Source: Boswellia sacra
Lineage: Eukaryota > Streptophyta > Magnoliopsida > Sapindales > Burseraceae
Length of the DNA stretch: 64,000 nucleotides
Assembly: GCA_013180625.2 (NCBI GenBank)
Contig: SNVD02007236.1
Location: forward strand, 62,001-126,000
Direction of reading: 5' to 3'
The notes beneath the pieces were generated by a model. It saw only the letters and a program-made list of their open reading frames with translations, was not told the DNA's origin and made no database searches. The translations under genes were made by a program, and so were the position numbers. Shown one piece after another: positions 1-64,000 of this stretch. Every line of letters starts with the position of its first letter. The stretch's first letter is position 1.

Positions 1-238
1 TTCATAAGGCCCTTCATTGGGAAATTCTTAACATGCTGTTGTTTCTTGGACTCATTGGGCATTCTTCCATTTTCTTTGCAAATTTCTGCAAAATATCAAA
101 CTTCTCTTGGTGATTTACTCTTTTCAACAAACTATTTTCTAGTATTTGGAGGAATTCTTCCATGTGATTTCGTTTCAAAATTCTATTGACTGATGTTACT
201 TTTTCTTGTGAGTTGCTAAGCTATTGCCAGGGTGTTTG

Positions 239-1374
239 TCATCGATTTTGTTCAAAAATTCTTTCGATGTCTTACGATCGATGTAAAGTTTTTCTTCTTT
301 TCTCTTTCTTTTTCTTTTCTCTTTTTCTCAGTCTCTTTTCTCTCTCCTCTTTCTCTCTTTGACCTGTTAACCTTTACCCTTCCAACTATCTAACTATGAA
401 TCTTCTTCTTTTTTCAAGTTCTTTCTTCAAGGTAACCTTTCGTCCTCAAGACGAATTTCTTTCTTCAAGGTCAACATTAAATTTCCTCTTCAAAATCCCT
501 TCTTTAAGGTAGACTTCAAGTTTCTTCTTCATGGTAAACTTTCTTCTTCAAAAGAGAAGCCTTTTCATGGTGGACACCTTTTTCATGGTAGATGTCTTCT
601 TTGAGGGAGATTCCTTCTTCAAGGTGCATGCCTTCTTCGAGGGAGATTCCTTCTTCAAGCTAAACATCCTTCTTTAAAGGAGATGTCTTCTTTATGATAG
701 TTGCCCTCATCAAAGGAGATTCCTTATCCAAGGTAGATGTCTTCCTCAAGGGAGATGCTTTCTTTATGGTAGTTGCCCTCTTCAAAGGAGATTCCCTCTC
801 CAAGTTAGATGCCTTCTTCAAAGGAGATGCTTTCTTCAAGGTAAACTTCCTCTTTCAAAATAGTAGTCCTTTTTTATTTTCTTATTGTAGTTCTTATTTT
901 TATGGTGATTATTATTCGTTCTAGACATCTGGCACGTGACACTACTTGAATTACTTTAAAACATCATATTGCTTCAAGTGATCGTTAGGTCTAATCGAGA
1001 CTAAGTTACTTGATCAAAGGAACTTCCATATCGTTCTACCTCCATCGAGACTGGCTTGCTCATCATACTGCTTCTGTTCCTCTAGGTGTTGATCCCTTTT
1101 GTTTTGTGGTTGCCCTCAGTATTTCATACTGCATTGTGATTCTATAAAACTCAGTCACTTCTAGATTGTATACCATTCAGGATTGTGCTTCCTGCAAGAA
1201 AATGTTTGATGTTTCATGTATGCATAATGTCCATCTTAAAAATCTTTTAATTATATGCTTCTTGCTTGGACTAGATGAGTCGCTAGCAAATAAAGTGTCT
1301 AGAGCAAGAGGTTGAGCATCTTCAGGCTTAAGTTGATGCTTCTTCAATTGATGTTAGTGATGATAAGTAAGGCC
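239..1374. repeat. Tandem duplication, copy 1 (1,136-bp unit)
   Basis: This block is repeated immediately downstream with an exact offset of 1,136 bp. The bases just outside differ: position 238 is g and its partner 1374 is c. Every stretch I compared between the copies is identical, including the derived reading frames at 694-924 and 1830-2060. The unit contains a pyrimidine-rich tract, a 36-bp minisatellite and a segment that recurs inverted around the TRIM near 10.7-11.6 kb. Such identity in otherwise decayed DNA means either a very recent duplication or an assembly artefact. Confidence 0.93.
594..846. repeat. 36-bp minisatellite, about seven units
   Basis: Consecutive units start at 594, 630, 666 (37 bp), 703, 739, 775 and 811. 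Each has the pattern g-cttcttcaa-ggagat-c-tct-caaggtagat with a few substitutions. Because 36 is a multiple of three, the plus-strand frame reads as 12-residue repeats of the type F-x-K-G-D-S/A-F-x-K-V-D. No start signal, known domain or conserved context suggests a real protein. The less regular sequence from about 430 to 593 looks like a more decayed part of the same array. Confidence 0.8.
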
Positions 1375-2510
1375 TCATCGATTTTGTTCAAAAATTCTTT
1401 CGATGTCTTACGATCGATGTAAAGTTTTTCTTCTTTTCTCTTTCTTTTTCTTTTCTCTTTTTCTCAGTCTCTTTTCTCTCTCCTCTTTCTCTCTTTGACC
1501 TGTTAACCTTTACCCTTCCAACTATCTAACTATGAATCTTCTTCTTTTTTCAAGTTCTTTCTTCAAGGTAACCTTTCGTCCTCAAGACGAATTTCTTTCT
1601 TCAAGGTCAACATTAAATTTCCTCTTCAAAATCCCTTCTTTAAGGTAGACTTCAAGTTTCTTCTTCATGGTAAACTTTCTTCTTCAAAAGAGAAGCCTTT
1701 TCATGGTGGACACCTTTTTCATGGTAGATGTCTTCTTTGAGGGAGATTCCTTCTTCAAGGTGCATGCCTTCTTCGAGGGAGATTCCTTCTTCAAGCTAAA
1801 CATCCTTCTTTAAAGGAGATGTCTTCTTTATGATAGTTGCCCTCATCAAAGGAGATTCCTTATCCAAGGTAGATGTCTTCCTCAAGGGAGATGCTTTCTT
1901 TATGGTAGTTGCCCTCTTCAAAGGAGATTCCCTCTCCAAGTTAGATGCCTTCTTCAAAGGAGATGCTTTCTTCAAGGTAAACTTCCTCTTTCAAAATAGT
2001 AGTCCTTTTTTATTTTCTTATTGTAGTTCTTATTTTTATGGTGATTATTATTCGTTCTAGACATCTGGCACGTGACACTACTTGAATTACTTTAAAACAT
2101 CATATTGCTTCAAGTGATCGTTAGGTCTAATCGAGACTAAGTTACTTGATCAAAGGAACTTCCATATCGTTCTACCTCCATCGAGACTGGCTTGCTCATC
2201 ATACTGCTTCTGTTCCTCTAGGTGTTGATCCCTTTTGTTTTGTGGTTGCCCTCAGTATTTCATACTGCATTGTGATTCTATAAAACTCAGTCACTTCTAG
2301 ATTGTATACCATTCAGGATTGTGCTTCCTGCAAGAAAATGTTTGATGTTTCATGTATGCATAATGTCCATCTTAAAAATCTTTTAATTATATGCTTCTTG
2401 CTTGGACTAGATGAGTCGCTAGCAAATAAAGTGTCTAGAGCAAGAGGTTGAGCATCTTCAGGCTTAAGTTGATGCTTCTTCAATTGATGTTAGTGATGAT
2501 AAGTAAGGCC
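1375..2510. repeat. Tandem duplication, copy 2 (1,136-bp unit)
   Basis: Second copy of the 1,136-bp unit. It is joined to copy 1 with a single shared t at the junction, and past 2510 the sequence departs from copy 1. The similarity to 17.6-17.8 kb (sequence downstream of the PMD pseudogene) shows that both copies come from one retrotransposon family, so the duplication happened inside an already dead element. Confidence 0.93.
1730..1982. repeat. 36-bp minisatellite, second copy
   Basis: Same minisatellite as 594-846, present here because the enclosing 1,136-bp unit is tandemly duplicated. The unit boundaries are shifted by exactly 1,136. Confidence 0.8.
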
Positions 2511-3215
2511 TATCGTCATCAACCTTCTGTCTTTCTGCTCTATTTCTCCTTACACCTTCCAATGCCTTTTCTTGTATTTTTTAACATGTTTGAGGCCATT
2601 CTCAAAGCCTTCCAGCCTCTCTTGAAGTTTTTAAATGATGATGATTGGAAACTACTCAAATCTAATGGACTCTACAATCTGAAAATCCTTTAACATGTAA
2701 AGCTTAATGTTCCTTTTTTTAAGGAATGCACAATCTTCTGGGATCCTTGTGATCATATCTTTCGCTTCAATGGGCAACAGTTTTGTCCCCTTTATGAGGA
2801 ATTCTCTGTTATACTCGATCGTCATTCATCCAATTCTAAAAGCATCATTCTGCCTACTATTGAGACACCATCAATATCTAATCTCATCAACTTCTTTAGA
2901 TTCCCAACTTCTACCATGGGCAGTCATACCAGAAGTTAGAAGTTGTTGAGTGATATTGTCCTCCATCATCTCTTTACTTGAGATTATGGATAGGACCTCA
3001 TCTAATTGGCTTTGCCTTCTTCAGTTCTGCATTCCTGTATAGTCTCTACTGGTTTCACCAAATGGTCTTAAAGACTCACATCTTATGACCATCACTTCTC
3101 AGATGGGACCTAGTTTCATGGCAATTACCTTGATCATTGATTAGATTGTGTCAGGATCAATCCTAGTCAGAGATTCAGAGGTAGTCTTCTACTTCTTCAG
3201 GGATTTTTCTTTTAA
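2511..3215. other. Decayed retroelement sequence paralogous to 17.75-18.83 kb
   Basis: This stretch matches, with many substitutions, the sequence downstream of the PMD pseudogene. Shared pieces include the lines about colliding trinucleotides near 2580-2700 and 18,240-18,360, and those near 2720-3000 and 18,370-18,640. The short frames at 2448-2693 and 2707-2949 are broken versions of the longer frame at 18,348-18,725. No recognisable domain could be assigned. It is best read as non-coding or unknown-ORF sequence of the gypsy/PMD element family. Confidence 0.55.
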
Positions 3216-3219
3216 GCCT

Positions 3220-3585
3220 ATCTTTTGCCTAAGTTGCCCTTTGGAGTTTTTTAACTTAATGGGTTCATTTTTCTTTTTCTTATGCACTAATTTTTGCCTA
3301 AGCCACCCTTTCTGGTTTTTGACTTAGCGAGCTTGCCCTAACTTCCTGAGTCGCCTTTTTCGGGTTTTCAACTTAGCGAGCTTTTATTCTTCTTTCTTCT
3401 ACCCTAACTTTTGCCTAAGCTGCGCTTGCGAGTTTTCAACTTAGCAGGCTTTTCTTTTTTTTTTTCTTTTTTGATTTGCCCTAATGTTAGCCTTAGCTAC
3501 CTTTAAACTTAGCAGGCTTGCCTTAATTTTTGCCTAAGCCACGTTTTCAGGTTTTTGACCTAGCAAGCTTTTTCTTATTCTTTTT
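3220..3585. repeat. Degenerate minisatellite built on tttgcctaagc / ttcaacttagcgagc
   Basis: About six imperfect units of roughly 50-90 bp alternate a ttttgcctaagc(t/c) half with a gggttttcaacttagcgagctt half. The same family of repeats recurs at 18,850-19,150 in the paralogous element, so the array predates the split of the two copies. T-rich spacers separate the units. Confidence 0.7.
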
Positions 3586-3885
3586 TTTTTTATATATTTG
3601 ATTACAAGAGAGGCTATCTATTCTAGTAGTATTTCTTACACTTCCTTTAAGATGATTAAGATAATTGTATTTGCCATGATTTTCAAAATGGTTAGGGCAA
3701 TTCTTTGCCCATTGCTTCTTTTCTTTCTTAAGATGAATAAACAACTCTTTGCCTTTTACTTCTTTTCATTTCTCAAGATTAACAAGCGATTCTTTACCCC
3801 TTATATGAAGAGTTCAGTACTGTCTTGGGGAATTTTTTCATCTATCTTTACAGGTATTATTCCTCCTTCTTTATAGACATCTATG

Positions 3886-5279
3886 CTAGATAAAATGGCT
3901 AACTTCTTCCATATATCTTGCTTTTTCATTGTTGGTGGCAAGGTTGTTCGTTGATGGGAACTATTGACAGATTTTCTTTTTCATCCAATATCCTACAATA
4001 ATAAGTTGAAACACTAAATATGAGTTATGCATCAATTTGATTTACATTTGAATTATTCAAAGATTTCTCAAATTCAATAGCTCAAAGGTAATGCATCAAA
4101 ATCGTGATTATTCACAATTTTGATTCTAATGCTAGAATTGCGTCATTCAAGATTCTTTTTTTTTTTTTTTTTGTGTGTGTAGCTAATCATACTTCACTTG
4201 TTAAGACTCGGGTAGCTTTATACAAATAAAAACTAGTGATTAATCTCTAATGATATAAGAACTACCATAAGCTTCCTTTCACATCACTCTCCACTGATGT
4301 AGGATCATTAAGGCTTTATCAAGCTTGTAATGATGGGCTAGGGTCAACGTATGATAAAGGAAATTATAAGGTTATCTCACCCATAGTCATACAACTATTC
4401 TAGGTTTTAATTGAGAGCATCAACTTCTTCGATTTGTACCCCTAAACTTTGAGTCTTCATATACTATGTTTGCTTTACTTTTGATTTTGAGTGGTTATAC
4501 CCCTAAACTTTACGAGCAATGAGATTAGCACTCTTCTTTATATTTTCCTTCTTTTTTTTTTCTTTTTCTTGTTTTTTCCCCTTTTTTTTCAAGCTCAACA
4601 ATCGCACAAAACTTCTCAAACTCTTTCCATTCCCCCATAAGTATGGCTCTCAATGCTCTTTCATACAATGTTCATCTACTATGAGTGAAGGGTATTATGT
4701 AGGAAATTTTTTTTTCAATGTGAGGATAAATTTAGTGGTTTGACAAAGAAAAGGCTTGATTAGGCTCAATGGGGTGCACTAGGGATGATGAAGCAAGCAT
4801 AGGTGAGCTTGAAAGGCTCAATCAATCCAAAGAAGGCCTAATTCATTTCCCCCATGTTGTGAAGCTAGGATTTCGCCTCGAGTGGTGATCAAACAAGTTC
4901 TAGAGTCTTATGAAATCTTAACACAATTTTCTATTCACATAAAGTTTCTCTATGTGATATAAAAGATTCCATATTCACAGCTATTATACTCAAATGTTGA
5001 AGAATCAAGAATGAAACTCATCTACCAAAAAGAGTTAAGCATGGAAACAACACAATCTCATGTATTATCAAAAATCTATTTCCAATGGGTATCATGATTT
5101 CATCAATGATCATCAAATAAACTCACAACTTACATCCAAATAACACTCTTAAAACAAAGCATTTCAAAAAACATTATTCTTTCCCTAGGTCAGGAATTCT
5201 TCCATTATCAATGATGTCTTGTGTCAAGCAAGCAATTACGCATCCTCATTGTTTGTCTCGCTAGATTAGTCATACTACC
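3886..5279. other. Stretch without recognisable genes
   Basis: AT-rich sequence with poly-T runs (near 4150-4170 and 4550-4590) and no frame longer than about 90 codons. Nothing here resembles a known domain, tRNA or LTR end. It lies between the PMD-family remnant on the left and the minus-strand gag remnant on the right. On the minus strand that is where the pol region of a gypsy element would be expected, but I see no reverse transcriptase or integrase motif. Confidence 0.5.
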
Positions 5280-7653
5280 CTTGATTTCTGTTATTGCTTC
5301 TCCTCTGCCTGGCCTCCAAAAATTTCATTTGAATGCCTGAATCATAGAAGTCTTCAAATTTTTTGATTAGAAAGCCCACAAGTCTATACTGATGAAGGCA
5401 AAGGCTTTATTGATCACCATACAGACCTGATCCTTCTCTATAGACCTCATGGTCATCTTAGCAGCTTTGGCCCTCCAACGGACTGGGTACTCCAAAAAAG
5501 TCTCATTGGGCTTCAGGCAAGTATTCTCTAAATCTGCTGAGGTTACCCCTAGTTGTGTTATGGCGATACTGTTCTACGAACTGTTCGGATAACTCTTCCC
5601 AATCTTCTCGGACTCTTTTGGGAAGATCATGGTAACACACTACCACCTCATCTTATAAGGATAGCTTGAAGTACTTCAAGGTGTACTCCTTCAATAAATG
5701 AGTGGTGGCCATGACAGCTACATACTGCCATAAATGTGTAGGCAAATCATTATCCCCAATGAGCAAGATATCGTCTAAGTCTTCGATCCCTTTTAGCTCC
5801 TTCTTCTTTAGAAGGGATTAGACCTTCTTCATGTCTTTTGCTAGCTGCCTAACTGATTCAGGCTCATCTTAGTTGGCTCGGCTTTTTTCCCTATCTATAT
5901 CTTGGCTAGTCTCACCCTTCATGACCACCATTTCCTTCGGGTGGAGGTTGGTTCGTGCAGTTAGGCCCATTTCGTAGAGCTTTAATGAGTTGAGCCATTT
6001 GTTATTGAAGAGCGATGATGTGCAATGGTTTACTGTGGTTTCTTTCTTTGAAAGGTAAGTCATCATCGATAAAGGCGATCACACCCCTCTCATTTACCCT
6101 TTTGGGTTCTCTTCCAGTCACAGTAGCCAAAATCTCATTTGGACTAGCAGCCATAGATATTTTGACCTCCATCAAAGCCTTCGCCATGGCTTCTGTATGC
6201 TTTTGGGATGAGATCAACAAGTCTAAAATGTTATCATTTGCTTAGGTTTTCTTCAATTGCTTGATAATTTGGTCTTCCTCTTCCTTGGTTTATTCTTTGG
6301 TAACTTCTTTGCCCTTCAATAGTCTTCTCAATTGGTTTCTCTTTCTCCTTGTCATGGTAAAATCTACTACTCCTTGTCACTCCTTAGACATTCTTACTCT
6401 CACCCTTAAGTGTTCCTCTCTCAACTCTCACCTCTTCCTCTTCATCACTACTAAAGTCAACCCAAAAGTTTGGAAGGGTCTTGACTTTAAGAATGTCATC
6501 CCATATTCCGATGACTCTCACCTCTTCGCACCTTCTACGTAAACTCTCTCTTCTCACAATGCTTTCAACTTGCTTCCATTTCCTAACTTTACTACCTTCT
6601 TCACCTTGAGTCTTCTAGGTGGTGGCCCTCTTATAGCCCTTTTTCTAGTCATCCACTTCTTGGCAAAGGCACTTGATGATATGGTGGAGGTCTCTTCTTC
6701 TTCCACCTCAACTTCTTCTTTTTTTTCTTTTTTGTGGCTCCTTCTGCTATTGGTCACCAAGGCACACAAATTCAGGTTCTAAATTTTGTTTAGCTCCTTT
6801 TACTGTAATGTTGGTCCATCCACCCTTCTTGGTGAAAATCTGGGCTGCCAAAAGAATAGGCTCATCTTCCACCCCTTCAATGATCTTTTTGGGTTTTTTC
6901 TTCTTTGGGCTCTCTGACTTGGGCTTATTCTTTGTGGCCACCTTTCTAATGGACCCTTCTTGTTGTTCAAGCTTGGACTTCTTCTTTTTTTTTTTTTACT
7001 CTCCCGACCCTGCTATATTTACTCTTCTCAAAAGAATTCATAACTTGCTTCTCGATCAAGCCTGACACAATCTTGTTGGTCATTGGAAGAGGTATTCGGT
7101 CATGATTGGACAATAGGTTGCTTCTTGTGCTGGATTCTTCCAACTCTAGGTCAAGAATCTGACCCTTATCAATCAAGTCTTGGATCTCATGGCAAAGGCG
7201 ATGACATTTGTTGGTAACATGGGCAGTTAGTTAATGAAAAGCACAATATTCATGATGCTTATGATTGGCTAGATGAGGATTATGAGGAGGTTTTGATGCT
7301 AGAGAAAAGTAACAATAATTGGGCACGAAGTTCTCAAATACCTCAGACAAGGGTCATCCTAATTGACTAAACTTCCTCGAATGATTCGTTAACCTACTGA
7401 GTTAACTCAAGCTTCTTTCAGCGGTCAAAGTTTGTGATGATCGAAGTGCTATTGAAGCTGCAGCAAGTCTTTAGGTAGACAACTCCATCAACCGGGCCAC
7501 TTGGTGCTTCAGTGCTTCTATGTCTGTATTACTTATCATACTGATCCTCTCGAATTGATCGACTATTACGATTGTAATTAGCTCACCTACTTCTCTCAAA
7601 ATCTCAATGACTTGAGCCCCTCATTGTCCTATTTCTTCATTTTGGGTAACCAT
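5280..7653 (-). pseudogene. Ty3/gypsy-type gag remnant (mosaic)
   Basis: Minus-strand pieces resemble the gag polyprotein of plant Ty3/gypsy elements. Reading from 7653 there is a start (MVTQNEEIG), an H-x2-YCAFH ... HVTNKCHRLCHEIQDLID segment near 7260-7170 typical of the gag C-terminus, and a FIDDDLPF/NHSKPLHII segment near 6110-6010 like that preceding the protease. Further on come WEELSEQFVEQYRHN near 5610-5560 and NETFLEYPVRWRAKAAKM near 5530-5440, which match the retrotransposon gag (PF03732-type) core. The core lies after the C-terminal motif, which is the wrong order, so two fragments have been joined or rearranged. Frames are broken by several stops. No protease, RT or integrase follows. 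Confidence 0.7.
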
Positions 7654-7689
7654 CTTGTCTAATGCAAGCTATGATGGCTGCAAAACAAA

Positions 7690-8442
7690 GGTGTTAATGC
7701 CATGCATGCATGCATGTATGGATGATATGATGCATGCTCATATAAGGGCATTAACACACTTTAGCCTTTCAACCTTATTTCTCCGACACACATAAAGTCG
7801 AGTCTCTTTTCCTAGGTATTTTCTATGGCCTCATTCCCAAGTCATCATCATAGGATGTGGGAATATAAGATTCTCTAACCTGATTTTAACAAACAAGTTG
7901 ATGTCAGATTCTACATGATTATCATAACATTGCTTCTGAAAATCATTATAACCTTAACTCATGGCACGTGTCCCTATTTTGTTCTTCATAGGTGACTGGA
8001 CATGTGGTATTTGTTCATGGTTCCATGAGGTTTGAGTTGATGTTATTCTTAATCATGTGGAATTTACATCCATGGACATGCATTTCAACATGGGTTTTGG
8101 ATATTCATTCTATTGAAAATTTATAGATTCGTCTACATGGGCTTGAGTCTCAAAGGTCCAATGGTCTGGGCTCTTTTGAGTGAGAGACACCTCCCTAGGT
8201 CAGTCTCTTTTTATACCACATCATTGGTGCATGCTCAAAGTTGGTGACACTAACATGAGTCATATAGGGGTTGAATAGAGCCAAAGACTTCTCATACCAA
8301 TGCCACAGAGCTAGGTTAGGCAGTTTGTGCTCATTGTCTACAAAAGTGTAGCGATGCAAGAACTCAAAATACCAACATAAGCTATTAGAATTGGGTATCC
8401 CAATCGAAATCAACTTCTCTTATCTTCGTGGAGTGGCCATGA
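7690..8442. other. Region between gag remnant and LTR-like repeat A
   Basis: No coding signal. On the minus strand this would be the leader between an LTR and gag. It contains a short catg-rich run near 7700-7735. The minus-strand frame at 8195-8413 has no recognisable motif. Confidence 0.4.
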
Positions 8443-10371
8443 TGAACAGGCCTTTCATCCCGCCAGAGTGTTTATGACCACGACACTGTATCAAAGCCTC
8501 TTTTGAGACTTAAGGAAACACAAACGAGCCATGGGCATGTCTGGAGAAATGGAGTCGCTATCTAATTATTTAATTGAGAATGAATAGCGGCAATCCAATC
8601 CCTCGCTTCAGGACCTAAACTACCCTCATCCCTTTAGAGATGGATTCAAAAAGTTAGGTATGAGTCATTCGACTTGCCCAGATCGAAATCTGGCCTCCAC
8701 TAGGGTATACCAAATAAAAATATCTCATATTGTTTTATAATCCACTTAGGGGTGTTTGTTTTATGCATACATTGTTTATTTTATCTTCTTTATGAAATGT
8801 AAGGTGATTTTATTCATAGCAGTTGTATATTCATACAAAGAAAGAGAGATAGTAGATTAGATTTCATTCAAACATGGGAGAAAGAGAAGAGGATTACATC
8901 GATTGTTCTTCAATAGTAAAGTAACTTCTACTTTAAATACTTCAAAAATATTTCATACATTCATAAAAGAAATCATACCTTCGAATATCAAATATAAACA
9001 TCACTTCGAGACTCAATAGATAATGAATTTCACACCATCATATGTGGGTTTATTCAATTTCTATCACGCCTCTTTCATGGCATTATTCAATCATCTATTC
9101 AATTATACTAAGTGATGGTCCCTCACCACTAACGTGAGTCTACCACCACTTCATGGAATCATACAATTAAACATGGTATATTCATACATATGTTCATATC
9201 AATCAATTAGAATTCTAACTAAAGCCATAATCTAAAATCATTACACTCCGACCTAAATTTGATAATTCTATTATGGTAATTCTACCAATTATTACTCCAA
9301 GATAATTCATGTCAATTTATAAGGAATCATGGCATTTCTAGCTTAAACATGGTTATCATGGCATATTCTAGCTTACTTAAAGCAATCATGGTAAAACAAA
9401 GCTATTCTGGCTTAATCAAAGCATTCAAGGGCAATTAAAGCAATTCACACCTATTTTATATATTTCCTAGCATACTTCAAAGTAATCATAAGTTCTCCTA
9501 GCATTATTCTATTCATGTGCTCCTAAACATGATTCTAAGACATTCGCAAAGAAAATAAACTCCTAAACACTATTCTAATAAAAGAAAGGAAAGTGGACTT
9601 ACCTCAACACGCATTTCCATCTTGCAAAACAAATAAAGGATTAAACCATTCCATAAAATCCTAATCATGCTTCTAAGCATCAAAATAAATCCTAAACATG
9701 CTTAATTCTAAGCAAGAAAAATAAATAAAAGAATAGGAGAGAGAAGAGAAATTTGTTGTTAGAACGTACCCTTTTCAAGTTTAGAGCAATATAAAATGCC
9801 TGAAAACTTAAAACTAGAAAAGACTCATTGAATTCCTAAATAAGCCTTTAAGAGGGAGAAAATATGAATTTGATGTGTGTTGAAAAGTGAGAAGGAAGGG
9901 GTTTATATAGTTGAAGGATGCTAGTGAAAAAGTAAAGAAAAATCAAATATGAAAGGTTTTAATTGTTGTTTTCCAAAAATTAGAGGACAATAGCCGGGCG
10001 GTTGTTGGCTAACAGCCGACCTGCTGTTTACACTCTGAACCTTCCTATCTTGTAATTTTGTAGTGCAATCCCTTCTAACCTTCATTTGTTCCATTGCACA
10101 TAACTTTTTGACTTCAACTCTAATTCATTATCCATAAATTTCTACAAAAAAAAAAAAAGACATCCTTAGCTTCGTAACGGCATATGATTCATCAACAAAC
10201 TCCTTCTGGATTAATTTTTGTGATTTTTTGAAGTCATGTATTAGTTTTCAAGATCCTTTGCCAATTCCTTCTCAGCCCTTTCCTCTTCAACCTCTAAGGG
10301 TATTTTGGTCTTTTTTTCTCTCAACATTTATCTTCATTTCATCATTAAGCCTAAAAAATCCAATGTCTACA
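8443..10371 (-). repeat. LTR-like repeat A (about 1.93 kb)
   Basis: Aligns along its length with 11,589-13,452 at moderate identity. Read on the minus strand it begins TGTAGACATTGG and ends ...CA (plus-strand start tgaacaggcc), the TG...CA form of an LTR. A TATA-like CTATATAAACCCC lies on the minus strand near 9905, about 460 bp from the proposed start, where an LTR promoter would be. The gag remnant lies downstream on the same strand, consistent with repeat A being its 5' LTR. I found no convincing primer-binding site or matching TSD, so the exact ends are tentative. Confidence 0.6.
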
Positions 10372-10719
10372 ATCATCTTGAAGGAAGCATAAGAAATGGT
10401 GATTGAAATAGGCAGATTAACCATTCATTAGCGGATTATTTTGAGCATTTGAAGATTCATTGCACTAGTCTGTAATACCAAATGTGTCTCCCTGCTCATC
10501 GCTAAGTTATCCTCAATATCCTCTAATAAGAAAAGGAAGCTAGCCAAGAGTCATTCCGCACCCTCAATGATCGCCTAGCCCATGAAGCATACATATTTAG
10601 TATTAGTATAGAGCATGCATAGTTGAATCATAGATCCTTTTCTTGTAGGAAGCACGATTTAGAGCGAAGCATAGTCCAAAAGTGATCGAGTTTTGTAAAA
10701 TCACAATGCAGTATGAAAT

Positions 10720-11096
10720 CGTAACATCCCACATCGGTTGGGAATAAGAAATGTAAGGAGCTTATATATCCCGTGAGCTCCCTAAGCTATTGGAGGTCCT
10801 TTGGGTTGTAAAGCCTAAAAGTAAAATCATTATAGACTGTGTATCCAAAGCGGACAATATCCAATAGTGGGCCAAGGTATTGGGCTTCACGCATGCATGG
10901 GGGCCACCTTTTAAGACTTTGTAGGGGCTACCTCTCGAAGGCGTGCATGGGGGCCACCGCATGATACTATACTAAGGTCATCTCTTAAAGGTTTATGAGG
11001 GCCACAAAGTGCCATACACAGTGCAAAGTGTCACATGCAAGACCATGAAGCACCACACACAAGTAAAAAGTGCCACATGCAAGTTGCGATGTTATA
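10720..11096 (+). repeat. TRIM 5' terminal repeat
   Basis: 377-bp direct repeat. It shares aaagcg-acaatat, gggggccac and cacatgcaag motifs with the 3' copy. The first base is c instead of the expected t. Confidence 0.85.
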
Positions 11097-11097
11097 A

Positions 11098-11110
11098 ATG
11101 ATATTAAAGC
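11098..11110 (+). promoter_or_regulatory. TRIM primer-binding site (tRNA-iMet type)
   Basis: The bases right after the 5' terminal repeat read tgatattaaagcc, against the canonical tggtatcagagcc. The three differences are all transitions, as expected for decay of an initiator-Met primer site. Confidence 0.65.
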
Positions 11111-11180
11111 CTAGCGCAACCAGAAATGTGGGGTGTCACCCAAGGGAGTAAGCACAATCAAGCAAGGATGCTTGATTTTT

Positions 11181-11193
11181 AAAAGAGGGTGAA
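11181..11193 (+). promoter_or_regulatory. TRIM polypurine tract
   Basis: aaaagagggtgaa sits directly before the 3' terminal repeat, the position used to prime plus-strand synthesis in LTR elements. Confidence 0.65.
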
Positions 11194-11522
11194 TGTAACA
11201 TCCCACATCGCTTGTGAATAAGATATGTAAAGAGCTTATTTATCCTGTAAGCTCCTTAAATTGTTAGAGGCTTTTTGAGTTGCAAAACCCGAAAGCAAAA
11301 TCATGATAAACTGTGTATCCAAAGCGAACAATATTTGACAGTGGGTCGAGTTATTAGGCTTCGCGCACACGTAGGGGCCATCTCTCGAAGGCACACATGG
11401 GGGCCATCGTTTGAGGGTTTATGAGGAATACAAAGTGTCACACACAGTAAAAAGTGCCATATGCAGGATCACAAAGTGCCACACACAAGTCCAAAATCCC
11501 ACAGATGGGCTGGGATGTTATA
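11194..11522 (+). repeat. TRIM 3' terminal repeat
   Basis: 329-bp direct repeat beginning tgtaacatcccacatcg and ending tgggatgttata. It is shorter than the 5' copy because of internal deletions. Confidence 0.85.
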
Positions 11523-11588
11523 GAAATACTGGGGGTAACCACAAAGGAAATGGGCTCAACAATAAGAGGAAGAGCAGTAGCAGTACTG

Positions 11589-13452
11589 TGAGTGAGGCTT
11601 TCATCCCATCAAATTGTTTGCGACCACGATACTATGTCAAAGCCTCTTTCGAAACTTAAGAAAACACAAACGAGCCATGGGTACGTGTAGAGAATGGAGT
11701 CGCCACCCAATTATTCAATTGGGAATGAATAGGGTCAACCTGATCCCTTGCTTCAGGACCCAAACTACCCTCATCCCCTCAAAGATGGGTTCAGGAAGTT
11801 AGGTATGAGCCATATAACTTGCTCATATCAAAATCCGACCTCCACTAGGAAATACCAAATAATAACATCTCATGCCGTTACTTAGTCCACATAACAATGT
11901 TAATTTTATGCACAGATTATTCATTTTATCGTCTTTAAGACATGTGAGGTGATTTCATTCATAATAGTTGTATATTCATACATAGAAAAAGGGAAGAGAA
12001 CAGAGTTACATTTTCTTCATACACAGGAGATAGGGGAAGAGGATTACATTGATTACTCTTCAACAATAAATAAAGTAATTCTATTTCTAAATACTTCAAA
12101 GACAGCATTCACACATTCCTTCAATTCTAAGTGATGGTCCTTCACCATCAATGTGAGCCTACCACCACTTCATGGCATCATTCAATAATACTTCTAAACA
12201 TGATGTATTCATAGCATATTCATATACTCATAAATCAATTAATTCAATACAAAGCCATAATCTAGTATCATGGCATTCTAGCCTAGATTTGATAACTCTG
12301 TTATGGCATTCTAGCCCATTACTATCCTAGCATAATTCATATTAATTCATAATTTCATGGCATATCTACTTAAACATGGTTATCATGGCATTTTCCAACC
12401 TAAATCAAACAATCAAAATCAAACAAGGCTATTCTAGCCCAATCTAAACAGTCAATGGGCAATATAGTAATTCTAACATATTCTATGCTATTTTCTAGCA
12501 TGCTTCAAAGCAATTATAAGTCTTCCTAGCATGATTCCAATCATATGCTCTTAAGCATAATTCTAAGCATGTGCTCCTATGCATGATTCTAAGCATTCAC
12601 TAAGAAAATTAAATTCCTAAACATGATTCTAATAAAGAAGAGATAGTGGACTTACCTTAACACATTTATCTATCTTGCAAAACAAATAAGGGTTCTAATA
12701 GTTCATAAGATTAAACTTTAGCCATGCTTATTATAAGCAAGAAAATTAAATAAGAAAATAAGGGGGGGGAAAGAGGACAGCTCTTAAGACGTATCCTTTT
12801 CGGGTTTAGAGTAATAGAACGCTCGAAAACTTTATACTAAGAAAAAATTCTTGAATTCTTGAGCATGTCTTCAAGATGAAGAGATCATATTCGATAATCA
12901 GTGTGTCTTGAAAAGTGAGCCAACGAGGGGTTTATAAAGGTGAGCAAAGAAATAAATATGGAAGGTCCATAAAGTAAATTTCCAAGAAAACGCCACCAAC
13001 AGCGGGGCGACTATTGGCAAACCGTTGGGTGGATATCAAATAGCTGGTCGACTATCATTCAATAGCCAGGTGGTCGTCAGATAGCCAGGCAGCTGTTTGA
13101 CAGTCAGGTAACTATTCTCCCTGCGACCCTTTCTATTTTAGGACTTTGTAGTGTAGTCCCTTTTGACCTTCATCTGTTTGATCGCGTATGAATTTTCCAA
13201 TTTAACTCTGATTCGTGACCTGTAAATTTCTATGAAAATTAGACATCTGTAGCTTTGCAACAGTATATTACTCATCATCAGATTTCTTCTAGATTAATTT
13301 TTGTGGTTTTTTGAAGTCATGTCAGTTTTCAAGACCTTTCATCAATCTCTTCTTACCTTCCCTTTTTTGGCTTTCAAGGTCATTTTGGTCATTCTTATGA
13401 CTTAATATTCATCTTTATTTCATCGTCGAGCCTTAAAAATGTAGTGTCTATA
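11589..13452 (-). repeat. LTR-like repeat B (about 1.86 kb)
   Basis: Partner of repeat A. On the minus strand it begins TATAGACACTAC and ends ...CA (plus-strand start tgagtgagg). It has a TATA-like CTTTATAAACCCC near 12,930 on the minus strand, at the same relative position as in repeat A. The part near 13,000-13,110 contains a local repeat of atagccagg/ggcgactat words that also occur near 14,790-14,860 and 18,060-18,110. The 1.2 kb between A and B consists of the TRIM plus a fragment homologous, inverted, to about 960-1320. A and B are therefore not a simple intact LTR pair. Confidence 0.6.
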
Positions 13453-14290
13453 GGTTGCCTTATACTTTGGAGAATTTTGTGAGACACAAAAATTGACAAA
13501 GTATTACTTTGTCTTTCTTTCTTCCATCTCGACATCTTCACATTTGTCTTCATTCTACCGGACTTTCTCGTCATCTTCTTTCTCTCCTTCTACTCATCGA
13601 AAATGGTGTGCCTATTTGAGGGCTACTATGCCCCTCTAAGGACTAAAATGACCATCTAAGGGCAAACATATGCCCATTCAAGGGCTAGTGTGCCCATCTA
13701 AGGGCTAAACTGCCCATCTAAGGGCAAAGGTATGTCCATTCAAGGGTAGTGCACCTATTTCTTAAGGTTTCTAACACTCTTTAGTGCAACTACTTCTTAG
13801 GGTTTGGTAACACTCTTCAGTGCGCATATTCTATTGGCTTTAAACACTCTTAAGTGTACTTACTTCTTAGGTTTTTCAACACTCTTTAGTGCGTCTATTC
13901 TTAGGGCTTTTGCCTATTCTAAGGGCTTAAAGCACTCTTAAGTGGGCCTACTTCTTATGTTTCCTTCTAATGCATGCCCACTGGGAACATTTCTATCATG
14001 CACTGGTTCGCGGCCCTTAGACTTTTTCATTCTTCATGCCTCTGGCTTAGTATCGTTCATACCTTCTTTGATTTCTTCAGACTTTGCATTGCTAGGTTTA
14101 TACCCCTCTTCTAAGTAATCTTCATGCTTTTTTAAACTTTTTAAGTATTTGTATTCATTGGGTTTCATGCCCTTCTTTCGAGTATTCTTGATTCTATTTT
14201 TTATTTCTTCTATTCCACTGGGAAAATCTCTTGATTTGTCATGTTCTGACATTCTTCATTCTTGACTTCTCTTACATTCGTCGTGCTCTT
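13453..14290. repeat. Spacer with two local tandem repeats
   Basis: No gene. From about 13,600 to 13,750, six or so units of about 27-31 bp carry the word cccatctaagggc(t/a). From about 13,760 to 13,960, units of about 45-50 bp carry acactctttagtgc and tacttcttagggttt. The minus-strand frame at 14,034-14,252 is lysine/glutamate-rich and has no recognisable motif. Confidence 0.6.
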
Positions 14291-14600
14291 TACTAGGGAA
14301 TTTCTTATCATGTTGCTTATTATCTGACTCACTGGGGATCTTTCCCTTGTCTTTGGAAATTCTTGCAAAATTTAAACATCTCTTGGTAATATAAAATCAA
14401 TTTAAATTTTACCTTGTTCAATGTGTTCCTTAACAAACTACTTTCTAATATCTGAAGGAATTCTTCCATGTGATTCCGATCGAAGATTCTATCGATTGAC
14501 ATTACTCTTTTTTCCTTGTGAGTTGCTATGCTATTGCCAATACCGGGTGCTTATCACCAGTTTTATTCAGAAATTTTCTTTAGTGTCTTAGGGTCAATGC
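14290..14600. repeat. Paralogue of the left edge of the window
   Basis: Aligns with positions 1-290 (shared words gaggaattcttccatgtgatt, ttgtgagttgctatgctattgcca and gtgtctta-g-tcaatg). It shows that the elements at 1-3900 and 14.3-19.3 kb are diverged copies of one family. Confidence 0.7.
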
Positions 14601-14606
14601 AAAATA

Positions 14607-14765
14607 TTTCTTTTCTCCATTCTTTTCTTTCTTCCTTCTTTCTTTGTTTCTTTCTATTTTCTCTCTCTTCTTTCTCTCCCCTCTTTTTCTCTCTCTCTTT
14701 TTTCTTTTTCTTTTTCTTTCTTTTTCTCTTTCTTTTTTCCTCCTCTCTTTTTCCTTCTTTTATCG
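14607..14765. repeat. Long polypyrimidine tract
   Basis: About 160 bp composed almost only of C and T on the plus strand (cttt/ctct words). Shorter homologous tracts lie at about 296-360 and 1432-1496. The minus-strand frame here translates to a lysine/glutamate run, an artefact of composition and not a gene. Confidence 0.8.
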
Positions 14766-15700
14766 ATTTGTCCCTCATTAAAGGGACAGCCGATTGGTTG
14801 TCAAATAGTCACCCTACAGTTAGCCAATATTCGCCCAACTGTTTAACTGTCGGCTGATGGTTAAGGACTTCTATAAAGTCCATTCATCCTCCAGTTGCTT
14901 CATTCACACGTAACTTCTTCATTCTTCATCTGATTCACTTTGGATTTCTCCTACGTATTAATCTTGACTTCCTCTTTTCAATGTTAGGTCATCTAGTGCA
15001 TCTTGACTTGGATAAGAGTGATCTAGTCAGGAAATCAACATTGAAAGGTCTTCCAAAGGACCAAGAAGTGTATGTTGTCACGATGTGGCTTCCCACATGA
15101 TCAGCCTGGTATCTATTATTCTTTATTCTTCAGTCATCCATTTTCTTTGAATTTTCTAGGCTTGTATTCAGGTAGAGACTTCAATTTCTTACCTTAGGAA
15201 TACAATGAGAACAAGATGTGTGGGTCACTTTTTGGGGCCCATAGTTGGTTTCTAGAGATAGAAAATGAGGCTGTTGGGAGTAGGATTGCTGATACCGATT
15301 TCTATGATTTTATCACTTGTCTTTCGCATACTCCTTATATACTGATCATCAGGCATTAGCCACTTTTTGTTAGAGGTAGATGGACACGACCCACACGTTC
15401 CATCTTTTGGTTGGTAAGATGACTGTTACACCTTTAGACGTTGCCGCTCTGACTGGCCTTCCATGTGGTGGTGAGGTCATTCCTTTTAACGCTTACATCG
15501 CAGACTCAAGGGATCAGCATAACTTGATCCAATAGCTTCTTGGGTGCAAAGTAAAGGTCAAGAATAATGTTGTAATTCGATATGCTGCCCTATATAAATA
15601 TTGAAAGAGGAGTTCCAATCTGACTCCAGTTGAGGTGGATCAGTATTCACGTAGCTTCATCATATATCTACTTGGTTTGACACTCTTTACCAACGTATCG

Positions 15701-15922
15701 GACACCACCTTCTTGACTCTATTTCCTACCCTCCAGGGTCTTGACAGAGTCAGGGATTTCGATCGGGGTTATGTTGCTCTCGACCAGCTATATTTCATTT
15801 GGATCTTGCTTAACACTACCTTCTTGACTCTATTTCCTACCCTCCAGGATCTTGACTGAGTGAGGGATTTCGATCGGGGTCATGTTGTTCTCTGCCAGCT
15901 ATATTTCGTTTGGATCCTGCTC
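15701..15922 (+). repeat. 111-bp in-frame tandem duplication inside the PMD pseudogene
   Basis: The segment containing accttcttgactctatttcc recurs with an offset of 111 bp (37 codons). The two copies have diverged by several substitutions, and the second carries a stop where the first reads R. The duplication is therefore older than the 1,136-bp one on the left. Confidence 0.8.
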
Positions 15923-16304
15923 ATCTAGTTGTTTATAGGATCACTAGGCTTACACCGCCTCTTGAGGTAGCTTCTTTTCTTCTCTACACCTTCATGTTTT
16001 ATCTATGTGAATTTTATGTTGTGCAGAGCTCGAGAGGTCTCACGAATTGGACTTCTTTCGTGATTACATTCATATGATGACTTGGGACTAGAGATGGAAT
16101 TTTTCCCCGGTTAGGCCAGGTACCTGCATTTTACTTGCACGGCCCGACCAGGGAAAACCCTGGGTTTCCAGTGTTCAAGCCCAAGGGCGGGGCTTGCTAA
16201 GTGCACACCGGCCCGGGTGCGATGCAGAGTCAGTATTGCTAAGGAAACCCAGTCCTCGGCCCGCACCCGAGCAACCCTGCACTTTTGAAAGAAAAATATA
16301 TTGC

Positions 16305-16366
16305 CTACAAGGCTCGAACACTTGACCTAAGGGTTGGGTTTCAGCAATTTACCGTTAAACCACATG
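16305..16366 (-). other. tRNA-like Pol III box pair inside the hAT element (1)
   Basis: On the minus strand a TGGTTTAACGGTAAA segment resembles a tRNA A box. About 30 nt later GTGTTCGAGCC resembles a B box (GGTTCGANTCC). The arms are too degenerate for a tRNA gene. It looks like tRNA-derived sequence picked up by the element. Confidence 0.4.
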
Positions 16367-16449
16367 GCTTTTTTGCTTTAATAATTACATATAACTTTAA
16401 TTAATGAATTCATTTGTATATTTAATTAAAACTTACATCTCTGACAGAG

Positions 16450-16515
16450 TCGCGACTCGAACCTGGGGTACAACACGTCGCCATAAAGTGGCTTTGCCAC
16501 TTCTACCAGCCGCGT
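16450..16515 (-). other. tRNA-like Pol III box pair inside the hAT element (2)
   Basis: On the minus strand GCGGCTGGTAGAAGTGG is followed about 35 nt later by AGGTTCGAGTCG, a near-perfect B box. This is the arrangement of a tRNA-derived SINE head or a tRNA relic. Folding was not tested. Confidence 0.4.
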
Positions 16516-17300
16516 GCTTAAGAGCATTCTAGTAACATTATATTATTTAGCCAATCTCAAGGCCTGAACCTAGAATTATTGGCAACCGAAAAAATCGAGG
16601 GATTTTACCAAGACTGGGAAAGAGTTTTTTTGTCTAGTGCAGGTGCGAAAATGCTAAACCCACACCCAGATTTTGCCATCCCTACTTGGGACAAGGTAAA
16701 AGATATTATAGTCAATACTTCATTTGTATCATAGTCTTACCATGTTTCTTCATTCTTCATAGATTCGTTTCGAGTGGTGGGGTCTTGACGAGAACTGATC
16801 GACGACTATGAGGGTCGCCTTCCTACTCAACTATTACCCTATTCTTCTACCTTGCGTGAACAACCTAATGTGGCATTTGGGTGATCATGTATGGGATTGG
16901 TCTGATAACCCATCACATCATATGATTCCTCTTTCACCACCAGTTCTAATGATAGATTCAGTTGATTTAGCCATAGAGCCAGAGGTGTCAAACTACAGAA
17001 TCGAGATTCACTTGAACACGATTAAGTTCCCATTGATGACAACTTCTTACATCGATTGGGTTCAAGCCATACTAAACCTGGTTGGTCTGTTGATAAGACT
17101 CCTCATCCTCCTACTGTGTCCAGCCATACTGGTAGCTCTTCCACTCGTTATGGGAAAAGATCGAAAGCCTCCTGTTCAGGTACTAGCACATCAGCTTCCT
17201 TTTCTACTGCCACTTAGCCACCACATCCACCTCTAACTCCTTCAGCTACCCCAACTATTCTAGCCAGTCATATGATTGGTGATCTCCAAGCTTATCCCAA

Positions 17301-18840
17301 CAATATTGCTACACATAGGATGCTAGTGGACAAATTAGCAGTCATGTGATTACTAAGGATCTGAATATGCCTGTTCCTTTTGTTCCACAAGATGACACTC
17401 TAACAAGTCTTCTGGTTATATGTTCGTCAAGTATCCTGTCATTCTTCAATCAACTATTAGTCATAAAATGTAATGCGATACAGGTACCATGATTTTCCAT
17501 GGAGTAAGTTTTTCGTATACGGGCCACTTCTCATGGATACATTTTACAGATGTCACATCAATATCAAGTAAAATAGCCTTCTATGCTTCATTTATGCATG
17601 ATTTCTATCTCAATACTTTATCTACCTATATGATTCTTTTGCTTGGCTATACGAGTCGTTGAGAGGCTACTCGTTTGGAGCAGAGGTTGAGCGTCTTCAA
17701 ATTGAGGTTGTTGCCTTCTCCTTTGATATCGACAACTGTGGCAATGAGTGAGGACTATCACCACTAGCTTCTTTCATGATTTCTTCTATTCATTGTGCTT
17801 CTATGTATGAACTTCGATAATATACAATCGAATGTAAACAATTTTCAGAAACTTAATGAAAATTTTCTATTTTCATCTCCATTCGTTATGTGTATTTTGA
17901 TAAATTTACATCCAAATTTATTCAAATTTGTTTCTACATCATCATTTATTCAATTCGAAATAAACTACAAAATTTGGAAGTCCCACACTCAAAATTACTC
18001 ATCGATACACGTTCCAAAAGTTGAAAACACACGAAATGAGGGGCTAATGGGCTATTTTGCCCTAATAACCATTGGGCGACTATCAAACAACTGGGCGACT
18101 CACCCGATGGTTTTCCTCCTTTCTTTTTGTTTTTTGCTTCGGTTTATGCACTATTTAGGTGCCCTTCCTCTCCATTGCTTCTCCACTCTTCTCTCTCATT
18201 TCTCAAGATTTCTTGCACACTTTTCAATGCCTCTTCATGCTATTCAACATGTCTAAGACCTCTCTCAAGACCTTCTAGCCTCTTTTAAAACCTTTGAAGG
18301 ATGACGGCTAGAAACGATTTGAATCCATCAGTCTCTATCATCTAAAGTTGCTTCAACATGTAAAGCTTGACTTCCCTTTTCTTATAGAATACACGACCTT
18401 CTGGGATCCTCATGACCACGTCTTCCACTTCAATGAGCAAGAACTTTGCCCTCTATATGAGGAATTCTCTATTCTACTCATCATCCTACCTACTATCCAA
18501 ACACCATCAATGTTTGATCTTGCCCACTTCTTCGACTTCCCGAATTCTACTATGGGTATTCACACCATAGGAGGTAGGGTGACATTATCTTCCCTCATGC
18601 TTTTGCTCGAAATGATGGACAGGACTTCGTCCGGTTGGCTTCGCGTTCTTCAGTTTTGCATTCTTGCACGATTTCTACTAGTCTCACTAGACAGTCTAAG
18701 AGATCTCGTGGCCATCATTCCTTAGATGGGACCTGGTTTCATAGTGGTTCCTTTGATTCTAGCTGAAACATTGATTGGATTGGAATGAGTAAATATTGAT
18801 CAGAGTCAAAGATTCAATGGCAGTCTTCTACTTCTTCAGG
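17301..18840 (+). other. Downstream part of the PMD-type element, paralogous to 2.3-3.2 kb
   Basis: Contains a plus-strand frame at 18,348-18,725 (125 codons) with no recognised domain, and a 153-codon frame at 17,795-18,256 that looks like chance. The stretch matches, piece by piece, the shorter broken frames at 2448-2949, so both derive from one ancestral segment. I cannot say whether the ancestor was coding. 18,348-18,725 is the better-preserved copy. Confidence 0.45.
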
Positions 18841-18849
18841 TTTTTCTTT

Positions 18850-19150
18850 TATCCCTAAATTTGCCTAAGCTACCCTTTTGGGTTTTTGATTTAGTGGGTT
18901 ATTCAATTTTTTTTTAATGCTCTAATTTTTGCCTAAGTCGTCTTTTCTGGGTTTTCAACATACTGAGCTTGCCCTAACTTTTGCCTGAGTTGCCCTTTCT
19001 GGATTTTCAACTCAGCGAGTTTTTTTTCTTTTCTTTCATGCCCTACCTTTTGCCTAAGCTGCCCTTTTAGGTTTTCAACATAACGGGCTTGCCTTAATTT
19101 TTGCCTGAGCTACCCTTTCTGGGTTTTCAACTCAGCATGCTTTTTTCTTA
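18850..19150. repeat. Degenerate minisatellite (tttgcctaagc type), second locus
   Basis: Four to five units of the same family as 3220-3585, for example tttttgcctaagtcg, ttttgcctgagttgccctttc and gggttttcaactcagc. Same position relative to the upstream paralogous segment. Confidence 0.7.
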
Positions 19151-20102
19151 TTTCTCTTTGTTTCTTTTCTCAGATTTGATTACAAGAGAGTCTATCTATT
19201 CTAGCACTGCCTGGAGGGGATATTTTCTATTATAGCCCTCGACTTCATAAGAGTAGGAGACTTGAGAGACATTCTTCTTGGATCGATTGGCTTTAAATCA
19301 TTCCATATACTCAGATTCGATGGCACTGTCCATGGTAGAGGCTGGAGCATGTGACTGTAGTGATCGTATGTGTGCCTCTAGGGGGTCTCACCCATAGTTC
19401 CTTTTACAATTCTGCTAGACTATGTCGACAACATGGACTTAAACAGAAGATCGTGGACTCATCGACTACTTTCAGTCTTGGGAGACTGTTTGCTCGTTAT
19501 CTAGAGCATTTGAAAAATTCTTGGTCACATCACACCATCGAGAGAATCTATTCCATGATCCTAATTTTGAGACAGACGACCAGTACAAGGATTGGGTGAC
19601 TAGTCAAGATGCCATGTGCTTAAGTTTAACCATGTAATAATAAAGATTCAAATGGTGCAGCACAACACCAACTGTCTCGGTTTCTTTTTTTAATTTATTT
19701 TTTAATAGAATTTGGTCTTTAATTTTCACATGCTTGTACGTTGAAGTATTTTTTATGATATTTTCAACATAATCTTTAAAGCCATGCAGCTGGCATGCAC
19801 CATTGTATTCTATATATCAAGATAATTAATCAAGTTGATTAGTCCTCCTCTCCATACTTATTAGTGTTAAAACTTGACTTCGCTAGTGTTCGTATTTCAA
19901 CTCATTTCTTTGAAAGTACTTAAGAAACCGCAGGCCTCCAGGTATGGTTTAGTGTGCTTTGAATTAATCTATGTAATCCTGCATAGGAGGTTTGGTCTTT
20001 CATATTTTATGTTTTCGTAAGAGAAGAATTGGGTTTAAGGTTCAGATTGATACGAGTTCGGCAAGTGGTGCGACATACATTTAACTTTTCATTGTCCTTT
20101 TA
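19151..20102. other. Unassigned sequence between the PMD element and the tandem array
   Basis: The 19,351-19,599 plus-strand frame shows no domain. The remainder is AT-rich without LTR ends or RNA genes that I can recognise. The boundary between retroelement and older sequence lies somewhere near 19,600. Confidence 0.4.
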
Positions 20103-21792
20103 AGTCAAGGCAAAAGTTATGAATTTCTCTTTGATCTCTAGGATCCAGCAGTTTGAATCCATGGGGCGACACTACTATGATTCTTAAACTCAAAGCTCCA
20201 ATCTTTCGAAATTCTAGACAATATAGAAGCATAAAAACTAAAAGCCCAAAAATTAATTATTCATTATAATCACAATTTTTAGTTTTACTTTTTTTGTATC
20301 TACTAATTCGAAAATTTGACCTAAATTTTTATCACTCATCTCATAAGCAAGTCGAACCCCAATCAAATTTTAGCGCCAAACCTTCGATCGCACTTCAAGT
20401 ATGATTCTTACACATAAAACTTTTATCATTGCAAAATCTAACTTATAAATGAAAATAATAAGTCTCAATTAAAACTAAAACAATTCAACTTTTAATTCAG
20501 TTTGTAATCTACTAACTTGATAATAAAATTCTCAATTTAGATCTGGAATATACTAAATTAAACTTTGATTTTTATAATTTATCTTAATTTTTAAATAACT
20601 TCTATCTTCTATGGTATAATGGATATAATTTGAGGAAAAAAGTAAAATCATATTTTGAGTTGCTAACTCATCAATCTTTTGTACCTTTTTGTACATAAAA
20701 GGGCAAAGTTTTAGTACTGACCCTCGAGGTTTTCAGAAGTTACGAAACTGTTAATTGGAGAGAGTACACATCTAACAAAATGTGACTAAATGAATATAAC
20801 AAAGCAAAAATTTTATTTAAGAGGGTTTCATCTAAATGAATATAATATCAATAAAAAAAGGTTTCCAATTTGTTGTGATTTTAAGTATATATGTATCATT
20901 ATTATTATTGCTATTAAAATTTTAGAAGTATGCTTTAATAGAGAAATCAGCTGTATACTTAAGGCTATGCATGGGTCAGTTTGGGTAGGTTTTAGGCTAA
21001 CCCAAATGGGCTCGCTTAGTTTTGGTGCTTGTGTTATTAGCAAATATGATCAAACATGTAGCTAAATCACGCTTGTGAAAATGCAAGGCACCTGCCAACC
21101 CAAATAGTTTTGTTGACCTAAATCAATACATTCATACTGAAAAACCAAACCAGATCAAATAAAACACAAGAAAAAAAAATCATAGTAGTTCGTTGGAATT
21201 AATCAAGTAAAAAAAAAATCTCCTATAAATATTAATTTTAACAATTATACAAAAATATATAGCTACATATAGCTCAAGTAATTTATGCATTAAAAATAAA
21301 ATATTATCTTTAGCAATAAAAAATAACAAATAAGGCAATAGAAATAAATACCTTCTTCTATGTTCTCTACGTTAATAAAAGAAACAAACAAGTCCAAGAT
21401 TTTATGAGCCTCTGAGCCACTAAAGTAATAATAAAAAAACGGTTGAGGTTTTACGGGTGTCTTTCTTCCATGCTAAAGTAAGAAGTTTGTGCATTTTTTT
21501 TTTTTAATGTTGCAAGAGGGTAAAAGAACTGTAGTTTACCTCCTAATAAATAAATAATGTTATATTACATTTAATACAAAAATATTTACAGGTTTCAGGA
21601 GGATTTTGGTTAAGGAAATGAAACCCAACCCAATCCATAAAAAGGTAGTGGTTCCATGATGCAATTCAAATAAACCCAGAGCAACTCGCATATTTTGGTT
21701 TGGAGTGGAATGGGATTTTAGGTTATGGATAATTTGCACACCTCTGCATCATACATTTTCTAAATTTTTATTTATTTATTTTTTAGATTTTT
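20103..21792. repeat. Unit 1 of an old tandem array (about 1.7 kb)
   Basis: Starts with agtcaaggcaaaagttatgaat and runs to the equivalent point at 21,793. Landmarks shared by all units in the same order are: caggatccag-ttgaat, tgacttaaatt-tatcac, taagttgctaactcatcaat, ggtcagtt...taggctaacc, ctcgtgaaaatgcaa...cac and cacctctgcatc. This unit is uninterrupted and so is the reference for the insertion sites in units 2 and 3. No coding capacity beyond short chance frames. Confidence 0.7.
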
Positions 21793-22928
21793 TAGTTAAG
21801 GGAAAAGTTGTGGGAATGAATTATGAATCTTTTTCTTTGATGTGCAGGATCCAGTTTGAATACCTCATGCAGTGTTAGTACGATTCTTAAACTCAAAATA
21901 ATTATCTTTTGACATTCTAAACAATTTAAAAACTAAAAGCCCATTATTAGATTAATTATTCATTACAACCAAATTTTTTATTACGATTTTATATCTAGTA
22001 ATTTGAAATTTTGACTTAAATTGCTATCACTGATCTCAAAAGGTGGAATGACAAGCAAATTTCAGGTGCAATCCTTCGAAAAAACTTTAGGTATAATTCC
22101 TATACCTAAAACTCTTATTATTGTAAAATCTAATTTATAAAAGGTTTAAGTTTTAATTTAGTTTGTGATCAACTAACTTGACATTAAAATTCTTAATTCA
22201 ATTAAATCTGGAATCTATGAATTACAACTATGATTTTATAATTTATCTTCATTTTTAAATAACTTATCATCTATGATATAATGGATCTATTTTGGAAGAA
22301 AATAAAATAAAATAAAATAAAAATCATGTTTTAAGTGGCTAACTCATCAATTGTGTTTACTATTGTGTATAGAAAAGGGCCAATTTTTTTATGAGCCCTG
22401 AGGTGTCCAAAAGTTTTTCGTTGAAACGAATTGTTTCAGATTTTATTAGCTAAGCCTTTGATAATTTCTGAAGTTCACAAGAATACCCCATAACTTCATG
22501 TTCTCTCAACTGTAGCCAATGGAAGAGGGTTACCTTGGATTTCAGGGGATGAAAATCAAGTTCTAGAATGATCAGATTTAATTTCACAGTTCCTTATTGC
22601 TATGAAGGATGGTTCCTCCCTATACTATTTAGCAAAACTGTGAATTCAAAAGGAACCATATCTAACGAAATAATGACAATCAATAGAAATAAAGGTTTTT
22701 AATTTGTTGTGATTTTAGTATATATGTACCATTATTATTTTTAGTATCAAAGTTTTAGAGATATGCTTTGATGGGGAAATAAACTATACACCTAGAAGTG
22801 TGATGGGTGGTTTTGGGGCCATATAACCCAGACGGGCTCTCTTAGTTGTGGTGCTTTATTGCCATTAGCAAATATAATAAACTTCCAACGAAATCAAGCT
22901 CGTGAAAATGCAATACACCTGCCAAACC
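21793..22928. repeat. Unit 2 of the tandem array, left part
   Basis: Begins agttaagggaaaagttgtggg and follows the landmark order of unit 1 until it is cut by the copia element at 22,929. It resumes at 32,893. Removing the insertion leaves a unit of roughly 1.8 kb. Confidence 0.7.
22924..22928. repeat. TSD of copia element 1, left copy (aaacc)
   Basis: The same five bases follow the element at 32,888-32,892. Confidence 0.9.
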
Positions 22929-23830
22929 TGAAAGTTCTGGAGGTATGTAGTTATAAATAACAACACAGTAAACTGCAATGTAAATCGATACAGGAGAATT
23001 TTTACGTGGTTCAGTTATAAAACCTACGTCCACGGATAGCTATAGAGCTGCAATTCACTAAATTCTTGTTTGTACAATCTTTAGGACCTTTTACAGTGCT
23101 GACTCATTCTCACACACTAACCTAATCTTTGACAAATAAAATCTTCAGAAAGATCCTGAACTCTAGTGATACTGCCCACTCTCTATCACAGATAACTTAA
23201 AAACACACTGTTAAGTTATACATAACACCCGATGTCTGATACAGAATTACATAAACACTCAACCCTCAAGTTATCCCAAGTGTCTACTAAGTCACTCAGA
23301 CTTAATCAACAACTCATATTCAATTTTTAACTCTCATACATGAACCAAAGACTCAATGAATCAAAGTAATAAAGACATTCCAATCTGTATAGAAAATCTT
23401 CGTTCAATTCATGGAATGCCGTGACCTATATTCTCAAAAACACAATCGAGTCACCAAATGCGCAAAACTCTTTTCTTTCTGACTATGTCATAACTCAATA
23501 TATATGTTGAGAGGTCTGGTCGAAGTCTTCCTAAAAATCCTGTAAATATCTCAATCAAAATCACATTAGGATTAGAATAAAATAAAATAGGAAGTGTTAT
23601 AATTAAACTCCTAAAAGAATTTTGACACAATTAAATATCCTCCTATTTTGATTAGGATACAAGAAATATTATCCTAATCTGATGAGATATTTATTGTGAA
23701 TCAAATAATTCCTATAATGATCATATAGAAATAATGAAATAGGAATCAAAATACTATTCTACTTTTATCACAAGTTAAACAAAAACTCAACATGTGCATG
23801 GCACATGCAAGTATCATGTCAACACCAACA
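22929..23830 (-). repeat. Copia element 1, 3' LTR
   Basis: 902 bp. On the plus strand it starts tgaaagttctgg and ends caccaaca. On the element's own strand it begins TGTTGGTG. Ends and length match the other LTR. Confidence 0.92.
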
Positions 23831-23845
23831 ATCTCCCCCTTTTTA
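23831..23845 (-). promoter_or_regulatory. Copia element 1 polypurine tract
   Basis: The plus strand reads atctccccctttttag directly inside the 3' LTR, giving AAAAAGGGGGAGAT on the element strand, adjacent to the TG of the LTR. Confidence 0.85.
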
Positions 23846-24399
23846 GCAACTTGTGATGAAAACACTAAACTGTTTCTAAAAATAACACATGATAAATTAG
23901 ATATAATCAGAAGTTATCATGAAATATAAAATAGACAAATATCACGTGCAAAAAAATAATCAATATGCTGTTAGCAATCGTATAACAGAACACTGTCACG
24001 AGATATATAACTTTTCAATGCACTAATATTGAAGTTTAACAAACACTAATGCAATCACACTCATCTACAAAACAAATCACTACTGCAATCAAACTCATCT
24101 ACAGAACAAAGTAAAACATTCATCAAAGTAGTTATGCAGATTAATAACACTTAACACAAAGCAGCAAATAGTTCGAATGCACACATAGCACAATAAATAT
24201 AGTCCTTTCTCCCCCTCACTTCTTACTTATGCTTTTGACAAACAAGTAACAACCCAAAAATAGAAAGCAAAGAGAAACATGATTAACAAGATAACAGAAA
24301 TAACAACAAAATAAAATAGTTCAGCAGCAACTAGAGCAAAATAAAATACAGCCAATTCAGCCCTTATCATCTCCCCCTTAATTTCAGCACAAGTGGCTA

Positions 24400-26263
24400 A
24401 AATCTAACGAAGCCTGGGAGATTTTCTAACTGGTGGGGAGGTGGAATTACTAGGGCGCTTGATGGATTTGTAAGCAACAGTTTTAAATCAATGCCTAGGA
24501 GTGGATGCAGGCTGATCAGAGGGAACAGGTTCTGGTAGAGTTTCAACTGGTGCTGGCTGTTCAGAAGGAACTAGTGCTGGTGGGCTTCAGTAGTATTGGA
24601 GGAAGTTGCAGTTACTTCAGCTACAACTCTGCGTATCTCCCTCTCTATTCTTTCTGTACTGGTTTCAGTGGCCTTGATAGGCTGTTGGGCAGAGAGAACC
24701 AGTGACTCAGCTGCTAAAAGAGTTGGTGATTGAGGTGGTAATGGATGAGATTTTGCTTCAGCTGCTGTAGGAAGAGGGATATCTTAAGATTCTATCTGAG
24801 CAAGTGGTGAGGGCTGTTTCATTCCGGAGCTGACTTGTTTTGGTTCATCAGACTCAGATTCATCTTGCAAGGTGGGAGCTGATGATTCCAGTTTCTGCTT
24901 CTTTTTCTGGTAGATGATTTCTTCACTGCTTTAAGTTTCTTCTTTCCCTTCTTGCTATATCCCTTGACAGAAGCCTTGATTGATTTTTCTTTTGGCTTCT
25001 GAGTTATTGTTCTGTCTGTTAGAACAACAAGTTGTGCAGCATGACTTGATGGCATTTGAGCAGCTTTCTTAGGTAATGGTTCATCTGCCTCAGGTATTTC
25101 CTCATTTGGTTTTTCAGGAACCACAGGTTCAGGTTCCATGGGTTGTGCTGTTGAGGATCGAAAGTGTTCTGTAAACTGAGCTTCCAATACAGATTGCTTG
25201 AGTTTAATTTCCTTCAACTCCTGCATAATATCTGTCAAAGTAGAGTTGATCAATTCAAGCTTTTCTTCAACAAATTTCAATTAGTTTTTCCTGACTCTTT
25301 TTGGTTTGGGTTCAGGTACAGGTAAGTCAGATTGGTCATGCAATCTTTGAAGGAATCCCTTGGTAATAGACTTAAACAGAATTTCTATCTGTTCATTTGA
25401 GCTCACAGGAATATTGTTCTGAGCAACAATTCCTTGAATCAGAGAGAGGAAGACAAGCAAATAGTAATCAGAGTGATAAGAACCAATTTGTGTAATTGTT
25501 CTATAGGCTAACAATCCAAAGTTTATTAGCCGATCGGTTCCTAAACAAAATAGAAGTTTCACTCTATCTTCCCGAATCTGATTATGATGGGAAGAAGGAA
25601 GCTAATTAAACTGTGCTATCTTATGTAACACTCTGTATTTCTTCTTAAGGTACTTTGGTCAATACCATCTCTTGGTTTCCATTCAATGTCTGTTCGACCA
25701 GTCACTTCCTTATCTATTTCTACCATGTTATATTCTTCATCTAAAGAATGCATACTGCCTATTGGAATATCCAGAAAAGAGTTTATGACATTGGGAGAGA
25801 ATTTCACAAACTTCCCCCGACAGTAAACTTTGTGATAATAAAAACTCTTAGGATCGTCAATGGCATTTGAGATATTAGCATAAAATTCTTGAATCAAAGT
25901 TTTTACAGGAGCAAGAAAGTTTGATACCGTTCGAGTCCATTAATTGGACTCAAACATCTCATTGAGACCATATGTATTGAAGTCTGAGAGTTTCACTGGC
26001 CTTTCCAGCTGCAGTTTTCTTTATGAAATGACTTTGAAAAACTTCTGTTTGACAGCAGCTGTGAGGAATTTGTTGTATTTTGGCTTGACCTTATCTTTTG
26101 TCTTCTTAACTAGTACTTGTTTGTCCTTACTGATGGTGGGATCGACAACAATCTTTGCATGTTTATGTGGCGCAGGCGATGGCAGACTGCTGTCATTACT
26201 GCTGTAACTAGAGCTGTTGGAAGAAGAAGAAGCACTAGCTGTCGGGTTTGATAAGGTCACCAT
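24400..26263 (-). pseudogene. Extra ORF downstream of pol (env-like position; plant-transposon-type domain)
   Basis: Starts at ATG 26,263 with a serine-rich leader (MVTLSNPTASASSSSNSS) and a basic stretch. The core near 25,900-25,620 contains EFYANI, YCRGKFVKFSPNVINSFLDIP and a downstream RNTECYIR. These are typical of the 'putative plant transposon protein' domain found in copia and other plant elements. After more core sequence (25,562-25,281) comes an about 60-residue predicted coiled coil (ELINSTLTDIMQELKEIKLK) and a lysine-rich C-terminus. Several stops and frameshifts break it. No signal peptide or clear membrane segment supports a true envelope protein. Its position after pol is that of the env-like gene of Sireviruses. 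Element 2 has lost most of it. Confidence 0.65.
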
Positions 26264-27088
26264 AGCTAGGGTTTCTGATCTATAAAAGATTTCTAGGACA
26301 GCAATAGAGAACCAAGACGCAGGATGGGGAAGCAACTGTAGGTGAGGGATGGTATGAACAGGAGAGGCCCAAATCCTATTTGATATATATACTAGGCCAA
26401 ATTTTAAGGGATTTTTGTTTTTCAACAAAAATAATGATTTCCCATTCCAAAACCGTTTAATAACTCCCTTTAAACACAGCAATTCAATTTTGATTTAAAT
26501 TTAAATAAGGAATACTAATAGAACTAGGATTCCCACCACTGAGACTTCTCCCTCTTAATTCAATTATGTTGACATGGCAACTTTTGACACATGGACACAC
26601 AAGTAATTTATATTTCAAATAAGCACATAGAAAATTGTTATGAAAATCATAACAGAACACAGTTAATAATATCTTAACAGTCATATCTGGTTTATCATAT
26701 GCATCATTCTAAGAAAGCATATTTTAGAGCTGAGTAATTTTCACATGAAAGCTATTTTGATTCAATTGAATGGACAACTTGAGCACGCTTCTTACATACA
26801 CAAAAGTTTATTTCAATGGAAACTTTTCTAAATTAATACAGTAGCTTTCACACAATATAGAGGTAGCCCTTTTCATGTGAGTGGGTGACTTCAACATATT
26901 TCTTAGATACCCTGAGGTTACTCTTAATGATGGCTTTCACACTTCATATATTGGTAGCCCTCTCTGTATTTTTCATTTTAAATCAGTATCTAATTATTCA
27001 CACAAATTTTATATCATAGCTCAAACATGCTAAATTAGAAGAAAACTTATGATACTACATATATGAATAACATAACGGCATACTGTGT

Positions 27089-28560
27089 TCACTCATATAA
27101 CTTATAGATACCTAAGGCATTTCTTAGATTTTCAAACCTTGTTGTGTCTAATGGCTTAGTGAACAAGTCAGCCAATTGCTTATCAGTGGAGATGTGCTCA
27201 ATGTGTATCACCTTAGATTCTACTAGTTCCCTTGTAAAATGGTATCTAATATCAATGTGTTTTATTCTAGAATGCTGAACAGGATTTTTTGAAATATTTA
27301 TAGCACTAGTATTATCACAAAACACAGTTATAGGCTTTTGTTTAATACCATAATCACTCAACATTTGCTTCATCCATAATAGTTGCGTACAACAACTCCC
27401 TCCTGCTATGTATTTGGCTTCAGTTGTAGATAAAGAAATTGAATTCTGCTTCTTGCTATGCCATGAAACCAAGTTAGTACGAAGATAAAAATAACCTCCT
27501 GAAGTACTTTTTCTGTCACCTGCAATTCCTGCCCAATCTGCATCACTAAACCCTGCAAGACAATCATTTGTATCTTTAGAAAACCATATTCCACAATCAC
27601 ATGTTCCATGAACATACCTGATGATTTTTTGGTGGTTGCAAGATGTGATTCTTTGGGATTTGCTTGAACCTTGCACAAAGTCCTTCACTAAAGCTCAAAT
27701 CTGGTCTGCTTGTTGTGAGGTATAGTAGGCTGCCTATAATGCTTCTGTACAAGCTTGCATCAACATCTTTTCCTGCATTATCCTTTGAAAGTTTTAGATT
27801 AGTACTGATAGGAGTTTTCATTGGTTTTGCATTTTCAAGCCCTAACTTCTTTACAAGATTTTTGGTATATTTTCATTGAGATATGAATATCCCATCATTC
27901 ATTTGCTTAACCTGCAATCCAAGAAAGAAATTTAATTCTCCTACCATGCTCATCTCAAACTCTTCCTACATCAACTTAACAAACTCATTAATTTTGCTTT
28001 TATTAGTTAATCCAAAAACAATGTCATCAACATAAATTTGAGCAACAAAAAAATAGTTAGATGCATGTTTGATAAACAAGGTCTTATCATTGCTGCCTCT
28101 TTTATAACCTGTGTTGATTAAAAAATTTGTCAACCTTTCATACCAAGCTCTAGGAGCTTGTTTCAAACCTTACAGAGCTTTGTGCAATTTGTACACAAAA
28201 TCAGGATGTTTAAGATCTTAAAATCCTTTAGGCTGTTCAACAAAAACTTCTTCATTGAGATAGCCATTTAAAAATGCAGTTTTAACATCCATTTGATACA
28301 ACTTAAAATCAAGCAAACAAATAATTGTAAGTAGTAATCAGTTTGACTCAAGTCTAGCTACTGGTGCAAAGGTCTATGCCTTTAACTTGTGTGTAACCTT
28401 GTGCAAGTAGCCTAGCTTTATTCCTTACTACTTGACCATTTTCATCAGTTTTATTTTTGAATATCCATTTAGTTCCAATGACATTTGTATTTTCTAGCCT
28501 AGGAACTAATTCCCATACTTCATTCCTTTTAAACTGATTAAGTTCATCTCGCATAGATTG
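27089..28560 (-). pseudogene. Copia element 1: reverse transcriptase and RNase H
   Basis: The RT starts in the frame ending near 28,354 ([27 protein letters not shown]). It then loses frame: compared with element 2, 11 bases are missing near 28,371 after ggtgcaaagg. The catalytic YVDDIV box is at about 28,040-28,020. RNase H (27,688-27,089) keeps its acidic residues in FSDADWAG, TEAKYIAGG and FCDNTSAI, and ends with the usual copia tail (DKQLADLFTKPLD). The polyprotein stops at 27,089. Additional frameshifts lie near 27,660 and 27,960. Confidence 0.9.
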
Positions 28561-30348
28561 AATCCACACCTCTTCTTTTAAAGCTTTTTTCACATATTTT
28601 TGCTCAACTAAAGAAACATAACATGCAATCCTTACCTGATTTCTTACCTTGCTCCAGGTTTTCATCATGCCATCTGGTGTTCCAATGATAGAACTTGTTG
28701 GATGTGCCTTCTGTATCCATATGCGTAGATCTTTTCTATCTTCATCATTCCAGATTAAACTTCTGTTCAAATATGAGTTGTCAAATGTTACTGTTACATC
28801 AGGTGTAATAATAACTGTTTCCTCCTTTGTAACAGCATCTTCCTCTTTGTTGCTATCTGAATCTGATTTTTCTGCATCCTCTGTGAAGCTGGTTATGCTT
28901 TCCTCTTGTGAGTACTTTGCATAATCATCAAGGTCACCAAATAGTACGTTTTCAGATTCCATGACTACCTCAGTTCTCAGATTGTAAACTCGAAATACTT
29001 TGCTGTTTTGAGCATATCCCACAAAGACTCCTTCATCACTCCTTGGATCTAATTTTCCTAATAGTTCTCTATCGTTTAAGATGTAACACCTGCAACCATA
29101 GACATGAAAATATTTCAAATTAGGTTTTCTTCCTTTCAAAATTTCATAAGGTGTTTGACTAGTGCCAGGTCTAAGAAAAACTCTATTTGAAATGTAGTAA
29201 GCCGTGCTTATTGCTTTAGTCCATAGCCTCTTAGTCAACTTCTTGCTATTGAGCATTACTCGAGCCATCTCTTGAAGAGTTCTATTTTTTCTTTCCACAA
29301 TGCCATTCTATTCAGGAGTTTTAGGAGCTAAAAATTCATGATCAATTCCATGATATTTGCAAAAGTCAGCATAGCTAACATTTTCAAATCCTTTCCATGA
29401 TCACTTCTTATTCTCACAATCCTTCCAATGTTCCTATTTTGCTCATTTTCAAGCTTAACAAAAAGATTCCTGAAAGCTTCAAAAGTTTTAGATTTTTCTT
29501 TAATGAAATCAACCTAAGTATATCTAGAAAAATCATCCACACAAACAAATATGTATCTCTTACCTGTAATGCTTTCAATTTGCATAGGACCCATAAGATC
29601 CATATGAAGCAAATCAAGCATCTTAGATGTGCTAAGATGTGGATTTGATATGTGTGAACTTCTGATTTGTTTTCCCATTTGACATGGTCCACAAACATTA
29701 TTAATTTTGTCATCAAGTTTAGGAACTCCTCTTACAGCACCTAACTTAGTTAATTTAACCAAGTCTTTGTAATTTAAGTGTCCTAATTTTTGATGCCACA
29801 ATTCTAAATCCGAAATCCTAGCATGAAATGCAATTTGTACCAAATAACAATTATCTAAGACCATGCATTTGTTTTGTGCGAAGTTAACGGTATACTTTTC
29901 ATCACAAATCTGACTAATGCTTATAAGATTAGCTTTCAAATCTTCAACTAGTAAGACATTTTTAAAATTGGGTAGGCCTTTGACATTCAAAGTGCCTTTA
30001 CCAATGATCTTACTTGTTGGTCCATCTCCAAAGGTGACATTGCCATCCTTGCATGCTTTCAAAGTTTGTTAGAAATTGTTTATTTCCAATCATGTGCCTG
30101 GAACAACCGTTATCAAAATACCACAAATCATTAGATGCATGATTAAGTGCAGTAAAGGCAACATGGCATACTGTTTTATCTTTCTTAACCCACCACTGTT
30201 GTGCTTTTGATAACAGTTTGTACTGTTTTGATCTTTTATGCAAAAGATTCAACAATTTAAAGCATCTAGGCCTAATGTGTCCCTTTTTACCACAAAAATA
30301 ACAAATAGGAATGAATTTCCTTACCTTTTCAGGATTGGACTTGAACAA
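28561..30348 (-). pseudogene. Copia element 1: protease and integrase
   Basis: A CCHC knuckle (CYFCGKKGHIRPRC) lies near 30,303-30,262. The aspartic protease site follows as WYFDNGCSRHM, where the family has DSG, so the catalytic triplet is altered. The pre-integrase zinc region (WHQKLGHLN ... CGPCQMGK) and the integrase core with CVDDFSR, IRSDHGK and ERKNRTLQEMARVML give the D,D-35-E residues. The chimeric tail leads into RT. Stops occur near 29,310 (the PEQNG motif has a stop) and near 29,515. Confidence 0.9.
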
Positions 30349-30844
30349 ACTTAGAGGAGAAACAAATGTTTCATCATTCTTTGAACTAGGACTTGACTTT
30401 AAAGAGTTAAGTTCAGAATTTTTACCTGTTGTTGAGGCTTTACAAAGACTATTTTTGATGTAGATGCAACATTACATTCAGTATAATCCAATCCATGTTT
30501 GTTGGAGTTGTCTCTTCCAAGGTTCAAAACTTGATCAAGTTTGGCTGCTCCAATTTTGAGTTGATCAGCACACTTCTTGCTTTCAATTAGTTATGTTGTG
30601 ATTTTCTCAATGTGTGCTATTTTGTCTGTCAAAACAGTCTCAAGTTCTGTGATATGGTTTTCAGCATAAGCTTTTTCACATTTCAGAACTTCAATCTCTT
30701 TTTTCATGGTGTTGATTTCTTCTTTCTGACTCAGCCATTCACCATAGAGTGCATTGTATGTTTCTTGCAACTCTTCATTATATTATGGCCCATCTTCATC
30801 ATCTAAATGATCAACACTGACTTGACAATCTTCTGTTATGTCTA

Positions 30845-31924
30845 TCATAATAGTTTTCCTTTATCTGCTGCAGATGCTGTAAATGCAACAAAATTGCTCA
30901 TGCAATCTTGACCTTCTGACTCTGATTCTGATTCATCAATCCAGGTTGCTGTCAGCCCTTTGTTTTTCTTCTTGAGATTAGTACATTCAGATTGAATATG
31001 CCCATAACCAAAACATTCATAACACTGAATCTGTCCTTTCTTTTCAGGTTGTTTCGACTTCTTTTTATCATTCTCCTTGCTGAATTTTCTGAACTTTTCT
31101 TCACTTGAGTTTGATGGCTTTCCTTGATTCTTTTTCCTGAAATTTCTTTTCATGAACTTAACATAATTTCTTGTTAGAAAAGCAATTTGTTTAGAATCAG
31201 TTTCATCAAGCTCATCACTACATTCATCATCAGATTTTTCTGCTTTCACATTAAATGCAATGCTTTTAACTTTTCGTCTCCTAACTTTGATTTATTTCAA
31301 AGTTTTGGAGAATAACAATCAGTTCATCAACTCTCATTTCATCAGTGTTTTTAACTTCCTCAATGGATGAAATTTTAGGTTGAAATTTATCTGGGACAGA
31401 CCTAATTATCTTACTAACAACTTCTGCATCAGTGAAAGTTTTGCCAAGCATGTATGCTGAATTTGTAATATGACATATCCTAGAGCAAAAATCAGAAATT
31501 GATTCATCCTTATACATAATCAGATTTTCAAATTGAGAATTTAGCCTCATTAATTTAGATCTTTTAACAGATGCAGTACCTTCATGTTTTACCTCAATAT
31601 GTCTGATGTTTCTTTGGCCATTTTGCATCTAGAAATCTGTCCGAAGTTGTTTAAGTCTACTGCAGCAAAGATTGCATTAAGGGCCTTGAAGTTCCAACTG
31701 GATCATCGGTATTCTTCATCAGACCGTTCATCCTCTGGTTTTGGTTTGGCATTACCAAAAGCATTTAGCTTTGTTGGCAGTGTCTATCCTTTAAGCACAC
31801 TAGTCCATGCCCTATCATCAAGAGACTTGATATACATCATCATTCTTACCTTCCAATATAGGTAATTACCATCATCTAGAATAGGTGATTGTGTTCCAGA
31901 TCCTCCATTGTGAATAAACTCCAT
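30845..31924 (-). pseudogene. Copia element 1: gag
   Basis: Starts at ATG 31,924 (MEFIHNGGSGTQSP), 50 nt after the primer site, and reads into the conserved DDGNYLYWKVRMMMYIKS segment of copia gag (UBN2/DUF4219-type). A stop replaces a tryptophan codon at about 31,786. Further frames (31,628-31,281 and 31,249-30,845) carry the helical gag core and a CCHC zinc knuckle (CYECFGYGHIQSEC, 31,024-30,983). Capsid-like assembly and RNA packaging are the family roles; this copy cannot make the full protein. Confidence 0.88.
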
Positions 31925-31973
31925 CCTTCCAAATCAATGTGATAGTTTTCTTCACTTCTCTATCAGTGAACCC

Positions 31974-31985
31974 GCTCTGATACCA
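31974..31985 (-). promoter_or_regulatory. Copia element 1 primer-binding site (tRNA-iMet)
   Basis: The minus strand reads TGGTATCAGAGC, complementary to the 3' end of initiator tRNA-Met, two bases inside the 5' LTR. Confidence 0.93.
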
Positions 31986-31987
31986 AT

Positions 31988-32887
31988 TGAAAGTTATGGA
32001 GGTATGCAGTTATAAATAACAACATAGTAAACTGTAATGTAAATTGGCACGGAGGATTTTTACGTGGTTTGGTTATAAAACCTACGTCCACGGACAGCTA
32101 TAGAGTTGCAATTCACTAAGTTCTTGTTTGTACAATCTTTAGGACCTTTTACAGTGCTGACTCATTCTCACACACTAACCTAATCTTTGACAAACAAAAT
32201 CTTCACAAAGATCCTAAACTTTAGTGATACTGCTCACTCTTGGTCACAGATAACTTAACAACATACTGTTAAGTTATACATAACACCCGATGTCTGATAC
32301 ATAATTACATAAACACTCAACCCTCAAGTTATCCCAAGTGTCTACTAACTCACTCAGACTTAATCAACAAATCATGTACGATTTTTAACTCTTATACATG
32401 AACCAAAGACTGAATGAATCAAAGTAATAAAGACATTCCAATCTGTATAGAAAATCTTCGTTCAATTCATGGAATGTCGTGACCTACATTCTCAAAAACA
32501 CAATCGAGTCACCAAATGCGTAAAACTTTTTTCTTTCCGACTATGTCATAACTCGATATATTTATTGGAGGTTTGGTCGAAATCTTCCTAAAAATCCTAT
32601 AAATATCTCAATCAAAATCACATTAGGATTAGGATAAAATAAAATAGGAAGTGTTATAATTAAACTCCTAAAAGAATTTTGACACAATTAAATATCCTCC
32701 TATTTTGATTAGGATACAAGAAATATTATCATAATCTGAGGAGATATTTATTGTGAATCAAATACTTCCTATAATGATCATCTAGAAATAGTGAAATAGG
32801 AATCAAAATATTATTCTACTTTTATCACAAGTTAAACAAAAACTCAACATGTGCATGGCACATGCAAGTATCATATTAACACCAACA
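31988..32887 (-). repeat. Copia element 1, 5' LTR
   Basis: 900 bp, plus-strand ends tgaaagttatgg and caccaaca. Followed on the plus strand by the TSD aaacc and the resumption of array unit 2. Confidence 0.92.
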
Positions 32888-32892
32888 AAACC

Positions 32893-33599
32893 AAAAATTT
32901 TAGGTTGGTGAAAATGGAACCTAAATCAACCCATTCATATCCATACAAAACCAAATAAAACACAAAACTCTGGTCAGTTGGTTCAGGTTGATTGGGTAAG
33001 AATGGAATTAATTCTACTACACATATTAATTTTAATAATTTAGACTTGATACAACACAAGTTTACATAAATATATATTTCTATATATAGCTCAAACAGTT
33101 TTTGCATAAAAATGAAATAATATTATTAGCAAGAGCAAACAACAAAAAAAAAAGGCATTAGAGATAAATATCCTATTCTAATGTTTAGGTCAACAAACGG
33201 AACAAACAAGTCCAAGGTTTTATGAGGCTCCAAGCCACTAAAATAAAAAGATAACTTTAGATTTTTAGCGTGTCTTTCTTCTATGCTAAACTAAAATTTT
33301 ATGAATTTTTTATTTTTGATAATGTAGCAAAAGAGAAAGAATTTTAGTTTACTGAGGTTTCTAATTAATATATAAAAAGTTCAAAGATGAAAAAATATTT
33401 TTGGGTTTCAGGTGCGTTTAGGTTAAGGAACCCTACCCAACCCATAAAAATTTTGCATTACCATAATGTTACCCCAATAAACCAAAATTAAATTTTGAAG
33501 CTGAACCAACTCGCATATTTTGGTTTTGATTGGTAATTTGCAGACCTCTACAGCATATATTTTTTAACATTTTACTTTATTTATTTTTCAAATTTTTCA
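32893..33599. repeat. Unit 2 of the tandem array, right part
   Basis: Resumes with aaaaattttaggttggtg, which in unit 3 (49,683) directly follows the same upstream words without an insertion. Runs to the next unit start, ttaagggaaaagttgtgag. Confidence 0.7.
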
Positions 33600-33965
33600 G
33601 TTAAGGGAAAAGTTGTGAGAAGGAATTATGAATCTTTTTCTTTGATGTGCAGGTTCTAGTTGGAATATCTCCCACAATAGTAGGGCGATTCTTTTAATAA
33701 AAACTCCTATCGTTTGACATCCTAAACAACATAAAAAAAAACCCATTATTAAATTAATTATTCATTACCATGAAATTTTTAATTATGATTTCATATCTAT
33801 TAATTTGAAATTTTGACTTAAATTGTTATCACTTGTCTCATAGGACAGACATGCAGATGTCAAGTGCAATCCTTCGATAGAATTTTAGGTATAATTCCTA
33901 TATCTAAAACTCTTATTATTGCAATATCTAATTTACAAATGAAAATAATATTTATCAATTAAACT
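33600..33965. repeat. Unit 3 of the tandem array, left part
   Basis: Follows the landmark order of units 1 and 2 until it is cut by the solo LTR. The last five bases, aaact (33,961-33,965), are the left TSD copy of that LTR. Confidence 0.7.
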
Positions 33966-34451
33966 TGTGAGTTTTTGTAGTATGGATAGTTAACAATAAC
34001 TTAACTAAAAACAGTAAAGTAAAATGGAGCAAAAGAATTTACGTGGTTCAGCTATAAGTCAACCTACATCCACGGGCAACAAGAGTTGCTATCTACTATG
34101 TTGTATGTGTTTACACTTGACTTAAGACTCTTTACAGTGGTAGACACCTAATCACTCACTAACCTAATCTATATAAACTTGATCGTCCTTAATCACAACC
34201 ATAGTCTTTTACATACTCTGCTGATGCTGCACTTCAAAATTATGATTGACATAACTGTACTAGTTTAGTTAGACATAAGCGACGTAACTGGTATAAGCTT
34301 AATGAATCATTCGACTCACTTAAGCTTACACAACTCTAATAACACTTACAAATTAGATCTATGCATGTACTCAATACACATAAGTCATCCATAATCTTAA
34401 CTCACTCACTCAAATAAAACATAAAGCTTTTTACAAAGAAATCAAAGGAAA

Positions 34452-35220
34452 CACTACAAGAAATTTTTTCATATTTGTCACTTTATAATTTTTTATTTGA
34501 CAGTTTTTCTTAGAAGTGAGAAATATAAAACTGGTCTGGAAGTCAAACCTGTCTATTCATCTATTTGTCATTTTTTGTCTTTATTCGATTACATATTTAT
34601 CACATTTTTATAAAAATGTAACTAATATATGAATATCTAATCTTTTCTCTTTCTCTCTCAAATTTTCCCCTAACTTTTCATCTACTCTTTCAAATATGTG
34701 AATAAAATATTTTAAATTTCAATAAAATGAAATAGTTAAAAATATCAAAATAATAATTAAATATTATAATTTTATTTTTAATATAAATTTAAAAATAATA
34801 TTTAAAAACTTGGAATAAAAGACAATATTATTGTCAATATGAAAATAATAATTTTGAAATATAAGATTATAAAAAGTAAAATTTTAAACATGGAAATTGC
34901 ATGAAATAAATAAAATTATTTTATAATTTCAAAGTAATGAAAATCACATTAGTTAAAATTTTTTATAATAATTAAGGAATTAAAAATCTTAAATAAAATT
35001 TTATTTTAAAATAATATAACATTTGTGTTTGAGTAAAAACTGTTATAATTTATTTTAAAAATTAAATTAAAACATTAATGCTCCAAAAATTATGAATATA
35101 ATGGTGTAAATAAGAAAAATTATGAAATATAGGGACTCATTGTAATTTGTAGAGATGATTTTGATAAATTTTAATAGATGTGGATTTCGTAGAATTTAAC
35201 AATAGTATATAAAGAAAATG
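34452..35220. other. CACTA left subterminal region
   Basis: After the terminal repeat there are several ttgtca/attcatatttgtca words up to about 34,640, then about 580 bp of very AT-rich DNA without coding signal. Confidence 0.6.
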
Positions 35221-35234
35221 ATAGACACCTTCAC

Positions 35235-35242
35235 AACCCTAA
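35235..35242 (+). promoter_or_regulatory. Telo-box-like motif upstream of the RPS9 fragment
   Basis: aaccctaa followed by pyrimidine-rich sequence, a combination common in plant ribosomal-protein promoters and 5' leaders. It suggests that part of the RPS9 leader was captured too. About 290 bp separate it from the start codon. The intervening piece (35,335-35,528) carries an open minus-strand frame that I cannot identify. Confidence 0.4.
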
Positions 35243-35529
35243 ACGGATCCCTAATTCCTAAACCTTCTTAACTCCATTGCCGCCCCTCGCAAGCCTTCTT
35301 CGCTCCATTGATAAGTTTTAATTTCTATGTATGTTTATAATTGATCATTGATGTGGGGAAATGCCATCACCAGTCTTGTCCAGTCAACCACTTCCTTACC
35401 ATAGATCCGGCAGCAAAGAATTCTTCTTTCAGTTCTTGGACAGGTGACAACGTTGTAAAGCTCATCTGTACGAGAGTTTTGCAACAGAGCGCAGACTGAG
35501 GAGGAGGAGGGCAACGGCTGCTCACCACC

Positions 35530-36068
35530 ATGGTGCACGTTTCCTTTTACCGCAACTATGGGAAGACTTTTAAGAAGTCAAGGCGTCCTTATGAGAAGGA
35601 GCGTTTGGATGCTGAGCTGAGGCTTGTGGGAGAGTTGGGCTCTGCTGCAAGAGGGAACTGTGGAGAGTTTAGTATGCTTTGAGTCGTATCCAAAATGTGG
35701 CAAGGGAGCTTCTTACTCTTGATGAGAAGAACCCACGCTGTATCTTTGAGGGTGAGGCTCTTTGGAGGAGAATGAACGGGTATGGGCTTCTGGATGAGAG
35801 CCAGAACAAGCTCGATTATGTGTTGGCACTCACTATTGAGAACTTTCTTAAGTGTTGTCTCCAGACTCTTGTCTTCAAGAATGGTATGGCCAAGTCGATC
35901 CACCATGCTAGAGTTCTCATCAAACAGAGGCACATTAGGGTTGGGAGGCAAGTTGTCAATATTCCATCATTCATGGTGAGAATAGACTCAGGGAAACGCA
36001 TTGATTTCTCACTCACAAGTCAATTTGGAGGTGGGTGCCCTGGAAGAGTGAAGAACATGATTTCCTAA
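35530..36068 (+). pseudogene. RPS9: Ribosomal protein uS4 (40S S9) fragment captured in the CACTA element
   Basis: From ATG 35,530 the translation [20 protein letters not shown] is the N-terminus of plant cytosolic S9/uS4, a small-subunit rRNA-binding protein. A one-base deletion near 35,633 shifts the frame. A glutamine codon has become a stop at 35,671-35,673. From there the original frame runs to 36,068 with [40 protein letters not shown] and [10 protein letters not shown]. It ends early (GRVK-NMIS), losing the C-terminal tail of about 20 residues. Compared with the family, arginines have become cysteine at five places, as expected from C-to-T change at methylated CpG. No intron is visible in this part. 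Confidence 0.9.
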
Positions 36069-36254
36069 AACTATGGAATGTGTTTACTTTTGTTCCTCTC
36101 GTTGATTTCACATTTGGTTGCTTTTTTACATTTTTCATTCTTATCAATTTATTTTCAATTAATATGATATTCTGATATGAGATTGTTTTTGTCATAGAGG
36201 TGTTGGAATGCTACTTTGCCTCCATATCAAGATCGTCATATAGCTAAAATTCCA

Positions 36255-36572
36255 AGTGTTTTGTAGATATCACTCTCTTTGTGCCTACATGGGTGATGAT
36301 GACTTGTTCAAGTTTCGACCTGAGTGATGATCAGCTGAGACAATGACTTGGTCATATTGCTAATATACCCTGTCAGGTGCATACTTTTTTTGACTTGTTA
36401 TTTATCAACACATCACTTTTTTTTTTTGCTTTCTGCTCCTTTTTTATCGCCTGATTACCGCCTGATTACCGCCTACAACTTGAAAAATTTCATCTTGGTT
36501 TCATACAGGTTATATATTCCATGGCTGATGAATATGTTCCAGAGTATGTTGATAAAAAGCACTCGTTGAAAG
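36255..36572 (+). pseudogene. DUF1749/UPF0613 (alpha/beta-hydrolase-like) fragment, two exons
   Basis: Exon a ends at 36,376 (tgtcag, then gtgcat). It reads RYHSLCAYMGDDDLF, a frameshift, then DLSDDQLRQ, a stop in place of arginine (tga), and LGHIANIPCQ. Exon b is 36,509-36,572, between acag and gtgag, and reads VIYSMADEYVPEYVDKKHSL. These are the adjacent segments of the plant DUF1749 family, an alpha/beta-hydrolase fold of uncertain substrate. The intron of 132 bp with GT...AG shows capture at DNA level. Both flanking exons of the source gene are absent. Confidence 0.75.
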
Positions 36573-37974
36573 GTGAGAATTATTTATATTGCTTGATTAA
36601 TAATCGAATGTTATATATAACTTATAGTTACCATTCTTTTAGTTAATTAAAACAATATAATTAAATAATCCTTTGTTAAGTTCAACTTAGCACCACCTCC
36701 TAAAATCACTTGCGCAAGATTTAATGGTTCTTACGAGCCTTGAATTGACTTTGTCTATTTGGGTTTGCAAGATCTTAGATGAACCTAAGACTTTTCAGAA
36801 CCTTTCTTTTTCCCTCACATTCTTAAAGGTTTTGAGAATTGTTTATATGATTTGAGTCATCCCTCTTCAGTCTCTATCTATAGAGGTGAAAGGAGATGTT
36901 TTGTTATTTTTAGTTTATTCCACACTGGCGTGTTCTGGGAAAAAGTCAAGTGAATTCTAAAGTGATATATAATTGTACACTTCAAGACATTTTTAATTTG
37001 CTAAGACTTGTATGCAAGAATTTCTAAGTAGTGATGCATCATGCAAGTCGATATTTAATTATGTGTTGGGATGACATCCCCCAACTCCTTTTCATGGAGG
37101 CTTGCTCTGGTACAAGAAATAATAAGATGAGATGAACACATATATATATAGACACACACACACACCCCAAATTAATTTGCATAAAATCTTTAAATGCTTA
37201 ATCAAATATTTAAAACCTCAAATGAACAAACTGGGGCTTTATTAAATATGTAATCTCAAATAGTTATACAAAATAATTAATATATAAATTACACCCATTT
37301 CAGTTTTTGTTTTTCTATCAATTTCATCATAGGATCTATATATATCAAATCTCAAGAGATTTTTTTTATTTAGTCTTTGTTCCATGTATTTTAATTCCTT
37401 ACTATATTTAAGCTACCGTTACAAAAATATAAAATTATATATTACTTTTTGCAAGATAAATTATATATATATAGACACACACAGATGCATCATGCATTCC
37501 TCATATAAAAGGGAATTAATCCCCATTGCATATGGGTACTAATAATCTGATTCATAATTATGAAATCGCTTGTTACTTTTTTTTTGTCATTTGTACATTG
37601 CAAGAAGTTTTATATTCATGTTGCTACAAATTAACAATTCTTTTAGTATTGATAGTCCAAATTATTTAATTGTTATTAATAATTTATTGATCTTATTATT
37701 TTCTTTAATTATAACAAAGAGAGAAAAATCCCCGTTACAGAATTAAAGCACATAATGCAGGTGAACTTCAAATGAAACGAGGACAAATTGGGCTGCCTTT
37801 CATTTAATAACTTTGAAGAAAAATACAGGTAAAATTAATTGATGTTTAATAGCATTAATGGGCCCAAAGAGAGTTGATGGATAGATAAGGGGAATAGTTG
37901 ACTGTGACAACACAAACTGGTTTGGTGTTAGACAGTCCAATTTTCTCTCCCAGAGTTTACTTGAGTTAAACAAA
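36573..37974. other. CACTA interior without recognised exons
   Basis: AT-rich, with microsatellite-like (at)n/(ac)n near 37,140-37,165 and again near 37,462-37,485. It may be intron or spacer sequence from the captured loci. No domain seen. Confidence 0.4.
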
Positions 37975-40088
37975 ATGCAGGTTTCAATCTGGAGGCAACG
38001 TGGGTTCATTTCAAAAACATCACTTTTTGGGGCTTTCAGATCAATCCCAAGTGCTACTTTTGCTTCAGCTGTGAAATGGGAAGGTGGGGTTTCAATGGTT
38101 TAGGGAGCTTCCAGGGGAATTGGCGTTGAATTTGTGAGTATTTATGCATTTCCTTGATACCCTTTTTGCATAATTTTGTTTAATCAAGTTATTGTTTGTA
38201 CTTTTAATAATGATAGGTTCAGTGAAACTCATTGAGTGAAAAAGTCTTGGCTTAATTTGTTTGGTCGTTTAACAAACTTTGTGGTGAGATTTGAAGTTGG
38301 TGTGTGTTTGATGGATAGCATTCTCATTTGTTGATATTGTAGTAGTTATCTATGTTTTCAATCCATCCTAGCGGCCTCATGTCTATGGCTACTTCCTTCT
38401 GCATCATATTAACCGGACAATTTCTACTTGTTCTGATGTTTACTTGAAATCGTTTTAATGACAGTGATAATGATAATGAAGTTGATAAAATATTGTGTTG
38501 ATTAATAGTGTTATCCAGATTAGAATTTTTTCTTTGAAAGGTTGAAATGCATTTCATTCCTTATTGGGGTTCTACCAATTTTGTTATGGCTTGGCCTCTT
38601 CTGTGGATGGTCAAGTGAAAGTCATTCCTCTGTGTTGCATTTTATTTAACAGTTATTGTTTCTGTTTCATTAAATTTCAGTTATTGTCTAGTAGTCTATC
38701 TAGTAAAATCATTAGTTAAGGTGATCGTATTACCATAATTCTTGTGGAACTTTCTGCCAAGGCTTTAAAATTCAGTTACAAGTTTGTGATCTTATGTAAA
38801 AATCATTTTGACATATAATCTCATACAATCATTGAAGGAGAGATTTTGACAGCTTAAAGTTGTTGTACAAATGGCAAACTTTAACTTTTTCCTTCACTTA
38901 ATAATTACTATCATAGAGGCTCTGTTGGTTATTTGTGTCAGAGGCTGTTCTGTTTTCAAGATAGATGGCCAGGCAATGTCTATCGCATCTGAAGTACCAT
39001 ATTGATTCTGTGTCATCTTTTGTATGGCCTTTTCAAGGCATTGTGATTGTGTTATGGATGTTCTTCTGTTATTTGATTTTAATCCTTTGAAACCAGATTG
39101 AGTTTGCCTTTTATAAACAACTAGAAAGTTCTATCTTTACCCCATTTTAGTTTCTTGGTGGAAAGAACTATTTTCACCTTGAATTTGATGATCTGATCAA
39201 TTTTAACTTGTTGTCTGCTACTTATAGGTTAAACAACTACTAGAGAAAAATGATAAAGGGCAGGTTATTACGACCTGCCGTAACCCAAATGGGGCAACAG
39301 GGCTTCTTGATTTGAAAAATAAGTTTTCTGAACGACTTGATATTTTTTAGCTGGATGCCACAGTTGAAAGCACCATAAAGGTTATATTGCTCCCATTATT
39401 ATGCTATTTCTGTAGCTTTTTTATCTCTGATCTATATCTGTTGCTTTTTTATCTCTGATTAAAAACTAACTCATCTTAGTGATTTTCTTAGGACTTGTAA
39501 TAGGCAAGTTTTAGCATGTTATTGATATTATTATTCAGTTTCATCTGTGTTAGTATTCTTCTTCCTAGCTGAATAATTTTGCCTTTAAGACCTCTTAGAG
39601 GCTCTTGTTATTGACCAAATAAGTCAGGAAAAATAGGGAAATAAAGCATGAAAGTCTACGATTATTAAGGGTTGGTAAAGCTGTTATGATATCTATTACA
39701 AACCATCTTCCTTTTGTTTTCTTGAGAATAAGATGGTGTAGTTGATTGTTTTATTTTGGGTTTTATACTTAATTTAGAGGGAGAACATTAAAATTTTTTT
39801 GCCTTATTTAAATTATGTTTCAGGCATTTGCGGAGTGTGTTAGACAAAAATATGGCTCTCTAAACCTTCTCATTAATGCATCTGGCATTCTTTCCCTAAA
39901 AGGATTTGATTTTTGGATTGTACTAATAGAGTTTAACTTTGCTGTTGATTATCTTAAGAACAAACTAAAAACTCAATAATTTTTTGGGGTAGCTTAATTT
40001 TTAAATTGCATATTAAGGATATCAACTTATTTTTTTTTATTTTCAATACAGAAACAACATTGACCAAAGTAGAGAAATCATCCTAAAA
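37975..40088 (+). pseudogene. Short-chain dehydrogenase (C-factor-like, Rossmann fold) fragment, four exons
   Basis: Exon 1 (37,975-38,133) starts at an ATG, has an organelle-type N-terminus (MQVSIWRQRGFISK), and reaches the glycine-rich NAD(P) motif GASRGIGVEF, with a stop (tag) where the family has glutamine. Exon 2 (39,238-39,380) reads VKQLLEKNDKGQVITTCRNP, then NGATGLLDLKNKF, and again has tag for glutamine before LDATVEST. Exon 3 (39,824-about 39,895) holds YGSLNLLINASGILS, the conserved NASG strand. Exon 4 starts at 40,052 (TTLTKVEKSS, then stop). Splice sites gtgagt/atag and ag/aag are visible. The catalytic YxxxK part was not captured. Confidence 0.85.
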
Positions 40089-40205
40089 CTTGTATATAAG
40101 ATTCCGGATACAAACAGCATATGTATATTTCAATGGCTGTTAGTTTGATTGTTTAATTTGGATATTTATCAGTTCTTACTTCTATTAAATCCCTTATTGT
40201 TTCAG

Positions 40206-40673
40206 ACTGATCAGAAGCTACATGTTTGTGACATTTGTGGAGCATTTCTGAGCGTTTATGACAGGTAAAGTATTGATCTTGTCTGTAATGTTACCTTTTT
40301 TTTTTTTTTGGTTTTTTTGAGGGCAACAAAGAAACAGTATTTGGGGTTTAAGTGCTTCAGCTTTTGACCCGACTATTATACCTCCTTGTCACCCGCAAGC
40401 TTTTGGGCCCAATTTTATGGGGATAACTTTTATAGCTAAAGAATGTGCGTCATTTTTTTCTGTTTTATATGCTTGTGATCATGCTATTGTTAGATAGAAA
40501 TATTTGGGCAGATTGTACCATACCAGTGCCTTATCTGTTGAAACTTTTTGGATATTGTGTGAAACATTTTAATTGTTCTTGTTACTTTCAGTGACCGTCG
40601 CTTGGCAGATCATTTTGGGGGGAAGCTTCATTTAGGTTATATGCAAATCTGTGATAAATTACAAGAGCTTCAG
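40206..40673 (+). pseudogene. LUC7-like U1 snRNP protein fragment, two exons
   Basis: Exon a (40,206-40,264) reads TDQKLHVCDICGAFLSVYD. Exon b (40,592-40,673) reads DRRLADHFGGKLHLGYMQI then CDKLQELQ. Joined by the intron (gtaaag...ttcag), they encode the second zinc finger of LUC7-family proteins (C-x2-C...H-x5-H), which bind U1 snRNA in 5' splice-site selection. No stop is present in either exon and all four zinc ligands are retained. The following donor (gtaaga) is intact, so only this internal piece was taken. Confidence 0.85.
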
Positions 40674-41441
40674 GTAAGACATGAATGTCACTATTTAAAA
40701 TTCACTGCACTACTGATGTATTAGTACCATTTGTTTTTTTTTTTTTTTCTCTTTTATGTTACTTAAGAATAATATTTCCTTAAGATTATTGTTGGGATTT
40801 TAGGCAAGCTAATTCTCCTTGGAAACTTCTTTGAGCAATTCTCTTTTGCATTCATGTAGCTTAAGAGTTTGATTTTTTGTATTGATTGAGACAGCCTATT
40901 TTCTGATTTTCGTATGACACTTATGTTGATATATTTATATTACCCTTTTATCATGTGAAGGTTGATCTATTTCATCACCTAAATTATCCTTGTTTGCATA
41001 ATAAATTAATCGAAATGGGTTATATGAACAAGAGTTATTGTTAATAAGTGGGTCGGTGAACTAAATTTCATCTTAATTGATTTTGGTTCGTCATTGGCTA
41101 TTACTTAGTTCAATTATTCTGATCTATAGATTCAACTTGTCTTTGCAAATTGAACATGATAATAAAACCCAAATTAGTGGCAATGTGCTTAGTGGGCTAT
41201 TCTTTGTTTTATGCATAATGTCTATGCGATTTCCTTAAGTTGGTATCGTGAATATGTTGGTTCAGGTAATGGTATAATGTTTCAAATACTTCTGTAGAGA
41301 TTCTCAATTAGTATACCATCTGTGAGTTTTCCTTACCTTGGAGAATAATAGTTTTTGTTTTCTAGTTCCTTGTGACTATTATATAGATATTGGACTCCCA
41401 AGTCTTGATGCTTCTTTTTAGAAGATTATTGGACTTGGGGA

Positions 41442-42983
41442 TGTGACACATCCGAAAAAAGGATTGTCTCCCAAGTATAGGAGTGTCGAAGTAATAATCC
41501 CGGTGAGACCGAGGTCGATCCACGAGGAAGGGGATTTTAACGTTACAAATTATAAGATAAGCAAATATGATATGAATAATTCAAAGAAATGACAAGATAA
41601 TATCAATAAATATGTAAGATGGTAGGCGGTATTACCGACCAATCAAATATAAAACAAAAGGCAAGAGGAGGTAAAACCATCCATGGAAATAGGTGGTATA
41701 ACCAACCATAGTAAATTAAAGAACAATTTCATAAGGTGGTAGAACCTACCATAGTAAATAAAATAAAAAGTTCATAAACAATAGAATAATTAAAATACAA
41801 GAGGAATTAACACAATAACAATGAAGGCTAAGGTTAGGGGATCCGCCCTTGATATTTCAAATAAGGATAATTAACCCATTTTAGTTATATGAATTATATT
41901 TGTTTCATTACCAATATTTATACCACTTCTTGTAAATGGGTTCAAGCATCCAATGTGCCAATCATGATATGTCTACAACAAATCAAGGTTCCTAACTAGA
42001 TTCGTGTCGGTAAGGAAGAACCATACATCATCTAGAAAGGATCCAAGCATTTGATGTGCCAAGGATTGTCGACAATGGATCAAGACCTCCACTTTACGAG
42101 TGGTGTCAAGATTGATTAAGAAATTAAATATAAATCATATTGAATAAACATTATAAGATTAAGATTATTAAGCACATATTAAGGTTAGAGAATCCTTATT
42201 CTCATATCAAGGGTTTCACCCTTTCACCTTAGCAAAAGAGAAATTAGAAGAACATTATAATAGAAAGAAAATAAAATGCAAGAAAAAGGAAATTCATTAA
42301 TAACATAAACACACAAAACACAATACAAGATCCTAGCCAAAGCCAAAATGTTCCAGCCAAGGCCAAGATGCCCTAATGGGTCACAAGGCACCTCTATTTA
42401 TAGATACATCCAGGGGCAAACTTGTCAAATTACAAGGGCATAATTGTCAAATATTAGTTGTAAATATCTTTGACAATTGGGATCATTAGGCACCGACTTT
42501 GACCATCAATTTTGACATCGAAATGTTGTGAATTTTAATCACATGTCTTCATGAAAGTTGTAGATATTTCTCTCAGATTTCTAGAACATATTGATTTGCA
42601 CAATTTGGATACGTATTTTGAGAGATACGGTCCAAATACTGAGGCCTGGTCAGACTGGGCCGAGACTGTAGATGGGTTCACTTCAAGCCCAATTTTGGTC
42701 CACTAAGAGCCCGAATTTGATGATGCTTGTGAAATACAATCTTGTAGACAATTAAATCAGCTTTCCAAAACATTAAGAATTGCACTATTCTGATCTCTAA
42801 ATAGAGAGTTATGCCTATTTTACCAAACCTGTAGCAAAACCAAAATTAAGAGAAATTAATTCCAAAGATGCAAATGCTACAAATATGCTTAAGTTGAGGA
42901 ATTTAATGACACTATTAATGCAATATGATGAACTAAACTCTTATTAAACATGCATATTTAAGTGTTCATCAGGATGCATCACA
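41442..42983 (-). mobile_element. Solo LTR-like insertion inside the CACTA element (1,542 bp)
   Basis: Ends form an imperfect inverted repeat: tgtgacacatcc at the left and ggatgcatcaca at the right, TG...CA like an LTR. On the minus strand a clean plant TATA box lies about 580 bp from the start, followed by a GC-richer leader. No coding sequence. I could not find a TSD (gggga versus ttttt), so the boundaries, or identity as a solo LTR, remain provisional. It separates the LUC7 fragment from the PDR fragment. Confidence 0.5.
42392..42404 (-). promoter_or_regulatory. TATA box in the solo LTR
   Basis: The minus strand reads TCTATAAATAGAG, a near-consensus plant TATA box, supporting minus orientation of the LTR. 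Confidence 0.6.
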
Positions 42984-43226
42984 TTTTTGGGTCTAATATA
43001 CTAGAATGTAATTCTTATGCATCCTGAAGTTGGATTTTATAGTTAAAAAATCAAAGACTTGGGCCATATCCTTCTGTGACTGACGTGATGGGTTAACAAA
43101 ACGTGAAAATGTTACTTAAAACAAAGTTATAGAAAATGGGTATGCTTTCTATTTAAAATCCTTGACTGTGACAAAAATGATTTGTAAATATAAATATGCA
43201 AATATATGTTTTTCATAAAAAGAAAG

Positions 43227-43296
<70 letters not shown>

Positions 43297-43297
43297 C
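43227..43297. repeat. Compound microsatellite (TA)n(TG)n(AG)n
   Basis: Uninterrupted ta from about 43,227 to 43,251, tg to 43,287, then a short ag run. Confidence 0.95.
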
Positions 43298-43440
43298 TAT
43301 ATGCATGAATCTGTAAAGATGAAAATCTATGTTGTTCCTTGTGCTTTGTTCCTTGTGCTCTGTACCCTATTTAGGAGTTTTTGGCTGCCTTATTGTGGTA
43401 GTTCTCAGATTGCCATCTCCAAGAATTATATGCATCTGTG

Positions 43441-43560
43441 ATATTCTTGGGCATCAATAACTGCTCAAATGTTATACCATATGTTGCAATGGAGCGAGCT
43501 GTTATGTACCGAGAAAAATTTGCAGGAATGTACTCTCCATGGGCCTATTCATTTGCGCAG
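43441..43560 (+). pseudogene. PDR/ABCG transporter exon fragment
   Basis: An open frame of 40 codons reads [20 protein letters not shown] followed by [20 protein letters not shown]. This is the signature stretch in the second transmembrane domain of full-size ABCG (pleiotropic drug resistance) transporters. It ends at an intact donor (cag/gtacca). There is no stop. The next exon of the source gene is missing, so the capture ended in the following intron. In the family this segment lies at the membrane; here it can only be part of a chimera. Confidence 0.85.
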
Positions 43561-43872
43561 GTACCAAAATCTTTAGAAGTGATTAAAAATTTAACTCAAC
43601 ATATGGAACTCTACTAGATATGCTTTTCCAGATTGGTTTTTTTCTGTCTGTGAAAAGTTAAAGGATGAAACTAATAATTATAACAGGAATTGGAAATGAT
43701 ATCCCACGAAACTAAGCTATGTTTTAGGAGAGTGAATATGGCATTATTCAAGTTCATTACTCACTACTTATTTTATCATTTTTATTTTTATTTTTGATTT
43801 ATTAATTTTTGAGTTGTGCTATTATGAACTAGTATTTGTTTCAAAATTTCTAATTCTTTGTTAATCATGCAG

Positions 43873-43941
43873 TCCCTAGCAGGAAGAGAATTAGAAGATT
43901 TTATACAATGTATTTGGGTTCTATGTACAATTTTTGCCAAG
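43873..43941 (+). pseudogene. Exon-like fragment, source gene not identified
   Basis: A 69-bp (23-codon) open segment between acceptor (tgcag) and donor (gtgagt) reads SLAGRELEDFIQCIWVLC then TIFAK. It may belong to the same source gene as the midasin-like piece that follows, but I do not recognise it with confidence. Confidence 0.4.
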
Positions 43942-44017
43942 GTGAGTTTTCTTTCAATCATTGATTTCTAAAATATATGTATTTTGTTTTAGGAGTTCTT
44001 ATCACATTTTTCCTCAG

Positions 44018-44126
44018 AATAATGGAGCATATAGGAGCTAGTTGGAGAAACATTGAGAAGGAGGTGAAAGAGCTTTTGAAGCTGTGTCGATGGGAGCATT
44101 TTATGCCCATTGATAACTTGAAAAGA
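44018..44126 (+). pseudogene. Midasin-like (AAA ATPase MDN1) fragment
   Basis: Follows an acceptor (cctcag). It reads IMEHIGASWRNIEKEVKELL then KLCRWEHFMPIDNLKR. The IEKE-KE-K--RW pattern followed by a basic helix matches a region in the C-terminal half of midasin, a ribosome-biogenesis ATPase. Sequence after 44,126 diverges. It has no stop. The assignment is from remembered family patterns only. Confidence 0.5.
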
Positions 44127-44263
44127 CCCTCTACTCTCAATGCTCTCAATTCTTCTATGGTTTGTTTGTTTCTCACTCTCTCTTTTGTTTTTAATTTTTT
44201 GTGGGTTTATATCAAGTGAGAAACTTGTTACTGAATTGGTTTTTTTTTAATATATATATATAT

Positions 44264-44341
44264 TTAGGTGGCTCGGTTGAAGAGATTGTATGAATCATGG
44301 GAAGAGAACCCAGATTGCACTGACGCATTGCTCTTCATCAG
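44264..44341 (+). pseudogene. Exon-like fragment (VARLKRLYESWEENP), unidentified
   Basis: After a pyrimidine tract and acceptor (atttag) the frame reads VARLKRLYESWEENPDCTDA. The end contains a 24-bp word (actgacgcattgctcttcatcagt) that recurs about 64 bp downstream, a local duplication. I do not recognise the gene. Confidence 0.35.
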
Positions 44342-44539
44342 TGTTTTTTTTAAATGAAGGTACAGCCTTGCTTTCCACACGTACTGACGCATTGCTCTTC
44401 ATCAGTTTTCTAGGAATTCTTTATTTCGTTCTCAATATCAAGTTTAACGCTTGAATGTGTTGTAAAGTTTCAAGTAGATGGAACTGATTTGATAAACCTT
44501 CAATTCTGCACTTTTTTAACTATTTTTAATTTCTTAAAG

Positions 44540-46033
44540 GTAATTCTAGTGTTGAAGATGCGGTAAATTGGATCATGGATCATGAAAATGATGCAGAAAC
44601 TGATAAGGTGCCTCTGGTATGACCTTTGATATTAAAGATTGTGTTCCTTTCTTAAAATGCTTGTGCTAGTCATATAAAAAGTCTAATTTTGTGGCTACTT
44701 CATATGTGGTATGGTAGGTTAGAGAAGAGCTAGCCCACTAGATATTATAGTTTATTTTAGGAAACTAACAGAATTAAAAGTTCAAATGAGAAAAGTATGA
44801 AAGATCACGTGTGTAGAAGACTGATAGAAGACCTGATCCTCCTTGTGTTGTCTCAGGATGTTATTTTTCCCATCTGTTCAATTTAATTCAGGTAGCAATC
44901 AACATTGACATTGAGTCCCCTGAACCAGATCATATGACAGATGAAGAAATTAAAATGAAAGCACAACAACTAAGGTTTTCCCTTTTCTGATAGGATCTCT
45001 TAAGTGATGAAAACCTTTGCAATATATTTCTTCTTTCATTATCAATTATTGCAAATTTAGACTCTTTCCGGTTTTCAACCTCAGATGTTTTTCTGCCTTG
45101 ATATTACTTTCTTATTCTTTCTTTTTCATTTTACTTTGAGACTGCTCATTGTTAGGGATCAAGCTCGCCAGAAGAAAGAAGAAGAAGAAAAGAAATTGGA
45201 AAGAGATAGGGAGAAGGTAGTTTAGAGATATTTCTATGTTTTGTTCTACGATAATTTCCCTTTTATGAAATTCTTGAATTTGGTAAGGCCCCTTTGTGTG
45301 CCTCTAAAATGTACATTCATAACAGTCCCATAAGATAAAATAGATAACCAACTTCCTGTGTGCAGTGTTTCATAGTTACCATTACTTTCTTCCTTTTTGC
45401 CTTATTAAGATTATGCAATGATAATTTGGTGCCTGGGAGATAAATTTTTTTGCTGTTGTTTGATGAAATATCAATTACATTATGCCAGAATCCAGTTAGA
45501 AATCTGGATCATATGATCATTTGTAGAGATGCTTTTGTGTCAGGGATTGTTTTACTTCTAGGATTGCTATGATTTGTCTGAGGTTGGTTGATTGGTTCTC
45601 ATCTCCAGGAATTTCATTGCCATTCTTTCATGTAGCTATCAATTTGGTATTCTAAGCCTTTGTTAAGAGTTTGATTGGAATTTTTTACCTATGCCAAACA
45701 TTCTATATCTTCTGTTGTTAATTTGAGCTCCCTAGCATCAAGGCTATCTAGTCTGCTTACTAGTTGCTACATATTTTACAGGAAAGGATAAGAGCAGCTA
45801 AGGAACTATTTGAGGCAAAGCCAATTGCAGAGGCAAATGAAAGAAAACAGTCTGTATCTTCCCTGCAATTTCTGCTCGCATGGGAGTTTTATGACTTCAT
45901 TTCTTCTATAAAATATTTTTATTTTGACTTCTGGGTGGGCTGTGTTATCAGTTTCTTAGCCCTGAGGAAAAAACAGAAAGAGGAGGAGAAAAGAGCAAGG
46001 AAGAAAATACTTGAAAAACTAGAAGCAGATAAG
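44540..46033 (+). pseudogene. UBA/UBX-domain (SAKS1/UBXN1-like) protein fragment, five exons
   Basis: Exons at 44,540-44,616, 44,892-44,974, 45,156-45,216, 45,782-45,849 and 45,960-46,033. In order they read NSSVEDAVNWIMDHENDAET (end of a UBA domain), VAINIDIESPEPDHMTDEEI, DQARQKKEEEEKKLERDREK, ERIRAAKELFEAKPIAEANE and LRKKQKEEEKRARKKILEKL. This is the UBA-linker-coiled-coil arrangement of plant SAKS1-type UBX proteins, which link ubiquitin to CDC48/p97. All five exons are open, and acceptors and donors look functional. The upstream UBA half and the downstream UBX domain are missing. It is the longest and best-preserved capture in the element. Confidence 0.85.
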
Positions 46034-46448
46034 GTGCTTTCATTCTTACCACAATATAGATTTTCTTCAAGTTTACATTTCAGCCTCGGTAGATTGGAGT
46101 TTGGAAATTATCTGCTTCAAAATTTTTTAAGATTTCTATTCATAGGATTTATCATCCCATTTCCATGCTGATAATATTTTTCTGTTACTCAACTTTTTGA
46201 AGTAATGCTAGCAGCCTAGCACCCTGCCAAAGATGAAAAAGAGGATAGAAATAAGAAATTTCATAAGAAAAATATCCCTAGAATGTACAATACATGAAGT
46301 TTCTGCCAGTTGCAAAACACTGGACAGCATCAAATTCATTTGGTTGGGATCAAAGTAAACATGTTCTGTAGATATTATGTTACTTGTATGGAGTTTGGAG
46401 TATTATTGTTCTGAAATGTTTATGGTTCCAAAATGTATATCTTCACAG

Positions 46449-46990
46449 CTAGAAAGAGGGCAGAATCCATCACAAAACTGAGCAGCTGTAAACAGTTCTA
46501 GACCAATTGTGCCCGATGTAACGGTATGGAGTCTATGGTTTTCCATCATCTTTCAGGCATTTCAATACTGATCAACTTCTAAAGTTAAATTCTTTTGTGC
46601 TGAGAAGCAGGAGAATTATACCGCAAGCTTAATGTGACTACATGTTCATTGTTCACAAATGTTTCTTCAGTCTTGGAGGTACGATTTCTTTCTTGGACTA
46701 TTGGTTTTCTTCTGTATAAAAAATTAGTGAAATAAAATTAATTCTTTATTTTGCTCTGACTTCTTAGAAATTCACTATATATCACTTTTACTAGTGCTTG
46801 GAGGCCTGATATTCGCCAATATTAAAGGATTTCCAAGTAATCCTCAATTTATTTTCTTTCTTTTGTTGTGGGAGGATTTCCTTATGCAGTTATGCACTTT
46901 ACAGCAGGCAAAATTGAATAAATTACTAGCTGGGGGATCTGCTTGTTCATGGTCTGATTCTGGTAGTTATAGCGAGGGGGTCTCTTAACT
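46449..46990 (+). other. Three further exon-like segments, unidentified
   Basis: Segment 1 (about 46,449-46,525) reads LERGQNPSQN, stop, AAVNSSRPIVPDVT and ends at gtatgg. Segment 2 (about 46,611-46,679) gives, with a frame change, NVTTCSLFTNVSSVLE, then gtacga. Segment 3 (46,905-46,988) starts after ttacag and reads QQAKLNKLLAGGSACSWSDS to a terminal stop. Spacing and splice-like borders look like the 3' end of a gene. I could not name it; it could be the tail of another captured locus. Confidence 0.35.
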
Positions 46991-47430
46991 CTCGAGTATG
47001 CTATTACACTGAGACTTGAAAAACTACTCGTGCACCAATTCTTGTTTTCCTACTGGATTCTGAAGACAGTTATGCAAAAACCAATAAACTAATTGAATCC
47101 ATTGTAAAGCTGTTTGGTGAATTGTGCATTCTTATACTTGAAATAGTCTCTTAAGTATCCTTTCATGCTCAAGACTATTCTGTAGAAATGGCAGTCTTTT
47201 CTACTGGATTCAAGTAATGTTCATTGTTTGGCTTTTGATTATGAACATGATTGGTCTTCTAGTGTTTGGAATTATGGATTAATATTATGTCTGTGGAATA
47301 CCTGTTGCTTCTGTTAGGGAATCCCATCAGTACTATAGATTTTAGTACTATATATTATGCAAACTGTTTTGGTTCATTAGAAAAGCCTTATCTTTGATTA
47401 AAACATACTCATGCTTGGTACCATCTTGAA
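46991..47430. other. CACTA interior without recognised exons
   Basis: No open frame of note. It looks like 3' untranslated or intergenic sequence following the last exon-like segment. Confidence 0.4.
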
Positions 47431-48005
47431 AGCGCCAAATATTATCAAATTAAAAAAAATTACTGTTACTATATGATATTTATCAGTCCCAAATTCGCCA
47501 AATATTGTAAATCTAAAAAAATTTTCCTATTTCAAACCATATTTATCGGTCAAAGCGCCAAATATAATAAAGGTTAAAAAAATATTTGACAGATCGAAAT
47601 GACAAATATGATCAAATTTAAAAATATTACCGTTATGAATTCATATTTATCGGTTAAAAAGTGTCAAATATGATGAAATTTAAAAAATTTGACCGTTAGC
47701 AAGCCATATTTGTCGGGCAAAAAGCGATAAATATGGTACAATTCAAAAATTTTAACCGTTAGAACCGACTAAATTTGTCAAAAAAAGTGACAAATATGTG
47801 AGTTTTTGTACAGTATATTTGCAGTTATATTTGGCGCTTTTATGTGACAAATATGATTTATACTATATTTGGCGTTTTGACCGACCGTCAAATATTATCA
47901 AATATACTATATTTGGCGGTGCCATTGGTGTCGTTTTTATGACCGTCAAATATTTACATATTTGACGGTCAAAGACCGCCAAATATGGCATTTTTTCTTG
48001 TAGTT
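47431..48005. repeat. CACTA right subterminal repeat region
   Basis: About eight to ten degenerate units of roughly 50-70 bp contain (g)ccaaatat-atcaaattaaaaa and ccgtta...catatttatcggtc in both orientations, ending in clustered atatttgacggtc/gaccgccaaatat palindrome-like words before the terminal repeat. Such arrays are where the CACTA transposase binds; the left end has only a weak version. Confidence 0.7.
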
Positions 48006-48711
48006 AAAATGCAATAGTTATGCTCTTTATGCAACTCACTTCTTTTTGCGTTAATCCACACTCCTTACTTCCATGTTCTAAATGCCTCATTATATAGGCT
48101 ATGTAGATAGCTCTATATAGTAATTGACGTCAGTCTCAATCGATATCACAATCCTTCAAAATCTTAATAACTCAAAAGATATGATTAGATAAAGATCATA
48201 TGATATAGGAAAGTATATCTCAATCACTTAGATAATTTAACAAGTATATCCTAATTATATAAGTGATTGACAAGCAAAGATATCCTAATTAAAGATGTGA
48301 TTAGCAATCAAGATAAATACTTATCTCCATAAAAAGATTAGATAGATATCAATAAAGATAGGAAGCTATCAATTACTTACATAATGTCCATGCATTTCTC
48401 AATCATATATTTGATTGATAATCAAGATAAATGCTTATCTAAATTATCCTTAATCTGACATATGATTGTCAATCAAGATCAAGATAGATTTTAATCAAAT
48501 AAGTGATTAGCAATTAAGATTAAAACTTCCTATAAACTATATATATCCAAAGATGCATTCCAATCAATTAATCTTTCCTAACAAAAATATTCAGATAAAT
48601 ATAAAACGGAAAGAAATCTTCATTAATCTTTTTATTATAAGATAAAAAAACATAAATGATCATGTGCATTACACATGCATGAGATGCCACGTGTCAAACA
48701 CCAACAAAACT

Positions 48712-50023
48712 AAAATAATTTAAGTTTTAATTTAGTTTGTGATCAACTAACTTGACATTAAAATTCTTAATTAGATCTAGAATCTACAAATTTGAACTAT
48801 GATTTTATAATTTATCTTCATTTTTAAATAACTTATCTTCTATAATATAATGGATCTAATTTGGAAGAAAAATAAAAAATAAAAAAACATATTCTAAGTT
48901 GCTAACTCATCAATTGTTTTTACTATTTTGTATAGATAAGGGCAAAGTCTTTGATGACCCTGAGGTGTCCAAAAGTTTTTCCTTGAAACGAATTGTTTCA
49001 AATTTTACTAGCTAAGCCTTCGATAATTTATGAAGTTCATAAGAACACCCTATAACTTCTTATTCTCTCAACTGTGGTTAACGGAAGAGGCTGGGATTTC
49101 AAAGTATATAAATCAAATTCTAAAATGACTAGATTTCATAGTTCCTACAACTATGAAGGATGGTTGCTCCCCATATTATTTAGCGAAGCTGCGAGTTCGA
49201 AAGGATCCATGTCTAATGAAATGTGACTAAATAAATATAACCAATAAATACTAATGTTATAAACTACTTATACATACTACCCATATAAACGATATGACAT
49301 AATATGATTTGATAAATAAAAGTACTAATTAGATAAATATATAGTAATAATAAACGACATTAATTAAGATGGATGATATGATGATCGTATAAGGATACCA
49401 TATTACTTTGTATTTGTGAGTTTGTAGAAGTAGTTTATAAAAGTAGCATCACTCTTTTAGTATATATATATATCATTATTATTTTTAGTATTAAAGTTTT
49501 TAGAGTTATGCTTTCATAAGGAAATAAACTATGGACCTAGGACTGCGCATGGGTCAGTTCAAGTTGGTTCTAGGCTAACCGGATGAGGCTCACTTAGTTC
49601 TGGTGTTTTATTGGTATTGGCAAATGCAATAAACTTCTAACAAAACCATGCTCGTGAAAATGCAATGCACTTTCCAGACCAAAAATTTTAGGTTGGTGAA
49701 AATGGAACCTGAATCAGTCCATTCATATTGAAAACCCAAACCAAAAAAAAACATAAAACTTTGGTTAGTTGGGTTAGGTTGATTTTGTAAGAATGAAATT
49801 AATTCTACTAAACACATTAATTTTAATAATTTAGACTCGATACTTCACAAGTTTACATAAATATATATCTATATATAGCTGAAACAATTTTTGCTAAAAA
49901 TAAAATAATATTATTAGCAATAACAAACAATAAAAAAGGCACTAGAGATAAATATCCTCTTCTAAGTTGTTTAAGTCAATAAAAGAATTAAACAAGTCAA
50001 AGTTTTTTACGAGGCTCTGTTGC
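48712..50023. repeat. Unit 3 of the tandem array, middle part
   Basis: Resumes with taaaataatttaagttttaat and follows the landmark order (taactcatcaattg, ggtcagtt...taggctaacc, ctcgtgaaaatgcaatgcac) until gaggctc at about 50,023. Confidence 0.7.
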
Positions 50024-51130
50024 ATAAAATTGCAAGTATACGATACCGTGGACAAGTAATAAAATGAGAATATAAGTATATTCCCACAAGGACTATTGCT
50101 ACTAGATACCGAAATTCTGGATAAAAGAAATTTATAATTAAAGATCTAGGGATCCGATTTCACCAAATTAATCAATTTAGCTTCTTTGATTCAATTGAGC
50201 AATGTTTATTCCTATTGTCGCTAATCGATTTCACTGATTTGATTATTATTCTTTCTCAAGCAATAATAATGTGTATCAATAGATTAGAATTACATCTCTG
50301 TCTCATCTAATTCACTATTAATACCCATTAAGCGCAAGAAATCATACAAGATTACACAAATCACATTCATATCTCTATCTCACATGATTTATGGCAAGAT
50401 AATTATGGACTAATATGAACATCACTTCTAAGTCTCAATCCACATCTTAACTCGTGCACCAATTGGCCAGAAAATCACAAGCATTTAGCATGTAATTAAA
50501 TTGCTCAACAATATTGGAATAAACATCAATCAACCAAAATCAAGAGAAATTAAACATCAAAATACAGCTACATCTTTACCCTAGAAAATAGAAATTAGTT
50601 CATATTACAAATTACAAACAACACAAATCTAAATATGTTTTTAAACATAAGTAAAAATAGGGATAGAAAAGAAACTAGCTACAGAGAGTTGAATCTTTGA
50701 TGATGAAGATCAAGGCTGTCCCGTTTTCGCCTCTCCTTTGTAAGCAATTCCTCTTCAAGTTTGAATCCCTCCAAATATCTACCTCTGCTCACCCTTAATT
50801 TCTCTCAGTCCAAATCCCCTTTCCTTCTTCCCTTCTCCTCCTTTTCTTCCTCCATTTCCAATCCCCACCGACAAGAGAGGAAACATCTTCATTGCAAAGC
50901 CATTGGATTCCACCTGAAAGTATTTTTTTCTTTTTTTTCAAATATGCATGTGGACCAGCTTTAATTGATTTCCCCCCAAATGCTTGGCGAACAACATAAA
51001 AAAAGGGAAGGACATAATGCCCCACCAGGAGTTCAATGATCAAAAATTAGTAAGCAACCCTACAACTTAAACAAACTTCGACAAAATTCGTCAATCAAAC
51101 ACAAAAAAGAGGGAAACAAACATTTGGGGG
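50024..51130. mobile_element. Probable LTR-type insertion in array unit 3
   Basis: Breaks the unit at gaggctc|tgttgcataaaattgc. The first 90 bp (gcaagtatacgataccg, caagtaataaaatgag, ttcccacaaggac) resemble a motif common near LTR/leader junctions of plant retrotransposons. The right edge is unclear, because array sequence resumes near 51,131 after a gap relative to unit 2. No TSD or coding sequence was found; the minus-strand frame at 50,795-51,043 has no known motif. Confidence 0.35.
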
Positions 51131-51520
51131 AAGTAAGAAGTTTATTTATTTATTTTTCTTAAATATAGCAAAAGAGTAAAAGAATTTTAGTTCACTAAGG
51201 TTTCTAATGAATAAATAATTTTAAGCTAAAAAATTATTTTTGTGTTTTGGATGTGTTGAGGGTTAAGGAAATGAAGCCCAACCCCACCTGTAAAAATTTT
51301 ACATTGCCATAATGTTACTCCAAGAAACCAAAATTAAATTTCAAACCCAAATCAATTCGCATATTTTGGTTTTGATTGATTTGGTTTTCGGGGTAATGGG
51401 TAATTTATGCACACCTCTGCATCGTACTTTTTCTAAATATTTATTTACTTATTGGTTAAATTTTTGAGTTATATAAGGAAAAAGTTATCAGAAGGAATTA
51501 GGAATCTTTTGGTTTTGAGT
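51131..51520. repeat. End of unit 3 and start of a fourth unit of the tandem array
   Basis: Matches the tail of units 1 and 2 (taaggaaatgaagcccaacccc, cacacctctgcatcgtac) and then begins the next unit (ataaggaaaaagttatcagaaggaatta) before similarity is lost. Confidence 0.6.
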
Positions 51521-52633
51521 TATTTGTTTAATATTAAAAGTGAATTAAATATTTATTCACTTTGCTGTCTCACTGCTCAGTTTTAAGCGACTAAACTTTT
51601 AAATTTAGCTACAATTTATTGGATTATGAATGTTATATATTCATTCTCATTTCAAAAGACATACCCCGGGATCTACTTTTTCTATTGAAATAAGCAGGAT
51701 CCGTTTTTTAACTTTTCTTCTAGCTCTTGAAGGTAGGTCTTTTCCCTTCGCCGTTGCCCTTTACTCACTTTACTCAACTACCAAAAGGTCATCTCGGTCC
51801 TTACCATAAGATCTCTCTCCTACCCTATTCGATAGCATTCATATTCGCTTAGCTACTTGCCTCAGGTATTTGATGACCGAACCTCTCAAGCACCCGTTCA
51901 CTATTTGGTTGGTCTAAAGGTAGTAACATATTTAACAAAAATCTAATTAATGTGTAGCTTTGTGGAATTAATTATTCTTTGACCTGAAATGCAGTTAATA
52001 CTTGTCCAAATCGGGCAACACATATTCCTTGCGAAATTCGGGCGTCATCTCCTTCGTGAAGCACTCCTCCTCTAGTACACTTCTTAAACCTAGAGCTTGT
52101 ATTCTTGCATATTCTAAATTATATACAATTATATATTACATATTAGACTCAAATATCAATAAGTGGACCATAGCTAACAACTTAAGTTTTTGGATACATT
52201 GCACATATAGAAAGAGTATCAACTAAAATTAAACTTTTTAATAGGCAGATTTTCCCGTATAAGCCATTGAAAGTGGCATGATTATTGCGTAGATTGGTTT
52301 TTACTTTTTTTTTATGTGTCAAAATTGTCTCTTTAATATAAAATGCAGAATTTGAATATTGTTAATTATCTTTTACAATTAATTAATTGAAAATGTATAA
52401 TTACTTATCAATTATAATCAGACATTTTACATAGGTGTGAAATCACTTATGAGTCCTCTATTACAACGAATTATATTTTAATTTTTATATAAACACAGAG
52501 TAGTTGTATCTTTTCATTCAATAAATTGAAGAAGATTATGAGAAATTTTGTTATCTTCTTAATTTCCATATTTTCCTTTCTTTTCTCTCAGTTTCTTAAT
52601 TTTGAGTATTTTCTCTGAAGTCAGGAACTTGTT
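51521..52633. other. Unassigned sequence with a more GC-rich island
   Basis: 51,655-51,930 is less AT-rich than its surroundings (ccttcgccgttgcccttt, ctacttgcctcagg). It could be a small piece of organelle DNA or a different repeat. The frame at 52,002-52,226 has no recognised domain. The rest is plain AT-rich DNA. Confidence 0.35.
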
Positions 52634-52978
52634 TTGGTTTCTACTAACGAATGGGTTTCTCATCTCAACATAAGCCATAGGCAAAACATGTTACCTTCTT
52701 CGAGCTCCTCAGTCGCTGCTAAAATTAAGTTAACTACTACACTGGACTTGGACTACTATAACGCTCAAAATTGGATTCGTGAAGTAGAAACTGATATTGA
52801 GCGTCAGGGACTTCGTAAATTCATTAGTCAAACTGAAGCACCTCCAAATGATGTTTATGGACAACAACTGGATAAACATCTGGTTCATTTGTTATTAAGT
52901 TCAATAAGTCCAGAAATTTGTAAGAAGTTCAAACATTTAAGTACTGCGAAGGATGTTTGAAGAGCTGTTATAAAAGAG
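52634..52978 (+). pseudogene. Copia-type gag fragment (UBN2-like), tentative
   Basis: The frame contains LDLDYYNAQNWIREVETDI then LRKFISQTEAP, and further on LDKHLVHLLLSSISPEICKK followed by LSTAKDV, a stop and RAVIKEF. The order of a short hydrophobic 'tag', an about 60-residue helical region, and S-P-E-I ... TA-(E/D)-x-W resembles the N-terminal gag segment of Ty1/copia elements, with the expected tryptophan changed to a stop. No pol follows. Confidence 0.45.
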
Positions 52979-53496
52979 TTTTGAAACTACTGATTCGGAA
53001 ATGGATTGCTACATGAAGAAACTCTGTTCATCAGATTCACAAAAATATACTGTCTTAATAAAAAGAGCCAATTAGAATACTTTCCCGCTCAATGAACTCA
53101 GCCTTGTAAAAGCAGTTTAAGAACATTCTTTGTGCTTGTAGATTTTCTTTACTTCCTGAATTTCATATTTGTTTATGAATTCTGTTTTTTTATTTTCAAA
53201 ATAATTTTATTTTAAATAAGAAAATGTGGTTGATATTGAATTTTGAAAAGGATATGATTTGAAATGCATTCAAAACTATAAGTAGGTTTCTGGAGGAACC
53301 TTGACCTCCTAAGACCGAGTTAACTAAATTTCTATGATTGAAATCTTGACTTTTATTAATATGCAAATGACTTAACTAGTCATCTAATACAATAATACGC
53401 CCACAGCAAGGTTGTAGTTAAAATTAAAATGATGTCATGCTCCACACCATAGCATGAGACTTCTAAGATGCACGTAACAACATACTTCTCCTTATA

Positions 53497-54398
53497 CGAA
53501 AGTTCTGGATGTATGCAGTTATAAAAAATATAACAGTAAAGTGTAAAGTAAATCGGCATAGGAGGATTTTAAGTGGTTCGGTTATAAAACCTATGTCCAC
53601 AGACAGCTATAGAGCTGCAATTCACTAAGTTCTTGTTTGTACAATCTTTAGGACCTTTTAAAGTGTTGACTCACTCTCACACACTGACCTAATCTTTGAC
53701 AAACAAAATCCCGCCAAGATCTTAAACTCTAGTAACACTGCCCACTCTCTGTTATAGATAACTTAACAATATACTATTAAGTTACACATAACAATGACGT
53801 CTGACACTGAATTACATAAACACTTAACCCGTAAATTATCCCAAGTGTCTACTAACTCACACATACTCAATCAACAACACATGTACGATTTCTACCAATC
53901 ATACATAGATCAAAAGGCTCAAAAAATCAAATCAAAGAAGACATTCCTTTTGCATTGAAGCTCTCTTCTATGAATTCATGGAATGCCAAACTCACGACTC
54001 TCTCACAACCAAACTAGCCAACGCGTCAATCTCTCAATCACATTCACAACCGCCTGAATAGCTTTGTATATATATAGTGAAAGGTCTGACTGAAATCTTC
54101 TAGAAATCCTATAAAAATTCTAATCAAAATCATATTAGGATTAGGAGAGATAAAATAGGAAGTGTTATAAACAAACTCTAAAAGGAATTAGGACAAATAA
54201 ATATTCTCCTATTCTAATTAGGATACAAGATATTATATCCTAATCTAAAGAGATATTTATACAAATCAAATACTTCCTAAAATATAATTCTAGAAACATT
54301 AAAATAGGAATAAAAATAATATTCTTGTTTTATCACAAGTTGATCAAAACTCATCATGTGCATGGCACATGCATATGTAGTAGACTTTGACACCAACA
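53497..54398 (-). repeat. Copia element 2, 3' LTR
   Basis: 902 bp. The terminal tg has decayed to cg at 53,497. It ends caccaaca. Confidence 0.9.
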
Positions 54399-54414
54399 AT
54401 CTCTCCCTTTTTGG
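54399..54414 (-). promoter_or_regulatory. Copia element 2 polypurine tract
   Basis: The plus strand atctctccctttttgg directly inside the LTR gives an AAAAAGGGAGAGAT tract on the element strand. Confidence 0.8.
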
Positions 54415-54899
54415 CAACTTGTGATGAAAACACCAAATTGTTTCTGATCAAAGAACATCACACATGATAAGTCAATCATAACAATAAGCTATCATGAAAT
54501 AGCAAACAGAAATTGTCATGTGTAAAGAATTAACCAATGAGTTGTTACAAAACTCATAACAAAACACTGTCAGAATAAGTATATCCTGCAATCAAAATGA
54601 CTTTGTCAAACTGATCAAGCAACACACTTTAATCAATTCATGATTAGAGCAGTTATATCAATCAATGTAATCAGATCATCATCAGAGCAAAAACATCCAA
54701 GCAAAACATTCATCAAATCAAGATATCTTGAATGTACACATAAAGCAAACATAAGAAGTTCTTCTTACTCCCCTTTACTACTTACTTACAGCCCATGAGA
54801 AATAAGCAACAAAAATATAAACAAAATAGAAGTAAGTAACTATGGTAATATCAGACATAAAAAAAGATCAGAAAATCAAAAAACTCCTTGATCTCCCCC

Positions 54900-55260
54900 T
54901 TGATTTCAACACAAGTGCCAAAAGCACTTAATGAAGTCTTGGAGACTTACGAACTGGAGACGCAGAGGAACTGCCAATGCGCTTCCTAAGTTTTCCCTAT
55001 TGTGGTTGGAGTTGGCTACGCAGAAGCTGTAGGAGCAGTGTGTTCTTCAGCTGTGTCAAAAGAAGTGGCAGTGACTTCAGCTACAATTCTTCGAATCTCC
55101 TTGTCATGTCTCTCTACATTGGTTTCGGCCTTTCCATCTGCAACTTCCTTTGTGAAGTGTACTTCTGTGAGAAACTTATTGGTCTGCAGAAAAAATTTTC
55201 AGAACAGGAAGAGAGAAGCAAGACGCGGGACAGGGAAGACACTGTTGTGGGAGTATGGAA
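54900..55260 (-). pseudogene. Remnant of the extra ORF of copia element 2
   Basis: Only the two outer parts align with element 1. The sequence jumps at about 55,130 from a position equivalent to 24,673 to one equivalent to about 26,002, with ggcc present at the junction in all three sequences. The coiled-coil and the plant-transposon core are gone, and so is the serine-rich start codon region. Confidence 0.7.
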
Positions 55261-56009
55261 TAAACAGGAGAAGCCCAAAACCAATTTGTAATATACTAGG
55301 CCAAATTTAAAAACAATTTTGTTTTTAACAAAAATTAATGTCAAATCTATTTTCAAAACCGTTTCATAACTAACATTTATGGACAAAAATTCAAACTTGA
55401 TTCCAATTTGAATAAGGAATTGTAATAGAATTAGGATTCCCGCCACTGAAATTTCTCCCTTCAATTCAATAATGCTGACATGGCATTTTTGACACATGGA
55501 CACATAAGAAAATCAAATTTTGGATAAGCATAAAGAGCATCGTATGTTATGAAAAATGTAACAGAACACAGTTAAAAATAACATAACAACAATATCTGAA
55601 CATCATATGAATCATTCTAAGAAAGTATATTCAAGAGCTGTTTTATTTTATTTTAATTATTTCATCACTTAATCCAATTGAGTGATCAACTTGAACATGC
55701 TTTTTACACACACAAAAGTTGGTCTCAATGTGAATTTGCTAAATAATACAGTAGCTTTCACACATGTATAGACATAGCCCTTTTCCATTTGAGTGGGTAA
55801 CCTCACCATATTTCCTAGATACAATGAAATTACTCTCAATGGATGGCTTTCACACATCATATACTGGTAGCCCTATCTGTATTTTTCATTTTTATACCAG
55901 TATTTAATTATTCACACAATTTTTTATATCACAACTCACACATGCTTAATTAGAAGAAAACTTATGATATTGCAGATATAATTAACATAACAGTAAGCAG
56001 TGTTCGTTC

Positions 56010-57500
56010 ATGTAATTGACAGATGCCTAAGGCTTTTCTTAGATTTTCAAATCTTGTTGTATCCAATGCCTTAGTGAACAAGTCAGCCAATTATTTATCA
56101 ATGGAGATGTGCTCAATGTTTATCACCTTAGATTCTACTAGTTCTCTTATAAAATAGTATCTAATATCAATGCGTTTTGTTCTAGAATGCTGAACAGGGT
56201 TCTTGGAAATATTTATTGCACTAGTATTATCACAAAACATAGTTATAGGCTTTTGTTCAATACCATAATCACTCAACATTAGCTTCATCCATAATAGTTG
56301 CGTACAACAACTCCCTGCTGCAATGTATTCGGCTTCAGCTGTAAATAAAGAAATTGAATTCTTCTTCTTGCTGTGCCATGAAACCAAGTTAGTACCAAGA
56401 TAAAAATAACCTCCTGCAGTATTTTTTCTGTCATCTGCATTTCCTGTCCAATCTGCATCGCTGAACCCTACAAGACAATCATTTGTATCTTTAGAAAACC
56501 ATATTCCATAATCACATGTTCCATGAACATACCTGATGATTCTCTTGGCTGCTGCAAGATTTGATTCTTTGGGATTTGCTTGAAACCTTGCACAAAGTCC
56601 TACACTAAAGCTCAAATATGGTCTGCTTGCTGTGAGGTATAGTAGGCTATCAATAATGCTTCTGTACAAACTTGCATCAACATCTTTTCCTGCATTGTCT
56701 TTTGAAAGTTTTAGATTAGTACTGATAGGAGTTTTCATTGGTTTTGCATTCTGAAGCCCAATTTTCTTTACAAGATTTTTAGCATATTTTGATTGAGAAA
56801 TGAATATCCCATCATTCATTTGCTTAACCTGCAATCCAAGAAAGAAATTTAATTCTCCTACCATGCTCATCTCAAACTCTTCCTGCATCAACTTAACAAA
56901 CTCATTAATTTTGCTTTTGTTAGTTGATCCAAAACAATGTCATCAACATATATTTGAGCAACAATAAAATAGTTGGATGTATGTTTGATAAACAAAGTCT
57001 TATCATTGCTACCTCTTCTATAACCTCTATTGATCAAAAAAATTGTCAACCTTTCATACCAAGCTCTAAAAGCTTGTTTCAAACCATACAAAGCTTTGTG
57101 CAATCTGTATACAAAATCAGGATGTTTAGGATCTTCAAATCCCTTAGGCTGTTCAACAAAAATTTCTTCATTGAGATAGCCATTTAAAAATGCATTTTTA
57201 ACATCCATTTGATACAACTTAAAATCAAGCAAACAAGCAATTACAAGTAGTAATATGATTGACTCAAGTCTAACTACTGGTGCAAAGGTTTCATCAAAGT
57301 CTATGCCTTTAACTTGTGTGTAACCTTGTGCAACTAGCCTAGCCTTGTTTCTTACTACTTGTCCACTTTCATCAGTTTTATTTTTCAATATCCATTTAGT
57401 TCCAATGACATTTGCATTTTCTGGCCTAGGAACTAATTCCTATACTTCATTCCTTTTAAACTGATTAAGTTCATCTTGCATGGCTTGTATCCAAACATCT
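56010..57500 (-). pseudogene. Copia element 2: reverse transcriptase and RNase H
   Basis: The RT frame (57,388-56,888) is open through [43 protein letters not shown] and the catalytic YVDDIV box, then shifts frame just after it, near 56,930. RNase H (56,891-56,091) keeps GFSDADWTGN, TAEAEYIAAG and FCDNTSAI. A stop replaces a glutamine at DK-LAD near 56,091; similarity continues to about 56,010. This RT is better preserved than in element 1 and is the better choice for classification. Confidence 0.92.
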
Positions 57501-57530
57501 TCTTTTAAAGCTTCTTTCACATTTTTTTGG

Positions 57531-59219
57531 TTAAACTAATGAAACATAACATGCAAACCTTACCTGGTTTCTTACCTTGCTTCGAGTCTTCATCATGCCA
57601 TTTGGTGTTCCAATGATAGAACTTGTTGGATGTGCCTTCTGAATCCATGTGGGTGGATCTTTCTTTTCATCTTCATTCCTGATTGAATTTTTGTTCAAAT
57701 CTGAGTTTTCAGATGTTTCTGTTACATTAGGTGTAACAGTAGCTGTTTCCTCTTTCATAATAGCATCTTCCTTTTTGTTGCTGTCTGAATCTGATTTTTC
57801 TGTATCTTCTGTGAAGCTGGTTATGCTTTCCTCTTGTGAATACTTTGCATAATCATCAAGGTCATCAAATACTACGTTTGCAGATTCCATGACTATCTTA
57901 GTTCTCAGATTGTAAACTCGAAATGCTTTGCTATTTTGAGCATATCCCACGAATAATCCTTCATCATTCCTTGGATCTAATTTTCTTAACAGGCTTCGTT
58001 GTTTAAGAAGTAACACCTGTAACTAAAGATATGAAAATATTTCAAATTAGGTTTTCTTCCTTTCAAAATTTCATAAGGTGTCTGATTAGTGTCAGGTCTA
58101 AGAAAAACTCTATTTGAAATATAACAAGCAGTGCTTATTGCTTCAGCCCAAAGCCTTTTTGTCAACTTCTTGCTATTGAGCATCACTCTTGCCATCTCTT
58201 GAAGAGTTCTATTCTTCCTTTCTGCAATGCCATTCTGTTCAGGGGTTTTAGGAGCTGAAAATTCATGATCAATTCCATGATATTTACAAAAGTCAGCATA
58301 GCCATCATTTTTCCTTGCCATGATCACTTCTTATTCTCACAATCCTTCCAATGATCCTATTTTGCTCATTTTCAAGCTTAACACAAAGATTCCTGAAAGC
58401 CTCAAAAGTTTCAGATTTTTCTTTAATGAAATCAACCCAAGCATATCTAGAAAAATCATCCACACAAACAAATATGTATCTCTTACCTGTAATGCTTTCA
58501 ATTTGCATAGGACCCATAAGATCCATGTGAAGTAAATCAAGTATCTTAGGTGTGCTAAGATGTGGATTTGATTTGTGTAAACTTCTGATTTATTTTCCCA
58601 TTTGACATGGTCTACAAAGTTCATTAACTTTGTCATCAAGTTTAGGAACTCCTTTTACAGCACCTAACTCAGTCAATTTAATCAAGTCTTTGTAATTTAA
58701 TTGTCCAAACTTTTGATGCCACAATTCTAAATCTAAAATCCTAGCTTGAAATGTAATTTCTACCAAATAAAAATTATCCGAAGATCTATTACCTTCCAGA
58801 ATGCATTTACTAAAATTATCTAAGACCATGCAATTATTTTGTGTGAAATTAACAATATACTTGTCATCACAAATCTGACTAATACTAATAAGATTAGCTT
58901 TCAAATCTTCAACCAGCAGGACATTTTGAATATTGGGTAGGACTTTGACATTCAAAGTGCCTTTACCAATGATCTTACTTTTTGCTCCATCTCCAAAGGT
59001 GACATTACCATCCTTGCATACTTTAAAGTATGTTAGAAACCATTTATTTTCAGTCATGTGCCTGGAACAACCACTGTCAAAATACCACAAACCGTTAGAA
59101 GTATGTTCAAGAGTAGTAAGAGCAACATGACATATTGTTTTGTCTTTCTTAACACACTGTAGTTGTGATTTAGGTAACAGTTGGAACTGTTTTGATCTTT
59201 TATGCAAAAGACTCAACAA
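57531..59219 (-). pseudogene. Copia element 2: protease and integrase
   Basis: The protease site WYFDSGCSRHM is intact as DSG, unlike in element 1. The zinc region (WHQKFGQLN, CRPCQMGK) has lost one histidine (GHLN to GQLN). The integrase core residues are seen in CVDDFSRYAW, IRSDHGKE and KTPEQNGIAERKNRTL. The upstream second zinc knuckle has tyrosine for histidine (GKKGYIRPRC). Frameshifts lie near 58,310, 58,000 and 58,590. Confidence 0.9.
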
Positions 59220-59390
59220 TTTAAAGCATCTAGGCCTAATATATCCCTTTTTACCACAAAAGTAGCAAATAGGAATGAATTTCCTTACCTTTTTATGACT
59301 GGATTTGAAAGAACTCAGAGGGGAGACAAATGTTTCACTGCTCTTGGAATTAGGACTTGAGTTTAAAGAGTTAAGTTCAAAATTCTTACC

Positions 59391-60892
59391 TCATGTTAAA
59401 GCTTTCACAAAAACTACTTTTGATGAAGATGCAACGGTACCGTCTATGTATCCCAATCTATGTTTGTTAGAGTTGTCTCTTCTAAGACTCAAGACTTGAT
59501 CAAGTTTGGCTGATCCAATTTTGAGTTGATCAACACACCTCTTGCTTTCAACCAGCTCTGTTGTGATTTTCTCAATATGTGCTGTTTTGTCTGTCAAAAC
59601 AATCTCCAGTGGGAGATATGGTTTTGAGCAAAAGATTTTTCACATTCCAGCACCTCAGTCTTCTTCTTCAAGATTTTGATTTCTTCCTTCTGATTCAGCC
59701 ATTCAGCATAGAGTGCGTTGTATGTCTCTTGCAACTCTTCATAGTACTCCGGTCCATCTTCTTCATCAGAATAATCAACACTTGTTCTGTAATTTTTTGT
59801 TATGTTAGACATAATAGCCTTCCCTTTATCTACTGCAGATGCTGTAAATGCAACAAAATTGCAAATGCAAGCTTGATCTTCTGACTCCAATTCTGATTCA
59901 TCACTCCAGGTTGCTGTCAGTCCTTCGTTTTTCTTCTTGAGATTAGCACATACAGATTGAATATGCCCATAATCAGAACATTCATAACACTGAATTTGCC
60001 CTTTCTTTTCATGTTGTTTTGGCTTCCTCTTGTCATTCTCCTTGCTAAACTTTCTGAATTTTTCTTCGCTTGAGTTTGATGGCTTTCCTTGATTCTTTTT
60101 CCTGAAATTTCTTTTCATAAACTTGACATAATTTCTTGTTAGAAAAGCAATCTGTTTAGAATCGGTTTCATCAAGCTCATCACTACTTTCATCATCAGAT
60201 TTTTTAGTTTTCACATTGAATGCAATGCTTTTACCTTTTTGCTTCCTAGTACTCTGATTAATTTTAAAGTTTTGGAGAATGCCAATCAGTTCATCAACTC
60301 TTATCTCATGAGTATTTTTAACTTCCTCAATGGTTGAGATTTTGGGTTAAAATTTATCTGGGACAGACCTAATTATCTTGCTAACAATTTCTGCATCAGT
60401 AAAAGTTTTTCCAAGCATGTATGCCGAATTTGTAATGTGAAATATCTTAGAGTAAAATTCAGAAATTGACTCATCCTCATGCATCATCAAATTTTCAAAT
60501 TGAGCATTTAATCTTATCAATTTAGATCTTTTAACAGAAGCAATACCTTCATGTTTTACCTCAAGTATGTCCCATGCTTCTTTGGCCACTTTGCATCTAG
60601 AAATCTGTTCGAAGTTGTTTAAGTCTACTGCAGCAAAGATTGCATTAAGAGTCTTGGAGTTCCAACTGGATCGTCGGTATTCTTCATCAGACCATTCATC
60701 CTCTGGTTTTGGTTCGGCATTACCAAAAGCATTCAGCTTTATTGGCGGTGTCCATCCTTTAAGCACACTAGTCCATGCCTTGTCATCAACTGATTTGATA
60801 TACATCATCATTCTTACCTTCCAATATGAATAATTACCACCATCAAGAATGGGTGGTTATGTTTCGGATCCTCCAGTACGAATAAACTCCAT
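59391..60892 (-). pseudogene. Copia element 2: gag
   Basis: Starts at ATG 60,892 (MEFIRTGGS), then a stop within 12 codons where element 1 has glutamine. From 60,811 the frame is open through MMMYIKSVDDKAWTSVLKGW and the helical core to 60,347. A CCHC knuckle (CYECSDYGHIQSVC) is at 59,989-59,948. The C-terminal part runs on a coiled-coil-like YNALYAEWLNQKEEIKILKK. A second copy of the start region at about 61,090 has ATA for ATG. Confidence 0.88.
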
Positions 60893-60941
60893 CCTTCTAG
60901 ATCAACGTGATCATTTTCTTCACTTGTCTATCAATGAACCT

Positions 60942-60953
60942 GCTCTGATACCA
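60942..60953 (-). promoter_or_regulatory. Duplicated (internal) primer-binding site of copia element 2
   Basis: A second TGGTATCAGAGC on the minus strand, 198 bp from the functional-position copy, followed by only the first few bases of an LTR. Confidence 0.9.
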
Positions 60954-61139
60954 ATTGAAAGCACACTAGTCCATGCCCTGTCATCAAGTGATTTGATATA
61001 CATCATCATTCTTACCTTCCAATATGAATAATTACCACCATCAAGAATGGGTGGTTATGTTTCGGATCCTCCAGTACGAATAAACTCTATCCTTCCAGAT
61101 CAACGTGATCATTTTCTTCACTTGTCTATCAGTGAATCT

Positions 61140-61151
61140 GCTCTGATACCA
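61140..61151 (-). promoter_or_regulatory. Copia element 2 primer-binding site (tRNA-iMet)
   Basis: The minus strand reads TGGTATCAGAGC, two bases from the 5' LTR edge at 61,154. Confidence 0.93.
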
Positions 61152-61153
61152 AT

Positions 61154-62054
61154 TGAAAGTTCTGGAGGTATGCATTTATAAGAAATATAATAGTAAACTG
61201 TAAAGTAAATTGGCATAGGAGGATTTTACATGGTTCGGTTATAAAACCTACGTCCACGGATAGCTATAGAGCTGCAATTCACTAAGTTCTCGTTTGTACA
61301 ATCTTTAAGACCTTTTGCAGTGTTGACTCACTCTCACACACTAACATAATCTTTGACAAACAAAATCCATCAAGATCTTAAACTCTAGTGACACTGCCCA
61401 CTCTCTGTCATAGATAACTTAACAACATACTGTTAAGTTATACATGACAATGACGTCTGACACTGAATTACATAAACACTTAACCCGCAAGTTATCCCAA
61501 GTGTCTACTAACTCACACAGAATCAATCAACAACTCATGTACGATTTCTACCAATCATACTTGGATCAAAAGACTCAAAAAATCAAATCAAAGAAGATAT
61601 TCCTTTTGCGTTGAAGCTCTCTTCTATGAATTCATGGAATGTCAAACTTAAGACTCTCTCACAACAAAACTAGCCAACACGTCAGTCTCTCAATCACATT
61701 CATAGCCGCCTAAATAGCTTTGTATATATATAGTGAGAGGTCTGACCGAAATCTCCTAGAAATCCTGTAAAAATTCTAATAAAAATCATTTTAGGATTAT
61801 GAGAGATAAAATAGGAAGTGTTATAAACAAACTCCAAAAGGAATTAGGACAAATAAATATTCTTCTATTCTAATTAGGATACAAGATATTACATCCTAAT
61901 CTAAAGAGATATTTATACAAATCAAATACTTCCTAAAATATAATTCTAGAAACATTAAAATAGGAATAAAAATAATATTCTTGTTTTATCATAAGTTGAT
62001 CAAAACTCATCATGTGCATGGCACATGCATATATAGCAGACTTTGACACCAACA
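61154..62054 (-). repeat. Copia element 2, 5' LTR
   Basis: 901 bp, plus-strand ends tgaaagttctgg and caccaaca. It is followed by tgata, the right TSD copy (one mismatch to ttata). Confidence 0.92.
61723..61732 (-). promoter_or_regulatory. TATA-like box in the 5' LTR of copia element 2
   Basis: TATATATATA on the element strand about 325 bp from the LTR start, a plausible LTR promoter position. The equivalent part of the 3' LTR near 54,067-54,076 has the same box. Confidence 0.45.
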
Positions 62055-62940
62055 TGATATAATCATAACTTGCTTCTTGTTTTTTTCTTGAAAATTCTAA
62101 ACCATATAAAAACGGAAAGCACACATCTAATTAAATGGAAGTAATACTTTTTTAATATCGGTACAATTTAAATTTAGGTGTGAGATCTACAAACTTAAAA
62201 TTTGGACTTAGGTACTTTTCAACATCTCTTTTTGACTTAAGTACTTTTGAACATCTCTTTTTCATTGATGGAATGATTGAAATTTTGAAGTTAAAATAAA
62301 AAACATTAGGTTACTAACTCAATAATTGTTTGTACATGAAAATATGGATTTATTACGAAAAAAGAAAAAAATTGGAAAAAAAAATTCTCCTAACCAAACC
62401 AACATTATCGATTTAGAAATATAATGTAATTTTTACAAAACTATTTTTAATTTTTATAATTTCAACGAAGTATTAATACTTCATGGAAAACGAGACTCCA
62501 TATCTCCGCCATCGCAACCACCAGCACATCATCACAATTAGGGCCACCACGCCACCACCTTTCGTGCCTCAAAAATTTCACCACCACCATCGAAGCTACT
62601 ATCCAACAAATCCAAACTTCAATCAACCCCACTAACCCAATCAACTTGTACGTCCCTGCCTACAATCGGGTATTTCACAAATAACATCATTCTAGCCACC
62701 ACATGACATCCCATAAACATTGCTGTCCCAGCACCATCATTGCAGCCCTGTCATTGGACCATGTAATTTGTCTCGACTTGTGTAATTGATGAACTGGATT
62801 AGTTTTAGTATTTTATTAGACTAGTGGCTGAAACAAATTGCAAATGGCAAAAGACAATTGGAGCTACAAATTGTTTTGTCCATCTGAAGTTATTTGGTGC
62901 TGTGATCTTGAAGCATTTAAGGTGTTTGACAAACTTCACA
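62055..62940. other. Unassigned sequence right of copia element 2
   Basis: AT-rich to 62,460, then an about 180-bp stretch with ccacca-type triplets (62,500-62,760) that gives a meaningless minus-strand frame. No gene recognised. From about 62,800 the sequence may already belong to the copia gag scrap. Confidence 0.4.
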
Positions 62941-63237
62941 TCAACTACTAAGCATAAGATTGAAAAGTTTGATGGAACCAACAGTTTTGCTATTTGAAAA
63001 ATGAAGATGCCGGCGATAATTGGCAATTTAGGATTAGATGAAGTTCTTGGAGGTGAAAGCAAGCCACTGGCAAGCTACAGTGAAGAAAAGAAGATAGATG
63101 TAATGAAGAAAGCTCACAAAACTTTGATTTCAAGTTACTTTGTCTGGTAGATTGTATTTGAAACATAAATTCTTCACTTACAAGATGGTTGAGGGTAAGA
63201 ACCTACAAGATCATATAGATGAGCTCAATAAGCTGTA
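62941..63237 (+). pseudogene. Ty1/copia (Tnt1-type) gag fragment
   Basis: Reads KIEKFDGTNSFAI, a stop in place of the usual tryptophan, KMKMPAIIGNLGLDEVLGG, then KKIDVMKKAHKTLIS. After a deletion of the LGDKV/W-x-L part and a frame change comes RLYLKHKFFTYKMVEGKNLQ then DHIDELNKL. These are the ordered segments of copia gag (UBN2 family) from Tnt1-like elements, different from copia elements 1 and 2. It ends abruptly at a microsatellite. Confidence 0.8.
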
Positions 63238-63281
63238 GTTATATATATATACATAAACACGCGCGCACGCGCACACACAAA
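63238..63281. repeat. Compound microsatellite (TA)n / (CG)n / (AC)n
   Basis: tatatatatata, then cacgcgcgcacgcgcacacaca. Confidence 0.9.
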
Positions 63282-63297
63282 ATTTTTCTCTAATCCA

Positions 63298-64000
63298 GCT
63301 CCGGATTTTAAGTTTATATGGACCAAACTTTTCAAGCGTTGGATACATCCAATGGCTGGGTTTATATGCCAATATTAAAGAAAAAAAATATATATGCTGA
63401 GCCGTCTTCGCTCTGTCCAACTCACTTCTATTTTTTGTCTGCCTATGCTTAGATACTCTTTTTTTCTCTGCATGTGCAATTTTTCTTATTGCTTTTGTCC
63501 TATGATTAGAGTAAACCGAAAGCCCCAATGGTTGAAGGCTTGAAGATCAACACTTTGAAGCATAATATGAAACCATCTAGGACTTTTCAACATGATGAAT
63601 TAGAAGTTTTACCAGTAAGTTGTGAATATCAATCTCTTTCATCACATAGCGAAATTACATGGATATTGGATGTCAAATAAATATATGGGCAAAGTTTTTA
63701 GTTTTCTTGTGCGAGATAAATATTGGTTGCTAAAAGACCAGTTTGTGAATTGAATAATTCAATTTAATGAATTTATTACATATTCAATTTCAATCATAAC
63801 TTGTGAAAATGTTACCAATATCTAAAAAAATGAGAATAAAAAGTCTAGGGATAGTGAAATGACAGGTGAAAGAGAAGAGAGAAGCGAGAAGATGGAAGAC
63901 GATAAAACAATTGCTTTGTCTTTTTATTTTTAGCAGTGTAAATATAAGTCCAGCTTTTTTTGAAAAAGTTTGGTACGTATAGAACTTAAAATCCGGGAGA
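63298..64000. mobile_element. Inverted-repeat DNA element, cut by the window edge
   Basis: The left sequence from 63,298 (ctccggattttaagtttata) and the right sequence read inward from 64,000 (tctcccggattttaagttct) match over about 36 bp with few differences, including accaaactttt. They enclose about 630 bp with no transposase motif. The repeat probably continues past 64,000, so the true ends, TSD and superfamily (Mutator-like is possible) cannot be decided here. Confidence 0.6.

Follow-up and report, generated by a model that had tools for sequence, protein, structure and literature searches.

Introduction

CACTA transposons carrying pieces of host genes have been described in several plants. 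The soybean element Tgm-Express1, a 5.7-kb insertion in intron 2 of F3H, contains fragments of five genes and is transcribed, and chimeric transcripts demonstrated by RT-PCR show the fragments being spliced into the host transcript as cassette exons (PMC1947982). For the Tpn1 family of Japanese morning glory, 339 copies are described along with a putative autonomous relative; the average length is 7.1 kb (the longest being 40.6 kb), and 3-bp AT-rich duplications and chimeric transcripts are reported (PMC5105172). Among Pack-CACTA elements, those of maize are reported to carry the most distinct loci, with bigger elements carrying more (PMC8903248). For CACTA gene capture in Anacardiaceae, the literature matches listed included nothing relevant. 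Here we describe positions 34452-48005 of a 64-kb window (the whole stretch of DNA that was analysed), which very probably represent a non-autonomous, now degenerate transposon of the CACTA (En/Spm) superfamily and of the Pack-CACTA kind, whose host is probably a member of the Sapindales, with host pieces captured in several steps.

Results

The element is bracketed by CACTACAAGAAA and an inverted copy thereof, and is 13.6 kb long, or 12.0 kb after subtraction of a nested insertion. The left terminal inverted repeat (34452-34463, plus strand) is the sole exact match to CACTACAAGAAA in the window, and the right one (47994-48005, AACTACAAGAAA on the minus strand) is the only match with one mismatch in the 64 kb scanned. 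The terminal 12 bp agree at 11 positions, the outermost base on the right being T instead of G, and the two ends also appear in the inverted-pair listing as a 25-nt pair at 80% (I20). When two mismatches were tolerated, CACTACAAGAAA matched 11 times in 64 kb against 11.5 expected, which is chance level, and we therefore rely on the exact left-hand match and the inverted copy that pairs with it, together with the subterminal repeats. No further copy of either end was found within the window. A putative 3-bp target-site duplication, aaa, flanks the element at 34449-34451 and 48006-48008, in an A-rich, low-complexity context that makes it weak when taken alone.

Subterminal repeats of the GNCAAATA type are present at both ends and share the same motif. 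On the right (47406-48005, minus strand), the last 600 bp contain 18 copies of CAAATA counted on both strands, compared with a shuffle mean of 1.35 and maximum of 6, and a count of 18 was reached in 0 of 1000 shuffles. These copies lie in both orientations, 16 of the 18 are preceded by GN, their spacing is partly about 63 bp, and the region is also recovered as repeat families D1 and D2. It forms an imperfect palindrome. On the left (34452-34611, plus strand), the first 160 bp hold three copies on both strands, each preceded by GN, a count reached in 1 of 1000 shuffles; the four copies in the left 600 bp as a whole are unexceptional (reached by 53 of 1000 shuffles). Motif matches number 11 inside the 12.35-kb interior versus 48 across the 50.4 kb outside, with two interior and two outside 500-bp bins holding three matches. 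The CACTA-type ends, aaa flanks and subterminal repeats that an earlier note had read from the letters of this DNA are thus all present, with the duplication qualified as above.

The sequences on either side of the element correspond to two parts of a single copia LTR, its 5' part on the left and its 3' part on the right. The left flank (33970-34285, plus strand; 69.3 bits, E 1.9e-21) aligns to positions 5-304 of a 902-bp model of this divergent LTR, and the right flank (48554-48705, plus strand; 15.2 bits, E 4.2e-05) to positions 760-901. The right-flank match is weak and composition-biased, but when each flank was subjected to 500 dinucleotide shuffles, its observed score was never reached (best shuffle scores 0.4 bits on the right and -0.9 bits on the left). 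Further out, blocks 33056-33939 and 48719-49240 match the adjoining segments 21241-22141 and 22145-22688 of one unbroken copy. Since the flanks match the two parts of a single LTR, the CACTA-type element, as judged from these alignments, appears to interrupt an older LTR. Model positions 305-759, the central section of the host LTR, are represented by a single stretch scoring -0.9 bits, and when the joined flanks were compared with four LTRs, three aligned through (59-61% identity) and one did not; together with the weak right match, this leaves the empty site defined less finely than to the base.

Inside the element we identified fragments of at least eight unrelated plant genes, comprising the seven named in the earlier note, all of which proved real by Pfam, PDB or tblastn comparison, and an eighth that it had missed. 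All are on the plus strand. The uS4/RPS9 fragment (35530-36065) runs from the start codon to about codon 176, is intronless and contains one frameshifted stretch; it matches Pfam S4 (E 1.3e-10) and uS4/S9 chains in the PDB (best E 1e-86). A DUF1749 fragment in two exons with stops and a frameshift follows at 36198-36572 (PF08538, E 7.1e-06; 25.8 bits versus a cut-off of 24), the 5' edge of its first exon being placed by eye; a second version of its translation had no Pfam match. The peptide at 36201-36263 at first resembled a separate gene but, judged by eye, fits better as part of a DUF1749 exon that has presumably undergone an internal deletion. The C-factor-like short-chain dehydrogenase (SDR) fragment (37975-40086; adh_short, E 6e-11) retains exons 1-3 with introns, collinear by tblastn with proteins of Melia, Pistacia and Mangifera, and a likely fourth exon assigned by eye. 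A LUC7-like fragment in two exons lies at 40206-40673 (PF03194, E 2.2e-18; PDB chain 'Protein LUC7', E 1.1e-13). It is followed by a single ABC-2 transporter exon with a GT donor at 43444-43560 (PF01061, E 9.6e-08), which alone matched nothing in the PDB at E 1 and which we take to be of the PDR/ABCG-like subfamily.

The midasin fragment (43871-44126) has two exons, the first with two stops. It had no Pfam match, and was recognised through homologues in Citrus, Pistacia, Xanthoceras, Acer and Dipteronia at 65-70% identity (five of the nine candidates that were scored, including one carrying the name midasin) and also by tblastn. A reading of SLAGRELEDF at 43873 was rejected because its frame is not that of midasin, which at this position contains the two stops. 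The eighth fragment, similar to 3-hydroxyisobutyryl-CoA hydrolase and mS47, occupies two exons at 44124-44318 (mS47 9evs, E 1.3e-08), with ECH_2 Pfam scores of 26.0 and 24.1 bits, slightly below the cut-off of 27.2. Its first exon is joined in frame to a midasin exon, and the fused exon is open. The UBA/UBX-protein fragment (44539-46523) comprises six exons with introns and scores 24.6 bits for UBA_7 versus a cut-off of 27; it is 74% identical to the Pistacia vera UBX domain-containing protein 1-like (E 6.9e-51), with exons 1-5 covered by four collinear tblastn blocks and exon 6 assigned by eye. Altogether, S4, adh_short, LUC7, ABC2_membrane and DUF1749 exceed their Pfam cut-offs, and UBA_7 and ECH_2 fall narrowly below. 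One or more putative terminal exons at 46608-46985 (plus strand, AG/GT edges by eye) may derive from a ninth source; the interval 46.6-47.0 kb had no Pfam, PDB or protein match, including 0 of 18 candidate proteins of about 270-870 residues at E 1. Rfam gave no match at gathering scores in the whole window.

The uniform plus-strand orientation and prevalence of introns claimed in the earlier note are likewise borne out. A six-frame Pfam scan at E 0.1 gave no match on the minus strand, and tblastn with 125 proteins (UBA/UBX, SDR and midasin only) gave 388 plus-strand matches versus none on the minus strand. If the captures are assumed to be independent, the orientation of the eight fragments has a two-sided sign-test value of 0.008 (calculated by hand). 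Introns are kept in six of the eight fragments, the exceptions being the single ABC-2 exon and the intronless RPS9 piece. Donor edges are GT in 15 of 15 cases and acceptors AG in 15 of 16, the last after a one-base shift, in a count for which edges were picked partly for GT/AG and presumed-breakpoint ends were omitted (on the 3' side, those of SDR exons 3 and 4 and mS47 exon 2; on the 5' side, that of the ABC-2 exon). The six-frame Pfam scan of the element revealed no transposase. Of the 98 inverted pairs listed, the 25 longest contained no extended internal repeat that stood out as a hairpin source of siRNA (longest arms 37 nt, 70%).

The element is old and decayed, as is evident from the stops and frameshifts in its RPS9, DUF1749, SDR and midasin pieces. 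A nested insertion of 1528 bp (41444-42971, TG...CA), read as a solo LTR from its own ends and duplication, is flanked by a GGATG duplication at 41439-41443 and 42972-42976.

Discussion

The capture of host genes by a Pack-CACTA, as the earlier note proposed, is well supported by the inverted CACTA ends, the common subterminal motif, the one-LTR flanks, the lack of a detected transposase and the eight unrelated co-oriented fragments, six of them with introns. Neighbouring ordinary genes are disfavoured as the source because midasin and mS47 are fused in frame within one exon. The same fusion, with no terminal sequence in between, speaks against an improbable alternative in which Helitron or Pack-MULE insertions nested in the CACTA element brought the fragments, leaving few or none to have been captured by the CACTA machinery itself. 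Helitrons end in 5'-TC and CTRR-3' with a hairpin, and insert without target duplication. The length of the element would allow such nesting, it does contain a nested insertion flanked by a separate duplication, and Helitrons are described as likewise accumulating multiple fragments stepwise (PMC3288121); however, no other inverted terminal pair surrounds a subset of the fragments among the 25 longest of the 98 pairs.

Several points that run against the Pack-CACTA reading, namely the wrong right terminal base, a duplication of only aaa in low-complexity sequence and a poor left subterminal region, would favour a gene-fragment graveyard bracketed by accident by the CACTA-like ends of two different decayed elements. 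We consider this very improbable: both ends share the subterminal motif, and a single insertion should leave one LTR split into a 5' part and a 3' part, correctly ordered, which is the arrangement seen in the outer flanks. Least credible of all is a functional chimeric gene under selection for its protein product: its splice edges are preserved, and the fused midasin/mS47 exon has an open frame that continues into the following exon, but four of the pieces carry stops or frameshifts.

For the Pack-CACTA reading we propose the following history. Transposase would have been supplied in trans by an autonomous relative during capture, and host genomic DNA acquired in several separate events; the retained introns indicate that the captured material was DNA rather than RNA. 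Template switching during repair is one possible route of capture, and the fusion of neighbouring insertions another. The second route gains no support from internal relic ends. The element would then have inserted into the old copia LTR, and later taken in a retrotransposon, now a solo LTR, before decaying. If it is transcribed from the plus strand, the intact splice edges could yield chimeric, mostly non-coding transcripts; chimeric splicing of the co-oriented exons is plausible by analogy with Tgm-Express1, for which RT-PCR showed it. The earlier note further suggested that small RNAs fed by these exons might target seven housekeeping genes simultaneously.

It is tempting to speculate, although we regard this as doubtful, that chance does not account for the one-way orientation, which runs from the motif-poor towards the motif-rich end, and that it reflects either directionality in the capture step or a filter retaining only sense, spliceable exons, such that Pack-CACTAs would act as collectors of exon cassettes and the midasin/mS47 fusion would be one product. 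Against a general rule for the superfamily, a grapevine CACTA element is described with one PPR fragment opposite to the transposase (PMC2528002). With its fragments all in one orientation and its splice edges preserved, this element is a usable test case for exon gathering and orientation bias in CACTA transposons, and any sister copies that hold fewer fragments could directly reveal the order and mechanism of capture.

Unlike the element described here, with its inverted CACTA ends, maize Helitrons are rolling-circle elements that lack such ends, and they have no target duplication. They are similar in holding several unrelated fragments gained stepwise (PMC3288121), and the grapevine CACTA elements with transduplicated fragments also hold host gene pieces (PMC2528002). 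Closer are the Pack-CACTA/Pack-TYPE elements of Arabidopsis, rice and maize, which lack transposase and contain genic DNA of several loci; the survey describing them (PMC8903248) proposes capture via fused neighbouring insertions, whereas the internal relic ends which that model predicts were not found here in scans for the motif and the CACTA pattern. The Tpn1 family, in which CACTA termini and subterminal repeats stay conserved and captured genic DNA has taken over the interior, shares these features (PMC5105172). Tgm-Express1 is the close precedent, being a CACTA in which several unrelated host genes are represented by pieces of both exons and introns with canonical GT/AG edges, but it is a 5.7-kb element with five genes in an F3H intron (PMC1947982), whereas the present one is 13.6 kb long, holds fragments of at least eight genes, is decayed and lies inside an old LTR. 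The five source genes of Tgm-Express1 are the highest count we found stated for one CACTA, and the tables of the maize survey may hold richer elements. The description 'unusually rich' in the earlier note is fair for a single element, but maize is already known to have multi-locus Pack-CACTAs (PMC8903248), and one of its Helitrons is reported to carry eight predicted fragments (PMC3288121). As such elements have been described in soybean, morning glory and maize, the locus is a rich new example, not a new kind of element.

Gene Fragments within the Element

We scanned the frames of the CACTA-type element (window 34452-48005; 13,554 bp) against Pfam at E 0.1, reading stops as X, and obtained matches on the plus strand only (LUC7, S4, Ribosomal_S4 and UBA_7); neither the third plus frame nor any of the three minus frames gave a Pfam match at this threshold. 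A second scan, after exons had been joined by hand, gave S4 for the RPS9 fragment (1.3e-10), adh_short for the SDR (6e-11), LUC7 (2.2e-18), ABC2_membrane for the ABC-2 fragment (9.6e-08) and, below cut-off, UBA_7 for the UBX fragment (2.3e-05), all on the plus strand, where DUF1749 also matched at 7.1e-06, above cut-off. Against the PDB, the RPS9 fragment matched uS4/S9 chains (E 1e-86), the best of which we take to be plant chains, and the LUC7 fragment matched the chain 'Protein LUC7' (1.1e-13). In a protein search with the midasin exon, five of nine candidates were scored (Citrus, Pistacia, Xanthoceras, Acer and Dipteronia; 65-70% identity), one named midasin and the rest hypothetical. These results bear out an earlier note's claim of seven plus-strand gene segments.

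A composite query returned 1367 matches among 7996 scored; the best 120 of these 1367 are UBA/UBX and SDR proteins only and bear on those two fragments, not on DUF1749, LUC7 or mS47. With Pistacia vera (UBX, 74%) and Melia azedarach (SDR, 80%) as top matches among those listed, the host plant of the element is probably one of the Sapindales, to which we take the matched genera to belong.

The list of seven was incomplete, as it lacked a piece of mS47. In the exon at 44018-44159 the midasin reading extends to ...DNLKR and passes in the same frame into PSTLNALNSSM, followed by a GT/AG intron and then VARLKRLYESWEENPDC. The post-midasin part matched mS47 (9evs, E 1.3e-08) and 3-hydroxyisobutyryl-CoA hydrolase-like protein 2, mitochondrial (6xyw, E 4.6e-08) in the PDB and, with exons joined by hand, plus-strand ECH_2 in Pfam (8e-06, slightly below cut-off). 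Two unrelated genes joined inside one exon are hard to explain as neighbouring ordinary genes. A 27-bp direct repeat just 3' of the mS47 piece (44319-44345 and 44383-44409; 96%, 64 bp apart) represents a short tandem duplication close to a junction.

Introns between exons are kept in six fragments (DUF1749, SDR, LUC7, midasin, mS47 and UBX), therefore DNA rather than RNA was captured in these six; the ABC-2 piece is one exon with a GT donor. Most fragments thus have introns, as had been noted from the sequence. All 15 donors are GT and 15 of 16 acceptors AG, the sixteenth (DUF1749) becoming AG after a one-base shift, in counts that omit presumed-breakpoint ends (the 3' ends of the third and fourth SDR exons and the second mS47 exon, and the 5' end of the ABC-2 exon). 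Exon edges were partly picked for GT/AG, and the independent part is their agreement with homology-block ends, as for SDR exon 2 (block 39228-39380). Exons are collinear in the multi-exon pieces testable by tblastn (UBX, SDR and midasin). The RPS9 fragment is intronless from its ATG to roughly codon 176; its parent gene presumably has introns, and the fragment may be a captured retrocopy, which is no more than a suggestion. Signs of decay are a frameshift in RPS9 and stops in DUF1749, SDR and midasin.

The segment 41444-42971, between LUC7 and the ABC-2 exon, has TG...CA ends with GGATG at each side; we read it as a solo LTR outside the captured set. Upstream of the RPS9 start codon, 35230-35529 has 46% G+C (RPS9 46%, element 32%) and is perhaps the RPS9 5' UTR or a further fragment. 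Pfam, PDB and protein searches gave no match for the exon-like piece 46608-46985, ending ...AKLNKLLAGGSACSWSDSGSYSEGVS-stop.

Element Ends and Insertion Site

An exact CACTACAAGAAA occurs once in the window, at 34452; the only copy with one mismatch lies inverted at 47994-48005, where the outermost base of the element is T. With up to two mismatches, 11 copies were found against 11.5 expected, so the pattern by itself is no proof; the case for the ends rests on the pairing of the exact copy with the inverted one and on the subterminal repeats. In the final 600 bp, the two strands together carry 18 copies of CAAATA (1000 shuffles: mean 1.35, maximum 6), and the initial 160 bp carry three, a count reached by 1 of 1000 shuffles. 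The left 600 bp hold four copies, as many as 53 of 1000 shuffles reached, and the left end is therefore poor in CAAATA. Sixteen of the 18 right copies and all three left copies have a G two bases 5' of the motif, a feature thus common to both ends. CACTA-type ends and subterminal repeats, as originally proposed, are therefore upheld; the proposed 3-bp target-site duplication, aaa, is present on each side but weak.

Two copia elements lie in the window (22929-32888 and 53498-62054, both minus strand; LTRs at 22.9-23.8/32.0-32.9 and 53.5-54.4/61.2-62.1 kb). They are 87% alike over 5.8 kb, and the LTR pair within each is about 94% alike. Against a 902-position model of these four LTRs, the left flank of the CACTA element (33970-34285) matched positions 5-304 (69.3 bits, E 1.9e-21). 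The match of the right flank (48554-48705), to positions 760-901, is weak (15.2 bits, E 4.2e-05; composition bias, 25.7, exceeds the score). For either flank, none of 500 shuffles reached the observed score (best 0.4 bits right, -0.9 bits left). Three of the four LTRs align with the joined flanks across the junction, at 59-61% identity (for LTR A5, over 1-871 of the joined flanks with E 4e-28), and the fourth only at the two ends; the join is not visible to the base because the middle of the host LTR is too diverged. Outside the flanks, 33056-33939 and 48719-49240 match the mutually adjoining 21241-22141 and 22145-22688. Together, the flank matches and adjoining outer blocks place the element in a third, divergent LTR, itself lying within an older repeat.

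Dispersed copies of a repeated block (20117-22939, 32890-33963 and 48706-51510; about 71-85% alike) flank both the element and the first copia element. Elsewhere in the window, 239-1380 and 1375-2515 form a direct duplication (1142 bp, 99.9% identical), which either arose in tandem very recently or is an artefact of the assembly, and 15326-15793 (plus) encodes a plant mobile domain (PMD, E 2.6e-13).

Capture and Comparison with Known Elements

The CACTA ends, subterminal repeats, interrupted LTR and eight gene fragments support the Pack-CACTA reading: the element is a real, rich and old member of a kind already known. Capture by fusion of neighbouring insertions predicts interior relic ends, of which none was found in the element; old relics could have decayed. 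Alternatively, capture may have proceeded by switching of templates while gaps were being repaired, a route that one paper credits to Rubin and Levy (PMC8978399). Passages of a review (PMC13317346) and of the Pack-TYPE paper (PMC8903248) prefer fusion, the review keeping possible an undiscovered alternative route.

The chimeric transcripts and siRNA effects put forward earlier are hypotheses of what the element may do; in the soybean CACTA element Tgm-Express1, as described in part of its report, the spliceosome uses captured exons as cassettes (PMC1947982). All eight fragments lie on the plus strand (two-sided sign test 0.008, calculated by hand assuming independent capture), which is only suggestive of a non-chance orientation because the eight captures may not all be independent events, the element was selected for this very feature and there is a counterexample: in contrast to the eight plus-strand fragments here, a grapevine CACTA element, in the relevant passage of its report, carries a fragment in the opposite sense (PMC2528002).
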